Source: Victivallis sp. Marseille-Q1083
Lineage (GTDB): Bacteria > Verrucomicrobiota > Lentisphaeria > Victivallales > Victivallaceae
DNA: 64,000 nucleotides
Reading direction: 5' to 3'
Assembly (NCBI RefSeq): GCF_903645315.1
Contig: NZ_CAHJXL010000001.1
Coordinates: 1,230,001 to 1,294,000 of the forward strand
In this document: piece after piece, positions 1-64,000 of the stretch
How positions within the stretch are numbered: the stretch's first letter is position 1
How the letters are laid out: every line of letters starts with the position of its first letter
Notes under the pieces: generated by a model
Database searches by the model: none
What the model was told of the DNA's origin: nothing
The model's input: the letters and a program-made list of their open reading frames with translations, nothing else
Translations under genes and position numbers: made by a program

Positions 1-1207
1 CAGTCCGCAACGCCGCCGCCGCCTCATCGACCAGGTCGATCGCCTTGTCCGGCAGGAAACGGTCGGCGATGTATTTATCCGATAATACCGCAGCGGCAAC
101 CAATGCACTGTCGCGAATCTGCACGCCGTGATGCACTTCATAACGCTCTTTCAGACCGCGCAGAATGGAAATGGTGTCCTCCACCGACGGCGGTTCGACC
201 AGCACGGCCTGAAACCGGCGTTCCAGCGCCGCATCCTTTTCGATGTATTTCCGGTATTCATCCAGCGTCGTCGCGCCGATGCAATGCAATTCGCCGCGCG
301 CCAGCATCGGCTTCAACAGGTTGCCGGCATCCATCGAGCCCTCCGACGCGCCGGCGCCGACCACGGTATGCAATTCGTCGATGAACAAAATCACGCTGCC
401 TTCCGCCGCAACGACCTCTTTCAACACCGCTTTCAGCCGCTCTTCAAATTCGCCGCGGTACTTCGCTCCGGCGATCAACGCTCCCATATCCAACGCGATC
501 AGCCGACGGTTGCGCAAGCTTTCCGGCACATCGCCGCGGATGATCCGGCGCGCCAACCCTTCGACGATCGCCGTCTTGCCGACGCCGGGTTCACCGATCA
601 ATACCGGGTTGTTCTTCGTCCGGCGGGAGAGGATCTGCACCACCCGGCGGATTTCCTCGTCACGACCGATTACCGGATCGAGCTTATCCTGTGCCGCCAG
701 CAAAGTCATATCCCGGCCGTATTTTTCCAGCGCTTCAAACGTCGCTTCCGGATCAGCGCTGGTCACCCGCTGGTTGCCGCGGATGGTCTGCAGCATCTGC
801 AGCACGTTTTCGACGGTGATCTTCTGATCTTTCAAAATTTCGGCCGCCTTGCCGCCCCCATCCAGCAACGCCAGGAAGAGATGTTCGACACTGATGTATT
901 CATCGTGCATCTCCTCCGCCTTTTTCGCCGCCACAATCAGCAACTGACTGAATTCACGGGAATTGTAGATTTCACCATTACCGGAAACTTTCGGCAAACT
1001 CTCCACCGCCTGATCAATTTTCGCCGTCAGGGCGCTCCGGTTGACATTCAGCCGGTCCAGCAACGAACCGACCAGGCCGTCCGGCTGTTTGACCAAGGCG
1101 GACAAGACGTGCAGATTATTCAATTCCGGGTTGCCGTTTTCAATCGCCTGATTGTGCGCGGCCATCAACGCCTCCCGGGAACGCGTCGTAAATTTTTCCA
1201 TATTCAT
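1..1207 (-). CDS. clpB: ATP-dependent chaperone ClpB (5' part, runs off left edge)
   Basis: ClpB is the AAA+ disaggregase that, with DnaK, pulls proteins out of aggregates in the cytoplasm. About 402 N-terminal residues are visible. They comprise the Clp N-domain double repeat (starting [20 protein letters not shown]), then the first nucleotide-binding domain with Walker A GEPGVGKT, Walker B-like VILFIDELH and the [13 protein letters not shown] loop. The ATG at 1207 lies about 10 nt after AAAGGAG; a second in-frame ATG is at 1201. The middle coiled coil and second AAA+ domain lie outside the window. It is the last gene of an hsp20-hsp20-clpB run on the minus strand, so heat-shock co-expression is likely. 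Family identity is certain; the full length cannot be judged. Confidence 0.96.
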
Positions 1208-1260
1208 AGTTTATCAGCTCCTTTCAAGCCAGCCTCTTCTTTTTTCCCATTCCAAATCCT

Positions 1261-1300
1261 GATTGCCGTCCGGCGATTCGGCAGCCGCCGGACGGCAATC
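1261..1300 (-). terminator. Perfect 15-bp inverted repeat between hsp20 and clpB
   Basis: Arms 1261-1275 and 1286-1300 are perfectly complementary (GATTGCCGTCCGGCG / CGCCGGACGGCAATC) around a 10-nt loop. There is no U-tract on either side, so it is more likely a processing or attenuation hairpin between operon genes than a full intrinsic terminator. Confidence 0.6.
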
Positions 1301-1312
1301 AAAACTTGAAAC

Positions 1313-1339
1313 GGGCTTCCACCATATCGGCGGAAGCCC
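1313..1339 (-). terminator. Second hairpin just after the hsp20 stop
   Basis: Arms GGGCTTCC (1313-1320) and GGAAGCCC (1332-1339) form an 8-bp stem 24 nt beyond the end of the hsp20 gene, followed on the minus strand by a weak GTTTCAAGTTTT tract. With the 15-bp palindrome it makes two hairpins in tandem ahead of clpB. Confidence 0.45.
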
Positions 1340-1363
1340 AATGCCATCCGGGAAATTGCCTCA

Positions 1364-1744
1364 TCATTCCACTTTGATCCGATGAATCTTGGCGGACTCC
1401 GATTTCGGCAGATGAATTTCCAACACGCCCTCGTCAATTTTGGCGGTAATGCCGGACACGTCGATCTCATCGGAAATCTGGAACCTGCGTTTGAAACGCA
1501 GTCCGCGCCCTTCACGGGTCAGGATGCTGTCCGCCGTCGCCGTCAACATATGATCCTTGACGTCGAGCGCGACACTCTCCTTGACGACGCCCGGCACATC
1601 CATCAGCACCTTGACGCCGCCGCCCTGTTCGATGATATCGACCAACGGCGTCGTTTCAGCATATTCCTGCGGCATCGCCGTCACTTCCACGTCCTTCTCC
1701 ACTGCCACATCCTTCTCTTCGGCCGGTTTCTGTTTTTCCGTCAT
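1364..1744 (-). CDS. Small heat-shock protein, Hsp20 family (126 aa)
   Basis: ATP-independent holdase of the alpha-crystallin/Hsp20 family, cytoplasmic. The protein has a charged Glu/Lys/Val-rich N-terminus, then the alpha-crystallin beta-sandwich (VKVLMDVPGV, later FKRRFQISDEIDVSGITAKIDEGVLEIHLPK). The conserved GVL appears as EGVLEIHLPK, and the protein ends in a short RIKVE tail. The start at 1744 (second of two adjacent ATGs, the other at 1747) is preferred because GGAGG lies 7 nt upstream; an upstream in-frame start at 1768 has no ribosome site. It lies 28 nt after the preceding hsp20 gene and is surely co-transcribed with it. Confidence 0.93.
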   Translation of the reverse strand: MTEKQKPAEEKDVAVEKDVEVTAMPQEYAETTPLVDIIEQGGGVKVLMDVPGVVKESVALDVKDHMLTATADSILTREGRGLRFKRRFQISDEIDVSGITAKIDEGVLEIHLPKSESAKIHRIKVE

Positions 1745-1772
1745 CATAACACCTCCATATTCCGTCAATGCT

Positions 1773-2219
1773 TTATTGATTGATCTTGATCGTCATCGGT
1801 TTTTCTTCTTCCTGGCGCGGCAGGGTCACCGTCAAAATGCCGTCGGCATATTTGGCGCTCACTTCCGCCGCCTTGACCCGGCTCGGCAACTTCACCGTCT
1901 CTTCGAAACGGCCGCAGGCGCGTTCACGATGCAGATATCTTTCGTTGTCGGAAAGCTCTTCGCACTGCCGCTCCGCCTTGACCGTCAGAAAATCACCGAC
2001 TACCGACACGTCGATTTCAGCCGCCTTGTAGCCGGGCAATACAAATTTCGCCACCGTGGAATCTTCATTCTCGTCCAGCGTAATCCGCGGATAGCTGACC
2101 AGACGGCGATTGACGCTGTCGCCCAGTTCGTCCAGCAGCCCCCAGAACCCTTTCTGCAATTCGTTCACGGTTCTCCACGGCGTCAGGACACCCCAGTTGT
2201 CATTCAATTTAGCCAACAT
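1773..2219 (-). CDS. Small heat-shock protein, Hsp20 family (148 aa)
   Basis: Second Hsp20 paralogue, class A-like in form: an aromatic N-terminal segment (NDNWGVLTPWRTVNELQ), then the alpha-crystallin domain with LPGYKAAEIDVSV, RACGRFEETVKLP and the conserved DGILTVTLPR motif, ending in an IKIN tail. Start ATG 2219 has GGAGGT 5 nt upstream. It is the first gene of the operon and sits directly behind a good sigma-70-type promoter. The two paralogues differ strongly outside the core, so they are an old pair that may form mixed oligomers (inference). Confidence 0.95.
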   Translation of the reverse strand: MLAKLNDNWGVLTPWRTVNELQKGFWGLLDELGDSVNRRLVSYPRITLDENEDSTVAKFVLPGYKAAEIDVSVVGDFLTVKAERQCEELSDNERYLHRERACGRFEETVKLPSRVKAAEVSAKYADGILTVTLPRQEEEKPMTIKINQ

Positions 2220-2397
2220 AAAACACCTCCAATTTGTTTACCGTCATAAACGGATGATTGATGATTGCTTCCGCTGAGAAATTCAGCAGAACCTGTGCCA
2301 ATTTTTCAAAACAATGAAAAATCGAGACAATCCGACCGGGTTCGCCGGAAAATTCACCATTTATAAAGGATACCTTCGCAATTCTCTTCTGATCTAC

Positions 2398-2426
2398 AAT
2401 CTAAAACACTTTTTCTCCATTGTCAA
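2398..2426 (-). promoter_or_regulatory. Promoter of the hsp20-hsp20-clpB operon
   Basis: On the minus strand TTGACA (2426-2421) is followed after 17 nt by TAGATT (2403-2398), about 180 nt ahead of the hsp20 start. Confidence 0.6.
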
Positions 2427-2448
2427 ATGGAATTGCCGAAAAATCAGA

Positions 2449-2499
2449 CAGTGACATTTTGTCACTATTAAAAGCACTTCAATACAGTGACATTTTGTC
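2449..2499. promoter_or_regulatory. Paired palindromic operator-like sites between divergent promoters
   Basis: The sequence CAGTGACATTTTGTC occurs twice, at 2449-2463 and 2485-2499, 36 bp apart. The first copy forms the palindrome GTGACA-TTT-TGTCAC (2451-2465); the second has one mismatch (GTGACA-TTT-TGTCTC). Both lie upstream of the -35 boxes of two divergent promoters, placing them where a shared regulator could bind. No regulator gene adjoins, and the cognate protein is unknown. Confidence 0.6.
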
Positions 2500-2516
2500 T
2501 CTTTCAGTTTCAGAAC

Positions 2517-2545
2517 TTGCCGCTTCAGCCGCGGCGTGATATAGT
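2517..2545 (+). promoter_or_regulatory. Promoter of the K+ channel gene
   Basis: TTGCCG (2517-2522), a 17-nt spacer, TATAGT (2540-2545), 33 nt before the start codon. Confidence 0.6.
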
Positions 2546-2578
2546 ATCGCCGAACTCATTGCGGAGAGAATTCGAACT

Positions 2579-3271
2579 ATGACAATCGCAGTATTAAAAG
2601 AGCTGCTGCGGAGTTGGCGCTCCATCAAAACCAACAAATGTACGGTATTGACGGTGTTTCTCGTCGTCTTTCTGCTGGGAGAAGCGCTGCCGCTGTCGAC
2701 CGCGTTCAAGGGAACGATGGAGATGCTGTTCTTCATCGGCATGCTGCTGGCTCCCTACTTCGTCAGCCACAGCCGGAAAATTTTCATCGCCACCGTCATT
2801 GCCGGCATCCTGCTGCTGGTCCCCAAGCTGCTGGTATCATTTCATCTCGTTTCGTTCAATTCCGCCGAACAGCATCATTACGCTTTTTTCTGCCTGGGGG
2901 TTCTGACGCTGTTCGAACTGCTGCTGACGGCGTTTCTGATGGTTTCCTCGCTGCGGCATCGCGAACAACTGGTCTTGATTCCGAGCTGCCTGCTGGCCTT
3001 CCTGCTGGTGGCGGTGATGTTCGGTGATGTCTACTTCCTGCTGAACGCCCTGTTGCCGGGCGCCTTTCTGTTCAACGGCCAGCCGTTTCCGCCGACGGCG
3101 AACGATTTGTTCTATTTCAGCATGATCACGCTGACCACCTGCGGTTTCGGCGACATCACGCCGCTGCATCCGCTGGTGCGTTCCCTGGCCGGCCTGGAAG
3201 CGGTTTGCGGCGTCATGTTCGTCGCGCTGTTCATCGGCCGGTTGATCGGCGGAAAAACCGGGCGCTGGTGA
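2579..3271 (+). CDS. Potassium channel-like membrane protein (ion_trans_2 pore)
   Basis: Integral membrane protein of 230 aa. Hydrophobic segments lie near residues 22-40, 48-62, 68-90, 103-123 and 132-160. A pore loop follows with selectivity filter TTCGFGD (residues 186-192) and a last helix (201-223). Placement of the filter between two helices at the C-terminus is typical of the Ion_trans_2 pore family. The filter departs from the usual TVGYGD: Val is Cys and Tyr is Phe, though GFGD is tolerated in some K+ channels. No RCK/TrkA ligand domain is present. It is transcribed divergently from the hsp20 operon and shares its control region, which may tie it to stress (inference). Confidence 0.8.
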   Translation: MTIAVLKELLRSWRSIKTNKCTVLTVFLVVFLLGEALPLSTAFKGTMEMLFFIGMLLAPYFVSHSRKIFIATVIAGILLLVPKLLVSFHLVSFNSAEQHHYAFFCLGVLTLFELLLTAFLMVSSLRHREQLVLIPSCLLAFLLVAVMFGDVYFLLNALLPGAFLFNGQPFPPTANDLFYFSMITLTTCGFGDITPLHPLVRSLAGLEAVCGVMFVALFIGRLIGGKTGRW

Positions 3272-3420
3272 CCTTTTCTCCGGGAATCCGGCTTCCGGCG
3301 ATTGCATTTCAAATGATTTCGGATAAATTTATTCTGTCTTTTCGGATTCCGGCAGCGGAATGCCGCCAAAAGCAGTTGCATGATTGCAGAAATCTAACCT
3401 ACGAGGATGCCAGAAAAAGC

Positions 3421-4662
3421 ATGGAAACGATACGATCCATTTCAGTCCGGCTCGGCAATTGTCTGCTCCTGAGTCTGTACTTCTGTTTCGGGGCGATTGC
3501 CGAAGAAGCAACCCCGCCTTCCCGGCCGGCGGCGGCGCCGATCACCAGTGAAGAACTGATGCAGAAGATGGATGCGGCAATCTTCCACGATCCGTCGCAG
3601 CCGATCCGGTCCGCCGATCTGTTGATCGCCGGCGATTATCTGATTTTTATCAAATACCAGGATGGCAAATCCCGGATGAATATCGCCGACGAGGCGATTG
3701 TCATCCATGACGGCAAGCAGTGCACCGTCAACGGCCAGCCGTCCGCCAACAATCAAACCCTGCTGGACCAGTTGATCTTCCGCTTCCGGCCTTTGCCGGA
3801 ATTGCTGTCCGGCCTGACCGTGACGGTGAAACCGGAATTGCTGGAGCGCGACGGCCGGAAATTCTATGAACTGAGCGCCGCCTTCCCGACCGGCGACGAT
3901 CTCGTCGTCACCTTCGAAGTGGATACCGCCACCTACCTGCCGGATCAAGTCATCATTGCCACGCCGAATTACAGCAGCACGGTGACGTTGAACGACTATC
4001 GCTGGGCCGGTCGGGGCGAGGTGAAATTGCCGGGACGGACGGCGACGCCCGATTCCACGTCGCTGTTGCTGCAGGCCACTTTCGACGAACCGTTGCCGGA
4101 GTGGTATTTCCAAAACGATGCCGTTCCGCCGAAAGCGGCAACCAGCCTGGCCATGCTGGAAGCATTGATGGAGCGGCACCTGCCGGGCCGGAAACTACCG
4201 GACGGTTATCTGGACCTGATTCCTTATTATCCGGAAGTCAATCCGGGACTGCGCATCGTCAACGAAGGCGGAAATTTGACGATGTACAGCATTCAGAATG
4301 ACAATTTGACGCCGTTCACCGGTCAACAGGATTTTCTGCCGCACGTCATCCTGGGAATGGCGGCGCCAAGCGAACTGTATCCGGAACTCCAACTCGATCC
4401 GGAACCGGTCCTGATCAACGATGTTTACTGTTACAAACTGTCGATTTCCGAAGCGGAAGACCATGCCATCTATCTGGCCTGCGACAACGCGCTGCCGCTG
4501 CGGGAACACTCCAGCATGATCCGGAACAACGTTTTCTATCACCGGCAGGCCGGCCTCACGCTGCCGGCCTTCACCGTCATCACCGACGAGATCACCCTTT
4601 ATCCGTTCCGCAATGTCTGGCAGCCGGCACGGCCGGCCATTACGATGCCGGCCGCGCCCTGA
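3421..4662 (+). CDS. Exported protein of unknown function, LolA-like fold suspected (413 aa)
   Basis: The product begins with a Sec signal peptide (basic METIRSISVR, then LGNCLLLSLYFCFGAIAEEA; cleavage expected after AIA) and should be periplasmic or outer-membrane associated. The mature part has two similar halves rich in beta strands. Phrases such as GKQCTVNGQ and FELEVDTAT-like FEVDTATYLPDQVIIA recall outer-membrane lipoprotein-sorting/LolA-type domains, but I do not recognise the family firmly. Start 3421 is chosen because the signal peptide begins there; longer in-frame readings cross the upstream gene. It converges with the helicase gene, whose stop is 14 nt away. Confidence 0.7.
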   Translation: METIRSISVRLGNCLLLSLYFCFGAIAEEATPPSRPAAAPITSEELMQKMDAAIFHDPSQPIRSADLLIAGDYLIFIKYQDGKSRMNIADEAIVIHDGKQCTVNGQPSANNQTLLDQLIFRFRPLPELLSGLTVTVKPELLERDGRKFYELSAAFPTGDDLVVTFEVDTATYLPDQVIIATPNYSSTVTLNDYRWAGRGEVKLPGRTATPDSTSLLLQATFDEPLPEWYFQNDAVPPKAATSLAMLEALMERHLPGRKLPDGYLDLIPYYPEVNPGLRIVNEGGNLTMYSIQNDNLTPFTGQQDFLPHVILGMAAPSELYPELQLDPEPVLINDVYCYKLSISEAEDHAIYLACDNALPLREHSSMIRNNVFYHRQAGLTLPAFTVITDEITLYPFRNVWQPARPAITMPAAP

Positions 4663-4676
4663 CCGGCGACCGGAAA

Positions 4677-8576
<3,900 letters not shown>

Positions 8577-8665
8577 ACCGGCTCCAACCATCGTTTCTTC
8601 AATCGAGCCATTACTATAAATGGTAAAACCGTCTTGTGCAATACCGCCGGCCTCCATCATACACA

Positions 8666-8701
8666 AAGGGTGCCGCGAAAACATCCTTCCGCGGCACCCT
8701 T
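8666..8701 (-). terminator. Hairpin after the small conserved gene
   Basis: Arms AAGGGTGCCGCG (8666-8677) and CGCGGCACCCTT (8690-8701) form a perfect 12-bp stem with a 12-nt loop, followed on the minus strand by TTTGTGT. It lies 24 nt past the stop of the 79-residue gene and upstream of the chosen hrpA start. Confidence 0.65.
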
Positions 8702-8725
8702 AACTTCCAGGAAAATCAATTCCGC

Positions 8726-8965
8726 TTATTTGGCAGCCTTCTCATTCTTCTGGAGCACTCCGGCCTCCAACAGCTTGTCGATCAGCTGCTGCATGGAGTT
8801 GAAAGCATTCAAAAAGCCCTGCGGCGGCATGATGATGCGCTCGTTGATTTCGGCAGTCGGCTGTTCATTCTCCTTCGGCTGCAGCGTCACGAAATCGAAA
8901 CGAACCATGCCGCCCGCGAAATGAATCTGTCCAATGCCGTCTGCGTAAATTTCTTTCTTGCTCAT
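8726..8965 (-). CDS. Conserved small protein of unknown function (79 aa)
   Basis: I recognise the general pattern (ADGIGQIHFAGGMVRFDFVTLQP, then MPPQGFLNAFNSMQQLIDKLLEAGVL) as a small cytoplasmic protein type seen in diverse Gram-negatives without assigned function. The first half should form a beta hairpin or sheet and the second an amphipathic helix. The ATG at 8965 is preferred over a TTG one codon upstream; AGAAG lies about 6 nt ahead. It has its own promoter-like sequence upstream and a good hairpin downstream, so it appears to be a monocistronic expressed gene. Confidence 0.7.
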   Translation of the reverse strand: MSKKEIYADGIGQIHFAGGMVRFDFVTLQPKENEQPTAEINERIIMPPQGFLNAFNSMQQLIDKLLEAGVLQKNEKAAK

Positions 8966-9073
8966 CAATTTCTTCTCACTTTCTTTACTGATTAACCATC
9001 CGTATCATTTCATACGAACCCAAAAACATCCACCAAGGGAAAGCCCTCCCGAACCAAGCGATGCGTTATATTA

Positions 9074-9101
9074 TATATAACACCATGCTTTCAACTTGCA
9101 A
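9074..9101 (-). promoter_or_regulatory. Possible promoter of the 79-aa gene
   Basis: Minus-strand TTGCAA (9101-9096), 16-nt spacer, TATATA (9079-9074) inside an AT-rich TTATATTATATATAA stretch, about 110 nt before the start. The 196-nt gap 8966-9161 holds nothing else I can see. Confidence 0.4.
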
Positions 9102-9161
9102 CAGCAAAACGGAAAACTTTTCGCAAATATTTCTTTCATGCCGGACCGGACTTGCCTTCCC

Positions 9162-10793
9162 TCATTTCAGCTTCGCCCCGCTGGCCGGATCGATCAGATA
9201 AAACTCCTCATAATGCAGCGCCGGATCAGCCCGGAAACTCAACGTGTTCTCATAACGCTCCTCCAGTTCGTGAAGCAGCGAAGCATCCTCATTTTTCAAC
9301 CGGTCCAGCACCTCCGGATGCATCAGCACCCGCACCGCCATCCCCTTGTGCCGGCCGTTCTTCATCAGCGCATTCAACTGCCGCTGAATTTCAACGCTCA
9401 TCGACATCGCCGACTTGACCCGGCCGGAACCGTGGCAATACGGGCACGGGTCGTACACGGTATCCTTGACGCTCTCATGTTCGCGCTGCCGGGTCATCTC
9501 CATCAAACCGAGTTTGCTCAGCGGCAGCACTTTCGTCTTGGCCCGGTCATCCTTGACCAGTTTTTTCATATATTTGAACAACTCTTCCCGGTCTTTCATC
9601 GACCGCATGTCGATGAAGTCCAGCACCACCAGTCCGCCGATGTTGCGCAGCCGCAACTGCCGGGCAATCTCCTCAGCCGCTTCCAGATTGGTCTGCAGAA
9701 TGATTTCCGGCTGGTCGCCGTTGCGCTTGCCGCGGCCGGTGTTGACGTCGATGGCGATCAGCGCCTCAGTCTCGTCAATGCAGATATAACCGCCGCTCGG
9801 CAACTGCACTTCCCGGCGAAAGACGTCGGCCAACTGGGTTTTGACCCTGTAATGGTCGAAAATCGGCTCCGCCCGGTCGTAACGGCTCACCTTAGCCGCC
9901 ATCCGCCCGCCGCCGAATTTCTTCAGCGCGTTGTAAATATCGCGATAGGCATCGGGATCGTCGACGATGATCTGGGCGATGTCCTCGGTCATGAAATCCC
10001 GCACCGTCCGTTCGATCAGATTCGGTTCGGCGTACACCAGCGTCGGCGCCCGGCGTTTGTTGACCGCCTCTTCCGCCCGGCGCCAATAGTCCAGCAGCAA
10101 ATCCAGATCGCGCTTGAAAAAAATGCTCTTGCGCCCTTCACCAACCGTCCGGCAGATCAGGCCGATCCCTTCCGGCACCTCCAGCGAGGCGAGAATCTTC
10201 CGCAGCCGGGACCGCTCCTGTTCATTGTCGATTTTGGTCGACAAACCGATGTGGTCGGAATACGGCAGCAGCACCAGATAGCGGCCGGCAATCGAGATAT
10301 TGGTCGTCACCCGGGCGCCCTTGGTCCCGATCGGTCCCTTGACGACCTGCACCAGCAGCTCCGTCCCGTTCGGAAACAATTCCGGAATGTCCTGCACGGT
10401 CATCTTGTGCTGGCGGCGTTTCTCCCTGGCGCGAATCTGGGAAGCGCGCGCCGAATCATTCTCGCCGCCGCGCCGGGAAGCGTTGTTCCGGCCGGTCTTT
10501 TTGACCACCTCTTCATGGCCGACTTTGGCGGATTTCTCCAACAGTTCGTCCCCGCCCGGCAGCATGTCCCAATAGTGCAGAAACGCATTCTTGCCGGCGC
10601 CGATATCGACGAACGCCGCCTGCAAAGTCGGTTCCAGATTGATAATCCGGCCGAGATAAATCGAACCGACCCGCGGATCGTCCTCCTCGCGTTCCAACTG
10701 GTATTCTTCCAGCCGGCCATTGCTCAACTGCGCAAACCGGCGTTCCAGTTTCTCGCAATTGAGAATAATCGTCTTCTTCGTGGGTGTCACCAT
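9162..10793 (-). CDS. Ribonuclease E/G family endoribonuclease (543 aa)
   Basis: Catalytic core of the RNase E/G family, which cuts single-stranded A/U-rich RNA in mRNA decay and rRNA/tRNA processing. Visible parts are an S1 RNA-binding domain (GSIYLGRIINLEPTLQAAFVDIG, about 43-65) and a long charged insert (about 85-132, rich in Arg, Lys and Glu) inside the S1 region. They continue with the 5'-sensor/RNase H-like part, catalytic Asp349 (AIDVNTGRG) and Asp392 (LDFIDM), and the Zn-link Cys450/Cys453 (CPYCHGSG). There is no long C-terminal scaffold as in E. coli RNase E, so it is RNase G-like in size. It follows fmt on the same strand. Confidence 0.94.
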   Translation of the reverse strand: MVTPTKKTIILNCEKLERRFAQLSNGRLEEYQLEREEDDPRVGSIYLGRIINLEPTLQAAFVDIGAGKNAFLHYWDMLPGGDELLEKSAKVGHEEVVKKTGRNNASRRGGENDSARASQIRAREKRRQHKMTVQDIPELFPNGTELLVQVVKGPIGTKGARVTTNISIAGRYLVLLPYSDHIGLSTKIDNEQERSRLRKILASLEVPEGIGLICRTVGEGRKSIFFKRDLDLLLDYWRRAEEAVNKRRAPTLVYAEPNLIERTVRDFMTEDIAQIIVDDPDAYRDIYNALKKFGGGRMAAKVSRYDRAEPIFDHYRVKTQLADVFRREVQLPSGGYICIDETEALIAIDVNTGRGKRNGDQPEIILQTNLEAAEEIARQLRLRNIGGLVVLDFIDMRSMKDREELFKYMKKLVKDDRAKTKVLPLSKLGLMEMTRQREHESVKDTVYDPCPYCHGSGRVKSAMSMSVEIQRQLNALMKNGRHKGMAVRVLMHPEVLDRLKNEDASLLHELEERYENTLSFRADPALHYEEFYLIDPASGAKLK

Positions 10794-10826
10794 GATTCAT
10801 TCACTCTATAATAAATTGTTAACAGC

Positions 10827-10871
10827 AAAGCACCCACCGGCAGTCCCCATGCCGCCGGCCTCCAGTGCTTT
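10827..10871 (-). terminator. Stem-loop between fmt and the RNase gene
   Basis: Outer arms AAAGCAC (10827-10833) and GTGCTTT (10865-10871) enclose a further CCGGC/GCCGG pairing. It lies 7 nt after the fmt stop. The U-tract is weak on the minus strand, so readthrough into the RNase gene is possible. Confidence 0.45.
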
Positions 10872-10877
10872 ATTTTT

Positions 10878-11837
10878 CTATTCCACCATCACTTCGGCCC
10901 GATCCAGCCGGCAGCCGTTCAAAAACGCGGTCGCCGGCATCGCCTTGCGGCCGGTCGGCACGATTTCGAGCAGCTCCAAAGCGCCTTCTCCGCAGGCGAC
11001 AATCCAGCCGCGTTTGGGATCCGCCAGCAGAATTTCGCCCGGCCGGCCGCCGTCGAGCGACAGGACATTCGCCCGCCGCACCGTAATCGTCAGCGGTCCC
11101 TCCTCCAGCAGCAGATTGAAATGAGCGCCCGGCCACGGATGATACGCCCGCAGCAGCGCTTCGATGTCGGCGGCGGAACGGCGCCAATCGATCAGGCCGT
11201 CGGATTTTTTGATTTTTTTGGTCTTGCTGGCCGCCGCCTCTTCCTGCGCCCGCGGCGGATAAGTGCCGTCGACAATGCCGCACAAGGTCGTTTCCAATTC
11301 GCCGGCCGCCAGCAGCCCCAGTTGGAATTCCAGCGCATCGGCCGACTCATTGCCCCGCAATTCCAACGGCAGAATCCGAAAGACGTCGCCGGTATCCAGG
11401 CCGCGGTTCATCCGCATGTAAGCAATTCCGGTCATGGCATCGCGATTGGCAATCGCCGCCGCGATCGGCGACGCGCCGCGGTATTTCGGCAGCAGCGAAG
11501 CATGCACGTTGACGCAGCCATATTCCGGCAGGTTCAAAAGCTCGTCGCGCAAAATCTGGCCGAACGAGACGACCAGCACGATGTCCGGCGCCAGTCCGCG
11601 CAGCCGGGCGATAAATTCCGGCGCATTGACATTCTCGATCCGTTCCGCCCCCACCTGGGCCAGGTCCGCCGCCTTGCCGACCGGCGTGGAGATCAGTTGG
11701 CGCCGCCGTCCCGCCTGCCGGTCCGGCTGCGTGGCGACGCCGAGCAAATCCAGCGACGGCGCCGCGATCAGCGCGTAAAGGATCGGCACGGCGATCTCAC
11801 CGGAACCGAGAAAGAACACCCTCAATTTATCGCTCAT
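10878..11837 (-). CDS. fmt: Methionyl-tRNA formyltransferase (319 aa)
   Basis: Formylates Met-tRNAfMet with 10-formyl-THF for translation initiation. The N-terminal Rossmann-type domain begins LRVFFLGSGEIAVPIL. The formyl-transfer motif NVHASLLPKYRGASPI (110-125) holds Asn110 and His112, and GLDTGD (146-151) supplies the catalytic Asp148; the C-terminal OB-like tRNA domain ends at 319. The usual SLLPRWRGAAPI is slightly changed (KYRGASPI). Length matches the family. It lies divergent from folK across 108 nt. Confidence 0.95.
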   Translation of the reverse strand: MSDKLRVFFLGSGEIAVPILYALIAAPSLDLLGVATQPDRQAGRRRQLISTPVGKAADLAQVGAERIENVNAPEFIARLRGLAPDIVLVVSFGQILRDELLNLPEYGCVNVHASLLPKYRGASPIAAAIANRDAMTGIAYMRMNRGLDTGDVFRILPLELRGNESADALEFQLGLLAAGELETTLCGIVDGTYPPRAQEEAAASKTKKIKKSDGLIDWRRSAADIEALLRAYHPWPGAHFNLLLEEGPLTITVRRANVLSLDGGRPGEILLADPKRGWIVACGEGALELLEIVPTGRKAMPATAFLNGCRLDRAEVMVE

Positions 11838-11880
11838 TTTTATCAGAAAAATCTCTTTACTTATTAGAAAATCGAACTAG

Positions 11881-11910
11881 AATATATCGCGTGAACGATT
11901 ATTTTTCCAA
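11881..11910 (-). promoter_or_regulatory. Promoter of fmt
   Basis: Minus-strand TTGGAA (11910-11905), 18-nt spacer, TATATT (11886-11881), 43 nt ahead of the fmt start. Confidence 0.5.
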
Positions 11911-11945
11911 CCCGGTTCATTTTTAATCAACAAGAAGCGACCAAA

Positions 11946-12419
11946 ATGACCAAAACAGCCATCGCCATCGGCGGCAATACCGGAAATGTCGCCGCCACGT
12001 TCGCCGCCGCCATGCGGCTTTTGACCGAAGCCGGTTTGCGGCAACTGCGCCATTCCAACTGGCTGCGAACCGCGCCGGTCGATTGCGCGCCGGGAACCGC
12101 CGATTTTCTGAACGGCGCGCTGACCGGCGACTGGCCGGGCGACGCCCGAACGCTGCTGCGCTGCTGCCAAGCGATCGAAGAACGCTGCGGCCGGCCGGCC
12201 GAACACGGCGTCAATCAGCCGCGCACGCTCGATCTGGACTTGATTCTGTTCGGTGAGGAGTGCTGTCACAGCGACGAACTGACGCTGCCCCACCCCCGGG
12301 CCCGTCAACGCCGTTTCGTGCTGGCGCCGCTGGCGGAAATCGCCGCCGACTGGCGCTTCCCGGACAGTGGCGAAAGCGTCGCCGCCTGCCTGGCCAGGCT
12401 GCCGGCGGAATCGGCATGA
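11946..12419 (+). CDS. folK: 2-amino-4-hydroxy-6-hydroxymethyldihydropteridine pyrophosphokinase (157 aa)
   Basis: HPPK, the folate-pathway enzyme that moves pyrophosphate from ATP to hydroxymethyldihydropterin. The start TAIAIGGNTGNVAATF matches the pterin-binding N-terminus. The signature RTLDLDLILFG has Mg-binding Asp96 and Asp98, followed by LPHPRARQRRFVLAPLAEI. Length is normal. It stands alone, convergent with the signal-peptidase-like gene 12 nt downstream; pairing with fmt across a divergent region links two formyl-folate/folate functions. Confidence 0.93.
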   Translation: MTKTAIAIGGNTGNVAATFAAAMRLLTEAGLRQLRHSNWLRTAPVDCAPGTADFLNGALTGDWPGDARTLLRCCQAIEERCGRPAEHGVNQPRTLDLDLILFGEECCHSDELTLPHPRARQRRFVLAPLAEIAADWRFPDSGESVAACLARLPAESA

Positions 12420-12431
12420 TCCCGCAACCGT

Positions 12432-13037
12432 TCAGCGCTCCCATTTCCGGAAAATCGGATCGTCCGGCCGGAAAAAGAGCCGCCAGACGCCTCGCGGCCG
12501 CCAACGGCCGCCATGCCGGCGGGCGACCGGAATTTCCCGCCAGAACAACAGAGCATCCTCGCCGAATTTCCGGCAGACCAGCGGCCGGAAACTGCACTTG
12601 AGCCAGCCGAACGGCGCCGCCGTTCCCCACCACCGCCGCTTCCAGCCGGCCAGCGTCAGCCGGCACCGCCGCCGGCAGCGATTCCAATGAAACTGGCGCA
12701 TCCCGGCCGGACCGTTCCGCATCCGCCGCTGGCGACGACCGCGCTGAAAGGCCTCAACACGGCCGAAATAGTTTTCCGCCGCCACCGGTTCCGCATCGAC
12801 GCAATCGTTGTTGTCCCCCTGGGTCACCGCGCCATCCGGCCGCCAGCCGACGATCCGGTGGACAATCTGCTTGCCGGCCGTATTCCGGAAACAAATCACA
12901 TCGCCGCACCGCAGTCGCTCGAACGGCACCGTAGCCAGAACAAGCACATCACCCGGCCGGAAAACCCGGCGCATGCTGTTCCCGCAATAGTGATAGCCTC
13001 CGGCCGGCCGGCCGGCCTTCACCGGAAATCCGTTCAT
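12432..13037 (-). CDS. S24/S26-family peptidase, Ser-His signal-peptidase-like (201 aa)
   Basis: The N-terminal 100 residues match the S26/S24 peptidase fold: GNSMRRVFRPGDVLVL gives the nucleophile Ser21, GDVICFRN follows, then IVHRIVGW with His60 where bacterial signal peptidase I has Lys, and TQGDNND with acidic residues near 75-81. A Ser-His(-Asp) arrangement is known from SipW/archaeal/ER-type enzymes. There is no clear N-terminal membrane anchor, and the C-terminal half is Arg/Trp-rich without known domain. The start ATG overlaps the preceding SDR stop (ATGA), so the two are translationally coupled. Confidence 0.72.
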   Translation of the reverse strand: MNGFPVKAGRPAGGYHYCGNSMRRVFRPGDVLVLATVPFERLRCGDVICFRNTAGKQIVHRIVGWRPDGAVTQGDNNDCVDAEPVAAENYFGRVEAFQRGRRQRRMRNGPAGMRQFHWNRCRRRCRLTLAGWKRRWWGTAAPFGWLKCSFRPLVCRKFGEDALLFWREIPVARRHGGRWRPRGVWRLFFRPDDPIFRKWER

Positions 13038-13786
13038 CGCAGTTTCCAGCGCCGGATGTTTTCACGGGCATAAAACCCCGGACAGAGTTTGACGAACCAG
13101 AGGAAGAAACAGTACCACCACGGATACAACAAGCTGCGGCGGCCGCGCGTCCAGGCCCGCCAGACCCGTTCGGCAAATTCCGCCGCACTGGCCGCCGCAT
13201 TGCCGGGCGTCTCCGGCACCGGCCGGCAACTGTGCGAACGCGAGGAAAATCCGGTGCTGATCCGGCCGGGGTAAACGGTCATGACCCGCAACCCATGCAC
13301 CGACTCCTCCACCGCCAGCGTCCGGGAAAAAGCGGTCAGCGCAAACTTGGCGGCGCTGTACGCTCCCATGCAGGGCACCCAGGCCAATCCGGCCACCGAG
13401 GCGATGTTGATGACGCCGCCCCCCCTGGCCCGCAACGCCGGCAGCAGCGCTTTGGTCAGAGCGACCGGCGCGAAAAAGTCCACCTCCATCAGCCGCCGCA
13501 AGGCCGCCGAATCCAACTCGTCCCAGGTGGCGTAAGCGCCGATACCGGCATTGTTGATCAAAAGATCGACGGTGAAATTCCGCCGCTGCAACTCCGCCGC
13601 CAACGCCGCCGCGCCATCGGGGTCGCTCAAGTCGGCCGGCAGAAAACAATCCAGCGCGTCCGGATCCGCCGGCTCCCGCCGCGCCGCGCCGATGACCCGC
13701 CAGCCATCGCGGCGGAACCGGGCCGCCAGCGCCGCTCCCAGGCCGCTGGTGGCTCCGGTGATCAAAACAGTTTTTCCTTCCGGCAT
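13034..13786 (-). CDS. Short-chain dehydrogenase/reductase with C-terminal hydrophobic tail (250 aa)
   Basis: NAD(P)-dependent oxidoreductase of the classical SDR family. The cofactor loop is TGATSGLG (10-17) and NNAG is at 78-81. The catalytic triad is Ser130, Tyr143 and Lys147 (YSAAK). After the Rossmann core come Trp/Tyr/Phe-rich residues (LLYPWWYCFFLWFVKLCPGFYARENI), which suggest membrane attachment as in DltE/acyl-lipid SDRs. The substrate is unknown. The GAGGA site 9 nt before ATG 13786 supports the start; the stop overlaps the peptidase start. Confidence 0.85.
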   Translation of the reverse strand: MPEGKTVLITGATSGLGAALAARFRRDGWRVIGAARREPADPDALDCFLPADLSDPDGAAALAAELQRRNFTVDLLINNAGIGAYATWDELDSAALRRLMEVDFFAPVALTKALLPALRARGGGVINIASVAGLAWVPCMGAYSAAKFALTAFSRTLAVEESVHGLRVMTVYPGRISTGFSSRSHSCRPVPETPGNAAASAAEFAERVWRAWTRGRRSLLYPWWYCFFLWFVKLCPGFYARENIRRWKLR

Positions 13787-13798
13787 TTCGACAATTCC

Positions 13799-14992
13799 TC
13801 AAATATTCAACGTGATAATTTCGTTGACATAACAATAAACCAGCACGCCGGCCGTCAGCAAAAGCAGAAACACCGCCACCGCCAGGCAGGAGGCCAACAA
13901 ATTGCGGCCGATGAACAAAAAGGTTTTCTGCAGCGGATTGGCGTTGGCCGCTTTCGGCGCGAAACCGCCCATGAAAGCGGTAATGTCCTCCCGCAGTTCA
14001 TCGACGCTCTGGTAACGATTTTCCTGATAACGCTCCATCGCTTTCAGGCAGATCGCTTCCAGCGCCGCCGGGATCGGCCGCACCGGGTTTTCCAGTTCGC
14101 TCGGCGTCTTGATATTGCCGCGGATGGTCGCCTTGAGCACCTCCTGCACCTCCTGCCCGGCCAACGGCGTTTCAAACGTCAGCATCGCATAGAGGATGCA
14201 ACCCAACGCATAGATATCGGTGCGCTGGTCCTTCTGGCGATTGCGGCCGGCCGCCTGCTCCGGCGCCATATAACCGGGCGTTCCCCGGGCCACGCCGTCC
14301 CGGGTCTGGCCGGCGCTGAGTTTGCCAGAGCGGCACGCCGGCGCCGCGCTGTCCAATTCCGGCGCCTCGATCGGCTTGGCCAAGCCCCAATCCAGCACCT
14401 GCACTTCGCCGAATTCGCCGACATGGATATTTTCCGGCTTCAAATCCAGATGGATAATCTGCTGGGAGTGGGCAAAACCGATCGCATTGCAGATCCGCAA
14501 ATAAATCCGGAGCAATTTGGAAATATCATATTCCGCCAGCGTCTCCTCGTCGCGCTGCCGCAATTTGCGCAGAATCGTCGCCATCGTCCGGCCCTGCAGG
14601 TATTTCATCGTAAAATAAGGCGCGCCGCCGGTATCGACGCCGAAATCGTGCACCGGGACGATATTCGGGTGTTCCAGCCGGGCGGTGATCTTCGCTTCCT
14701 GGACGAAACGCAAAATGTCCTGCACCTTGCGCTCCCGGTAATCCGGCATGATCGCCAGCGCCACTTCGCGCAACGTATCGCTATCGTAGACAAGCAGCAC
14801 CGATTTCATGCCGCCGAAGCCGATCGTCCGCAGGAACTTATAGCGATCGCGCGGTTTCACCGGCAAATCCCGCAGCACGTCCCGCACCGACAATGCCGCC
14901 GAATCGGCCGGCGGCGCCAGCTCCTCCAGCGTCACCGTGCGGGTCGACTGCACCGGCTCCATGATCTGTGTTTTTGACGCATCGTCCTGCAT
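13799..14992 (-). CDS. Membrane Ser/Thr protein kinase with relocated or missing ATP lysine (397 aa)
   Basis: PknB-type Hanks kinase with one C-terminal membrane helix (about 353-385). The glycine loop is GFGGMKSV (58-65). The beta-3 motif normally VAxK is VALA, so Ala80 replaces the ATP-binding Lys, while Lys63 sits in the glycine loop at the position of the catalytic Lys of eukaryotic WNK kinases. Glu99, the HLDLKPEN catalytic loop (181-188, HLD for HRD), DWG (201-203, for DFG) and GTPGYMAPEQ are present, so catalysis is plausible. The tail after the helix is only about ten residues. It lies 12 nt upstream of the SDR on the same strand. Confidence 0.88.
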   Translation of the reverse strand: MQDDASKTQIMEPVQSTRTVTLEELAPPADSAALSVRDVLRDLPVKPRDRYKFLRTIGFGGMKSVLLVYDSDTLREVALAIMPDYRERKVQDILRFVQEAKITARLEHPNIVPVHDFGVDTGGAPYFTMKYLQGRTMATILRKLRQRDEETLAEYDISKLLRIYLRICNAIGFAHSQQIIHLDLKPENIHVGEFGEVQVLDWGLAKPIEAPELDSAAPACRSGKLSAGQTRDGVARGTPGYMAPEQAAGRNRQKDQRTDIYALGCILYAMLTFETPLAGQEVQEVLKATIRGNIKTPSELENPVRPIPAALEAICLKAMERYQENRYQSVDELREDITAFMGGFAPKAANANPLQKTFLFIGRNLLASCLAVAVFLLLLTAGVLVYCYVNEIITLNI

Positions 14993-15110
14993 CGCTCAAT
15001 CCTGCCTTCTATCCGTTTCCCTCCGGCCCGAAAGCATCCCGGAGACGAACTGTCACCGGCGGCAACCCGTTTCCTCTTTCGCGACCGCAACCGGTGACCG
15101 GCGTTTGCCG

Positions 15111-16442
15111 TTATTTGGCGGCGGCTTTTTTTCTGGCGCCTTTCAAGGTCAACACCGGCGATTTTTCGCCGCGCACGACCGCGCCGTCGATGGCGCAGCT
15201 TTCAACATCCTGCCGCGACGGCACCTCATACATGATTTCCAGCATCAACTCTTCCAGCAGCGAACGCAATCCGCGTGCGCCGGTGCCGCGCTGCACCGCC
15301 TTTTCCGCCAACTCGTCAATCGCGTCGCCGGTGAAGGTCAGCTTGACATTCTCCATCGCCATCAGTTTCTGGTACTGTTTGATCAACGCATTGCGCGGTT
15401 CGGTCAAAATCCGCTTCAAATCATCCTTTTTCAACGGCGACAGATAGCTGATCACCGGCAACCGGCCGATGAATTCCGGAATCAGGCCGAAACGGATCAG
15501 GTCCTCCGGTTCGTAAAAAGCCAACGGGTTGTCGGCGGCATCTTCCGCCGGCCCGATGCCGGAACCGCTTTCCGGGTCCACCAGCCGCTTGAAGCCGAGC
15601 ACCTGCTTGCCGATCCGGCGCTGGATAATTTTGTCCAATCCGATAAAAGCGCCGCCGCAAATGAAAAGAATGTTGGATGTATCGACCTGCAGATACTCCT
15701 GCTGCGGATGTTTGCGGCCGCCCTTCGGCGGCACGTTGGCCACCGTCCCTTCGATGATTTTCAACAGCGCCTGCTGCACGCCTTCGCCGGACACGTCGCG
15801 GGTGATGGAAACATTTTCCGTCTTGCGGGCAATCTTGTCGATCTCGTCGACATAGATGATGCCGATCTGGGCGCGTTCAATGTCGTAATCGGCCGCCTGC
15901 ACCAGCCGCAGGATGATATTTTCGACATCCTCGCCGACATAACCGGCCTCGGTCAGCGTCGTCGCGTCGCAGATGCAGAACGGCACATCCAGCAGACGCG
16001 CCAGCGTCTGGGCCAGCAGCGTCTTGCCGGAGCCGGTCGGGCCCAACAGCAAAACATTGCTCTTGTCCAGCATCACCTCACCGTCCTCCGCCTCGACGGC
16101 TTCCCGCTCCAGCAGCCGGCTCTGCAGCCGTTTGTAATGGTTGTGCACCGCGACCGCCAGCACCTTTTTGGCATGCTCCTGGCCGATGACGAATTTATCC
16201 AGCTCCTGCTTGATCGCCGCCGGATTCGGGACGATCAACTGGCGCACGGTATCTTCGATGACCGTATTGTTCTTTTTGTCGCGCCGGCTGCGGTTCTTGC
16301 CGTAAATCATATCCACACACGCATCGACACAATGCTGACAGATCAACGAACCGTCCTGGCCGGCCACCACCTGCCCGGCGCCGGGCTCCTGAACCGGCCG
16401 GCCGCAGAAGGAACAGACCGGGCCTTGCTTATTATTGGCCAT
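15111..16442 (-). CDS. clpX: ATP-dependent protease ATPase subunit ClpX (443 aa)
   Basis: AAA+ unfoldase that feeds ClpP. The N-terminal zinc-binding domain has Cys10/13 and Cys35/38. Walker A GPTGSGKT is at 134-141, Walker [12 protein letters not shown] follows, then the sensor and the C-terminal domain with [13 protein letters not shown]. There is a short Lys/Ala-rich end. It follows clpP by 17 nt on the same strand, in the usual tig-clpP-clpX order. Confidence 0.97.
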
Positions 16443-16459
16443 AAATCAACAATTCCAAT

Positions 16460-17059
16460 TTATTTGACATTATTCTTCACGACACCATCGACGATGCCGT
16501 ATTTCACCGCCTCTTCGGCCGACATGAAGAAATCCCGTTCGGTGTCTTTCTCCACTTTCTTCAACGGCTGCTTCGTATGGCCGGCGATGATCGCATTGAG
16601 CATCTGCCGCAGCCGCAGGATCTCTTTGGCCTGGATATCGATATCCGCCGCCGTTCCCTGGGCGCCGCCCCACGGCTGATGAATCATGATCCGGGAATTG
16701 GGCAAGGCATACCGTTTGCCGGCGGCGCCGGCGCACAACAGCACCGCGCCCATGCTGGCGCACTGGCCGAGGCAATAAGTTTTGACATCGCAGGAAAGAA
16801 TTTGCATCGTGTCGTAAATTGCCAGCCCGGCCGTCACCGAGCCGCCGGGACTGTTGATATACAGATCGATGTCTTTTTTCGGATCTTCCGCCTGCAGGAA
16901 CAGCAATTGGGCGATGATCAGGTTGGCGACATCGTCGTCGACCGGCGTCCCCAGCAGAATAATGCGGTCCTTCAACAACCGCGAATAGATATCGTAACCG
17001 CGTTCGCCCTGCCCGGTCTGTTCGACCACCATCGGCACCAACATGGAATTCTTGCTCAT
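16460..17059 (-). CDS. clpP: ATP-dependent Clp protease proteolytic subunit ClpP (199 aa)
   Basis: Barrel serine protease partner of ClpX. The catalytic triad is Ser102 (GQCASMGA), His127 (IMIHQPWGG) and Asp172 (KDTERDFFM). The nucleophile elbow has Cys at 100 where Ala is common. The IGF-loop-binding and axial regions look normal, and a short N-terminal propeptide-like segment may be removed. Operon position between tig and clpX is classical. Confidence 0.97.
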
Positions 17060-17169
17060 TGTCAGCCTCTAAAATTATATTTCAATTTGACCAATCCTCC
17101 GCCGGAATGCGCTCCAGTGGCCGCCCGACGTCACGTTTTCTCCTCGAAAAAGCCGTCTTGCACGGCATA

Positions 17170-17203
17170 ACGGCCCGTCACTAAACATATAGCAACGGGC
17201 CGT
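17170..17203 (-). terminator. Stem-loop between tig and clpP
   Basis: Arms ACGGCCCGT (17170-17178) and ACGGGCCGT (17195-17203) form a 9-bp stem with a 16-nt loop and no U-tract. It lies in the 253-nt gap between tig and clpP and may partly separate their transcription. Confidence 0.4.
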
Positions 17204-17312
17204 CGAGATCAAGCGTCGAACCGGTTTTTTCCGGCGATTTCAAAAGCACGCCCCATCCCGGCGAAATGCCGCGGGCCGATACCGCTTTTGACACCTGAGG
17301 TAATCCGCCGCT

Positions 17313-18632
17313 TCAGTTGGCGGAAACATCCGCCTTGGCGGCGAGGAACTCCCACACTTTACCGTTCAGGATATCGAGTTGCAGCTCATCCATACCGCCG
17401 GATTTTTCCAGCATTTTCCGGAAATCCTTTTCCTTGTATCCGTAATAACGGCTCATATTGCGAATCTGCATGTCGACATCATTGCGGGTGACGACAATCT
17501 TCTCCGCCTGGGCAATTTTGCGGAAGATAAAGGTACGGCGCAATTTTTCCGCCGCCTGTTTCTCGGCCTCCTGCTTGTGCTGGTCCAGCTCGGCCTTGAA
17601 CTGTTCGCCGTCCGCTTCGGTTTTCACCTTTTCCTGCGCCATCGACCGCAGAATCTTTTCACTTTCATTCTGCAGGACGCCGGCCGGGATGGTGAACTCC
17701 GGCACCTGCGCATTCAATACTTCGTAAACTTTCTCCAGCACTTTGCCGTGCCGGGTGTTCTGCGCTTCATTTTCCATCGATTTCTTCAACGATTCACGCA
17801 GTTCCTCGATCGAATCGACTTTGACCTTCTCGCACAATTCGGCGTCCGACAACGGCTGACGGCGCTGGATGCCGTTGACTTTCACCGTATACTGCACCGT
17901 CCTGCCGGCCAGCTCGGAATCGCGCCAATCGGCCGGATAGGTGGAGGCAAAGGTATATTCTTTGCCGACTTCCGCCCCGGTCAGCGCAGCGATGGCGCCC
18001 GGCAGAAATTCCGGCTCATTGAGCCACAGCCAGTTCTCGTCGGATTTGACCTGGCGCTGCAGCGCCGGCGATGCCCCTTCCGGCAACTCGAAATCGCTGG
18101 TATAGCTGACTTTCAGCATATCCTCGGCCTGGGCCGGACCTTCGATCTCGGCATAATTGCCGTACATCTTGCGATAATAATCCAGCCGTTCCTCGACGGC
18201 GGCCTCTTCCACCTTTTCCTCCGGCACCACCACCCGCAGCCCGACGTATTCGCCGGTCGAAACCTCCGGCGCCAGGTCCGCCTGCAGCGTGAACTTGAAT
18301 TCGGCATCCAGTTTGAGCTCTTCCGGCGTATCCGCCATCGAACAGGCGACGATTTCCAAAGATTTGTCGGCGGATAATTTGTCGAATGCGGCACTGACCA
18401 GCCGGCGTCCCAGCTCTTCCTTGACTTCCGACGCATAACGCTGCATGATCATCGACGCCGGCGCTTTGCCTTTGCGAAAGCCGGGCAGCGACACCATGCC
18501 GGCAATCTGCCGGGCCGTCTTGGCTGCTTCCGCCTTGATCGCCTCGGCAGCGATGGTGAATTCAAATTTCTTCTGGCACGGCGCGACGTCAGCCGCCACC
18601 ATCGTCAGGATATCGGAAGTGCTGTTAGCCAT
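17313..18632 (-). CDS. tig: Trigger factor (439 aa)
   Basis: Ribosome-bound chaperone and peptidyl-prolyl isomerase. The N-terminal ribosome-binding domain contains the signature region LPGFRKGKAP. The middle FKBP-like region follows (about 160-245: YTSDFELPEGASPA to VKVNGIQRR), then the helical C-terminal chaperone arms. The FKBP part is less canonical than E. coli, typical of distant phyla. The start at 18632 (MANSTSD) is preferred over a 16-residue longer form because AAAGGA precedes it and the upstream residues are hydrophobic and non-family. A promoter lies about 65 nt upstream. Confidence 0.92.
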   Translation of the reverse strand: MANSTSDILTMVAADVAPCQKKFEFTIAAEAIKAEAAKTARQIAGMVSLPGFRKGKAPASMIMQRYASEVKEELGRRLVSAAFDKLSADKSLEIVACSMADTPEELKLDAEFKFTLQADLAPEVSTGEYVGLRVVVPEEKVEEAAVEERLDYYRKMYGNYAEIEGPAQAEDMLKVSYTSDFELPEGASPALQRQVKSDENWLWLNEPEFLPGAIAALTGAEVGKEYTFASTYPADWRDSELAGRTVQYTVKVNGIQRRQPLSDAELCEKVKVDSIEELRESLKKSMENEAQNTRHGKVLEKVYEVLNAQVPEFTIPAGVLQNESEKILRSMAQEKVKTEADGEQFKAELDQHKQEAEKQAAEKLRRTFIFRKIAQAEKIVVTRNDVDMQIRNMSRYYGYKEKDFRKMLEKSGGMDELQLDILNGKVWEFLAAKADVSAN

Positions 18633-18695
18633 CTTTGTAAGAAATCCTTTCAAAATCAAAATGTTCTCAATAAATTTCAAAAAGTCTAAATAGCT

Positions 18696-18723
18696 AATTT
18701 ACAATGAATTTTCCGATTTTCAA
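18696..18723 (-). promoter_or_regulatory. Promoter of tig
   Basis: Minus-strand TTGAAA (18723-18718), 16-nt spacer, TAAATT (18701-18696). Confidence 0.5.
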
Positions 18724-18829
18724 ACTGCTTTTACGCTCCCAGCCAAACTTTTCGCTAAAAACCGATTAAAATCCCGACGCCGGACAGCCGCAACGGAACC
18801 GCTTTCCGTTCGATTGGCACGAAATAAAA

Positions 18830-18861
18830 AGGAACCCGTTCCGGGGCAGGAACGGATTCCT
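18830..18861 (-). terminator. Strong intrinsic terminator, orphan
   Basis: Arms 18830-18842 and 18849-18861 pair over 13 positions with one mismatch (AGGAACCCGTTCC / GGAACGGATTCCT), followed on the minus strand by TTTTTATTTCG. It lies upstream of the tig promoter, and no protein gene on this strand ends here. Confidence 0.7.
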
Positions 18862-19341
18862 TTCGCAAAAGAGAGAAACCAGGAAATACACCTGTTGAAA
18901 GAGACCGGCAACGGTAAAATTTTGTTCCGGGCAATGCCGGCAAATTCATGAAGAAAATATTTTTTCCGCAATCCGGCATCCCGCGGGCCGGAAATAAAAG
19001 ATCCCCGTTCCCCTGGGAAGGGAAACGGGGTCACGGGAAAAAGGGAAACGAAAAAGAACACATCTGTGAAGATAGACTGTTGAAAATCGTTTTTGTTCCA
19101 TGTCAATGGGCAAAAAAAATCTTTTTCCTGCCGAAATAACGCCATGAGCAAGCTTTTTGCCTCGACAGCTCACGCCGCAAGCGCCCGCACGGGCCGGGCA
19201 CGGGCCAACCGGCGAAATCCGCCGGCCGCGCATTTCAAGGCTGGCCTGACAACGACCCCCAAAAACCTGCGTTCAGTACGGAATAAGGCGATTTCACCCT
19301 TTGCCGCGCCAAAAAGCCGGCGGAAACGCGCTTTCTCCCGG
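18862..19341. other. Gene-free stretch with possible small RNA(s)
   Basis: No reading frame here has a ribosome site or a recognisable protein. Two minus-strand terminators (18830-18861, 19003-19030) imply one or two short RNAs read from the minus strand, about 140 nt between them and one ending at 19003. A TTGACA element lies at 19107-19102, but I see no matching -10 at a normal distance. The rest of the stretch up to 19341 shows nothing. Confidence 0.35.
19003..19030 (-). terminator. Second orphan intrinsic terminator
   Basis: CCCCGTTCCC (19003-19012) pairs with GGGAAACGGGG (19020-19030) with one bulged A, followed on the minus strand by ATCTTTTATTTCC. Like the terminator at 18830, it ends a minus-strand transcript with no recognised gene. 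Confidence 0.6.
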
Positions 19342-19370
19342 TTGAAAGTCGACGGCAGTCCATTTATATT
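19342..19370 (+). promoter_or_regulatory. Promoter of the small pseudopilin-like pair
   Basis: TTGAAA (19342-19347), 17-nt spacer, TATATT (19365-19370), 72 nt before the first start codon. Confidence 0.65.
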
Positions 19371-19442
19371 TTATACGGATGCACCCCGGACAACCCGGGA
19401 CGGCATCTTCGGCAATTGGAAAGGCAATCTTGGGATGAAATT

Positions 19443-19994
19443 ATGAAAACTGGCGGACGGATGGCTCTTTACCGGCAATGGGCACTGCTGCTGCTGGCCG
19501 GGGTCCTGATCGGCTGGTGGCTGTTGCCGTCCGGTCAAATGGACCGGGAACAGCTCTATGAACTATGGTGCCAGGACAACCTGCGGGAAATCGGCCGCCG
19601 ACTGACTAATTATGCCGCCGACCATCAAGGTCAATATCCGGCGGACCTGGAATCCCTTGCCCTGCCAACCGACCTCTCTCACTGTCCCGCCAGCCGCGAT
19701 CACGCCACGGCTGCGAGTTACCGTTACCGGCCGCCGCGGCCGGTAACGGCGGCGATGACGGCGGCCGCCGCTCTTCCGGTCGTCATCGAAACGCCCGGCC
19801 GCCATGAAGGCGTCGTCCACATTCTTTTCCTGGACGGCCATGTCGAATCGCGGCCGGCCGCCGAACCGGCGCTGCTGCCGGAACAATTGGGCCTTCAATA
19901 CGATTATAAACCGGAATTGCGACAAATGCGGTTCAGCCAGTTGCTACAATCCCCGGCTTGTCCTCAACAATCATGCAAAGGAAAGGCAAAATGA
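19443..19994 (+). CDS. Pseudopilin-like membrane-anchored protein (183 aa)
   Basis: A short basic N-terminus and one membrane helix (QWALLLLAGVLIGWWLL) are followed by CQDNLREIGRRLTNYAADHQGQYPADL, the typical alpha1 continuation of DUF1559/type II pseudopilins. A C-terminal HILFLDGHVESR matches the DGH motif seen in the other pseudopilins of this window. The canonical prepilin cleavage motif (K/G-FTLIE) is absent, so it may stay membrane-anchored. The start is ATG 19443 behind GGGA; a later ATG at 19461 is possible. The stop overlaps the next gene by ATGA. Confidence 0.7.
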   Translation: MKTGGRMALYRQWALLLLAGVLIGWWLLPSGQMDREQLYELWCQDNLREIGRRLTNYAADHQGQYPADLESLALPTDLSHCPASRDHATAASYRYRPPRPVTAAMTAAAALPVVIETPGRHEGVVHILFLDGHVESRPAAEPALLPEQLGLQYDYKPELRQMRFSQLLQSPACPQQSCKGKAK

Positions 19995-20617
19995 CGGAAA
20001 CAAAAGCTCCCGAACGGTCGACAAAAAAGAAATGGTGGCTTTTAGGCATAGGCTGCGGCTGCAGTTTGCTGTTGCTTCTGCTGGTCTCCCTCTTCTGCGT
20101 CCTGCTGCCCGCTTTGACCAAAGCCAGGAATGCGGCGGAAAAAATCAGGTGTAAAAATCGACTCATCCAATTAAATAACAGCCTGGCGGAATATGCCGCC
20201 GCCAATGACGGTTATCTGCCGGACCGGGCCGGCCAAGCCGGCCTGCGGCAATTGCCCCCGAATGACCAATTGCCGGGCAACCGGCTGGAATGTAAAATTC
20301 ACGGCTACCGCGGCTATTTCCGGTATCCCGGTCCCCTGGATGATTACAATGCCCCACAGTGGCTCCAGTGCCCGTTGCTGATCGAACTGCCGAACGGCAC
20401 CCAAACGCTGAATGTTATTTTGCTGAACGGCAACGTCCGGCAAATTCCGGTATCTGAAATCGATAATTTTCTGGAAGCGGTCAACTATCTCAATTCGGAA
20501 TTCCATTACGAAGCAAACGTGCTCGAACACCTTCAAGCGGAAGCCGGACAATTGGATGCCGCAATGGCCGGGACCGATAACGGGAAAAAGATCGAATCAG
20601 GAAAAGGTGAAATATGA
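19991..20617 (+). CDS. Pseudopilin-like membrane-anchored protein (208 aa)
   Basis: Positively charged N-terminus (ERSTKKKWW), then a strong membrane helix (LLGIGCGCSLLLLLLVSLFCVLLPAL). Next comes TKARNAAEKIRCKNRLIQLNNSLAEYAAANDGYLPD, the same helix-plus-YAAxNxGxxP pattern as processed pseudopilins. The C-terminal NVILLNGNVRQIP resembles the DGH motif but with Asn. It is translationally coupled to the previous gene (ATGA overlap). Function is unknown; probably a surface or periplasmic partner of the preceding protein. Confidence 0.72.
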   Translation: MTETKAPERSTKKKWWLLGIGCGCSLLLLLLVSLFCVLLPALTKARNAAEKIRCKNRLIQLNNSLAEYAAANDGYLPDRAGQAGLRQLPPNDQLPGNRLECKIHGYRGYFRYPGPLDDYNAPQWLQCPLLIELPNGTQTLNVILLNGNVRQIPVSEIDNFLEAVNYLNSEFHYEANVLEHLQAEAGQLDAAMAGTDNGKKIESGKGEI

Positions 20618-20694
20618 CGGAGGAAGGGACGCCTGAACCGGCAGGAAAAGGAAGATTGTGGTTTCGCCGTTCAAAACATAACCGATCATCCTGA
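20614..20694 (+). pseudogene. 26-codon ORF, possible remnant of a third member
   Basis: An ATG overlapping the previous stop (ATGA) opens a 26-codon frame (MTEEGTPEPAGKGRLWFRR...). Its start echoes the N-terminus of the upstream gene (MTETKAPERSTKKKWW), and a GGAAAAGG site precedes it. It ends before any membrane helix. It could be a decayed duplicate or chance. Confidence 0.25.
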
Positions 20695-20764
20695 CGTTAT
20701 CTTCGGAAATAATTGCCCGGTTTCCAGTCGGCCGAAATATTAAAATCAACACAGGAGAAAAAAT

Positions 20765-22162
20765 ATGAGTAAATGGATAGCAATCTGTTGTGGCGTATTG
20801 ATGTCGTCCGCCGTACTGGCGGCCGTCAATACCCGGGAGGAAAGCCGGAAATTTCAACAGTTCGAGCTGAAAGTGCCGGACGTCACGCTGGCGATGCTCT
20901 ATCCGGATTATTGGATCAACCTGCTGAAAGACCCGGATCTGCTGTTGATGACCGAAGCGGAAATCACGACTTACAACCGCCGGCAGTTCGCCGCCGTTCC
21001 GACCCTGGTCGAGTTGAACGATTACCCGGAGACGCTGGAAGGAACCAAACTGCTGGAAGCGATCGACTCGATCAGCTCCACCGACGGCAAAGAGTTGACG
21101 CCGGAAGTGGCCAGACAGTTGACCGAAGCCGCCAACCGCCGGGGCATCCATCAGCAGAATCCGGTCCGCTGGGGGTTGATTGTCAACCGCAGCAATGTCC
21201 GGACCTTTCCGACCCGGCAATCCTATGTCAATCCGGAAATGGATTCGGAAGTCGATCTGTTTCAGGAAACCTGCCTTTTCATCGGCGAACCGGTGGCCAT
21301 TTTGCACACCTCCGGCGACGGGCAATGGTTCCTGGTGCAGTCTTACAACTATCTCGGCTGGATTCCGGTCCTCGACGTCGCCGTCGGCGACCGGCAGACC
21401 GTACTGAACTATAAAAACGCCGAAGACGTCCTGGTCGTGACCGGCGCCAAGGTGGAAACCGCCATGGTGCCGGACGACGAACAATTGTCGTTGCGCTGCC
21501 TGGAGATGGGCAGCCGTTATCCGCTGAGCGACGAAGTGCCGGATTCGGTCAACGGCATGTCGCCCTATTCCGGTTTCGTCATCCGGCTGCCGGTGCGCAA
21601 TGCCGACGGTACGCTGCAATTGAACGATGCGCTGGTCAGCCGCAGCGCCGACGTCAATATCGGTTATCTGCCTTACACCCGGCGCGAGCTGATCCGGCAA
21701 CTGTTCAAATTCCTCGGCGAACGTTACGGCTGGGGCCACGGCAATCTGGCGCGCGATTGTTCCGGCTATGTCAACGATGTGTTCAAGGTCTTCGGCCTGG
21801 TGCTGCCCCGCAACGGCGGCGAACAGCAGAACGACGCGATCGGCCTGACCTTCGATTTCGGCAAGCTGAACCTTGAGGAACGGGTGGCACTGTTGAAGAC
21901 CATGCTGCCCGGCGACGTGCTGTTCACCCCCGGACACGTGATGGTTTATCTGGGCACCAGTGCCGACGGCGAACCGTTCATGATCCACGACACCATCGGC
22001 ATCGCTTTCATGCGGGATGATGTCCGGCAATCGCTCGAACTGCGCGGCGTTTCCGTCACGCCGGTCGTACCGTTGCTGGCCGGCAAACGGCACTATCTGG
22101 AATTTTTCCAGACCGGCCGGCGCTTCGTGCTGCCGGATGCAGCCGGAGAAAACCGTCAATGA
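20765..22162 (+). CDS. NlpC/P60 endopeptidase with SH3b domains (465 aa), YkfC-like
   Basis: Exported cell-wall endopeptidase. The signal peptide (MSKWIAICCGVLMSSAVLAA) is followed by two SH3b-like regions (about 120-290, including GLIVNRSNVRTFPT and YNYLGWIPVLDVAV). The NlpC/P60 domain has Cys332 (RDCSGYV), His391 (PGHVMVYLG) and His408 (IHDT). This layout matches B. subtilis YkfC, which cleaves gamma-D-Glu-diamino acid bonds in muropeptides. It overlaps the epimerase gene by 4 nt (ATGA), so the two act together in murein-peptide use. GGAG lies 8 nt before the start. Confidence 0.9.
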   Translation: MSKWIAICCGVLMSSAVLAAVNTREESRKFQQFELKVPDVTLAMLYPDYWINLLKDPDLLLMTEAEITTYNRRQFAAVPTLVELNDYPETLEGTKLLEAIDSISSTDGKELTPEVARQLTEAANRRGIHQQNPVRWGLIVNRSNVRTFPTRQSYVNPEMDSEVDLFQETCLFIGEPVAILHTSGDGQWFLVQSYNYLGWIPVLDVAVGDRQTVLNYKNAEDVLVVTGAKVETAMVPDDEQLSLRCLEMGSRYPLSDEVPDSVNGMSPYSGFVIRLPVRNADGTLQLNDALVSRSADVNIGYLPYTRRELIRQLFKFLGERYGWGHGNLARDCSGYVNDVFKVFGLVLPRNGGEQQNDAIGLTFDFGKLNLEERVALLKTMLPGDVLFTPGHVMVYLGTSADGEPFMIHDTIGIAFMRDDVRQSLELRGVSVTPVVPLLAGKRHYLEFFQTGRRFVLPDAAGENRQ

Positions 22163-23259
22163 ACCTCAAAACCATCCGCATCGGCCAGCTCTCCGTTCCA
22201 CTGGTCACTCCGTTCAAAACCGCCCTGCGAAGCGTGGAAGCCGTCGAAGACATCGTCGTCATGATCGAGAGCGACAACGGCCTGGTCGGCTTCGGCGAGG
22301 CGCCGCCGACCGCCGTCATCACCGGCGACACGCACGATGCCATTCTCGGCGCCATCCGGCTGCTCGGCAGCCAACTGCTCGGCCGGCCGCTGGAAAACTT
22401 CAATTCGCTGTTGAAAATCGTCCGGCACAACCTGGTGCACAACACCAGCGGCAAGGCGGCGCTGGAAATCGCCCTGTACGACCTGTTCGCCCAATACCTC
22501 GGCATGCCGCTGTACCAATTCCTCGGCGGCGGGCCGAATGTCCTGAAAACCGATCTGACGATCAGCGTCGACCGGATCGACAAGATGGTGGCCGACAGCC
22601 GGAAAGCGGTTGCCGCCGGCTTCGATGCCTTGAAGATCAAAGTCGGTAAAAATCTCGACGAAGACCTGGAACGGCTGCAGGCGATTCACGCCGCCGTCGG
22701 CGACGGCGTCAAATTATCGCTCGACGCCAACCAGGGCTGGACGGTCAAAGAAACGCTGTACGCCGTCGGCCGGATCGAGCGGGCCGGCATTCCGCTGGAC
22801 TTCATCGAACAGCCGGTCAAGGCGCACGACCTGGACGGGCTGCGGCTGATAACCGAGCGGTCGTCGATACCGATTCTGGCCGACGAAGCGGTTTTTTCGG
22901 CACGGGACGCCATCGAAATACTGGAACGGCACGCCGCCGATCTGATCAACATCAAGCTGATGAAAACCGGCGGTTTATCGACTGCACTGCAGATCGCCGG
23001 CCTGGCTGAACTGTATCACACCGAGTGCATGATGGGCTGCATGCTCGAATCCGGCATCAGCGTCACCGCGGCGGCGCATCTGGCGGCGGCCAGAAGTGAT
23101 GTCATCACCAGGATCGACCTGGACGGGCCGGCGCTGTGCAGCAAAAATCCGCTGACCGGCGGCATCGTCATGAACGGGCCGAAAATTGTCCTGCCGGACG
23201 CGCCGGGCTTGGGCATCGCCGCGGTGAAGAATTTTCAGGAACTTGCGGAACTCAAATAA
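22159..23259 (+). CDS. L-Ala-D/L-Glu (dipeptide) epimerase, enolase superfamily (366 aa)
   Basis: Muconate-lactonizing subgroup enzyme epimerising L-Ala-D-Glu from peptidoglycan to L-Ala-L-Glu. Residues expected for the family are present. Lys161 lies in KIKVGKN, the metal ligands are Asp189 (LDANQGW), Glu217 (EQPV) and Asp242 (ADEAVF), and the second base is Lys266 (NIKLMKTGG). LDGP follows at 321. Length is normal, and there is no signal peptide (cytoplasmic). Coupled translation with the exported YkfC-like peptidase supports murein recycling or scavenging rather than another dipeptide. Confidence 0.92.
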   Translation: MNLKTIRIGQLSVPLVTPFKTALRSVEAVEDIVVMIESDNGLVGFGEAPPTAVITGDTHDAILGAIRLLGSQLLGRPLENFNSLLKIVRHNLVHNTSGKAALEIALYDLFAQYLGMPLYQFLGGGPNVLKTDLTISVDRIDKMVADSRKAVAAGFDALKIKVGKNLDEDLERLQAIHAAVGDGVKLSLDANQGWTVKETLYAVGRIERAGIPLDFIEQPVKAHDLDGLRLITERSSIPILADEAVFSARDAIEILERHAADLINIKLMKTGGLSTALQIAGLAELYHTECMMGCMLESGISVTAAAHLAAARSDVITRIDLDGPALCSKNPLTGGIVMNGPKIVLPDAPGLGIAAVKNFQELAELK

Positions 23260-23308
23260 AATCCGGGGTCTCCCGGCAAACCGCCATCAGAAAGGACTGG
23301 ATGTTTTC

Positions 23309-24115
23309 ATGAACTGGGAAAAATTGACCGCCAGAGAATTTGAACAGGGTGTCAAGGATTGCGAAGGAGTCTGCCTGCTGCCGATCGGTGTTCTGGAGCG
23401 TCATGGCGATCACCTGCCGCTCGGCCAGGATGTCATCACCATTCACGAACAGTGCGTCCGTGCCGCCGAGCTGGAACCGGCGATGGTCTTTCCGTTCTAT
23501 TTCCTCGGCAAGATCGCCGAAGGACGGCATCTGCCGGGAACGATCGCGCTGAAATGCGAATTGCTGATCCCGGTGCTGGAAAATATCTGCGACGAAATCA
23601 GCCGCAACGGCCTCAAGAAGATCATCATCTGCAACGGGCACGGCGGCAACGGCGCTTTCCTGGCGTTCTTCCTGGACATGATGCTGGAAAAATCCAAGGA
23701 TTACATGATCTACAATACCTTTCCCTATGCGCCGGCAGTCGAAGCCCGTGCCGAACTGATCCGGGCCAAAGTGGACGGACACGGCGGCGAGGTGGAAACC
23801 AGCATGACCATGGATATCGCCCCGGAACTGGTCAAAGAGCCGCGACCAGCCGATTTCGGTCTGCCGCTCGGCCGTCTGGCGGCGTTTCAGAAACTGCGCA
23901 TCCGGACGACGGTCGACTGGTATGCCGACCATCCGTGGCACCTGGCCGCCGACCAGACGCCCGGCAGCGCCGAAAAAGGCCGGCAAATCAACCGGGCACT
24001 GGCCGAATATCTGGCCGACGTCATCCGGTTGGTCAAGCGCGACGACACCCCAATCGAACTGTACCGGAAATGCCTGGCCCAGCAACAGGCGCCCCGTTGC
24101 GATTTTCCGGCCTGA
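23309..24115 (+). CDS. Creatininase-family amidohydrolase (268 aa)
   Basis: Metal-dependent amidohydrolase of the creatininase fold. Motifs are LPIGVLERHGDHLPLGQD (Glu/His/Asp metal ligands), IICNGHGGN and DGHGGEVETSMTM, all in the expected order. Members hydrolyse creatinine, formamido-pyrimidines or mycofactocin-type peptides; the substrate cannot be read here. Placement 49 nt after the murein dipeptide epimerase suggests an amide from peptide salvage (inference). The start at 23309 is chosen with AAAGGA upstream; a 22-residue longer reading overlaps the epimerase end. Confidence 0.85.
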   Translation: MNWEKLTAREFEQGVKDCEGVCLLPIGVLERHGDHLPLGQDVITIHEQCVRAAELEPAMVFPFYFLGKIAEGRHLPGTIALKCELLIPVLENICDEISRNGLKKIIICNGHGGNGAFLAFFLDMMLEKSKDYMIYNTFPYAPAVEARAELIRAKVDGHGGEVETSMTMDIAPELVKEPRPADFGLPLGRLAAFQKLRIRTTVDWYADHPWHLAADQTPGSAEKGRQINRALAEYLADVIRLVKRDDTPIELYRKCLAQQQAPRCDFPA

Positions 24116-24144
24116 TGCCGCCCGGCTCTCGCCGGATCGTTATA

Positions 24145-26271
24145 TCATTCCAGCCAATACAACTGCAAGTCGAACGGCTGCAGTTTCACTTCGATCGGTT
24201 CGCCGGCTTTGCCGACCGCTTCCCGGCGGCCATCTTCGAACAGGCGGAACACGGTCCGGCCGGCGAACGCCGCGCCATAGCGAACCGGGTCCAGAACAAA
24301 CGAAGTTTCCGTCGCAGTACCGGAAATTTCGGCAATCGCCGCCAACAGCGCCTGCCGGTCCCCAGCGGCCCGGACCGTCCCGTAATGGGAAGCGAACCTG
24401 CCCGGCGTCGGCGGCCGGCAATAGTCGCCGTTGCGGTGAAAGACGACTTCGATTTCTTCCGGCGGTTCGACAAACCGCACCTCATCGACCAATACGCCGT
24501 CGCGCAGTACCTCGGCCGCCAGCGCCCGCAACGCGACCACCCGGTCGACGTAATCCCGCCTCCGCCGGATTTCGCCGTCCGGTTCCCGGCCGGTTCCATG
24601 CAGCCAGCGCAGCCAGCCGGGCTGGATATCCCACAGCAGGCAACGGCTCAACAGGGCGGCAAAGGACGGCAGGTCATCCTCCGGTTCCGCCGGCGAACAG
24701 AAATAACGGGCATACTGGCCGTAGACCGCCGGCAGTGACGGAAAATCATTGTCCCACACCGCCATCCAGAGCAGGAAAGCATCGAAACTGTCCAGATAAG
24801 GTTCCGCGCCGTTTTCGGTGGCGAAATAGACCTTTCCCTCATACTGTTCCGCCAGCGGCTGAAACATTGCGCGATAAGCCTGCTGCCACCAGCCGCCGCC
24901 GCCCAGCGGATGGCCGTGCGCGGCATCGTAGCACAGCACCGGAGCCGCCGCCGCGACCTGATCGACATAGACGCCTTTGACGCCATATTCTTCGACCAGC
25001 GTCTTCACCGCCCGGCCGATTTTCCGGCGATACGCTTCCGAAGTCGGACACATCGCCGCCAGGACCGTGCCGGAGCCGTAATCTTCAAGCTGAACCGTGC
25101 CGTCGGCATGTTTCGCAGCGCCGGGTTCTCCTTCCTGCCGGTAATTTTCCAGCGCGGTATCCCACAGCCGCCCGTTGATATAGGGCACGACAAAATCGCC
25201 GTCGCGCTGCATCGCTTCCACCGCTTCCCGGAAACCGGGCTGCGGCGGAAAAAAATCCGGATAATGCTGATCGAAATGGTAAATGTTCCAATTGTACCAG
25301 TGGACGGCCAGCGGCCGTTCCTGCCGGCCGGCTTCCGCGATGAAGTTGCGGCTGATCGGTTCCGGCGGTCCGTCGAGATTCAGCCACAGGGCAATGTTGT
25401 CGGCGCCCGGCGGCAAAGTGCGGTCGCACCATTTGCCGCGCCGCGCCCAGACTTGTTCCGTCGCCCAGTCGCGATAAATACCGCAGCACTCCCACGGCGA
25501 CCGGGCCGGCGCCAACACTACCGGATAAGCCGGGAACGATGATTGTCCCGGCAGCGTCGTATTGATGCCGTAATTCCAGATCCACAGCGAGCGCGCCTCA
25601 TCAAGCTGGAAAAATTTCCGCGCCGCCGTGCCATCGTGCAGGCCCAGGTAGAGACCGCCGGTCCGGCCGAACACCCCGAAAAATTGCAGTTGCGATTCAC
25701 AGGACGGATAAACGCCCTGCAGCGGTTCGACGGTCAGCCGGCTTCCCAGCGTGCCGCGCGGAAACAACAGCCGTTGTTGCTCCGCCGGCCGGACGGCATT
25801 GCGGACGGCCGGAAAAATCAGACAATTGAAGGTATAGGCGTCGGAATGAAGCTCCGGCCGAATCGTCAGGACCGCCCGGCCGGACGGGTCGAAGGCCGCG
25901 TCCACCGTGACATCGAGCGCGTCCGGCACATCGTCGAGCGCGATATGCTCCCATTTCAGCCGCAATGTTCCGCCGTCCCGCTCCACCGAACAGCTTGCCG
26001 GAGTCAGGTTGTTGACGACCGCCGCCACCCGGGCCTCGCCGGGCGGCGTCACCTCCAACTGCCACAACAGCGCCTTTTCCGGTTCCGCCGGTACGAAAAA
26101 ACTCTCTTTCGCCGCACAGTCTTCGACGCCGAGCAATCCCATGCCTCTTTCCGGCGCATTGAACCGCAACTGCAATCGTTCATTGCCGAATTCGACCGGC
26201 GCCGCCGGCGCCCAACTGCCGGAACCGGCCAGCATCGCGGCCAGCAGCATCTTTTTCCAACGATTTTTCAT
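24145..26271 (-). CDS. Exported DUF6259-type glycoside-hydrolase-like protein (708 aa)
   Basis: Signal peptide (MKNRWKKMLLAAMLAGSGSWAPAAP), then a beta-sandwich N-domain resembling galactose-mutarotase-like domains of glycosidases. A TIM-barrel-like part follows, with WYNWNIYHFDQHYPDFFPP, VVPYINGRLWD, GVKGVYVDQVAAAAP and YFATENGAEPYLDSFDAF. A C-terminal beta domain completes it. The Asp of VYVDQ and the Glu of ATENG are candidate catalytic residues. I recognise this as DUF6259-like, with glycosidase activity inferred. GGAAAGG precedes ATG 26271. It is the third gene of a regulator-pseudopilin-hydrolase run. Confidence 0.78.
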   Translation of the reverse strand: MKNRWKKMLLAAMLAGSGSWAPAAPVEFGNERLQLRFNAPERGMGLLGVEDCAAKESFFVPAEPEKALLWQLEVTPPGEARVAAVVNNLTPASCSVERDGGTLRLKWEHIALDDVPDALDVTVDAAFDPSGRAVLTIRPELHSDAYTFNCLIFPAVRNAVRPAEQQRLLFPRGTLGSRLTVEPLQGVYPSCESQLQFFGVFGRTGGLYLGLHDGTAARKFFQLDEARSLWIWNYGINTTLPGQSSFPAYPVVLAPARSPWECCGIYRDWATEQVWARRGKWCDRTLPPGADNIALWLNLDGPPEPISRNFIAEAGRQERPLAVHWYNWNIYHFDQHYPDFFPPQPGFREAVEAMQRDGDFVVPYINGRLWDTALENYRQEGEPGAAKHADGTVQLEDYGSGTVLAAMCPTSEAYRRKIGRAVKTLVEEYGVKGVYVDQVAAAAPVLCYDAAHGHPLGGGGWWQQAYRAMFQPLAEQYEGKVYFATENGAEPYLDSFDAFLLWMAVWDNDFPSLPAVYGQYARYFCSPAEPEDDLPSFAALLSRCLLWDIQPGWLRWLHGTGREPDGEIRRRRDYVDRVVALRALAAEVLRDGVLVDEVRFVEPPEEIEVVFHRNGDYCRPPTPGRFASHYGTVRAAGDRQALLAAIAEISGTATETSFVLDPVRYGAAFAGRTVFRLFEDGRREAVGKAGEPIEVKLQPFDLQLYWLE

Positions 26272-26302
26272 TCCGTTCAAACCTTTCCGGCCGCCGTCCG
26301 CT

Positions 26303-27037
26303 TCACAGCCAGTCCGGCCACCAGAGTTTGCCGGTCCCGAGGTTGTACGGCGCCCAGTGGATGCTGTCCCAATCCAGGCTGCCGTAATGGACGGATTCGG
26401 CATGGCCGTCGAGCATGACGGCGTTGGCCTTCTGGTTATGGCGGGCGGTAATCGGATAAGCGCCGGCGGCGGCGTTCTGCGGCCAAACGCCGCTGTCGCA
26501 TTTCAGGAAGCAGGATTCCCCGCTGCCGCGCTGCGCCACCGCCACCGAAGTCGGCAATGTATCGCCGCACCAGATCAAAGTCGCCATGCCGCCGAAGGAA
26601 TCGAATTCGGAAAGCTTGTGCGGCGTCAGCCACGGATCAGTCCAAGCGGTCGTGCCGAAACTGTTGAGATTGACTCCGTAACCGAACTCCTTCTCCTGCA
26701 GCAACTGATCGCGGTCCCGAGCCGACGCTTCCGCGCCGGGGCAGTTGAACAACGCAAATCCATAACCGTAACTGTCGATCAATTCCTGCCCGTAAATCCG
26801 TTGGCCGCCGGCATTGTCCCAGGCGTCGACGCCGGTAACCGAGGCCGGCATCGTCCAATCGTCATTGTCATTCTGGTAAAAGGCGTGGCCGAGACCGAGC
26901 TGTTTTAAGTTACTGATGCATTTGATGCTCTGCGCCGCCGCCTTGGCTTTGCCCAGCGCCGGCAACAACATGCTGGCCAGAATGGCGATGATCGCGATAA
27001 CGACCAACAGTTCGATAAGTGTAAATTTTTTTCGCAT
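26303..27037 (-). CDS. Type II/IV pseudopilin (DUF1559-like, 244 aa)
   Basis: The canonical prepilin start [20 protein letters not shown] is followed by [41 protein letters not shown]. Expected cleavage is before Phe5 with Glu at +5. The C-terminal globular part ends with [19 protein letters not shown], the DGH motif. AGGAGG 5 nt before ATG 27037 fixes the start. It is 31 nt from the DUF6259 gene and 33 nt from the GntR regulator, so the three form one transcript. Likely assembled in a pseudopilus-like surface structure; the exact role of these abundant proteins is unknown. Confidence 0.9.
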
Positions 27038-27070
27038 GATTTCCTCCTGCTTTTGGGTTGTTTTCATATT

Positions 27071-28147
27071 TTATCGGTATTTTTTCAAACTCTTTCCGGG
27101 TAAATAACGGTATAATTGCATTCGGCCGTCTTCAAAATCTTTCAAGCGCCGCATCATCAGTGAACCGACCAGTTCGGCCATCTCCTGAATATCCACTTCG
27201 TAACGCGCCAGTTCGCGGCAGGGAAAATCCAGCGACGCCTGGAGGTTGCAGACATTGACGCAGAGCGGCCAGTATTCCAGCGCCACGTCCTGCAGCCGAA
27301 CCAGTTCGGCAAAGAAGTGCTGCGCGATGAAATCGTCGCACACCATCAACCCGTCCGGACGCTGTGCCGCCGGCATCGCCAGCAACTGCCGCGCCAGGTT
27401 GCAGCCGCCTTCCAGTTTGGCGTCTTCCAGAATGCCGGCGGCCGGCTGCTGCGGCCGGTAATGCCGCAGAAGCGCCTCAAGCTGCCGCTTGCTCTCCTGA
27501 AAAAGCGCGCCGATAACGACGGCCGGGCGGCGGCAGCCGGCTTCGTGCAGCGTTTGCAGTCCATCGTCCACCAGCGAAAGAAGATCGATCACCGTCCCGC
27601 AGGCGGAATTGGAGGACGACCCCAGAAAACAGACCGGAATGCCGGCAGCCTCCAGCTGTCCGAGCGTCGCATCCGATACATTGTGCAGGGTGATGATTCC
27701 CTGCAGCAATCCCTGCTGCAAACTCTCCTGCAAACCCGGGAAATCCATGATCTCGGCATCGGTCATCCGGCTGCCCTCGAACGGAAATTCGGTGCAACTG
27801 CAGCCGTTCCGCCGCAGGTAAATCTGCAGATATTTCGAACAGAGCCAGTTGAAGGAATGCACCCGGTCCTGCATCTGGCCGATGATGCCGACCGAACTGG
27901 CCATATGCCCGGCCGGCCGCGGCGTTCTGACAAAAATGCCCACCCGGCGGCGCGCCTCCAGCACCCCTTCCTTTTCCAGCGCCTGCACCGCCCGGGTCAC
28001 CGTCGCCGCCCCGACCTGAAACATCCGGCACAGTTCCGCCTGGGAAGGCATCCGTTCCCCGGCCTCCAGCCGCTCGTTCCAGAGGTACTGGACGATCGCC
28101 TGTTTGACCACTTCGGTCTGTCTGCCCAAATTGTTGCCGAATACCAT
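27071..28147 (-). CDS. GntR-family regulator with LacI-like sensor domain (358 aa)
   Basis: The N-terminal winged helix is GntR type (VKQAIVQYLWNERLEAGERMPSQAELCRMFQVGAATVTRAVQALEKEGVLEARRRVGIFV). It is followed by a periplasmic-binding-protein-like domain (about 95-350: SVGIIGQMQDR, GIPVCFLGSSSNSACGTVIDLLSLVDDGLQTLHEAG, DGLMVCDDFIAQ), the AraR-like architecture of sugar-responsive regulators. ATG 28147 has AAGGA 5 nt upstream; longer readings begin in the promoter. It probably controls the pseudopilin and DUF6259 gene behind it. Confidence 0.88.
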   Translation of the reverse strand: MVFGNNLGRQTEVVKQAIVQYLWNERLEAGERMPSQAELCRMFQVGAATVTRAVQALEKEGVLEARRRVGIFVRTPRPAGHMASSVGIIGQMQDRVHSFNWLCSKYLQIYLRRNGCSCTEFPFEGSRMTDAEIMDFPGLQESLQQGLLQGIITLHNVSDATLGQLEAAGIPVCFLGSSSNSACGTVIDLLSLVDDGLQTLHEAGCRRPAVVIGALFQESKRQLEALLRHYRPQQPAAGILEDAKLEGGCNLARQLLAMPAAQRPDGLMVCDDFIAQHFFAELVRLQDVALEYWPLCVNVCNLQASLDFPCRELARYEVDIQEMAELVGSLMMRRLKDFEDGRMQLYRYLPGKSLKKYR

Positions 28148-28190
28148 AGGAATCCTTCGCTCATTGTAAACTATATTTTGTTCAGAGATA

Positions 28191-28219
28191 ATTATAGTAT
28201 ATTTTTCATCAAAAGTCAA
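28191..28219 (-). promoter_or_regulatory. Near-consensus promoter of the GntR-pseudopilin-DUF6259 operon
   Basis: Minus-strand TTGACT (28219-28214), 17-nt spacer, TATAAT (28196-28191), 44 nt before the start codon. Confidence 0.8.
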
Positions 28220-28382
28220 CCCCCGCGGCCAAAAATCTTGAAAAAAGCGTTCATTTTATCCGATCGGCCGGTTTGCACATCCCGGCCCGGACATTTATAT
28301 TCTTACCGGAGAGAACAATTGCGGCAATCGTTTTGTCGTTCTAATTGCTTTATGACAACGCCGGAGGAGGAAACAACAGCCA

Positions 28383-29075
28383 ATGGAACCCAAGCAGCCG
28401 AAAACCTTTCAATGGATGCTGGACCCGCCGGCTTTGCCGTTGACGATCCCCGATGATCCGGCGGCGCGGCAAACCGCCTGGCAGGCAGTCAAAAGCGGCA
28501 GCGGCGGCAATTTCTGCACGCACCGGTTGAAGAGGGTCAAGCCGTCGCAACTGGAGTTCAAAATCAGCCCCGCCGCGTTGCTGTTCGGCGGGCTTCCGGT
28601 CCTGATCGGCCTCTTTTTCGGCGTTCTGTGGGGGTATTATCTGTGCAACAGCAGCGACTGGCTCTCGTTGCTGCCGCTGTTCTTCAGCCTGTTCATCATC
28701 GCGCTGGGGCTGTTTCTGCTGTGGCTGGAAATGCGGCCGATCGTCTTCGACGCCGAGGCCAAACAATACTGGGCGGACCGGCGCCGGCAACCGGCCGCCA
28801 GCAGGGAATGTCACCGCGACCGCGCCGCATTCGAAACCATCCGGGCGCTGCAGATCCTGCCCAAATTCATCAGCAACAGCCGGAATGCCTATTACAGTTA
28901 TGAGCTCAATCTGGTATTGAACAACGGCCGGCGGCTGAATATCGTCGACCACGGCCGGCTGAAACCGCTGCGCCAGGACGCCGCCGCCCTGGCCACTTTC
29001 CTCGCGGTTCCGCTCTGGGACGGCACCCGCACCGGCGGGCCCGATTCCCGGACCGCAAGCGAATTCGCCGGCTGA
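28383..29075 (+). CDS. Membrane protein of unknown function, two helices (230 aa)
   Basis: A cytoplasmic N-terminal part, two close membrane helices (about 62-82 and 88-112: LFGGLPVLIGLFFGVLWGYY and LLPLFFSLFIIALGLFLLWL), then a soluble beta-rich tail (EMRPIVFDAEAKQYWADRR, ELNLVLNNGRRLNIVDHGRL). The tail pattern resembles bacterial PH-like or DUF3592-like domains, but I cannot assign the family. GGAGGAGG lies 12 nt upstream of ATG 28383. It stands alone between divergent and convergent genes. Confidence 0.7.
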   Translation: MEPKQPKTFQWMLDPPALPLTIPDDPAARQTAWQAVKSGSGGNFCTHRLKRVKPSQLEFKISPAALLFGGLPVLIGLFFGVLWGYYLCNSSDWLSLLPLFFSLFIIALGLFLLWLEMRPIVFDAEAKQYWADRRRQPAASRECHRDRAAFETIRALQILPKFISNSRNAYYSYELNLVLNNGRRLNIVDHGRLKPLRQDAAALATFLAVPLWDGTRTGGPDSRTASEFAG

Positions 29076-29114
29076 TGATTCCCCAGTGAAGCGGCGAAGT
29101 CCGGTTTTCAACGC

Positions 29115-30866
29115 TTAAAACGTCTGTTTCGCGGCCGGGAAATTTTCCCGCTCATAAACGCATTTCCCCTGAAAATATGTTTGTTCAACGCTCACCTCTT
29201 TCAGTCTCTGCGGATCGATGGCGAGCAGATCATCACTGCAAATCACAAAATCGGCGCTCTTCCCAACCGAAACACTGCCGATCCGGTCCGCTGCCCCGAG
29301 CTGCCTGGCGCCGTTGATCGTATAAGCGTCGATGCAGTCCCCGACTTCGATTCCTTCACTGTTCGGCGGAGCGATCGTCTCATCGGTTCGGCGATTGACC
29401 GCAACCCACATATTGAAGAACGGATTCACCCCGACCGGACCGTCCGAAGCGGGAAAATCGCTGCCGAAAGTCAACGTCACTCCGCCTTTGAGCAAGGAGG
29501 CCAGCGGCACCTGACGCAGGTAGCGTTCCCGGCCGAGCACCTCCTCGGTATATTGGTCATGGATCAGCCAGCACGGCGTCGTCTGATAAAAAACGTCATC
29601 CTGTTCGATAAAACGCCGGACGCCGTCGGCCGGCAGGACCTAGACGTGGCAAATGGTTTTGGTGCCTTCGATTCCGCCCAGCGCTTCATAGAAGTCCAAC
29701 GCCTCGGCAATGGCGGCGTCCCCGATCGCATGATTGTGAACATTGAATCCGTGCCCGGTGGCCAGTTTGCCCGCCGGCAGCATATCTTTGAGGCGAATCA
29801 GCGCTCCGCCGTGTCCTTCCGCCGGCGGCAGGTAATCTTCGGCCATCCACGCAGTCTGCACTTCCAAAGTTCCATCGCCGATGATTTTCAGCGTATCGGC
29901 ATGGATCAGCTCGGAAGTGAATTCCCGCCGATTTTCCATCATCACTTCAAGCATATTTTCCGGCGTGTCCATCGGCGGACCGAAATAAAAATAGCTGGTG
30001 AAGAAGCGCATCGTCAGCTCCCCATTCCGCTCCATTTCACGCAGCGCCTGAAGCCCGACCTGTTCCCGGATGGCGCCGAATCCCGCTTCGAAAACGGCAG
30101 TGACGCCATTCTGGGCAAAGAGCGCCAAAACTTCTTTCAACCCCATCCGGATATATTCCGGCGAAAAAATTCCCAGCTCGCGCAGCAAATTGAATGACGC
30201 GGTGGTTTCAACCACAAAACCGGTCGGATTGCCGCGTTCGTCGCGTTCGAAATAGCTGCCGCCCGGAACCGGGTCGGGAGTATCCCTGGTCAATTTTGCC
30301 AGTTTCATCGCTTTGCTGTTGATCCACAGCGCATGGCCGTCGCTGCTGAAAATGACGGCGGGACGGTCCGGAATGATCCGGTCGAGGTCGACGGCCCGGA
30401 CCGGCCGGCAGTTCGTTCCGAAACCGAAACCCAGGACAAAAGGAAGTCCGCGGTGGTCGGCGTCGTTGGCTTTTTCTTTCAAACAGGCCAGGGTCTCCGC
30501 CAAATCGGCCTCGGGAGGCACGGTAATCGGCTCCAGGGCAATCAATGCCGAAGTCAAAACCGGGTGACAATGCGAATCGACGATTCCCGGAATCACCCGT
30601 TTTCCGGCCAGATCGACGCCCCGGCCATATTCCAGGGCTCCCCGGTCATCGCCGACATAAATGAATTTGCCGTCCCGCACCACGAAAGCGGTGGCCGACG
30701 GATTCTCCCGGTCGGCGGTATAAACTTTGCCGTTATAATAAACAGCCGTGGAAACCTCCGAAGATACCACGGAATGACAACCGGCCAGCGCTCCGGCCAC
30801 TCCCAAAGCGGATGTCATCAGCAAGGTCTGTAATTTGGGCGGCCGCAACAATCGATTCTCCTTCAT
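29115..30866 (-). pseudogene. YtcJ-like amidohydrolase lipoprotein, interrupted by one in-frame TAG
   Basis: The gene reads as one 584-codon frame except for TAG at 29642-29640. Before it: a lipoprotein signal (MTSALGVAGALAGCHS, lipobox LAGC), the metal motif GIVDSHCHP and HNHAIGDAAIAEAL, ending ...TKTICHV. After it the same frame continues VLPADGVRRFIEQDDVFYQTTPCWLIHDQY, then GSDFPASDGPVGVNPFFNMWVAVNRRTDE. Family members usually have HxQVLxPxD here, so a CAG-to-TAG change is the simplest explanation. The product would lose the last third, including the second metal-site Asp. It is 28 nt downstream of the acetolactate decarboxylase gene. Confidence 0.85.
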
Positions 30867-30894
30867 TCCCGACGTTCTCCTCTAAAAAAGCATT

Positions 30895-31683
30895 TTATTC
30901 CACTTGGGCGGATTCGGCTTCATGAAGCTCCCCGGCCCGGTCCACACTCAAGTCGGCAGCGGCGAAAGCGTCGGATTCCCGCGGCAGAATCATGCGGAAA
31001 TCGTAAATCTCGGCCAATTCCAGCCTGCCGCTGTCCAGTTCGAAATCCAGGACATGCCCGCCCTGCTGCCGGCCGGCGGAGATAAAATGCAGGTGCCAGC
31101 CCGGTACGTTGATGCCTTTGACATAGGCGGGCAGCCGGAAGCCGACCAGATCGCCGCTTATCCTGCCGAGTTCGAATTCCGGCTGATGCCTGGTCACTTC
31201 GACCAGCGGCCGGTACGGCTTTTGCTGGGCCGGAACCGAACGGGTCCGCATCCGTCGAAATTCGCCCCGGAGATGAATGGCGACCATGCCATTCCGGTTG
31301 GGCGCCTGCCGGTCAAGCCGATCGAGCAAAACGCCCAAAGACACCGGCTCCGGCAATTCGACGACTTTTTCCGGCCGGAAATCGACCACAGCGGCGAACG
31401 GCGTGGTCTGGTCATCGCCGGGCAGATATACGTTGCCGTCGGCGCGGATCTGATAGACGACGCCGTCCAGCATCAGCATTTCGCCGTCCAGCTTGTCCAG
31501 CGTGCCGATTCCCAGCGTGCCATATTGCTTCAAAGCGCCGATTGTCGCCGAACCGTCGTAAACGCCGGCCAGCAGCGAATCAATCGTGGCGATCTGCGTA
31601 ATCCGGGCATCGGAGCCCGCACAACCGGCCAGTAAAATGACCAAAACAGCCCAGCACACCCCCGCCGTCCAAATCCGTTTCAT
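30895..31683 (-). CDS. budA: Alpha-acetolactate decarboxylase, exported lipoprotein form (262 aa)
   Basis: Converts 2-acetolactate to acetoin and CO2. Family motifs are GTLDKLDGEMLMLDGVVYQI, then TPFAAVVDF, then FRLPAYVKGINVPGWHLHFIS and GGHVLDFEL, supplying the zinc-binding His residues. The N-terminus is a lipoprotein signal (AVLVILLAGCAGSDA, lipobox LAGC), so the enzyme should sit on the cell envelope; exported forms are known in some Bacillales, but most are cytoplasmic. GGAGGAGAAG precedes the start. The following amidohydrolase is also a lipoprotein. Confidence 0.92.
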   Translation of the reverse strand: MKRIWTAGVCWAVLVILLAGCAGSDARITQIATIDSLLAGVYDGSATIGALKQYGTLGIGTLDKLDGEMLMLDGVVYQIRADGNVYLPGDDQTTPFAAVVDFRPEKVVELPEPVSLGVLLDRLDRQAPNRNGMVAIHLRGEFRRMRTRSVPAQQKPYRPLVEVTRHQPEFELGRISGDLVGFRLPAYVKGINVPGWHLHFISAGRQQGGHVLDFELDSGRLELAEIYDFRMILPRESDAFAAADLSVDRAGELHEAESAQVE

Positions 31684-31737
31684 CGTCTTCTCCTCCCCGC
31701 CAGCTTGGACAATTATCCCGATTCAGCAACTCTCCCC

Positions 31738-31774
31738 ACAACAGTAAAGTATCGCCGGAAGTATCTGTTGTCAA
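31738..31774 (-). promoter_or_regulatory. Promoter and inverted repeat ahead of budA
   Basis: Minus-strand TTGACA (31774-31769), 17-nt spacer, TACTTT (31751-31746). ACAACAG (31738-31744) and CTGTTGT (31765-31771) form an inverted repeat framing the promoter, a possible operator. The remaining gap to 31930 has no gene. Confidence 0.45.
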
Positions 31775-31930
31775 ACCAGGAAGCCGGATTGGCGGCTCAA
31801 CCGGCCGCCGCCGAGTGTTCCCTCCGGACGATCGGTCGCGCCAAATGAGGACCGGCCGGGCGGCGGCGGGGAAAACGTTCCCGGGGCGACTTCACGGAAA
31901 TTCTCCGGCGCTCCGGGAAGCCGTTCCGGA

Positions 31931-34027
31931 TCAGAATTGCAACAGCCGGTAAGCCTCGGCGTGGATTTTTTCAATATTTTCCGGCGTCGGCTCTTCGAGC
32001 ATGATACGCGGCGCGTCGACCAGGAAGCGTTCCATGTCTTCGCGGGTTTCCCTGGACAACTCCAGCGCCGCCAGCGCGTGCCGGATCAGCCGGTAAAGTT
32101 CGCCATCCTCGATCCCCTCGCGCCAGGACTCCCAGTTCCGGGTCGGAATCGCCCGGCCGCGGTAATCGCGGAACACCACCGCCGCATCCGGCCAGGTGTA
32201 GACTTCGGTCCGGTCGAAGTCATCCCACGGATCGCCCACCGGGAAATAAGCCGACCAGAACCCCAGTCCGTCGAGGTCTTTGGCGATGGCCAGCCAGCCG
32301 AACCGCCGGAACACCGGCACAAAGGCGGATTCGTCGCGCGCATGCTGCACTGCGCAGTTGTTGTAGAACCACAGCGGTTTGCCGGTCGAGCGCAGAAAAG
32401 CCTCGACTTCCGGGTCCTCGTAATGGCGTGAATACGGCATCCAGACATCCACGTACGGCGCCAGCTTGCGGAAGGTGCCGTCCAGCGTAGTCGGCATGTT
32501 GCCCTCCGGCCAATGAGCCGGCGGATTGGCGATCAGCCGGGCATCGGGTTTGACCGCGCGGATGGCGCGGGCCACCGCGACCCATTTGTCGGCGGTCCGG
32601 TCGAAGGGTTCGTCGAGGATTTCCACCAGAATGCGCTCCTCCGGCATTCCTTCGGCCAGATATTTCCCGTAATACTTTTCCAGCCCGGCCGCCACCACGG
32701 CGTTCAACTGTTTCGGATTGGTCGTCGACAGCGCCGCCAAATCGTCCTGAACGCCCCACAGGCCGGCGGTGGAGAGAAAATTATTGAACACATAATCGCG
32801 GAAGCCCTCATTGACGGTCGAATAATGCAGCTTGTCGTCTTCCGCTTCGGCGCCGCCGTAGGTCATCACCTGCCGCGACGGATGGCGGGGCAGGAAACCG
32901 CCCAATATCCGGACGGCGATTTCCGGCGCGGCCAGCAGCCGGCCGTCCTCGCCGGAGAGGGTGACGGTAGCGGTGTAATCGCCCGGTTCCGGAGTGCTTT
33001 CCCCAACGAAGGCGGCAATCCGCAGCCAGAGCCGCACCTGACGACCCGGCGGCAGGGTGATTTCCGGGTAATTCCGGTAAATTTCCTGATCCAGAAACGA
33101 CGGCGGCAGTTTTTCGCCGAATCCCCGGAGCTGGTCGGCGGCGAAAAGATTCAACAGCGCGTCGCCATGCTCGCGGGTTTTGATCGGCGTCACCACCAGC
33201 AGATCGCATTTCGCCGTATTTTCCGGCAATGTGCTCGCCGCCGCGACCCGGAAAGTCACCGGCGCGTCGGAGCGGTTGCTTATGCCGATCATCTTTTGTT
33301 CGATATCGCCGCGCAGCATCGGCATCGTCCAGTTTCCGAGCAGGGGTGCGTCGGGCACGCCAAGCGTGCCGCCTTTGGTGTCGCGCCAGGGGTTTTCACT
33401 CCAGACGACCAGGTCGCCGGCCGCAATCACTGCCGGCGAATCCGGCAGCGGCTGAATTTCGGGCGCGGCCGCCCGGCGTTCTTCCGGCACGAAATCGCCG
33501 GCCGGACCGCCGTAAACCTCCAATTCTCCGAGCTGGCTCCAGGTGCCGCCCGGCCGGAGGAATTTCACCTGCAGCGCAGTGGTGGCGACGTTCAATTCAT
33601 CATAACGCAATACCTCGGCCGCCTGGCCGTTGAATTTTTCCGCTCGCCACTCCCCAGGCACGGCAAGCACCACCGGAATGGAGAAATTTCCAGCGGCGTC
33701 GGCGGCAAACACTTCAATCCGGTCGGCATCGGCATATTCCGGAAACGCCGCCGGCGCGGCGCGGAAAGCCGCGACACCGGTGATCCGTTTGGCCTCGGGC
33801 CAGCGCAGGGTGATTTCGTCGCCCCAGCCGGCCGGTTTTTCCAGATAAATCGAACCGGGCAGCGTATGGTCGCGATCCAGCCGGCCGTCACGGATCAGTT
33901 CCACCCGGTCGGGATTGGCGCGGGATGAAATTTCCGCGTCGGCGGCAAGGTTGACCGTTTCGGCGGCGCCGGCGCCGGACAGCATGGAACAACTGAGGCA
34001 GGAGAGCAGGAAACGTTTCATTCTCAT
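31931..34027 (-). CDS. Exported DUF4091-type glycosidase-like protein (698 aa)
   Basis: Signal peptide (RMKRFLLSCLSCSMLSGAGAAE), then an N-terminal discoidin-like domain (about 25-180: NLAADAEISSRANPDRVELIRDGRLD to GELEVYGG). A middle beta-sandwich follows, then a TIM-barrel-like part (MTYGGAEAEDDKLHYSTVNEGFRDYVFNNFLSTAGLWG, ILVEILDEPFDRTADKWV, GLGFWSAYFPVGDPW). The DUF4091-type end is NWESWREGIEDGELYRLIRHAL. ILDEP offers a candidate acid residue. The start at 34027 is set by TGGAG six nt upstream. It is the last gene of the LacI-controlled saccharolytic cluster. Glycosidase activity is inferred, substrate unknown. Confidence 0.78.
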   Translation of the reverse strand: MRMKRFLLSCLSCSMLSGAGAAETVNLAADAEISSRANPDRVELIRDGRLDRDHTLPGSIYLEKPAGWGDEITLRWPEAKRITGVAAFRAAPAAFPEYADADRIEVFAADAAGNFSIPVVLAVPGEWRAEKFNGQAAEVLRYDELNVATTALQVKFLRPGGTWSQLGELEVYGGPAGDFVPEERRAAAPEIQPLPDSPAVIAAGDLVVWSENPWRDTKGGTLGVPDAPLLGNWTMPMLRGDIEQKMIGISNRSDAPVTFRVAAASTLPENTAKCDLLVVTPIKTREHGDALLNLFAADQLRGFGEKLPPSFLDQEIYRNYPEITLPPGRQVRLWLRIAAFVGESTPEPGDYTATVTLSGEDGRLLAAPEIAVRILGGFLPRHPSRQVMTYGGAEAEDDKLHYSTVNEGFRDYVFNNFLSTAGLWGVQDDLAALSTTNPKQLNAVVAAGLEKYYGKYLAEGMPEERILVEILDEPFDRTADKWVAVARAIRAVKPDARLIANPPAHWPEGNMPTTLDGTFRKLAPYVDVWMPYSRHYEDPEVEAFLRSTGKPLWFYNNCAVQHARDESAFVPVFRRFGWLAIAKDLDGLGFWSAYFPVGDPWDDFDRTEVYTWPDAAVVFRDYRGRAIPTRNWESWREGIEDGELYRLIRHALAALELSRETREDMERFLVDAPRIMLEEPTPENIEKIHAEAYRLLQF

Positions 34028-34132
34028 CGGAGGCTCCAGATTGTTTTCTTCGGTTGTAAAACGCTTGGGAAACGCCGCCGGACCTCGACTGAACCGGTTC
34101 AATTCCGGCCGGCGGCCCGCTTCACCCAGCAG

Positions 34133-35743
34133 TCATTCGATCAGCAAAGCGGCATCGTGCGGCGGCAGCGTCAAAGTTCCGGCAATCCTGCCGAGATCCT
34201 GCAGCACTTCATTGGCGGTATGGGCGAATCCCAGCTCCGCCAGCGAATACTGCATCGCCTCGTTGGAATCGTTGAAAATCGCCGCCGCCCGGCGCCCGCG
34301 GCAGGTACCGAGGAAAACCTGCGGCCAGGAATCCGGCTTCCACTGGTGCGGACACGGCCCGTGCAGCCGGAAATGAACCGCTTTTTTCAACAGCGCCAGC
34401 CGGTCCGGCGCGATCGTGTTGAGGTTGTCGCTGGTGACCGAAATGCCGGTCAGAATGCCGGTCAGCACCGAAAGCCGCGCTTCGCCGACCGTATAGAAGG
34501 CGTTGTCCTGCCGCGCCATCAATACATCCGGGTCCGCCCGGAACCAGCGGTCGATCATCCACCAGTTGGTCAAAGTCGAATGCAGCGCGTTGACGATACT
34601 CGGCGCCCCGGTATTGACGACGCTGTTGTTCGGCTGATGCTGCGGTTCCCAACAGCGGGCGGTATCCGGACTGACCCGGCAGTGATCGACGAAACCGAGG
34701 CAGGGCATGAACGGCGCCCCGCAGCCGAGCAGCGTGCAATCCGGCACCGCTTCGCGGATCGCCTGCATTCCCTGCCGGAACGCGCTGACCGGCGTCGAAT
34801 CCGGATCGCGGCGGCGGCCGTCCGGCAGGGCAAAACCGAGGCCATCGAGTTTGAACAGCGTAAAGCCCCAGTTCCGGAAGGTCCGGAACACATTTTGAAG
34901 GTGTGCCTGCACCTGCGGCTGGGTCGCGTCGAGGCAGGCCCAATAGTTGTCCGGCGGCGGCGACCAGCCGTTGAAAACCAGCGGCTGATTCCGAATGTCC
35001 TGGACAAACCAGTCCGGGTGTTCCCGGAAAATCCGGCTCGCCGACGAGGCCAGAAACGGCATCAGCCAGATCCCGCCGGTCATGCCGGCTCCTCGAATCC
35101 GCTTGCCGATCTCGGCCAGCGGCGTCGGCCAGGAGCTGTCCTGGTCGAGCCAGTCGCCCTGAAACGTTTGATAGCCGTCGTCGATCTGCACATACTGGGC
35201 CGGATATTCGGCGCGCTTCTGTTCATCGCCGAGCGCGGCGAGGTTGTCCAGCAGATCGCGTTCGGTCACATCGGCATAATAGTAATACCAGGTGCAGTAG
35301 CCGGTCACATTTTCCGCCGCCCGAATCGGCGCCACCTGCATCGCCCGCGCCGAAAGGTCGGCATAGCGCTGCAGCAATAGCCGCCAGTCGTCGCCGGTCA
35401 GGACGACGACTTTCTCCGGCTCCTCGTCCGGCCGGATATTCGGCTGTTTCAGCAGGATGGAGTGAAAACGGCCGCGTTTGACCAGCGAAAAATAACTGAG
35501 CGACCGGAAGGCCGTCAAAGCGCCGGCCAGCACGAACTGCTTTGAATTCTCATCGCCGACGACGATGACATCCTCACTGAAGTATTCCCCGTCGAACGCC
35601 GGCGGCGCGAACAGACTCGACGAGGAGGCCAGCGGCACCATGTTGTTGGCCGACCGGTACATAAACGCCGCTTCCGGCGGCAGATTCAACGACAATACGG
35701 CCTGATAACAAGGCTGCGGCTTCCGCCATACGGTTTCTTCCAT
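34133..35743 (-). CDS. Alpha-galactosidase-like glycoside hydrolase, family GH36/clan GH-D (536 aa)
   Basis: Retaining alpha-galactosidase-type enzyme. After an N-terminal beta domain the barrel shows YCTWYYYYADVTERDLLDNL, VQIDDGYQ, GIWLMPF, the nucleophile in LFKLDGLGF (Asp300 from the ATG at 35743) and the acid/base in RVSPDTARCWEP (Asp360). There is no signal peptide, so it should act in the cytoplasm on imported oligosaccharides, unlike its exported neighbours. ATG 35743 is preferred over a TTG two codons upstream. It sits between two DUF4091 genes, fitting degradation of a galactose-containing glycan (inference). Confidence 0.87.
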   Translation of the reverse strand: MEETVWRKPQPCYQAVLSLNLPPEAAFMYRSANNMVPLASSSSLFAPPAFDGEYFSEDVIVVGDENSKQFVLAGALTAFRSLSYFSLVKRGRFHSILLKQPNIRPDEEPEKVVVLTGDDWRLLLQRYADLSARAMQVAPIRAAENVTGYCTWYYYYADVTERDLLDNLAALGDEQKRAEYPAQYVQIDDGYQTFQGDWLDQDSSWPTPLAEIGKRIRGAGMTGGIWLMPFLASSASRIFREHPDWFVQDIRNQPLVFNGWSPPPDNYWACLDATQPQVQAHLQNVFRTFRNWGFTLFKLDGLGFALPDGRRRDPDSTPVSAFRQGMQAIREAVPDCTLLGCGAPFMPCLGFVDHCRVSPDTARCWEPQHQPNNSVVNTGAPSIVNALHSTLTNWWMIDRWFRADPDVLMARQDNAFYTVGEARLSVLTGILTGISVTSDNLNTIAPDRLALLKKAVHFRLHGPCPHQWKPDSWPQVFLGTCRGRRAAAIFNDSNEAMQYSLAELGFAHTANEVLQDLGRIAGTLTLPPHDAALLIE

Positions 35744-35791
35744 TTTCAATTTCTTCCATCCTTACACTTGTCGCTAATATGATCGATTCGA

Positions 35792-35820
35792 TCCGGCCCG
35801 GTTGCGACGCCGGGCCCGGA
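35792..35820 (-). terminator. GC-rich hairpin between the giant glycosidase gene and the galactosidase gene
   Basis: TCCGGCCCGG (35792-35801) pairs with CCGGGCCCGGA (35810-35820) with one bulge. No U-tract follows, so it may moderate rather than stop transcription. Confidence 0.4.
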
Positions 35821-35827
35821 ACTGTCT

Positions 35828-38800
35828 TCAACGCAACGCATCGAGCAGGAACTGCCGGCGGGCCTCGAAGACGCTGGACGACGCGCTCCGGTTCAGCACG
35901 TCCGGATTTTCCAGGCTGGCCAGCACGGTTTCCAATTCCGCCGTCCTGCCGGCCCGGCGCAGCGCGTAAAGCAGCAGATAATCTTCAAACCCTTCGCGCA
36001 TCTGTTCCGATTCGATGGTAATGACCGGACCGGTAATGCCGGGGTAGACCACCTCGTAATCCATTTCACCGCTGTCCAGGTCGTTCCAGGCGTCTTCGCG
36101 AGGCGCGAAATAGGAGTAATATCCCCAGCCGTCCAGCCCGGCTTTGAACGACTTCCACGGCATGATCCGCCCCGGGCAGGGATGGATGTAGAAGCTGTTG
36201 AAGCGGCGCGGCGCGTCCCACAGTTCGCGCAGCTTCGGGTAATCCTTGCCGTTGAAGCCGAAGTAAATGCCTTCGATCGGCACCGAGAGGTCGACGTATT
36301 CGTTGTACCAGCCCTTGAACTGGTTGTAGATATCCTCCTCGGAACGGAAGCCGTTGCCGCCCCAGCAGCAGGGATCGGCGTACAAATTGAGCTCCGGGTC
36401 GAACTCCTTGATCGTTTTCATGATCTCGCGCATCAGATCGGTGCCGGGGCCGACGCCCGGTTCGTCCCACAATTCCAGAAAGAACTGGTCCTTCCGGTAA
36501 CCGGCCGCCAGCATCTTATCCCGGATGTCGCCGACCAGGGAACGGATTTCCGCCTTGTGCTCCTCGTTGAAATCGGCGGCCGGCAGGGAAGCGGTATAGC
36601 CGAGATGGGCATATTTCGAAGAAACCACGAAGAGATATTTCAGGTCGGGAATCTTCTTCTCCAGCGCCCGGACTTTTTCCGGATGCTCCAGCGGATTGGT
36701 CTGGACGATATTGATGCCGCTGTCCAGCCAGTACTGTGCCTCATTGTCCTCGTAAACCGTGCTGCGCAGCACCGAACTCTGACCGGTCGGCGAACTCCAG
36801 TTGTTATAGCAGTAATCCCCCGGGCGTTCCAGCGCGATGTCGCACACTTCCACCGTGATCGGCAGCGAGACTCCGCCGGCCTGCAATGTCCCGGTATATT
36901 TGCCCGGTTTCGCCGCGGCAGAGCGCACCCGCAGCGTGACGATTTCACTGCCGCCGGGCCGCAGCGTCAAGGTCGGAAACTGTTCGATCTCCGCGGCGTT
37001 AAGCACATATTGACGCAACAGGCCGCTGCCGGGGAAATTGCTCTCCAGGAAGAGCGGCCGCACCGCGACGCCGCGACGCCGCTGGACGACGCCGGCGACA
37101 CCGAGCTCCGCCTGCAGTTCCGGCGCCGGTTTACCGTCGTCAGCGACAAATCCGGAAAACGAAAGCGTCAGTTGCCGGGCGGCATCGGGTGACGGATTGG
37201 TCAGGGTATAAGCGATGTTCTCCACCTCGTCCGGCACCATCGTCACTTGCCGGGAAGCATTCAGATCCGCCGTCGGCAGCACCGGCGCGGTAATCCACTC
37301 CGACTCCATCGGCGTCGGCGCGGCGATCACCTCGGCGTCGGCCAGCCCGCCCAGCCGTTTCCGCCACCGTTCGAGCGTCTCACGGCTGAAACTGCTGTCC
37401 TTGAGCAGCGGGAAGGAGAAATAGGTCTCCGGCGTCAGCTCATGCTGTTCCGCCTCCAGCACGGCGAAAAGCATCGGCACGTGCAGCTCCGGCACCGCCG
37501 GGTAACAACTGATCCGGTCGGTATCGCCGTAACGGTGGTGGCGGGCCAGGTTGATCGGCCAGCGGAACGCTTCGAAATCCCCCTTCTCGCACATCGCCGC
37601 CAGCGGGATGCGCAGGATGCCGTACCAGCGGTCCTCCTGCCGGATGACGCCGCACTCCGGTTCGAATTTTCCCTCGCCCTTCACCGGATCGATGACGGCG
37701 GAGGTATCGAGCAACACTTTGCCGTCACTGGTCAAGCCGAAGTGATAATACCGCCGCTGGTCCAGATCGAAACGGTTGATGTAAACTTCCACCAGATCGT
37801 CCTGCCAGGAACCTTGCGGCCGGGCCAGCCGGTCGAAAGCCGGTTCCATGTTTTCAAAGACGATATACAAGCCATCGGCGCCGAGCGCCATATACGCATT
37901 GGTCTCCAAATCGACAGCGTCGCTGTTCAATTCGGTCATTTTGAAAACGCCGAATTCCTTCAGCGCCTCCGGATCGAACTGTCCGACCGAAAATTTCCGG
38001 TCGAGCACCGGCACCGCACATTTCTGCTTGCCGAGCGAAGCGACCTGCGGCAAAATGCCGGTCGGACCTTCCGGCCGACGGTATTCGGCCTCGCCCCAGA
38101 GCAAAGTTTCAAAGACTTCCAGCGCGGCTTTGCCGGTATTGGCCATCGCGAAATAACTGCCGCGGCTCCCTTCCGGCAAGGCAATCCGGTAGAACTGTTT
38201 GCCCCGGCCGTGCTGGACGAAGGAGCGCAGCTTCCGCCAATCCTGTCCGTTGTCGCTGGTGAAAAAGGTCAATTCAAACGGCATTCCGTTGAACGGCGCC
38301 GCCGCTTCGATATCGATTTCGGCAAAATCGGCCGCCGCCGGGAACTTCCAGACCGCCATCGCGTCCTCACTCCGCGCCGGCATGACCAGACCGGTCTCCA
38401 GATTGCCGTCAACGATCGCGTCAGCGGCCTTGCCGATCGAACTGTCACTCTGAAAGACCGGCTGCGTAAAAGCGACCAACGCCCCGCTCGGCTGCTGATA
38501 ACTGCCCCACACGCCGCGGTTGCCGCTGATCAGTCTGCCCGGCAGCGCGTCGGCGGCAACCCTGGAACCGTCCGGAAAGAGGTAAGCGGCTTCCCCTCCG
38601 GCCGGTTCCGGCGACTGGACGACCGCGTCGAGCGTCCAGTCCGCCGCCGTTCCGCCGCTGCCGACGATGCGCAATTTGGCCTCCGGCACCAAGAACATAT
38701 CCGCTTCCGGTTTGCCCTGATCGTCGGGCAGCCCCTGCAGCAGCAGACCGAAATTGTTCCGCGAACCGTCGCGCCAGGCTTTGACCAGCCCGGTGACGTC

Positions 38801-39238
38801 CAGCACCAGCGGCTGCTGCCAGTCGAACCGCCAATCGGCCTGCAATTCCGGCTCGGCGTCGATGACGCCGGGCAGCGTGAACAGCGTTTTGGTAAATTTA
38901 TTCCAATAACGGTTGATCGGAAAGATCCCGAGCTTCAAAACACCGTCGCGCCCCTCCTTGCCCCAATCGAGCGGATCGCCGGCACGCAACAGCAGCTCCG
39001 CCTTTTCCACCTGGCTGCCGACCGGCATTTCGGACAGGTCGAACCGGAGCGTCAGAATTTGCGGCCCGCCGTCGAACGCCGCCGTTCCCCCCAGCCGCGG
39101 CGTGGCATCAATCCAGCCGCTCTGCAACGCCACCCGCTGCGGCGCCGCCGTTATTTCCACCGCATCGGCATAACCGCAAACCGCCGCCAAGCCGGTCAGC
39201 AATCCGCCGAAAGAGACGATCAATTTCTGGTGCTTCAT
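35828..39238 (-). CDS. Exported multidomain glycosidase-like protein: DNRLRE, discoidin, CBM9-like, DUF4091 (1136 aa)
   Basis: Signal peptide (MKHQKLIVSFGGLLTGLAAVCGYADA). Domains in order: a DNRLRE/CBM-type domain (about 28-195, with VEKAELLLRAGDP and LDVTGLVKAWRDGSRNNFGLLLQG); a discoidin-like region (about 265-385); and a CBM9-like domain (about 425-610, DDLVEVYINRFDLDQRRYYHFGLT). After linker beta domains comes a C-terminal barrel (FFLELWDEPGVGPGTDLMREIM, GWGYYSYFAPREDAWND) ending in a DUF4091-like VITIESEQMREGFEDYLLLYALRR. GAGGA precedes ATG 39238. It is the first structural gene after lacI, probably binding and cutting a complex polysaccharide outside the cell. Confidence 0.8.
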   Translation of the reverse strand: MKHQKLIVSFGGLLTGLAAVCGYADAVEITAAPQRVALQSGWIDATPRLGGTAAFDGGPQILTLRFDLSEMPVGSQVEKAELLLRAGDPLDWGKEGRDGVLKLGIFPINRYWNKFTKTLFTLPGVIDAEPELQADWRFDWQQPLVLDVTGLVKAWRDGSRNNFGLLLQGLPDDQGKPEADMFLVPEAKLRIVGSGGTAADWTLDAVVQSPEPAGGEAAYLFPDGSRVAADALPGRLISGNRGVWGSYQQPSGALVAFTQPVFQSDSSIGKAADAIVDGNLETGLVMPARSEDAMAVWKFPAAADFAEIDIEAAAPFNGMPFELTFFTSDNGQDWRKLRSFVQHGRGKQFYRIALPEGSRGSYFAMANTGKAALEVFETLLWGEAEYRRPEGPTGILPQVASLGKQKCAVPVLDRKFSVGQFDPEALKEFGVFKMTELNSDAVDLETNAYMALGADGLYIVFENMEPAFDRLARPQGSWQDDLVEVYINRFDLDQRRYYHFGLTSDGKVLLDTSAVIDPVKGEGKFEPECGVIRQEDRWYGILRIPLAAMCEKGDFEAFRWPINLARHHRYGDTDRISCYPAVPELHVPMLFAVLEAEQHELTPETYFSFPLLKDSSFSRETLERWRKRLGGLADAEVIAAPTPMESEWITAPVLPTADLNASRQVTMVPDEVENIAYTLTNPSPDAARQLTLSFSGFVADDGKPAPELQAELGVAGVVQRRRGVAVRPLFLESNFPGSGLLRQYVLNAAEIEQFPTLTLRPGGSEIVTLRVRSAAAKPGKYTGTLQAGGVSLPITVEVCDIALERPGDYCYNNWSSPTGQSSVLRSTVYEDNEAQYWLDSGINIVQTNPLEHPEKVRALEKKIPDLKYLFVVSSKYAHLGYTASLPAADFNEEHKAEIRSLVGDIRDKMLAAGYRKDQFFLELWDEPGVGPGTDLMREIMKTIKEFDPELNLYADPCCWGGNGFRSEEDIYNQFKGWYNEYVDLSVPIEGIYFGFNGKDYPKLRELWDAPRRFNSFYIHPCPGRIMPWKSFKAGLDGWGYYSYFAPREDAWNDLDSGEMDYEVVYPGITGPVITIESEQMREGFEDYLLLYALRRAGRTAELETVLASLENPDVLNRSASSSVFEARRQFLLDALR

Positions 39239-39366
39239 ATAAAATCATCCTCAGTTGGTCGATCGGAATTTCTTTTTTCGCCATTCAAAAAAAATATCAT
39301 AAAATTTGCAATCACATATTATGGTTCAACTATTTTAAAAGCTCCGCTTTTTTTCCTCCGCTATTT

Positions 39367-40392
39367 TCAGCCTTTCCGCACCCGGGCGGTACTGCCGCAG
39401 CGTTCGAAGCGCATCGGCACGACGGGAGCCGTCGCCGCCGGCGCCGTTTTCTCGATGTGCGAGATCAGCGTCAGGCACAATTTCCGGGCCAGCTCGGTAA
39501 AGTCGAAACCGATTTCGGTCAGCGCCGGGATGATGTTCTTCGCCCACACGGTGTTGTCGAAGCCGGCGATGCTCAAATCCTCCGGGTAACCGAGCCGGTG
39601 TTCCCGCAGGTAACTGATGCCGCCGATCGCCAGGTTGTCGGCCGCATAGAAGATCGCCGTGGTATCCGGATAACGCTCCAGCAGCTCCTGGGTCAGCTCA
39701 TAACCGAGCCGCGAGGTGTCGTCATTCTTGCCGGCGATCCGAATCCGGTCGAAATTGTAATCCGGCAGCAGTTCGCGGGCAATCTGCGTCCAGCAGGCCG
39801 TCTTGTCCCAATCGCTCGGATTGCAGGCGCTGATCATGCCGATCCGGGTATGGCCCAGCGCCAGAAAATGCTCGAACAACTGCCGAATCGCATCGGCGAA
39901 TTCGACTTTGACCAGAATGCCATTTTTCGCCCGGCAATCATTCCAGTAGTAAATCGTCGGCACGTCGAACTGACGATTGTACGCCTCATAGAAAGCATCT
40001 TCGAATGTACCGATCAGGATGACGCCGTCGACCCGTTTGGCCATGCCGTTGAAATTGAACCTCCCGGCGGTCGAATCGACATACATCACGTGGGTGAAAT
40101 ATTTCGATTGCGACACCTCTTCAAACAGCGCCAGCAGCAAATCGTGCATCCATAAATTGCTCTGTTTGCAGCGCGCTTCGACGATGATGCCGATACAGTT
40201 GATCTTCATCGAACGCACCGCCTGCGCATAGGGATTCGGCTGATAATTGAGCTCGCGGATCGCATCCTGCACCCGGTTGTAAATGTCCGGCTTGCAGGTG
40301 CCCCCGTTCAAAATCTTCGAAACCGTACCGACGCTGACCGCGGCTTTTTCCGCCACTTCCTTGATTGTCACCTTCCCGCCCGCTCCGGCCAT
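39367..40392 (-). CDS. LacI-family transcriptional repressor, paralogue 1 (341 aa)
   Basis: The N-terminal helix-turn-helix [23 protein letters not shown] and hinge [19 protein letters not shown] are followed by a periplasmic-binding-protein-like sensor ([12 protein letters not shown] to [38 protein letters not shown]). The C-terminus ends ...FERCGSTARVRKG. The start at 40392 follows AAAAGGG; an upstream TTG would extend it six residues. It is very similar along its whole length to the LacI gene at 41428, so they are tandem duplicates. Its promoter carries an operator, implying self-repression, and the glycosidase cluster lies just downstream. Confidence 0.94.
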   Translation of the reverse strand: MAGAGGKVTIKEVAEKAAVSVGTVSKILNGGTCKPDIYNRVQDAIRELNYQPNPYAQAVRSMKINCIGIIVEARCKQSNLWMHDLLLALFEEVSQSKYFTHVMYVDSTAGRFNFNGMAKRVDGVILIGTFEDAFYEAYNRQFDVPTIYYWNDCRAKNGILVKVEFADAIRQLFEHFLALGHTRIGMISACNPSDWDKTACWTQIARELLPDYNFDRIRIAGKNDDTSRLGYELTQELLERYPDTTAIFYAADNLAIGGISYLREHRLGYPEDLSIAGFDNTVWAKNIIPALTEIGFDFTELARKLCLTLISHIEKTAPAATAPVVPMRFERCGSTARVRKG

Positions 40393-40499
40393 GATTCGAA
40401 CCCTTTTCAAACGTTGTCGCCCTATTGATCCAAAACGCTGTCATTCCGTCCGCCCGGTCAGACCGACGGCTTCCCGACTGCTCCGAAAAAATGAAACAA

Positions 40500-40515
40500 A
40501 ATGAATCGTTTCACG
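40500..40515. promoter_or_regulatory. LacI-type operator downstream of the lacI-1 promoter
   Basis: AATGAA-TCGT-TTCACG matches the palindrome AATGAA-TCGT-TTCATT found at 42615 in 14 of 16 positions. It lies 12 nt downstream of the -10 box, where a repressor would block transcription. Neighbouring TGAAAC and GTTTCA elements extend the symmetry. Confidence 0.7.
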
Positions 40516-40527
40516 TTTCAAATTATA

Positions 40528-40556
40528 ATTATAGCAGAAAAACCGTTTTTTGTCAA
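40528..40556 (-). promoter_or_regulatory. Consensus promoter of lacI paralogue 1
   Basis: Minus-strand TTGACA (40556-40551), exactly 17 nt, TATAAT (40533-40528). Confidence 0.85.
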
Positions 40557-40634
40557 TAGTCACGAAAAATTTTTTTACTTTATTCAAGGTTCTTTTCGGC
40601 AAGTTTGCGGCCCCGCCGGCAATCGGAAATTTTC

Positions 40635-40660
40635 GGTCCGCCCCCAACCGGAGGCGAACC
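40635..40660 (-). terminator. Hairpin after the pseudopilin gene
   Basis: GGTCCGCC (40635-40642) pairs with GGCGAACC (40653-40660) with one G-U pair in RNA, followed on the minus strand by GAAAATTTCC. It lies 13 nt past the pseudopilin stop, separating that unit from lacI-1. Confidence 0.45.
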
Positions 40661-40673
40661 AAAATCACACAGT

Positions 40674-41459
40674 TTACGGAATGTAGAAGAACTGCCCGAA
40701 GTACCAATCATTCTCGTTAGCCGCCGTCCACTTGCTGGTATCCGGGACCATATACATGCCCATTTTACCTTTATTCGGCTTGGCTCTTTCGACATGGCCA
40801 TCCACTCCGGAGAACAAGGCAGCCTGGCCACCATGATCACGCAGCATAGTCGCACTGGTGCCGTACAAAGATGAGCACCTCTCGCCCCAGGTACTTACGC
40901 CATCGGCTCCCATCGGAATGTAGCTTTCCATCATCATTACCGTTTGACTCGGTGACTCCGCCTTGGATAATTTACCTCCAATCCCCTTCATCCAGTCGCT
41001 AGTAATCAAACCACGGCCGTTCACAGCATAGTTGGTCTCACCGAATTCACTCAATCCCCAATCCAGCAAATGTTCGACATACCCTATCCCCGCCTTGTAA
41101 GTGCTGGATTCATCCGTAGCCATATAAGTGGTGTTGCTCGGACACTTGAAGAGATCATAGCCCATGCCATAGTCATTGATCAATGAATTCATCCAGTATC
41201 TGCTACCGTAAAACATGCCCCAGCCTTGTCCTTCGCCAGTCCCACTCCAACCGGCCTTTTCGATCGGAACATAATCATTTTCATCCGTCGAATAAAGGAT
41301 GACGCCAAGCGCCAACTGCTTCATGTTGTTGGTACATTTGATGATTTGCGCCGCCTGCTTGGCTTTGCCGAGGGCCGGCAGCAACATGCTGGCCAGAATT
41401 GCAATGATGGCGATGACCACGAGCAATTCAATCAACGTGAATTTTCTTGTCTGTTTCAT
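40674..41459 (-). CDS. Type II/IV pseudopilin (DUF1559-like, 261 aa)
   Basis: Start [20 protein letters not shown], prepilin cleavage expected before Phe7. The helix continues [45 protein letters not shown]. The globular domain has a Cys (FKCPSNTTY) and a C-terminal [17 protein letters not shown], the DGH motif. Its first 32 nt overlap the 3' end of the LacI paralogue 2 gene, so both are co-transcribed. AAGGAAGAG provides the ribosome site. It appears to be a second regulator-pseudopilin pair. Confidence 0.9.
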
Positions 41460-42519
41460 GATCCGTTCTCTTCCTTGTTTTTGGGGTTATCGATTGTTCC
41501 CGTTCACTTATTCTTGCGCTGCTTCCACAGCGTTCCAACCGCATCTGCACCACCGGCGCTTTGCCGGTGTCAGTTCCTTCGATCCGGCCGATCAGCGTCA
41601 AACAGAGTTTGCACGCCAATTCGGTGAAATCGAAACCGATTCCGGTCAATGCCGGGATGACATTCTTGGCCCACACCGTATTGTCGAAACCGGCCAGGCT
41701 CAAATCCTCCGGAAAACGCAGCTTGCGCTGCCGCAAATAACTGATGCCGCCGATCGCCAGATTGTCGGCCGCATAGAAAATCGCCGTGGTATCCGGATAA
41801 CGTTCCAGCAGCTCCCGGGTCGACTCGTAACCGAGCTGCGAGGTGTCGTTGCCGCTGGCGGCGATCCGGATACGGCCGCGATCGTAATTTGGCAGCAGTT
41901 CATCGGCTATCGCCGCCCAGCAATCCGCTTTGTCCAGGTCGCTCGGGTTGTTGGCGCTGATCATGGCGATCCGGGTATGGCCCAGCGCCAGGAAATGCTC
42001 AAACAACTGGCGGATCGCATTGGAGAATTCCACCTTCACCAAGATGCCGTTCCGGGCCGGACATTCATTCCAGTAATAGATCGTCGGCACGTCGAACTGA
42101 CGGTTGTACGCCTCATAGAACGGCGCTTCAAAGGTGCCGATCAGAATAATGCCGTTCACCCGCTTGGCCATGCCGTTGAAATCGAACTTCCCGGCGGTCG
42201 AGTCGACATACATCACATGGGTGAAATATTTCGACTGCGACACCTCCTCGAACAACGCCAGCAACAAATCGTGCATCCACAGATTATTCTCCCGGCAGCG
42301 CGCCTCGACGATGATGCCGATGCAGTTGATCTTCATCGAACGCACCGCCTGCGCATAAGGATTCGGCTGGTAATTGAGCTCGCGGATCGCGCTCTCCACC
42401 CGGTCGTGGATCTCCGGCTTGCAATTGCCGCCGTTCAGGACTTTCGAAACCGTACCAACACTGACCGCAGCTTTGGTCGCTACTTCCCTGATCGTGATGC
42501 TGTTGTTGGTTCCGGGCAT
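41428..42519 (-). CDS. LacI-family transcriptional repressor, paralogue 2 (363 aa)
   Basis: Same layout as paralogue 1: helix-turn-helix [23 protein letters not shown], sensor domain to [37 protein letters not shown], and common end ...[12 protein letters not shown]. It then carries about 22 extra residues ([20 protein letters not shown]...) which run into the start of the pseudopilin gene, as if the original stop was lost. The start at 42519 is set by GAAGGA nine nt upstream. High similarity with paralogue 1, including promoter and operator, points to a recent tandem duplication. Confidence 0.93.
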
Positions 42520-42534
42520 AATTATGAATCCTTC

Positions 42535-42550
42535 CGCGAATCGTTTCATT
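42535..42550. promoter_or_regulatory. Secondary LacI-type operator near the lacI-2 start
   Basis: CGCGAA-TCGT-TTCATT keeps the centre and one arm of the 42615 palindrome, about 80 bp away: a likely auxiliary site. Confidence 0.5.
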
Positions 42551-42614
42551 TAACTTTTTCTTCCTTCTCCCATTCAATCGAGCGGGACGGAAGACGCTTG
42601 TCAGGAAAAGAAAA

Positions 42615-42630
42615 AATGAATCGTTTCATT
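42615..42630. promoter_or_regulatory. LacI-type operator O1 of lacI paralogue 2
   Basis: AATGAA-TCGT-TTCATT, six-bp arms perfectly inverted around TCGT, 10 nt downstream of a consensus -10 box. Confidence 0.75.
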
Positions 42631-42640
42631 CTATGAGAGT

Positions 42641-42669
42641 ATTATAGCAAAAAAAATCTTTTTTGTCAA
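42641..42669 (-). promoter_or_regulatory. Consensus promoter of lacI paralogue 2
   Basis: Minus-strand TTGACA (42669-42664), 17-nt spacer, TATAAT (42646-42641). Confidence 0.85.
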
Positions 42670-42860
42670 TACCTTTCGTAAAAATTTTGTTTTTTTTTCC
42701 AATTTTTCTTTCTTTTTCTTTCTTTTCCAGAGGAGTCCCTGCCCGCCGCGTGACCGGATTTCCACTGTTAACGACCATCTTTCCAGTCCGATGGTTCCAC
42801 CGGTCAAATCGGAAAATTTCTTTGCCGCCGTTGATTTTTTCGATTTTCCGGCCAATCCGG

Positions 42861-42888
42861 TTGCTTTTTTCATTTTATATGTTAAATA
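42861..42888 (+). promoter_or_regulatory. Promoter of the RidA/chorismatase-like gene
   Basis: TTGCTT (42861-42866), 16-nt spacer, TAAATA (42883-42888), 32 nt before the start. The stretch 42670-42860 between the divergent promoters shows only T-rich and GC-mixed sequence with no gene. Confidence 0.45.
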
Positions 42889-42919
42889 GTAATTTATATA
42901 TATAATAAAAGGAGTCGCC

Positions 42920-44026
42920 ATGGCACCCAACGACTGGACTGCATTCACCAGTGAAAACGGACGAACGGAACGATTTTTTACCGCCAATTCCGGCGGCGGC
43001 CGGAATTTCACCGCCGAAGCCGAAGCGTTGTGGGACGCCTATCGGCGTGCGGCGCCTTCAGCCAATGCCGTCTGGCTGCGGTTCCATCTGAGCGATCCCA
43101 CCAATCAAGTCCCGCTGCTGCGCCGGTTGCTGCCCGACGCCGCCACCGCCGTTTCCATGGTCGGCCAGGCGCCGGCCGACGGCAGCCGGATCGGCCTGGA
43201 AGCATATCATATCGACGGCGCCGAACCGGTCAGGGATGAAGATGACGCCACCCTGGTTGCCCTTCAAACCTACCGGCTGCTTTTCTTCAACCGCCATTTT
43301 CACGCCGAAAGCGGCAGCGCCGCCCAGACTGCCGCCGAATTTCATCACGCCGAGCAAATCCTGGCCCGCCACGGCGGTACGCTGGAGAACAATCTGCAGC
43401 GCACCTGGCTCTATTGCCGTGACATCGACAACAATTACGCCGGACTGGTCAGCGCCCGCCGCGAACTTTTCGAGCGGCACGGCTTGCGCGCCGACACTCA
43501 TTTCATCGCCAGCACCGGCATCGAAGGCAGCGCCGAGGCCCCTTCCCGGCTGGTCAGGATGGACTCTTTCGCCCTGTTCGGCCACCGGCCGGAACAGGTC
43601 GTCTACCTGGAAGCCCCGGACCATCTGTCGCCGACTCATATCTACGGCGTCACCTTCGAACGCGGCACCCGTCTGGTTTTCGGCGACCGGTCGCATTACT
43701 ATCTCTCCGGGACAGCCAGCATCGACCGCGACGGCCTGATCGTCCACGAAGGCAACGTCGCCAGCCAGGCCGGTCGGGCCATCGAAAATCTGGCCGCCCT
43801 GCTTGAGCACGGCGGCGCCGGACTCGGCGACCTCAAACAACTGCTCGTCTACCTGCGCGACCCGGCCGATCTGGCGGCGGTCGAAACGGTACTGGCCAAG
43901 GAACTGCCGGACGCCCTGCCGCGGCTGATCGTCCGCGGCGCCGTCTGCCGGCCCGGCTGGCTGGTCGAACTCGAAGGCATCGCCATCAACCGGCGCGGCG
44001 ATGAACGCTTCGCCGCCTTCCGGTAA
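42920..44026 (+). CDS. RidA/YjgF-superfamily protein, chorismatase-like (368 aa)
   Basis: Two-part protein. The N-terminal half (about 1-170) has no motif I recognise apart from resemblance to the FkbO/Hyg5/XanB2 chorismatase N-domain. The C-terminal half is a YjgF-like fold with HYYLSGTASIDRDGLIVHEGNVASQAGRAIENLAALLEHGGAGLGDLKQLLVYLRDP and LIVRGAVCRPGWLVELEGIA. The SGTAS and Q-AI motifs are like those of chorismate hydrolases. Soluble, cytoplasmic. GGAG is 6 nt before the ATG. It stands ahead of an IclR regulator that has its own promoter; a role in aromatic-acid or quinone chemistry is a guess. Confidence 0.68.
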   Translation: MAPNDWTAFTSENGRTERFFTANSGGGRNFTAEAEALWDAYRRAAPSANAVWLRFHLSDPTNQVPLLRRLLPDAATAVSMVGQAPADGSRIGLEAYHIDGAEPVRDEDDATLVALQTYRLLFFNRHFHAESGSAAQTAAEFHHAEQILARHGGTLENNLQRTWLYCRDIDNNYAGLVSARRELFERHGLRADTHFIASTGIEGSAEAPSRLVRMDSFALFGHRPEQVVYLEAPDHLSPTHIYGVTFERGTRLVFGDRSHYYLSGTASIDRDGLIVHEGNVASQAGRAIENLAALLEHGGAGLGDLKQLLVYLRDPADLAAVETVLAKELPDALPRLIVRGAVCRPGWLVELEGIAINRRGDERFAAFR

Positions 44027-44048
44027 TTTTTTCCGGAAAAATAGCGAA

Positions 44049-44082
44049 TACATTTGCATTCACTGTTTTTTAAATGTAAAAT
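44049..44082 (+). promoter_or_regulatory. Promoter with overlapping inverted repeat ahead of the IclR gene
   Basis: TTGCAT (44054-44059), 17-nt spacer, TAAAAT (44077-44082). TACATTT (44049-44055) and AAATGTA (44072-44078) form a 7-bp inverted repeat overlapping both boxes, a good place for self-repression by IclR. Confidence 0.6.
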
Positions 44083-44119
44083 ATCATTATAAAAATAAAA
44101 AACACGGATCTCAACAGCG

Positions 44120-44944
44120 ATGGAAGTCATATTGCAAAACGAAGGAAAAGCGAAAAAACGGGAGGCGACTTACGCCGTCCCGGCGGCCGAAGCACTGCTC
44201 GAACTGGTCGAATATTTGTCGAACCATCCGGAAGGCTGCGGCGTATCGGAACTGGCGCGGCGTCTGAACCTGTCGACCAACCTGACCTTCCGGATCATGA
44301 AATGTCTGCTGGAGCGCGGCTATGTCGAAGCGGACGAAAACGTCGTCTACCGCCTGAGCGCCCGCTGGCTGAGCCTGGGCGCGCTGGTGGCGAACAATTT
44401 CAGCCTGACCCGGCTGGCCCGTTCTTACCTGGAGGAACTGTGCCAGACGCTGGAATTCAGTTGCCTGCTGCAGACGCTGGAAAAGGACCACATGCTGGTC
44501 CGCGACGCGGTGGCGCCGTCCAAAGCCTTCTACCTGCAGGTCACTTCCGGCGTCCAGTTGGCCATCGGCGGCAACGCCTTCGCCAAGGCGGTGCTGGCTT
44601 ACAGCACGCCGGAGGTGCAGCGGGAAATCATCGCCGGGCTGACCTCCCGGCCGCAATTCTCGCCGGACGCCTTTCTGGCCGAACTGGAACAGGCGCGCCG
44701 CGAAAAGCTGGCTTATGACTGGGAAGAATATACCAAAGGGATTTTCTGTATCGCTTCTCCGGTATTTTCGACCGGCGATCTGGTGGTCGGCGCCATCGGT
44801 GCCACCGGTCTGGTATCCCACCTGTCGGCCGAAAAATGCCGGACGGTGGAAGCGCAGGTGCGCAATCAGGCGGCCAATCTGTCCCGGGCGATCGGCGGCA
44901 ATGGCGGCTTGACCGCCGGACGGCCAGGCCTGAATTATCGATAA
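44120..44944 (+). CDS. IclR-family transcriptional regulator (274 aa)
   Basis: The N-terminal winged helix is AAEALLELVEYLSNHPEGCGVSELARRLNLSTNLTFRIMKCLLERGYVEAD. It is followed by the IclR effector domain (GNAFAKAVLAYSTPEVQREI, EEYTKGIFCIASPVFSTGDLVVGAIGATG). The effector is probably a small organic acid as for the family. It opens a plus-strand series with gaps of 35 nt or negative to the cytochrome genes, so it is the likely local regulator of that system. Confidence 0.92.
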   Translation: MEVILQNEGKAKKREATYAVPAAEALLELVEYLSNHPEGCGVSELARRLNLSTNLTFRIMKCLLERGYVEADENVVYRLSARWLSLGALVANNFSLTRLARSYLEELCQTLEFSCLLQTLEKDHMLVRDAVAPSKAFYLQVTSGVQLAIGGNAFAKAVLAYSTPEVQREIIAGLTSRPQFSPDAFLAELEQARREKLAYDWEEYTKGIFCIASPVFSTGDLVVGAIGATGLVSHLSAEKCRTVEAQVRNQAANLSRAIGGNGGLTAGRPGLNYR

Positions 44945-44979
44945 GACAAATTCATTTTTATAACTACACAGGTGCAAAG

Positions 44980-47900
44980 ATGCGAAACGGATTGCTGACG
45001 CGAGGGATTCTCTGGCTGGGAACGCTGCTGTTTCCAGCGCTGCCGCCGCTCCAGGCGGCACACGATCTGGCCAAACAGCCGCTGACGGTGGCGGCCGACG
45101 ATGCCTTCAGTACCCTGCCGCTGCTGGTGGAAACGCAATTCACGCTGCCGCCGGCGGATTCCTATCAAATTATCGTCGCCAACCAGAACAAAGCCCAGCC
45201 GTGGCACTGGGAAATCTACACGACGCCGAGCGGTGAACTGGAAGTCTACCTGCCGGGTTTCCAGCCGGCGGTCATCGCCGCCGGCATCCCGGTCGCCGAC
45301 GGCCGGGAACACGCCGCCGCCATGCGGTTGACGGCGCAAGGAATCGTCCTCTCCGTCGATGGCCGGGAAGTCAAACGCCTTGACTGGCAAAGCACGCCCC
45401 AAGCCGCGCCGGCATCCGTCGAACCGCTGCAGATCGGCAAAGTCGAAGGCCTCGGCTGCGCCGGTTCGATCCGTTCGTTGCGGATCAGCAATCCGGTCGA
45501 CCAAACCGTCGTCGCCGCGTGGGACTTCGACCGCCAGCCAATCAACGGCGGTTATGCCGACCTCTCCGGCAACGGCCGGAACGCTTTGTCCGGCAGCGCG
45601 TCGGTCCCGGCCGGCAGCGGCGCCGATCTGGAGCAGGAGACTTTCCAGCTCGGTTTTTCGCCGGAGTACAACACCTTTCCGCTGACGGCGGACATGGTCA
45701 TGCAGTTGCGTTATGCCGATTCCTTCCGCATCCTCTGCGCCAACCAGTCCAAAGGCTCCCCGACCCACTGGGAAGTGTACACCAACAATGGTTTTCTGGA
45801 GGCTTACATGCCAGGTTTCTCGCCGGAAGTGCTCTACACGCCGGCCAAAATCGACGACGGCCAATGGCACCGCACCACCTTCATTCTCGAAGAAGACCGC
45901 GCCCGCTTGTTCGTCGACGGCATTCAGGTGGCCGATCAGGCGCTGCAGCGCAAAGATCCGGCCGCTTCGCCGACGCAGGAACCGCTCTATCTGGGCCGGA
46001 TCGTCGAAGCCTCCAACGCCTTTCCGGGCCGGGTCGACCAGTTCCGGCTGCTGCGGGGCGCCGTCACGCCGGACGGCCCGGCCAACGGCGGCCTGCCGGA
46101 CAGCGACGCCGCGTTCGCGGCCTGGGAATTCGACGATTCGGAGACCCGGGAATTTCCCAACCGCTGTCCGGATGGTCCGGCCGCCCAACGCAGTCTGGTG
46201 ATCGGCGAACTCAAGCCGGCCTACGTGCCGATGGCCGCCATCCCGGACACCGCGCCGCTGCGGCAGGAAGCGGCCGACTGGCTCCAGGCCAACCGGCTTT
46301 CCGCTGAACTGCTGCCGGAATTGAAGGCCCGGGATGAAGTCTGGAACTGGTGGGCCTTCCAATACCGCTACTACGGCCGGCTGGATTACGACGCCGAACG
46401 CTACATCGGCCACCTGCTGGAAGATCCTTCCTACCTCAAACGGATCAGCAGTCAGGTTTTCGATCCCAACGCCCTGATTCAACCGGACGACCGCGGCCCG
46501 GCCGGCACCGTCCTGCGCCAGACCCGTGCCCTGCTCGAACAACTGCGGCACGACAACCCGGACCGGACCGAACGGTATGACGCGCTGGACGCCAAACTCC
46601 GGCAACTGTCGGCGGCGCTGTCGGCGGCATCCACCGAAGAGGCCGCCGGCGCCGGCGCGTATTTCGCCGCCTGCGCCCTGCGGCGGGAAGCGGTTTACAG
46701 CAATCCGCTGCTGAACGAAAGGGCCGACCTGCTCGGCGTCAGCCGCGGATTATGGGAGGGCTCGGTCCGCGACGGCTTCACGTCCGACGATGTCGGCGGC
46801 CACTTCGTCAACCAGTATTTCGGCAGCAACGCCATCCCCGGCGGCGGCCTCTACCGGATCAAAAACTGGCAGAACGGCAACAAGCCGGTCATCGAAAATA
46901 TCCTGAAGGATTCCGTCGTCCGGAACGGCCGCTTCCAGGGCCGCAAACTGGATTTCGGCGCCTTCGCCACTCCGGACGTCTCCTGGGACGGCAAAAAAAT
47001 CGCGTTCGCCTGGACGCCGAACCAGTACCACGCCTTCAATATCTTCTCCTGGAATACCTGTTTCCATATTTTCACCGTCAATGCCGACGGCAGCGAACTC
47101 ACGCAACTGACCGACGGCGCCTACAACGATTTCGATCCGTGTTTCCTGCCCAACGGCCGGCTCGCCTTCGTATCCGAGCGGCGCGGCGGTTATATCCGCT
47201 GTTTCGGCGATTACATCCGCGTCCCCAATTACACGTTGTTCAGCATGAAGCAGGACGGCAGCGACATCGTGCCGATGAGCTATTTCGAAACCGCCGAATG
47301 GAATCCGACGATCAACAACGACGGCATGCTCGTCTATACCCGCTGGGATTACACCGACCGCGAAAACTGCATCGGCGGCCGCTTCTGGATCGCCAACCCG
47401 GACGGCACCAATCCGCGGGCGCCGCACGGCAACTATCCCTATCCGTGGTATTCCTGGGAAGGCAACGAGGAGGATTTCAAACAGCGTTTCCCCGATCTGC
47501 CTTACACCGGCTGGGGCAGCCGGGCCGGCGCGCCGCTGGTCGAAATGGGCATCCGGCAGATTCCCGGTTCAGACCGTTACATCTTCACCGCCTCGCCGCA
47601 TCACGGCCAGAACTTCGGTTCGCTGGCCATCCTCAACCTCAACGAACCGGATGACGGCAACCACAGCCAGATCAAACGCCTCACCCCGTACGAGCCTTAT
47701 CCCGAAACCGAAATAAGCGCCCGGCTGCATTACAAATTCGGCCAACCGTGGCCGTTGAGCGAAGATTTCTACCTGGCCAACTGCTGGGAAAATCTCGTCG
47801 TCGTCGACCGCTACGGCAACAATGAACTGCTCTGCGACCTCCGGGAAACCGAAGCCGCTCCGGATGACCGTTTCCGGCTGATCGAACCGATGCCGCTGGC

Positions 47901-49674
47901 CGCCCGGCCGCTGCCGCCGGTGATTCCGACCCACACCTACCAGGGTGAACGCCGGTCGCCGGACGCCCCCAAGGCGACCATCGCGGTGATGAACGTTTAC
48001 GATACCGACCAGCCGCTGCCGGAGAATACCAAAGTCAAATATCTGCGCGTCACCCAGAATGTCTTGAAAACCAATCATGCGATGGGAATTCCGATGATCG
48101 GCAACGAACAGGAAAATACGCCGCGGATTCCGCTGGGCATCGTTCCGGTCGAGGAGGACGGCAGTGTCTATTTCGAAGCGCCGGTGGCCAAGGAACTGAT
48201 CTTCCAACTGCTCGACGCAGAGCAGAAAGCGATCCATTCGATGCGGTCGACCGCCTTCGTCTTCCCCGGCGAACAGCTCTCCTGCCAGGGCTGCCATGAA
48301 CCGACCGGCACCGCGCCCAACACGATGGAAGTGCCGCTGGCGCTGCAGCGGCCGCCGTCAAAGCTGGTGCCGGAACTTACGCCGATCGAACCGATCAGTT
48401 TTTACCGTCAGGTCAAACCGCTGCTGGAAAAAGCCGGCATTTCCGAGCTGCAACAGTGGACCGATGCGGCCAACGGACTGGATTATTTCGCATTGCGGGA
48501 CTATAGTTTCTGGTTTTCCGGCGGCATGGCGACGTCGATGATCGGCGATTATCCCGGCATTCACGGCGGCTCCCGGACCATTCCCGGCCATTTCGGCGCC
48601 CGGCGGGCGAAATTGTCCGAATGGCTCGACCAGCCGGAAGCCAGGGCGAAATTGACCGACGCGGAACGCCGTATCGTCAACTTGTGGCTCGACAGCAATT
48701 CGCTGCGGCTGGGAGCATTCTTCCGAGAACAGGAACAACTGGAGGGAAAATTGATTCTGCCGATTCTCGATGTCGATCCCGACAACCTGCAGGGGACGGA
48801 AACGTCCGGCGCGCCGCTGCAGAAAAATTTCTGGCACGAAAACCATTACGGACCGTACCCGGTGCTGGTTTCCAGCCATACCCGCGATGCGGTGTTCATG
48901 CTGGATAAAAGCGGTCAAATCGTCTGGGAGTACCAAATTCCGCATCCGCAGGATGTCTGGATGCTGCCCAACGGCAACATTCTGATCGCCGCCCAGCACG
49001 CCGTCCGGGAAATCACCCGCGACAAGGAGCTGGTCTGGGAGTACAAAGTCGAAGCGCCGAATGAAATTCCGAGCGTTCAGCCGCTCGGGGACGGCAAAAC
49101 CCTGATCGGCATCGTCGGCCAATGTCGCCTGGTCGAAGTCGACCGCGGCAGAGAGCTGCACTCGATCCAACTGTCGACGACGGTTGCCGAACCGCACGCC
49201 CAGTTCCGGATGTGCCGGAAGACGCCGGAAGGCACTTACCTGGTGCCGTTCACCGCCGAAGGGGCGCTGCGCGAATACGATTCGGCCGGGCGGGTCATCC
49301 GGGAATTTCCGCCGCTGCCGATGCCGGTCTGCGCGGTCCGCCTTCCCAGCGGCAACACGCTGGTGACCGCCGACGGCCGGGTCGTCGAATATGACCGCAA
49401 CACCCGCATCGTCTGGGAAATCCGCCCGAAGTACGACACGCCGGACCTCAATCTGGCGGTACCGGCCGGCGTCCAGCGGCTGCCCAACGGCAACACCGTC
49501 GTCTGCAACTGGAACGCACAGGCGACGCCGGATAAACGCGCCGCCCACATCTTCGAGATCACCCCGGACAAGCGGGTGGTCTGGGAAGTGGAATCCGACC
49601 AATTCGGCCAGATCGCCCAGTGCCAGATCCTGACCGAAGATTACCAGCCGCGGCAGGATATCAACTGGCGATGA
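44980..49674 (+). CDS. Exported LamG-LamG-HzsA-like heme protein with C-terminal propeller (1564 aa)
   Basis: Signal peptide (MRNGLLTRGILWLGTLLFPALPPLQAAH). Two similar LamG/concanavalin-like domains (about 35-205 and 220-385) are visible as IIVANQNKAQPWHWEIYTT / ILCANQSKGSPTHWEVYTN. A helical linker leads into a TolB-like propeller resembling the hydrazine synthase alpha middle domain (ATPDVSWDGKKIAFAWTP, NADGSELTQLTDGAYNDFDPCFLPNGRLAFVSERRGGY). A single heme c site lies at Cys1102/Cys1105/His1106 (CQGCH). The C-terminal 300 residues repeat GQIVWEYQIP..DVWMLPNGNILIA-type blades. The function is unknown; true hydrazine synthase is unlikely here. It overlaps the next gene by 4 nt. Confidence 0.82.
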   Translation: MRNGLLTRGILWLGTLLFPALPPLQAAHDLAKQPLTVAADDAFSTLPLLVETQFTLPPADSYQIIVANQNKAQPWHWEIYTTPSGELEVYLPGFQPAVIAAGIPVADGREHAAAMRLTAQGIVLSVDGREVKRLDWQSTPQAAPASVEPLQIGKVEGLGCAGSIRSLRISNPVDQTVVAAWDFDRQPINGGYADLSGNGRNALSGSASVPAGSGADLEQETFQLGFSPEYNTFPLTADMVMQLRYADSFRILCANQSKGSPTHWEVYTNNGFLEAYMPGFSPEVLYTPAKIDDGQWHRTTFILEEDRARLFVDGIQVADQALQRKDPAASPTQEPLYLGRIVEASNAFPGRVDQFRLLRGAVTPDGPANGGLPDSDAAFAAWEFDDSETREFPNRCPDGPAAQRSLVIGELKPAYVPMAAIPDTAPLRQEAADWLQANRLSAELLPELKARDEVWNWWAFQYRYYGRLDYDAERYIGHLLEDPSYLKRISSQVFDPNALIQPDDRGPAGTVLRQTRALLEQLRHDNPDRTERYDALDAKLRQLSAALSAASTEEAAGAGAYFAACALRREAVYSNPLLNERADLLGVSRGLWEGSVRDGFTSDDVGGHFVNQYFGSNAIPGGGLYRIKNWQNGNKPVIENILKDSVVRNGRFQGRKLDFGAFATPDVSWDGKKIAFAWTPNQYHAFNIFSWNTCFHIFTVNADGSELTQLTDGAYNDFDPCFLPNGRLAFVSERRGGYIRCFGDYIRVPNYTLFSMKQDGSDIVPMSYFETAEWNPTINNDGMLVYTRWDYTDRENCIGGRFWIANPDGTNPRAPHGNYPYPWYSWEGNEEDFKQRFPDLPYTGWGSRAGAPLVEMGIRQIPGSDRYIFTASPHHGQNFGSLAILNLNEPDDGNHSQIKRLTPYEPYPETEISARLHYKFGQPWPLSEDFYLANCWENLVVVDRYGNNELLCDLRETEAAPDDRFRLIEPMPLAARPLPPVIPTHTYQGERRSPDAPKATIAVMNVYDTDQPLPENTKVKYLRVTQNVLKTNHAMGIPMIGNEQENTPRIPLGIVPVEEDGSVYFEAPVAKELIFQLLDAEQKAIHSMRSTAFVFPGEQLSCQGCHEPTGTAPNTMEVPLALQRPPSKLVPELTPIEPISFYRQVKPLLEKAGISELQQWTDAANGLDYFALRDYSFWFSGGMATSMIGDYPGIHGGSRTIPGHFGARRAKLSEWLDQPEARAKLTDAERRIVNLWLDSNSLRLGAFFREQEQLEGKLILPILDVDPDNLQGTETSGAPLQKNFWHENHYGPYPVLVSSHTRDAVFMLDKSGQIVWEYQIPHPQDVWMLPNGNILIAAQHAVREITRDKELVWEYKVEAPNEIPSVQPLGDGKTLIGIVGQCRLVEVDRGRELHSIQLSTTVAEPHAQFRMCRKTPEGTYLVPFTAEGALREYDSAGRVIREFPPLPMPVCAVRLPSGNTLVTADGRVVEYDRNTRIVWEIRPKYDTPDLNLAVPAGVQRLPNGNTVVCNWNAQATPDKRAAHIFEITPDKRVVWEVESDQFGQIAQCQILTEDYQPRQDINWR

Positions 49675-51506
49675 AAATGCGCGGTTCATTTCTGCCGGCC
49701 GTGCTGCTGTTCGCCGCCTGGTGCTCGATGGCCGATTATCCGGCCCCCAACGCGCTGACGGCGGCGCCGGACGGCCTCTGGGTCGCCGAAGAGCATACCG
49801 CCTTGCTGCGCCGCCTCGATCCGGAGACCCTGGAACCGGCCGGAGCCGCCATCGAACTGGAACAACCGCCAACCGGTCTGGTTTCCTCCGCCGGCAGGCT
49901 CTACGTCACCGCCGGTTTGACGACCGGCGAACTGCTGGAAGTCGATCCGGAGCGCCGGCAAATTCTCCGCCGGCTCGCCATCGGCCATTCCCCGCAGTCG
50001 CCGGCTATCTCGGCGGACGGTCGGACGCTTTATTTTGCCAACCGTTTCAGCGGCCAGGTCGGCGCGGTCGATTTGAAAGAATTTTCCTTGCGCTGGCGGA
50101 GCCCGGCCGGCCGGGAACCGGTCGCCGTCGTGCCGGATGCCGCCAATCGAAAGGTTTACGCCGCCAACCATCTGCCGATCGGGCCGGCCAACGGTACCAC
50201 CCACCAGGCGGCCGTCTTCGTGCTCGACGCGGCGGACGGTGCCGTCCTCAAACACATTCCGCTGGCCAACGGCGCCCAGGGCATTCGCGGCGCCGCGCTC
50301 AGTCCGGACGGCGCCTGGCTGATCGTCACCCACGTGGTCAGCCACTACAAGCTGCCGACCACCCAAATCGACCGCGGCTGGATCAACACCAACGCCATCA
50401 GCCTGATCCGGACCGGCGACGACAGGCGGCTTGCCACCGTGCTGCTCGACGACGTCAACCGCGGCGCCGCCAATCCGTGGGCAGCCGTCTTTTCCGCCGA
50501 CGGCGCGCAACTGCTGGTGTCGGCTGCCGGCAGCCATGAGCTGTTCCTGATCGATTTTCCGGGCCTGCTGGCCAAGCTGGCCGCAACTCCGGCCGAAAAT
50601 CAGTTGAGTTACCTGAACAAACTGCGTACCCGGCTGCCGCTGCCGGTCAACGGCCCGCGCGCCCTGACGATCGCCGGCAACCGGGCGTTCGTCGCCGGTT
50701 ACTACTCCGACAATATCGCGCTCATTTCCCTCGGCGGCCGGCCGCGGGTTCTCGCCAGCCGGGAGCTGCCCGGCGCCGACGCCGGCGATCCCCGCCGGCT
50801 GGGGGAAAAGTATTTCAACGATGCCCGGCTCTGCCGGGAAAACTGGCAGAGTTGCGCCAGTTGCCATCCGGACGCCCGGGTCGACGCCCTCAACTGGGAC
50901 ATGCTCAACGACGGCATCGGCAATCCGAAAAATACCAAAACGATGTTCCTCTCCCACCGGACGCCGCCAGTGATGTCGCTCGGCATCCGCCCGGACGCCG
51001 AAACGGCGGTGCGCGCCGGATTCCGCCACATCGAATTCAATGAACCGGTCGAAGAATATTGTCAGGCGATCGATCTATACCTGGCGCAAATGCCGCCGGT
51101 GCCGAGTCCGTTCCTGAACAGCGAGGAAATCACCGGCATCGCGTCCGACGATCCGGGTTGCCTGCAGTGCCACACGCCGGACCGGGGCGCGTTGAGCGCC
51201 GCCGCCCAACGCGGCAAAGCGATCTTCGCCGGCAAAGGCGGCTGTATCGCCTGCCATCCCCATCCGCTGTTCACCGATCTCGAATTGTACGACGTCGGCA
51301 CCACCACCGGCAGCGATATCGGCCGGCCGGTGCGGACGCCCAGCCTGGTTGAAGTCTGGCGGACCGCTCCCTATCTGCACGACGGGCGAGCCGCCACACT
51401 GGAGGAAGCCGTCACCAAATACAACCCGGGCGACCGCCGCGGCACGACTTCCGGCCTGACTCCGGAAGAGGTGCGCGACCTGGTCTCCTACCTGGAGTCA
51501 CTGTAA
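49671..51506 (+). CDS. Beta-propeller cytochrome c, CCP/MauG-like C-terminus, three heme sites (611 aa)
   Basis: Signal peptide (MKMRGSFLPAVLLFAAWCSMADY), then a YVTN/NHL-like propeller of about 350 residues (PQSPAISADGRTLYFANRFSGQV and similar blades). The C-terminal cytochrome part has CASCH (Cys395-His399), CLQCH (497-501) and CIACH (525-529). It ends in APYLHDGRAATLEEAVTKYNPG, a sequence typical of di-heme peroxidase/MauG relatives. Periplasmic electron transfer or oxidation is implied; the substrate is unknown. Translation is coupled to the HzsA-like gene (ATGA overlap), so the two proteins probably work as partners. Confidence 0.87.
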   Translation: MKMRGSFLPAVLLFAAWCSMADYPAPNALTAAPDGLWVAEEHTALLRRLDPETLEPAGAAIELEQPPTGLVSSAGRLYVTAGLTTGELLEVDPERRQILRRLAIGHSPQSPAISADGRTLYFANRFSGQVGAVDLKEFSLRWRSPAGREPVAVVPDAANRKVYAANHLPIGPANGTTHQAAVFVLDAADGAVLKHIPLANGAQGIRGAALSPDGAWLIVTHVVSHYKLPTTQIDRGWINTNAISLIRTGDDRRLATVLLDDVNRGAANPWAAVFSADGAQLLVSAAGSHELFLIDFPGLLAKLAATPAENQLSYLNKLRTRLPLPVNGPRALTIAGNRAFVAGYYSDNIALISLGGRPRVLASRELPGADAGDPRRLGEKYFNDARLCRENWQSCASCHPDARVDALNWDMLNDGIGNPKNTKTMFLSHRTPPVMSLGIRPDAETAVRAGFRHIEFNEPVEEYCQAIDLYLAQMPPVPSPFLNSEEITGIASDDPGCLQCHTPDRGALSAAAQRGKAIFAGKGGCIACHPHPLFTDLELYDVGTTTGSDIGRPVRTPSLVEVWRTAPYLHDGRAATLEEAVTKYNPGDRRGTTSGLTPEEVRDLVSYLESL

Positions 51507-51508
51507 AG

Positions 51509-52357
51509 ATGATCCGCCGTTTGCAATGGGCCATCGTTTCCATTTCGGCATTGCTGCTGCTGCTCATCGCCGCGGCATTCCCCTGGCGCGGCGTCCCGGA
51601 ACTCTACCGTTCCGGCGTCTTCCTGCTCGTCGCCGCCATTACCGCCTTGTCGGCGGCGGCCATCTGGTGGCGGCCGGCCTTCCGTCATCGCGGCGGCGTC
51701 CTGCTGTTGCACCTGGCAATAGCACTGATCGCCGTCGGCGCGTTGATCGGCGTTTTCTTCGGCCGCCAGGTTCGTTTTTTCATGCTGGCGGAAGCGGATG
51801 CTCCGCTGGCCGACTTCCTGCCGCCGGAAAACGGCCGACCCGCCATTCCGCTGCCCTTCTCTTTCGGCGCCGGGCGGCCGGAAGTGGATTATTACGATCC
51901 GGATTACCTCCTTTACCGGCGGCACCCGGACGATCCCAACCGCATGGCGCTGGCCGGGCGGCCGCATTGGCGCGGTGAAACGCTGTATCTGGACAACCGG
52001 CAAAACTGGCCGCGGACGACGCTGCTGGCGCCGGACGGCAGCTTTCTGCCGCATCTGAACGTCGGCGAGGACGGTATCCTGATGCGCCAGGACCCGCAGC
52101 CGAGCGAATACCGGGTGGCGATCCGTTACCATCATCCGGCCGCGCCGGAAGAGCGGCAAGCCGTCCTGAAAGTCAATGAACCGGTCACCATCGACCGCTG
52201 GCGGTTCTATCTGATGAGCTGCGGCACCTCCGCCCGCGGCCGTTATGTCGAGTTGCTGGCCAGACAGGATCCCGGCCGGCTCGTCGTCGCCGCCGGCCTG
52301 TGGCTGCTGCTGGCGGCTCCCTTCTGGCTTCTCGTCGACCAATGGAGAAAACAATGA
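51509..52357 (+). CDS. ResB/Ccs1-like cytochrome c biogenesis protein, short form (282 aa)
   Basis: Membrane protein with helices near 6-26, 33-53, 62-85 and 257-275, around a periplasmic domain (about 90-255). The end KVNEPVTIDRWRFYLMSCGTSARGRYVELLARQDPGRLVVAAGLWLLLAAPFWLL matches the ResB C-terminal signature. It is shorter than typical ResB (400 aa or more). With CcsA it forms the System II heme lyase that attaches heme to CxxCH. It starts 2 nt after the cytochrome gene and overlaps ccsA by 4 nt. Confidence 0.8.
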   Translation: MIRRLQWAIVSISALLLLLIAAAFPWRGVPELYRSGVFLLVAAITALSAAAIWWRPAFRHRGGVLLLHLAIALIAVGALIGVFFGRQVRFFMLAEADAPLADFLPPENGRPAIPLPFSFGAGRPEVDYYDPDYLLYRRHPDDPNRMALAGRPHWRGETLYLDNRQNWPRTTLLAPDGSFLPHLNVGEDGILMRQDPQPSEYRVAIRYHHPAAPEERQAVLKVNEPVTIDRWRFYLMSCGTSARGRYVELLARQDPGRLVVAAGLWLLLAAPFWLLVDQWRKQ

Positions 52358-53112
52358 TGATCATCTGGTATTTGAAATTGCTTGCGGCCGGCGCGTTGAC
52401 TGCTTTTCTGCTGGCCGCGGCACTGCAATGCCAGCAACGGCTCCGGGCGGCGCGGTATTGCTTCGGCGGCGGTTTTTGCTGCTGCCTGGCGCTGTTCCTC
52501 TGGCAATGGCTCCGGCTCGGCGAACCGCCATTCGGCAATATGTTCCAGGTGTTGAGCTTCCTGCCACTGGTATTGCCGCCGCTCTACGTCCTGGAGTACC
52601 GCCACGGCGACCGGCTGCTGCTGCTGCCCTTTGCGCTGGTCGGCGCAATCGCGCTCACCGGCGTGTTGTTCATGGACCCGGACCTCTCCTGGCGACGGGC
52701 GCCGGCCCTGCAATCGCTCTGGTTCGTTCCGCATGTCGCTAGTTATATCCTCTCCTACGCGCTGGCTGCCGTCGCGGCAATGGTCACCTTGACCGCCTTC
52801 CGCCGCCGGGAGCGCGCTTCGGCCGCCGAACGTCTCAGCCGGCTGGCCTTCGCGTTCATGACCTTCGGACTGGTTTCCGGCGCGTTGTGGGCAGAAGCGG
52901 CCTGGGGCAGCTACTGGAGCTGGGATATCAAGGAAAGCTGGTCGCTGATCACCTGGCTGCTTTACGCCACCTATTTCCATCTCCGAAAGCAGCCGGGCGG
53001 CCGGCGGGCGGCCAACTGGTGCAACCTGATCGCTTTCGCCGCGCTGCTGGTAACGTTTTTAGTCGTCAACCTGCTGCCGAAAATCGATTCGCTGCACAGC
53101 TACGCGCAATAG
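52354..53112 (+). CDS. ccsA: Cytochrome c assembly protein CcsA (252 aa)
   Basis: Polytopic heme-handling protein of cytochrome c System II, with about eight hydrophobic segments. The tryptophan-rich heme motif is [26 protein letters not shown] (WWD domain), flanked by conserved His residues ([12 protein letters not shown] and the C-terminal LHSY). The start is the ATG that overlaps the ResB stop. Together with the ResB-like protein it should mature the hemes of the two upstream exported proteins. Confidence 0.9.
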
Positions 53113-53122
53113 GGAAACGCTC

Positions 53123-53782
53123 ATGAAACAAAAATTTACCCTGCTGGAACTGTTGACGGTCATCGCCGTCATCGCCATCCTTGCCGCCATGCTGCTGCCG
53201 GCGCTGTCGAAAGCCAAACGGGTTGCGCTGACCCAGCATTGCATCAACAATTTGAAACAAATCGGTCTGGCGCTTGAATTGTACGCCGCCGACCACGACG
53301 ACCGGATTCCCAATATCAACGGCGAATATATGGGCAGCAGCATCAACCTGATCCGCATGTACGGCGGCCTGCCGTTCGGTTTGGGAAAATTACTCCCCGA
53401 CTACGGACTCTCGCCATTGCAATTGGGCTGCCTGCAACACGATCCGATGACGCCGGAAGCGGTCAAACAGGGCTGGGACGGCAGCGGCGCCGTTTTAAGC
53501 GCCTATCTCTACCGGGAAACGCAGGCCGGTTTCCACGGCCGCAAGCATGCCGACGGAAACGCCGGGAAAGCGCTGGTCATGGACTTCTCATTCCGGTCCG
53601 CAGCCTTGAGCCATTCCGCCCACGGTTTCCAATCGACCAATCTGCTCTACAACGACGGCCATGCCGTCACCCGGCACAACACCGCCACGCCATTCGAACG
53701 TTATACCGCCAGCGGCGACAGCGGAGCGATGACGCCGCCGGACTGCACTCTGCTCTGGGAACGGGCCGATCAGGAGCCCTGA
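53123..53782 (+). CDS. Type II/IV pseudopilin (DUF1559-like, 219 aa)
   Basis: Start [20 protein letters not shown], cleavage before Phe5, then [45 protein letters not shown]. The C-terminal part has [14 protein letters not shown], the DGH motif shared with other pseudopilins here. It follows ccsA by 10 nt and so belongs to the cytochrome operon, repeating the regulator...pseudopilin layout of the sugar modules. No terminator is obvious after it. The 240-nt gap to 54022 holds only the terminator of the opposite-strand operon. Confidence 0.9.
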
Positions 53783-53980
53783 TTTCCGGCGGCTCTCCTC
53801 CCCGCCAAGTCCTTCCGCACAAAAGATGATGTTTCCGCGATTTTCATCGGCTGACTGCCGAATCCAACCTCTTTGCCGCAGCATATCCGTCGCGCTCCTG
53901 CATTTTCCTCCGACGAGTCATAAAACCCACTCCCGGAAAAGGAAAGTTGCAGGAACAACCCAGGGGATAACATACAAAAA

Positions 53981-54005
53981 GGCCGGACGGGAAATCCGTC
54001 CGGCC
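53981..54005 (-). terminator. Strong intrinsic terminator of the pilus/secretin operon
   Basis: GGCCGGACGG (53981-53990) and CCGTCCGGCC (53996-54005) form a perfect 10-bp stem with a 5-nt loop, followed on the minus strand by TTTTTGTATG. It lies 18 nt past the last secretin gene. Confidence 0.85.
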
Positions 54006-54022
54006 GATCATGCCATCCCAAC

Positions 54023-56767
54023 TCACTGATAAGTCGGGAACGATGGGATACTGGTCTGGACCTGATCGTCCGGGAAATAGGCCGAGCCATCCGGATTGAC
54101 CAGCTTGCAGGTCAGGAAGATCAGCAAATTGGTCTTCTTGCCGGAAGAACCTTTCGACTGGAAGAAGCGTCCGATCAACGGCACATCGCCCAGGATCGGA
54201 ATCTTGTCATCGATCGTCGTAACTTCATCTTTGATGATACCGCCGAGCGCAACCGTCTCGCCGTCCTTGATCGAAATCAGCGTATCGATCAACCGCTCCG
54301 CCACGACCGGCTCCCGCAACAGATTGAGGACCGGGAAATTATCATCTCCGGACTCTTCGTAGTCGAAAGTCGTCCAACCGACGAAAGTACGCACCGTCGG
54401 TTTGACCCGCAGCGTGATCAACTTGCGGGCGATATCCACTTCCGGCGTCACCAGCATCTGAATACCGAACTGCTCCGCCTCATCGAAGACCGGCACCGGA
54501 CTGATGTAGGTGTAAGTATTCATCGAATTGTTGTTGTTATCGTTGGTATTGCTGTCGCTGGTACTGAACGACGCCTCGTCATACTCGTCCGGGAAATACA
54601 TTTCTTTGACCATCCGGATCAGCGCGGGCTGACCATTCAGCGTCAGGATGCGCGGTGAAAAGAGCATGTCCTCCGAATTCAACTGATTCAAAGCCCGGAC
54701 CGAGAAAGAAAAATCAAATCCGTTGACGCTGCGGTTATAGGTGAAGATATCGTCGCTTTCCGGATCGAGACTGTTCAGCGTATTGTCATTCTCATCGAAT
54801 TCCAATTTGCCGTCCCGATTGCCGACCGTATTATAACCAATCAGTTCTCCTTCTTCATCATAGATCGGAGTCGTGGATACCGGATTGTTGGCAATCGCAT
54901 AATTGAAGCCGAGCTCCTGCAAATCGTTCTGCGTCACTTCGACAAATTTCGCCTGAATTTCCACCATCGGTTCCTTGATCGACAGATCGGTTTGAATGAT
55001 CCGGTCGATCTTCTGCAGGTTCTCCCGGGTGTTGGTGACAATCAAGCGGCTGATGCGCTGGTCGAAAACAATACGGGACCCCAGCGGGAAGGTTACGCCG
55101 TAACCTTTGAAAAATTCCGCCAGCACCGGGCCGACTTCACCGTCGCCGTAGGAAATCAACACTTCACGGTTCAGCGGGAAGATCTGCGTTTCCATCTCAT
55201 CGAGGGCATAGTCCTCGGAGGCGATTACCACCGAATATTTCTCCACCCGGTATTTCAAGTTCAACGTCTGGCACAGCACTTTGATCGCTTCGCCGAGGCT
55301 CTTGTCATTCAAGACGAAATTGACCGACGGATATTCCGGTTCTTCCGGTTCGACCGCCATCGGGTTATAGGCATACGAATCGTAATTCGCCGCATCCCCA
55401 TAGCCGCCCTGGCCCATCGTCCCCATGCCTCCCTGCATACCGGGGCCATAGCCGCCCGGGCCCATCGCACCCATGCCTCCTTGCATGCCGGGACCATAGC
55501 CGCCCGGGCCCATCGCGCCCATGCCCGGCTGCATGCCGGGATTCATGCCGCCCGGATTCATGCCCGGCATACCGGGAGTATAACCGCCAGGGCCGCTCGG
55601 ACTCATGCCCGGCTGCATACCGGGATTCATGCCCGGCGGATATTGGCCCATCCCCGGCCGCATCATGCCGCCCGGGCCCATCATCATGCCGTTCTGATTG
55701 GCGTCCTGCGCCGCCTTCGCCATTTTTTCCATCTGCTGGCGCAAATGATGTTTCTGCAAATCGAACATCAGGAAAATATTGATGCCCTTGCCTTCCGGGT
55801 CATTTTCCTTGCTCAATTCGACGATATACCGGATGGCGGCCGGCAATTTCAAATCTTCGCAATTGACTTCCGGAATGATGATGTTGTCCAGCTTCTGCTG
55901 GAGCGTCATCTCGCCGTCGGGCGTTTTGAAAATCGGCGCTTCGATCAACGTTCCACCGTCGAAATTGGTCAACGAATCCAACGGCGTCACCCCGTTCCAG
56001 GTCGCTTCCGCAATCATCTCTTTGTGAACGATGCCATAACGCCGGTCGGCAGCTTTGGCCAGCAGCAAATTGCAGGCGCCCAAACCGGTCGTCGCTTCCG
56101 TATTGTAGACGTCGATCCGCAGTACCCGCTCATAAGCATCGCGGGCCCGGGCATATTCTTTTGCCTGAAAAAGTTTATTGGCCCGCGCCAACTCAATGCC
56201 GATGGTGTATTCACGATTTTCCTTGTCCGGAATCAAATCGGCTTCTTTCACCTCGGTGCGCCGGGCAACGGCCGCTTTCTCTTTTTCATACTGAGCGATC
56301 TTCGCATCCATCTTGGCTTTGCTGGCCGGGTAAACCTCGGCCGCCTTTTTGCACAGCTCGATGGCTTTGTCGTAATCTTCCGCCAATGACAGCTCTTCCG
56401 CCTGGTCGGCGATATTCTCAGACATATAGAAATAAGACTGGGCAATCTGATCGCGGCAATCACTCAATTTCTTTTTGAAAAGAGTGGAACCGCCGTCGCT
56501 GAGCTCCCGCAAGATTTTCACCGCCTCAAGATACTGGTCAATCGCCGCCTGGTAATCTCCCTTGCGAAACGCCTCATGACCAGCACGCATGAAGCTGTCG
56601 GCGTTGGCCGCCAGCTCCTCCTTGTCGATGACCGTCGTACTGATCTGCCGATTGATGTCCTCGACGACATCCTCCTGCGCCTGCGCTCCCGTCGGCGCAA
56701 ACAATGCCGCACAACAACAAGAAAGTACAGACACTTTCAAATAATTGTTATCTATTCTAAATACCAT
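54023..56767 (-). CDS. Secretin-family outer-membrane protein with TPR N-terminus (914 aa)
   Basis: Signal peptide (VSVLSCCCAALFAPTGAQAQ), a TPR-like helical region (about 50-250), then an N-domain. A Met/Gly/Pro-rich segment (about 360-458, unit GPGGYGPGMQGGMGAM) is followed by secretin N-domains (SVNFVLNDKSLGEAIKVLCQTLNLKY, SRLIVTNTRENLQKIDRII). The C-terminal secretin pore domain has VEIQAKFVEVTQNDLQELGFNY, SVRALNQLNSEDMLFSPRILTLNGQ, KDGETVALGGIIKDE and ILGDVPLIGRFF. Forms an outer-membrane channel for pilus or secreted protein. It is the last gene of the operon, 24 nt after another secretin; related to the Amuc_1098 type. Confidence 0.9.
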   Translation of the reverse strand: MVFRIDNNYLKVSVLSCCCAALFAPTGAQAQEDVVEDINRQISTTVIDKEELAANADSFMRAGHEAFRKGDYQAAIDQYLEAVKILRELSDGGSTLFKKKLSDCRDQIAQSYFYMSENIADQAEELSLAEDYDKAIELCKKAAEVYPASKAKMDAKIAQYEKEKAAVARRTEVKEADLIPDKENREYTIGIELARANKLFQAKEYARARDAYERVLRIDVYNTEATTGLGACNLLLAKAADRRYGIVHKEMIAEATWNGVTPLDSLTNFDGGTLIEAPIFKTPDGEMTLQQKLDNIIIPEVNCEDLKLPAAIRYIVELSKENDPEGKGINIFLMFDLQKHHLRQQMEKMAKAAQDANQNGMMMGPGGMMRPGMGQYPPGMNPGMQPGMSPSGPGGYTPGMPGMNPGGMNPGMQPGMGAMGPGGYGPGMQGGMGAMGPGGYGPGMQGGMGTMGQGGYGDAANYDSYAYNPMAVEPEEPEYPSVNFVLNDKSLGEAIKVLCQTLNLKYRVEKYSVVIASEDYALDEMETQIFPLNREVLISYGDGEVGPVLAEFFKGYGVTFPLGSRIVFDQRISRLIVTNTRENLQKIDRIIQTDLSIKEPMVEIQAKFVEVTQNDLQELGFNYAIANNPVSTTPIYDEEGELIGYNTVGNRDGKLEFDENDNTLNSLDPESDDIFTYNRSVNGFDFSFSVRALNQLNSEDMLFSPRILTLNGQPALIRMVKEMYFPDEYDEASFSTSDSNTNDNNNNSMNTYTYISPVPVFDEAEQFGIQMLVTPEVDIARKLITLRVKPTVRTFVGWTTFDYEESGDDNFPVLNLLREPVVAERLIDTLISIKDGETVALGGIIKDEVTTIDDKIPILGDVPLIGRFFQSKGSSGKKTNLLIFLTCKLVNPDGSAYFPDDQVQTSIPSFPTYQ
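55400..55543. repeat. 48-bp tandem repeat, three copies, inside the secretin gene
   Basis: Units begin at 55400, 55448 and 55496, each encoding a 16-residue GPGGYGPGMQGGMGAM-like motif; the third has diverged. The periodicity is in frame, so copy number can change without breaking the protein. Confidence 0.8.
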
Positions 56768-56791
56768 TATTAGCCTCCGGCATGTGATGTG

Positions 56792-59700
56792 TTAACGATA
56801 TAAATCCGGCAATCCGGGTTGAATGTTACGACGAATCGGCATGCCTTCGGCATTGATCAAGCGAGCCGTAACGAACACCAGCAGATTCCGCCGTTCCGTC
56901 ATCGTCATCTGGCTGCTGAAGAAGCGGCCGAAGAAAGGCACATCGCCCAGAACCGGCCAGCGGTCATCGCGCGCCATATTCCGGTCATCGATCATACCGC
57001 CGAGTACAATGGTTTCCCCATCATAGACACGGACGTTGGTTTCCAGATCGCGAATCGTAAATTCCGGCATCCACAAATTGAATTGCTTCTTATAATACGG
57101 AATCGCCTGGCTCCGCCAATCCGTAACCACCGTGCCACCATTGGAAACGCCCAGATAACCGGCTTCCATCGTCACCAGGTAATTGGAATTGTCGTGACCG
57201 ACATAGGCGATGACGCTCGGACGCAGGTAAAGAGAAATCGTATAATTGTCCGGATTGACGACCGCTTTCACATAGAACTTGATACCGGTATCCTGTGACT
57301 CAAGATCCGGCACCGGCTCGGTGATCACGATCGTCGAATCATCCACATCCAGCTCCGGCGTATCCCAGTCGATCGGGAAATACTGCGACTCCACCAGTTC
57401 GATTGCGCCGACATCCCCGCTGGTCACCACCAGTTTCGGGGAGGACAGCACCTCCGCCCGTGAATTCTGGGCGATCGCATTGACCGACAACGACAAATTC
57501 ACATTGGAATCGTTGCCAAACAGCGATTCACCGAAGTTCGGGAATATTTTCAAATTATTGATCACTCTATAACTGGATGGAGAAGAACCGGAGGCGTTGG
57601 CGCCATCTCCTTTGCTGTAATGCCGCAACGGATTGTTCGGATTGCTGATATCCCAGGTCGAATCCGGATTTAAGTTCGTATCGCTCGCATACAGACTCCA
57701 ATCGAATCCCAGCTCATTCAAGTCCGTCATCGTCAATTCCACCAGCTTCGCTTCAATCTGAATCATCGGAATGTCGATGGCATCCAACTGCTGGAGCAGA
57801 TCTTCCAGTTTATTCAGGTTTTCAATCGTATTGGTCACGACGATCTTGTTGGACGGACGGCTGTAATTGATGGATGCGCCCAGCGGGAAATCGACGCCGC
57901 GGGCCGTAAAGTACATCGCCAACCGCGCCGGCGTCGCCTCACGGCGCCAGACATTGTCGCCACCCAGCGTATAGCTCGTATCGCTGCTGTTGGAATTGTT
58001 GCTCGAACCGCTGGAACCGCGGCTGCTGCCGCTCGAACCACGGCTGGAACCGCGGCTGGAACCGCCGCCGCGGCTGCTGCCTGAACCACTGCTCGAACCA
58101 CGGCTCGAACCACTGCCGCGGCTGCTGCCTGAACCACTGCTCGAACCACTGCCGCTATTATTATCGCGGTCGCTCGCCCCCCAGGATTCACCGGTCGTTC
58201 CCAGAATATGCGCCGCACCGACACCGATGATACCGCCGCGAATGTAATCGCCGCCCACCGCGGAGTCATTATCGCCATTGTTGGAACCGCTCCGGTTCCC
58301 GCCGCCGCCGCCAGTACCGCCGCCGGTGCCGTCTCCCATCTGCGCCTGAGGCTCCAATCCCACCTGGAAGGACATACCCGGCATCGTCGAATTGATGCCA
58401 TTGTCAGTCCCGCCGCCGCCGGCACCGCCGCGTCCGCTGCCGCCAGTCACCCCGCCGCCGACGCCCCCCAAACCGCCGCCCTGCTGCCCGCCGGGCCCGC
58501 CGGTTCCACCGGTTCCCGGCATTCCGGGCATCCCAGTCATGCCGCCCTGCTGGCCGCCGGCACCGGTCATGCCTGGCATGCCGCCCATGCCCGGACCGGT
58601 CATTCCCTGTCTGCCGCCCTGCATGCCCATGGCGCCCATACTGCCGGGACCTCCCATCGCATTGTTCTGCTGCATCTGAGGATATTTTTGGGGATCGTAA
58701 CCATAAATCCAGCCGTATTGACCGAGCGCCTTCCCGCGCCCGCTCTCATACGGCGTATCATATTCGGCAATGTCGTTGATGATCGACGCCCGGATCGGGA
58801 ACGATACCGTCTTCATCTCGCTGACATTGGAACCGATCAACACCGAATTATCGGTAATCTGATATTTTAAGCCGGTCTGCTTGCACAGATAACGAATCAC
58901 TTCCAAGAGCGGCATATCCGTCGCCGAAAATGTAAACGGCTTCAAATCCGCCGCTTCTTCACCGGAAATCGCCGAAACGACGTTGACGCCCTTGCCATCC
59001 GGGGAATAACGCGCACTGTTCCGGTCCAGGGACCGGATGACATCGATCGGATTTTCCTCTTCGAAGTCGATATCCTTGAATACGATATCTTCCAGGCGTT
59101 TCCGCATTCCGGAATCGTTCTCTTCTTTTTCCATCGCCCGGCCGAGGACATTTTTCTGCTCCGAAGGTGTGTTCTCCGGGGTAATCCATTCCCAGGCATT
59201 GTAAGCCAATTGGCCGTAAATGTTGGCAGTCTGCCGTTCTTTGGCGCGTTGATACAGCGTATCGGCATTGCGCTTGGCCATCTCGATTGCCGGCTCATAC
59301 AACGGGTTGATGATGAAGATTTCCTCCAGCTTTGCCCGCACTTCCTCATAACGTCCGCCCTTGAACAGGATCTGGGCTTCGCGGAACAAAAGATCCACCT
59401 TCTCCCGCTCGTCCTGCAACGTCGGCGCCGCTTCCTCCAGGGAAGTCATCTTTTCCTTTTCCAACGCCAGAATTCTCCGGCGGGCCATATCCACCACTGC
59501 GGCAACCTCGTCCTTGACGCGCGGATCGATCAGTTCCGCTTCATTGGCAGTATTGATCGCATCGGTGAACTTTTCGTCGGCCATCTGCTTGCGGGCGTCG
59601 GCCAGCACGGCATTGGCATGCTGCCCGATCACCTCACTGCGCCGCTTGTTCACTTCGGCCAGACGGCGTTCCGCCGCCAGTCCCTTCAAACCGGAAAGTT

Positions 59701-59947
59701 TCTTCTGGATTTCCGCAAACGTCGCATCGGCTTCCGCATATTGACCGGCTTTGACCAACTCTTCCGCCTGAGCCAAAGCAACATCAATCGCCTCAATCTC
59801 CTTGCTGCGCTCTTCCTTCACCTGATCGATCGCATCGCGCACTTCACCGTCCGTTTCCAGCGCTACGCATCCGGTCGCAGTCAAGTAACATGCCAGCCAA
59901 AATGAACAGGATTTTCTCGGCAACCCCAATATTCCCAGTCCTTTCAT
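56792..59947 (-). CDS. Second secretin-family protein with long low-complexity centre (1051 aa)
   Basis: The lipoprotein-like N-terminus (FWLACYLTATGCVALE) is followed by a coiled/TPR-like helical region (about 30-240) and a short secretin N-domain (FTFSATDMPLLEVIRYLCKQTGLKYQI). A Gly/Met/Gln-rich stretch (about 420-560) and a Ser/Gly/Arg stretch (about 590-660) come next. The secretin core then has NKIVVTNTIENLNKLEDLLQQLDAIDIPMIQIEAKLVELT, RAEVLSSPKLVVTSGD, VYDGETIVLGGMIDDR and VLGDVPFFGRFF. The two low-complexity blocks make it longer than usual. Best match in gene order is Amuc_1098 of Akkermansia. Confidence 0.9.
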   Translation of the reverse strand: MKGLGILGLPRKSCSFWLACYLTATGCVALETDGEVRDAIDQVKEERSKEIEAIDVALAQAEELVKAGQYAEADATFAEIQKKLSGLKGLAAERRLAEVNKRRSEVIGQHANAVLADARKQMADEKFTDAINTANEAELIDPRVKDEVAAVVDMARRRILALEKEKMTSLEEAAPTLQDEREKVDLLFREAQILFKGGRYEEVRAKLEEIFIINPLYEPAIEMAKRNADTLYQRAKERQTANIYGQLAYNAWEWITPENTPSEQKNVLGRAMEKEENDSGMRKRLEDIVFKDIDFEEENPIDVIRSLDRNSARYSPDGKGVNVVSAISGEEAADLKPFTFSATDMPLLEVIRYLCKQTGLKYQITDNSVLIGSNVSEMKTVSFPIRASIINDIAEYDTPYESGRGKALGQYGWIYGYDPQKYPQMQQNNAMGGPGSMGAMGMQGGRQGMTGPGMGGMPGMTGAGGQQGGMTGMPGMPGTGGTGGPGGQQGGGLGGVGGGVTGGSGRGGAGGGGTDNGINSTMPGMSFQVGLEPQAQMGDGTGGGTGGGGGNRSGSNNGDNDSAVGGDYIRGGIIGVGAAHILGTTGESWGASDRDNNSGSGSSSGSGSSRGSGSSRGSSSGSGSSRGGGSSRGSSRGSSGSSRGSSGSSNNSNSSDTSYTLGGDNVWRREATPARLAMYFTARGVDFPLGASINYSRPSNKIVVTNTIENLNKLEDLLQQLDAIDIPMIQIEAKLVELTMTDLNELGFDWSLYASDTNLNPDSTWDISNPNNPLRHYSKGDGANASGSSPSSYRVINNLKIFPNFGESLFGNDSNVNLSLSVNAIAQNSRAEVLSSPKLVVTSGDVGAIELVESQYFPIDWDTPELDVDDSTIVITEPVPDLESQDTGIKFYVKAVVNPDNYTISLYLRPSVIAYVGHDNSNYLVTMEAGYLGVSNGGTVVTDWRSQAIPYYKKQFNLWMPEFTIRDLETNVRVYDGETIVLGGMIDDRNMARDDRWPVLGDVPFFGRFFSSQMTMTERRNLLVFVTARLINAEGMPIRRNIQPGLPDLYR
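58067..58149. repeat. 35-bp direct repeat at 48-bp spacing in the Ser/Gly/Arg block
   Basis: The same 35 nt occur at 58067-58101 and 58115-58149, encoding SGSSRGSGSS-type residues. In-frame slippage repeat. Confidence 0.7.
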
Positions 59948-60025
59948 GCTCTTTTACCTTATGGTTATTGTTTCAAGACAATTTTTATTCTTTAGTTGCG
60001 TTATTTCCAATTGAATCGCCGGCAT

Positions 60026-61249
60026 TCACCGGCGCGGCATCGTGGTTGTCGGCATGACATTCGGCATCCGATTGTTCATGTTGTTCATACGCTGCTGATA
60101 ATACTGGTAATTACCCAGCCGGTAGCGTTCCGGAATCTGGATCGCCGTCGAAATCGCACCGCTCTTCGACTCGTCCGTCTTATTCAACAATTCAACCCGT
60201 TCCGAAGCCAGATCGACCGCCGTCACTTCGAACTCTTCCACGCCGGAACGCTGAGTCCCCATCTTGAACGTATCGCCGACCACCACTTCGTACTTGACGG
60301 CCGGAATGCTGATATCCCGGACCACCGCTTTGGCCGTCGGCATATCGGTCACTTCGTTGACCACCATTTCCAGTCGAATGCGGTTGTCGTCATCCTGGCC
60401 TTCGAGCCAAACCCGGGAAGCATCCTTTTGCTGCTGCTGGCCGTCGACCTCCACCGTTTCGGTGCGAAGCTCGGCATCCACCAGCTTATAGCGCTTGCGG
60501 TCGACGGTGAAAACATCACCGATCCGACGATAGGGGCCGCCGGAACGACCGGTACCGATCTGGAACTCCCAGGTCGAACGGTCGGCGCCTTCGGCGTTGA
60601 TCTTACGCAGGGTCGCGCCGAACGGAATCGCGTTGATTTCGGCGATATACAGCCGGTTGATATACGGCGGATGATCCTTCGGATCAAGCATATTGGTTTT
60701 CATCAGATATTCATAATTGTTGGAAAAGCCGTCATAATCGTAATCGGCAATGCCATCGAGCGGATTGTTCGGATCCAGATTATTCCGCAATTCAAAAGAG
60801 TTCGGCATGCCATCGCCGTCAGCATCGGCGCCGATCGCCACATTGAGGTCGGAGAAGTCATTGACCGGAGTCGGCAGTTCGCCACCGCAGAACGGGCAGC
60901 TGTGCACCTCTTCGAAGTAATAAATCGGCACGAAATAACGGCAATGCGGACAACGTCCGCTGATCACCGGCACCAGCAGGTCGCTGAACAGAGCGGAAAC
61001 TTTCCCGCCGTCGCGCGATCTGGACTCCTTCCAGGCCAAACCTTCCGTCATCACCTTGTCGGTTTTGAATTCATCGCCGTTGAAATTCAACGATTCGTAA
61101 TCCTGCCGGCCGGGCGGAATTTCCAAATCCTTTTCCGTAATATCATTGGTGGAATTGATGACGTTGAACAGATAAAGCGACGAAAAAACGAACACCAGCA
61201 GTAACACCGCCAGAATGATTTTTTCATAATGTTTCTGTAGAAAATTCAA
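60026..61249 (-). CDS. Amuc_1099-like pilus-system protein with Zn ribbon and Ca-binding repeats (407 aa)
   Basis: One N-terminal membrane helix (KIILAVLLLVFVFSSLYLF), then a zinc-ribbon-like CPHC...CPFC (Cys100/103, Cys118/121). Thrombospondin type-3-like acidic repeats (ADADGDGMPNSFE and DYDYDGFSNNYE, about 141-180) follow, then a beta-rich region and a Met/Asn/Arg-rich tail (YQQRMNNMNNRMPNVMP). The start codon is TTG at 61249 behind a strong GGGAGGT; no in-frame ATG is near. Order in the operon corresponds to Amuc_1099 of Akkermansia (inference from synteny). Probably an inner-membrane-anchored periplasmic assembly protein. Confidence 0.75.
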   Translation of the reverse strand: MNFLQKHYEKIILAVLLLVFVFSSLYLFNVINSTNDITEKDLEIPPGRQDYESLNFNGDEFKTDKVMTEGLAWKESRSRDGGKVSALFSDLLVPVISGRCPHCRYFVPIYYFEEVHSCPFCGGELPTPVNDFSDLNVAIGADADGDGMPNSFELRNNLDPNNPLDGIADYDYDGFSNNYEYLMKTNMLDPKDHPPYINRLYIAEINAIPFGATLRKINAEGADRSTWEFQIGTGRSGGPYRRIGDVFTVDRKRYKLVDAELRTETVEVDGQQQQKDASRVWLEGQDDDNRIRLEMVVNEVTDMPTAKAVVRDISIPAVKYEVVVGDTFKMGTQRSGVEEFEVTAVDLASERVELLNKTDESKSGAISTAIQIPERYRLGNYQYYQQRMNNMNNRMPNVMPTTTMPRR

Positions 61250-61270
61250 AATCAGACCTCCCGTTGGCTG

Positions 61271-62917
61271 TTACTTGAGCTCTTCTTCGGCATTGTAGAC
61301 GACGTATTCGACGGCAATCATGGCCCGCACCCGGCGATTGCCGCCGATCATCGGCATACCATAATTCTTACGCTTGTCGAAAGCCAATCCCTCTTCGAAG
61401 CGATTCTCCGGCAACAAATTCATCCAGTAGACGATCCGTTCTTCCCACATGGCGTCCTTGTTCGAATTGCCGCCGCCCGGCATCCCGCCACCCATCATCG
61501 ACGGCATTCCGCCGCCCGTCGGACCGGTGCCGCGGCTGTTTCTCGCCGGACGCTCGCTCAGGCCGCTCCGAACCGGCGCGTTCGTGGAGGTTCTCGACAT
61601 CGGATCGCCGCTGCCACGCCGGGTCGGCGTCGCGTTCGGCATCGTCATCGGCATTCTATTGTTGCCCTGCGTCGTCAGCATCGGATTCTCCCGGAGACGC
61701 AGTTCCTGGTCACGCAAACGCAACGTCGCATCGATAATCCCCTGGACATCATCATCGATTTTTTCCATATTCATATGACGGACAATATACATCCGGTTGT
61801 CCTTGTAGGCGTCGTGGAGAACCTCCGCCAGCCGCCGCATGCTTTCCATGCTGCCGGTAACATCGAATTCGAAACGATAGTAAGTGTAATCCGACTCGGT
61901 ATTGCCGAGCAGATCGGTGTTGTAAAAATAATCCAGCGAGTCAATTCCCGTCCCGGCAAGACGGCGCCCCAAGTCGCCGATAATCTCAACGATGCGGGCT
62001 TTCTGCCCCAACTCCTCAGCCGGATCGACCGGTTCAATCCCCAGGCCGCCAAAACCCATGCCGGCGGCACCGCCGCGAGTCGCAGTCGTTCCGCCGCCGG
62101 TCGCGCCGCCGCCGGCCCCCATCGGCCCCATCGCTCCCATGCCCATCGGGCCGCTCATCATACTGCCGGAACCGCTCAAACTGGCCGGCTCGGCAATTTC
62201 AAACGTATCGGCGCCGTACGCCAAGCCAATTTCCTTTTCATCGAACAATCTGGAAAGCTCACTGCGGATCGCCATCGAGTGGACATCGAACTCCGTACTG
62301 CTGCCGTTGAAGCCGCGCAATACGCCGATCGCCGCCATAAAAATGTCATCGACATTGCCTTCGGTGATTTTTTCAACCGTCGCCGCCTGGGCGATAGTTT
62401 TGAACTTCTCCATCGCTTTGTCCCACTGCTCCACCGTCCACTTCATCTTCGGAGCGGCATTCGAATCCACCGACTCGCCATCCTCTTCTTCTTCCACTTC
62501 CCAGCCGCCGGAAGTTTTGAACTGACGGAAGATATGGACCCCCGGACTGCCGGCTTCCCGTTTTTCCGACCACAGTTCGCGGAACTTGGCAGTAAACTCA
62601 TCCAGGTCAACGCCCAGCTCCTTGGCAAACGCATCCAAAGCGGGCTGATACGGATGCCCGAAATAGTGCTGCATCCGGGTAACCTTATCTTCGAAAACTT
62701 CGGTATCCTTCTCAATCAATTCAAGATTTTCCGGCACCGGCGAAGGATGCTGCTTATTCAAATCCCCAATCTGGTTGCGCAACCGCACCAATTGATTGAA
62801 TGCATTCCGATAACCGGCATGTTCGATCAATGCCAAGACCAGCAAGACAAGAGCAACCACCCCGGAAATCGACAGGAAGACCACAAAGGAAATGTTCTTT
62901 TTCAAAAATCTTTTCAT
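61271..62917 (-). CDS. Amuc_1100-like pilus-associated protein (548 aa)
   Basis: An N-terminal membrane helix (ISFVVFLSISGVVALVLLVLALIEH) is followed by a coiled coil (about 40-80) and a PilO-like alpha/beta organisation. The latter is interrupted by a Met/Gly insert (about 242-294, with MSGPMGMGAMGPMGAG). A ferredoxin-like portion follows (YTYYRFEFDVTGSMESMRRLAEVLHDAYKDNRMYIVRHMNME). A second Pro/Gly/Met segment (457-485) and a C-terminal beta part complete it. It lies 7 nt after the PilM/PilN fusion and 21 nt before the Amuc_1099-like gene, matching the Akkermansia cluster order. Likely the periplasmic alignment component between inner membrane and secretin. Confidence 0.78.
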   Translation of the reverse strand: MKRFLKKNISFVVFLSISGVVALVLLVLALIEHAGYRNAFNQLVRLRNQIGDLNKQHPSPVPENLELIEKDTEVFEDKVTRMQHYFGHPYQPALDAFAKELGVDLDEFTAKFRELWSEKREAGSPGVHIFRQFKTSGGWEVEEEEDGESVDSNAAPKMKWTVEQWDKAMEKFKTIAQAATVEKITEGNVDDIFMAAIGVLRGFNGSSTEFDVHSMAIRSELSRLFDEKEIGLAYGADTFEIAEPASLSGSGSMMSGPMGMGAMGPMGAGGGATGGGTTATRGGAAGMGFGGLGIEPVDPAEELGQKARIVEIIGDLGRRLAGTGIDSLDYFYNTDLLGNTESDYTYYRFEFDVTGSMESMRRLAEVLHDAYKDNRMYIVRHMNMEKIDDDVQGIIDATLRLRDQELRLRENPMLTTQGNNRMPMTMPNATPTRRGSGDPMSRTSTNAPVRSGLSERPARNSRGTGPTGGGMPSMMGGGMPGGGNSNKDAMWEERIVYWMNLLPENRFEEGLAFDKRKNYGMPMIGGNRRVRAMIAVEYVVYNAEEELK

Positions 62918-62924
62918 AAGGCAC

Positions 62925-64000
62925 TCACTGTTTAATCGGCTCTTTCAGTTTGATCTTCACTTTGAATGCGGTCACATTGTTCGAACCGGCATCCGCCTGC
63001 AAGTGCTCATACTTGAATGATTCGTTTTCGGAATCAAACAGAGCGGATTGCTGAACCCTTTCCCGGAAAATATCCTCCGGCAAAACGGTCGCCTTGTCCA
63101 TCACCAGGCTGTGTCCATAAAGCACGATCCATTCATAATCCGGCAGGCTTTCGGCCAGACCCATGCCCAGGCCGCCTATTGACGAAGCGGAAGACATTCC
63201 GCCGCCGGGTCCGCCGGCCGGGCCGCCAGTCGCTCCGCCGGCCATCGGCCCCATCATTCCGGCGCCCGGCATGCCCATACCCATACCGCCGAGGCTTAAA
63301 TTCATTTCCTCCGGCGCACCTTCAATGGTGGTAAACCACATATAATCCGGCGTAATCCGCTGCAATTCATTCAGGATGGCAAACCACTGGCCACGCTGCT
63401 TCAAAATTTCCAGCGCATCCTTATAAGCGGTTTCCGCCTTCTGCAATTTGCCGGTCGCCTCACGAACTTCCGCAACCCGCTTCTCCGTCTCCTCCACCTT
63501 GCTCGCGGTCAACTCCACCCGGCGCATATCGTATCCTTTCCGGGCCGAAATCAACCAGTAGAACACGATTAAACAGAAAATCGCCGAAATCGCACTGGCG
63601 TACAGATACGGCTTCTTTTTCTGCAAAATTTCATGGCGCTTGATCGACAACGGCATCAGGGAAATTTGAATCGGACAATCCTGGCAATGCCGCAATCCCA
63701 GGCCGACCAGCTCGGGAAACAGCGGAGCCACTTCCCGCAATTTCTCCTTGTCGATCTCCTCAGTGATGCCGACCACCGGGAAAACATTCAAATATTCCAC
63801 CGGAATACGCAGTTTCTCGCAGAAGAAATGCGGCGCATACTGGATGATCGAACTGCCGCCGGACAGCAACATGCGCACCGGCTTGTTACCATCGTACTGG
63901 GAACGCCATTGATTGATCGAACGGTTGATTTCACCATGCAGCCGCGTCATGACGTTACGGGCGATCTTCGAAATCGTCGCCGCCGTTTCGGAATCCGGGT
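62925..64000 (-). CDS. PilM-PilN fusion protein, Amuc_1101-like (3' part, runs off right edge)
   Basis: The frame is open to the window edge; the visible part begins PDSETAATISKIARNVMTRLHGEINRSI. The first portion is the end of an actin-like PilM/FtsA ATPase domain (VRMLLSGGSSIIQYAPHFFCEKLRIPVEYLNVF). It is joined to a PilN-like part with a membrane helix (LYASAISAIFCLIVFYWLISA), a coiled coil (VELTASKVEETEKRVAEVREATGKLQKAE) and a PilN-type ferredoxin fold containing a Met/Gly insert (GGMGMGMPGAGMMGPMAGG). PilM and PilN are separate in proteobacteria. It is the first visible gene of the five-gene operon. Confidence 0.82.
   Translation of the reverse strand, partial: PDSETAATISKIARNVMTRLHGEINRSINQWRSQYDGNKPVRMLLSGGSSIIQYAPHFFCEKLRIPVEYLNVFPVVGITEEIDKEKLREVAPLFPELVGLGLRHCQDCPIQISLMPLSIKRHEILQKKKPYLYASAISAIFCLIVFYWLISARKGYDMRRVELTASKVEETEKRVAEVREATGKLQKAETAYKDALEILKQRGQWFAILNELQRITPDYMWFTTIEGAPEEMNLSLGGMGMGMPGAGMMGPMAGGATGGPAGGPGGGMSSASSIGGLGMGLAESLPDYEWIVLYGHSLVMDKATVLPEDIFRERVQQSALFDSENESFKYEHLQADAGSNNVTAFKVKIKLKEPIKQ

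Follow-up and report, generated by a model that had tools for sequence, protein, structure and literature searches.

A hydrazine-synthase-like heme protein pair in Victivallis: an Akkermansia-type three-heme variant with a RidA/chorismatase-like partner gene

Introduction

The origin of hydrazine synthase (HZS) is an open question. A stretch of 64,000 nt from Victivallis sp. Marseille-Q1083 (hereafter the window, to which all positions refer) carries a run of genes encoding counterparts of HZS subunits, and it raises the questions of what this enzyme does and which neighboring genes belong with it. Other HZS-like pairs were judged not to be HZS by Hagglund et al. 2025 (PMC12758564), the verdict likewise reached here, and HZS-like proteins have been proposed to form a broad family acting on other substrates (PMC10732223); the kind is thus already known. 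In the accessible text of one genomic study, the hzsABC-like genes of UBA1845 were unconfirmed with the HMM set used (PMC11266412). No paper on an HZS-like system in Akkermansia or Lentisphaerota was found in the open-access literature, and the terms Akkermansia, Lentisphaer and RidA do not occur in the main text of PMC12758564.

Results

The gene run and its limits

The run occupies positions 42920-53782 of the plus strand and comprises seven ORFs in the order P0007, P0006, P0001, P0002, P0003, P0004 and P0005 (Table 1). From P0001 to P0005, successive ORFs overlap by 4 nt or stand 2-10 nt apart, and the IclR gene ends 35 nt upstream of the P0001 ORF. An earlier sequence-only reading had described five overlapping or nearly touching genes, an IclR regulator ahead of them, and ResB-like and CcsA-like heme lyase proteins among them. 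All of these were recovered: the five are plus-strand ORFs (44980-53782), the preceding gene matched the IclR_C profile, and the two maturation proteins matched ResB and CcsB, the latter below the CcsB cut-off. The same reading had placed the start of the run at the alpha gene and its IclR regulator; the run begins one gene earlier, with the RidA/chorismatase-like gene.

Table 1 Features of the run and its proteins
Feature	Position	Strand	Evidence or remark
RidA/chorismatase (FkbO/Hyg5/XanB2)-like P0007, 368 aa	42920..44026	+	TIGR04444 9.3e-15, Ribonuc_L-PSP 7.6e-14
IclR-type regulator P0006, 274 aa	44120..44944	+	IclR_C 3.2e-25
HzsA-like alpha protein P0001, 1564 aa	44980..49674	+	Probably exported, from a signal-like stretch at the N terminus (by eye)
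Two LamG-like domains of P0001	45067..46269 (approximate bounds)	+	Laminin_G_3 6.3e-17, two stretches
HZS_alpha middle domain of P0001	48031..48300	+	PF18582 9.5e-18
Heme alpha-I motif CQGCH, P0001 residues 1102-1106	48283-48297	+	Motif in 30/30 alpha proteins
Place of lost heme alpha-II motif in P0001, without CxxCH	48436..48450	+	Alignment A2
C-terminal propeller of P0001	48865..49620	+	Like 3no2
Fused HzsB-HzsC-like beta-gamma protein P0002, 611 aa	49671..51506	+	4-nt overlap with P0001
Heme gamma-I motif CASCH	50853..50867	+	Invariant or near-invariant block
Inserted third heme motif CLQCH, Akkermansia-type clade	51159..51173	+	
Heme gamma-II motif CIACH, then PHP	51243..51257	+	
ResB-like P0003, 282 aa (system II cytochrome c maturation)	51509..52357	+	ResB 4.5e-10; 2-nt gap
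CcsA/CcsB-like heme handling protein P0004, 252 aa	52354..53112	+	TIGR03144 1.3e-43; 4-nt overlap
Pilin-like ORF P0005, 219 aa	53123..53782	+	N_methyl 0.034, DUF1559 0.0007 (weak); 10-nt gap
Terminator-like palindrome between run and convergent gene	53981..54005	. (reported on -)	10 pairs, 9 GC

The last gene had been read as a pseudopilin. The ORF and its N-terminal signature are present, but the profile match is weak and at least two other ORFs of the window have the same signature. Further prepilin-type ORFs lie on the minus strand at 26306-27067 and 40677-41459, the second with a DUF1559 match, so that pilin-like genes are common in the window; P0005 is probably an ordinary neighbor of the run. 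A fixed five-gene system comprising the whole run was considered and rejected, since ResB-CcsA adjoined the beta-gamma gene in only 2/80 contig loci (the best 80 of 337), in genome G124 and in the window, and the pilin has no recurring partner role. The earlier proposal of a self-contained five-gene system was not supported; comparison with other genomes and loci upheld the linkage of alpha with beta-gamma but not of the five genes together.

Other genes of the surroundings were noted. Two large minus-strand proteins beyond the run (54023-56767 and 56792-59947) resemble, by eye, secretin-type or pilus-assembly outer-membrane proteins and contain Gly/Met/Pro- or Gly/Ser-rich low-complexity stretches. 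Upstream, the minus strand at 29640-35749 encodes an amidohydrolase, an alpha-acetolactate decarboxylase and a melibiase-like gene, and two LacI-type regulators lie between 39367 and 42549.

The alpha protein

The earlier description of a 1564-residue protein with two LamG domains, an HzsA-like part and a single CQGCH site agrees with the profile matches (Laminin_G_3 in two stretches, HZS_alpha), and CQGCH is the only CxxCH of P0001. The bis-His heme alpha-II motif, kept in 29/29 relatives of alignment A2, is absent from the window protein. Among six full-length relatives judged for heme motifs (L129, an antisense frame, was left out), alpha-I was kept in 6/6 and alpha-II in 3/6, being lost or altered in the other three. 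The expectation that heme motifs are conserved among relatives is supported, alpha-I included; the loss of alpha-II in the window had been missed. In some relatives, the counterpart of the C-terminal propeller is a separate gene beside beta-gamma.

The closest relatives of P0001 among the contig loci (best 80 of 337) were other alpha proteins (L101, L070 and L054). Full-length relatives at 51-53% occur in three genomes (G159, G234 and G251) on contigs other than that of beta-gamma, and in G234 and G251 a different alpha gene adjoins beta-gamma; the P0001 type, therefore, need not pair with beta-gamma. Because the kinship of P0001 differs from that of P0002 and P0007, and because alpha-II was lost in P0001 and lost or altered in 3/6 relatives, the alpha part seems to have had a different history from the other two, and the alpha-II motif is, as far as the compared sequences indicate, dispensable.

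The beta-gamma protein and its altered hemes

P0002 had been described as a propeller/MauG-like cytochrome. It does have three CxxCH motifs (at residues 395, 497 and 525) and matches to CCP_MauG (7.3e-10) and TTQ_mauG (7.8e-20), but it is not merely MauG-like: it is a fused HzsB-HzsC homologue, matching NF052342 (3.9e-29) and the PDB chains 5c2v_B (9.2e-24) and 5c2v_C (6.6e-18). The best Foldseek match to its structural model was 5c2v_B (6.4e-22). The VIA-align list covered the propeller only, with HzsC not in the list, and in the gamma half the model is weak at 404-431 and 488-499; the HzsC identity of this half is supported by the sequence matches. Like MauG and bacterial cytochrome c peroxidase (CCP), the gamma half has two CxxCH and a related C-terminal block. 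Unlike them, it is fused to an HzsB-type propeller. The position that aligns with the inter-heme Trp of MauG/CCP had another residue in 104/111 beta-gamma proteins, Ser in the window, at a place where the alignment is uncertain.

The gamma-I block was invariant or nearly so (C388, W392, CxxCH, R403, NWD, ND and GNPK). Cys 388 (50832-50834), seven residues before the gamma-I motif, and Trp 392 were identical in 111/111 proteins; the HzsC alignment has no Cys at the position of Cys 388.

The inserted third CxxCH was found in 7/111 beta-gamma proteins, namely the window protein and six Akkermansiaceae-type rows. The His of the HGxTS block was replaced by Arg in all seven and kept in 101/104 of the others (101/111 overall), whereas 7/7 third-heme proteins and 1/104 others had a His two positions beyond the gamma-II motif. 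From the HzsC alignment, the replaced His is the probable distal ligand of the bis-His heme gamma-II. In the beta-gamma tree, the window grouped with the Akkermansiaceae-type third-heme rows (SH-aLRT 99), apart from four rows labelled Lentisphaerota; the tree was built by a quick method, unrooted and without anammox sequences, and the end branch of the window was long (1.13). This placement suggests a possible transfer.

Comparison with hydrazine synthase

The window encodes an HzsA fold with the alpha-I heme motif and an HzsB propeller. As in HZS of Kuenenia (PDB 5C2V), alpha has a propeller, a middle and a heme domain, beta a propeller and gamma a di-heme domain, and the motifs of hemes alpha-I, gamma-I and gamma-II are shared; beta and gamma are fused, as in HzsBC of Scalindua according to the accessible part of PMC12758564. 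The window differs from HZS in the absence of alpha Tyr591, gamma Cys165 and the alpha-II motif, in the added third heme and the His-to-Arg change in gamma, in the LamG pair and C-terminal propeller on alpha, in having the alpha gene first, and in its chorismatase-like partner. Heme alpha-I of HZS has Tyr591 as its proximal ligand, and the CxxCH His binds zinc (PMC12607021). In none of 30 alpha proteins (that of the window and those of 29 relatives) did a Tyr follow the alpha-I motif within 8 residues, and the position aligned with gamma Cys165, as set by the HzsC alignment, was Cys in 0/111 proteins (Gln in 85, Leu in 24, Glu in 2). The NCBIfam HZS equivalog cut-offs were not reached (101.3 vs. 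1250 bits and 22.1 vs. 800 bits). Hydrazine synthesis by the window enzyme was rejected on these missing residues and scores; judged by its sequence, the enzyme is very probably not a hydrazine synthase, as the earlier caution that hydrazine chemistry was not implied had anticipated.

The gene order, alpha before beta-gamma, is that of the non-anammox clades I-III (PMC12758564). HZS-like clades I-IV (PMC12758564) and the hzsABC-like genes of Phycisphaerae UBA1845 (PMC10732223) resemble the window: an alpha homologue lies together with a fused beta-gamma homologue, and key HZS residues are missing. By the published description, clade I has the Cys165 site and, at the N terminus, 4-8 extra hemes, neither of which the window has, whereas clade III shares with the window one extra beta-gamma motif and the lack of alpha-II, but has FG-GAP and transporter neighbors (PMC12758564).

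Linkage of alpha, beta-gamma and the RidA-like gene

Within the phylum, the beta-gamma profile matched 78/387 genomes (E up to 1e-20) and HZS_alpha 73/387 (E up to 1e-6, a different threshold). Both were found in 67 genomes, beta-gamma only in 11 and alpha only in 6, the listings being compared by hand (Fisher P = 7e-56, a test that ignores kinship among genomes). Nine of the beta-gamma genomes may represent other clades, since four (G075, G221, G307 and G321; 4/78) matched over the C-terminal part only and five (G143, G179, G295, G372 and G376) matched in longer frames of 857-997 aa. In a separate contig scan, 337 stretches encoded relatives; the best 80 were retained, with Akkermansia, Hydrogenedentota, Planctomycetota, Pontiellaceae, Bacteroidota, Armatimonadota and KSB1 among their sources. 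In 50/82 loci (these 80 plus L008 and L009), an alpha gene lay <1.5 kb from beta-gamma on the same strand. A stricter ORF filter kept 72 of the 80, with alpha in 45/72 and a RidA-like gene in 20/72. Alpha and beta-gamma distances were correlated (Mantel r = 0.34, 0/999 permutations). The coupling of the two heme proteins, proposed from their overlapping genes, is thus matched by their proximity and co-occurrence elsewhere.

The P0007-like gene is a recurrent partner of the beta-gamma gene. It lay <1 kb from beta-gamma, on any strand, in 41/78 genomes (<10 kb in 46/78) and within <1 kb in 28/80 contig loci (best 80 of 337); a RidA-like gene was present in 138/387 genomes, 70 of which are among the 78 with beta-gamma. 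Its kinship by phmmer was the same as that of P0002: L040-L042 matched at 6e-105 to 4e-109, and the next best among the contig loci (best 80 of 337) at 9e-21. P0007 has no obvious signal peptide (by eye). It matches both the chorismatases FkbO/Hyg5/XanB2 and RidA, and it aligns to the chorismatase structure 5ag3 (1.1e-6) and to RidA, but its score is below the chorismatase family cut-off (54.7 vs. 325 bits). The structures 5ag3 and 5a3k are of XanB2. A Cys-Arg pair and a Glu of the C-terminal motif were nearly invariant in 20 aligned sequences; this Glu (E350, alignment A4) falls in the VEIEG stretch aligned with 5ag3. The catalytic Glu of Hyg5 is Glu-334, an acidic residue (PMC7170507, accessible part).

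Cytochrome maturation and heme supply

Both core proteins of system II cytochrome c maturation are present, but they are embedded in an HZS-like run and P0004 scores under the CcsB cut-off (149.5 vs. 187.6 bits). P0004 was the only CcsB match found in the window genome; CcsB was found in 6/61 relatives and 2/37 same-family genomes. The two contig loci with ResB-CcsA beside beta-gamma are L080 and L118; L146 has the same arrangement, and in G037 ResB-CcsA lies beside a chorismatase-like gene, away from beta-gamma. Apart from P0002, the window genome had no CCP_MauG match, and it had no cytochrome bd match.

No match to ALAD (HemB, porphobilinogen synthase) was found in the window genome (G000, 99.7% complete); 6/37 same-family genomes had one. 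A de novo heme pathway was rejected for this genome, with no ALAD and with all eight AhbD-profile matches below the cut-off (best 108 vs. 500 bits). If this is correct, the organism would need outside heme for the enzyme, since HemB is not detectable. The runs of other lineages instead contain genes for heme synthesis: AhbAB scored above the cut-offs in L060, L160 and L159; AhbC exceeded its cut-off in L160 and narrowly missed it in L060; L060 and L160 have AhbD-like proteins that score below the cut-off; and L159 has a CysG/HemA-like fusion.

Carbohydrate-type domains and neighbors

Alpha proteins carried carbohydrate-type domains that differed among loci: LamG in the window, F5/8 C in L064, FGE in L040, and, by eye, PA14-like and FGE-like domains in G037. 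In 4/5 Bacteroidota loci (L058, L061, L068 and L102), the pair occurred with genes for Fe-ADH, DeoC and a XylB-like kinase (HMM names from L068), and L058 and L068 have a RidA-like gene as well. L064 has LarA-like and sugar-acid hydrolase genes nearby and, by eye, a transporter. Most sugar-catabolism neighbors belonged to a single Bacteroidota clade and L064 (approximately 5/80 loci, best 80 of 337), and no substrate pathway recurred widely among the loci. A dominant extra neighbor family was searched for by Pfam in 77 neighbor ORFs, and none occurred in more than 4/77; the 77 were chosen from 113 by removing duplicates from L143, ORFs that were short or doubtful and ORFs with an existing annotation. 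An alpha gene in L053 and one in L111 are preceded by an IclR-like gene, as is that of the window.

From the alpha domains, the sugar-catabolism neighbors and the IclR-like genes, we favor, with moderate confidence, a carbohydrate-linked heme redox enzyme of the cell surface or periplasm. The extracellular carbohydrate link suggested by the earlier reading is plausible from the alpha domains and the sugar-catabolism neighbors, the glycan substrate itself being conjectural.

Discussion

The homology, architecture and gene linkage of the window proteins, the missing HZS residues and the heme rewiring were computed. Complex formation, the electron path and the carbohydrate substrate are what we infer from them. 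In the reading that we prefer, to which we give roughly even chances, positions 42920-53112 would encode an exported, HZS-like heme oxidoreductase held on glycan that performs two redox steps and feeds carbohydrate catabolism. The alpha subunit P0001 would contribute the LamG pair, the HzsA propeller, the HZS_alpha domain with heme alpha-I and the extra propeller, and P0002 the HzsB propeller and the HzsC di-heme domain with its added third heme; ResB-CcsA would attach the heme, and the chorismatase/RidA-like enzyme would be part of the set. With the complex held on glycan by the LamG domains, the first redox step may take place at the MauG-like gamma-I heme, electrons may travel by way of gamma-II and the added heme, and the alpha-I heme may be the site of a second step. 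The products would enter a carbohydrate catabolism under IclR control. Alternatively, the hemes could serve as electron carriers only.

Several other functions can be set against this reading. An enzyme consuming peroxide or NO, with gamma-I working as in CCP and the rest as scaffold, for protection or as an electron sink, would fit the kinship of the gamma half with CCP/MauG and the catalase gene (L147:13651-15102) directly upstream of alpha, in the same direction, in the Akkermansia-type genome G257. That adjacency was seen in one locus only, however, and the conserved heme motif of alpha, its carbohydrate-type domains and the sugar-catabolism neighbors are left unexplained. Moreover, the position aligned with gamma His144, which is Trp in CCP/MauG (PMC12758564, accessible part), was Ser or Ile in 72/111 and Trp in 7/111 proteins, counts that depend on the alignment; we consider such an enzyme unlikely. 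A MauG-like maturase that uses the propellers for docking and oxidizes a partner protein or a residue bound to a polymer is suggested by the TTQ_mauG match, the several propellers and the nearly invariant gamma block; it appears quite improbable, given that the HZS beta-gamma match is stronger than TTQ_mauG and that no methylamine-dehydrogenase-like partner was among the recurrent neighbors.

The presence of counterparts of all three subunits and the kept alpha-I, gamma-I and gamma-II motifs might point to a true HZS or another enzyme forming N-N bonds. The absent alpha-I Tyr (30/30) and gamma Cys165 (0/111), the scores of 101/1250 and 22/800 bits and the gene order shared with non-anammox clades (I-III in the accessible part of PMC12758564) make this extremely improbable. 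A different doubt concerns the maturation genes: ResB-CcsA might serve other cytochromes and be linked to the run by chance, as its rarity beside beta-gamma (2/80 contig loci, best 80 of 337) would allow. Against this, P0004 is the only CcsB match of the genome, CcsB is found in 2/37 same-family genomes, and, among the CcsB, CCP_MauG and bd profiles searched, the only CCP_MauG match was P0002 and bd had none; chance linkage is thus rather improbable. A wider form of the glycan-held oxidoreductase reading, which we put forward tentatively and consider doubtful, is that exported heme enzymes of this kind, glycan-directed and with two sites, form a widespread class of which HZS would be a specialized offshoot, and that they act on a substrate derived from carbohydrate in a redox reaction not yet described. 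A rewired three-heme version would be shared by Akkermansia and the window organism, the latter relying on heme from its surroundings for lack of a detectable HemB.

Few alpha homologues were spoken of in 2025 (PMC12758564); here, HZS_alpha was present in 73/387 and beta-gamma in 78/387 genomes of one phylum, and the separate contig scan found beta-gamma in named Akkermansia records as well.

The coordinated heme changes (alpha motif lost, gamma motif gained, likely ligand swapped) offer a natural way to see which hemes are required by the mechanism. If true, the retention of a cytochrome c enzyme and its maturation genes without detectable HemB would clearly exemplify reliance on external heme. 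Akkermansia muciniphila is cultured and, among the sequences compared, the closest relatives of P0002 come from Akkermansia, so that the role of the HZS fold outside anammox may be testable in a gut bacterium.
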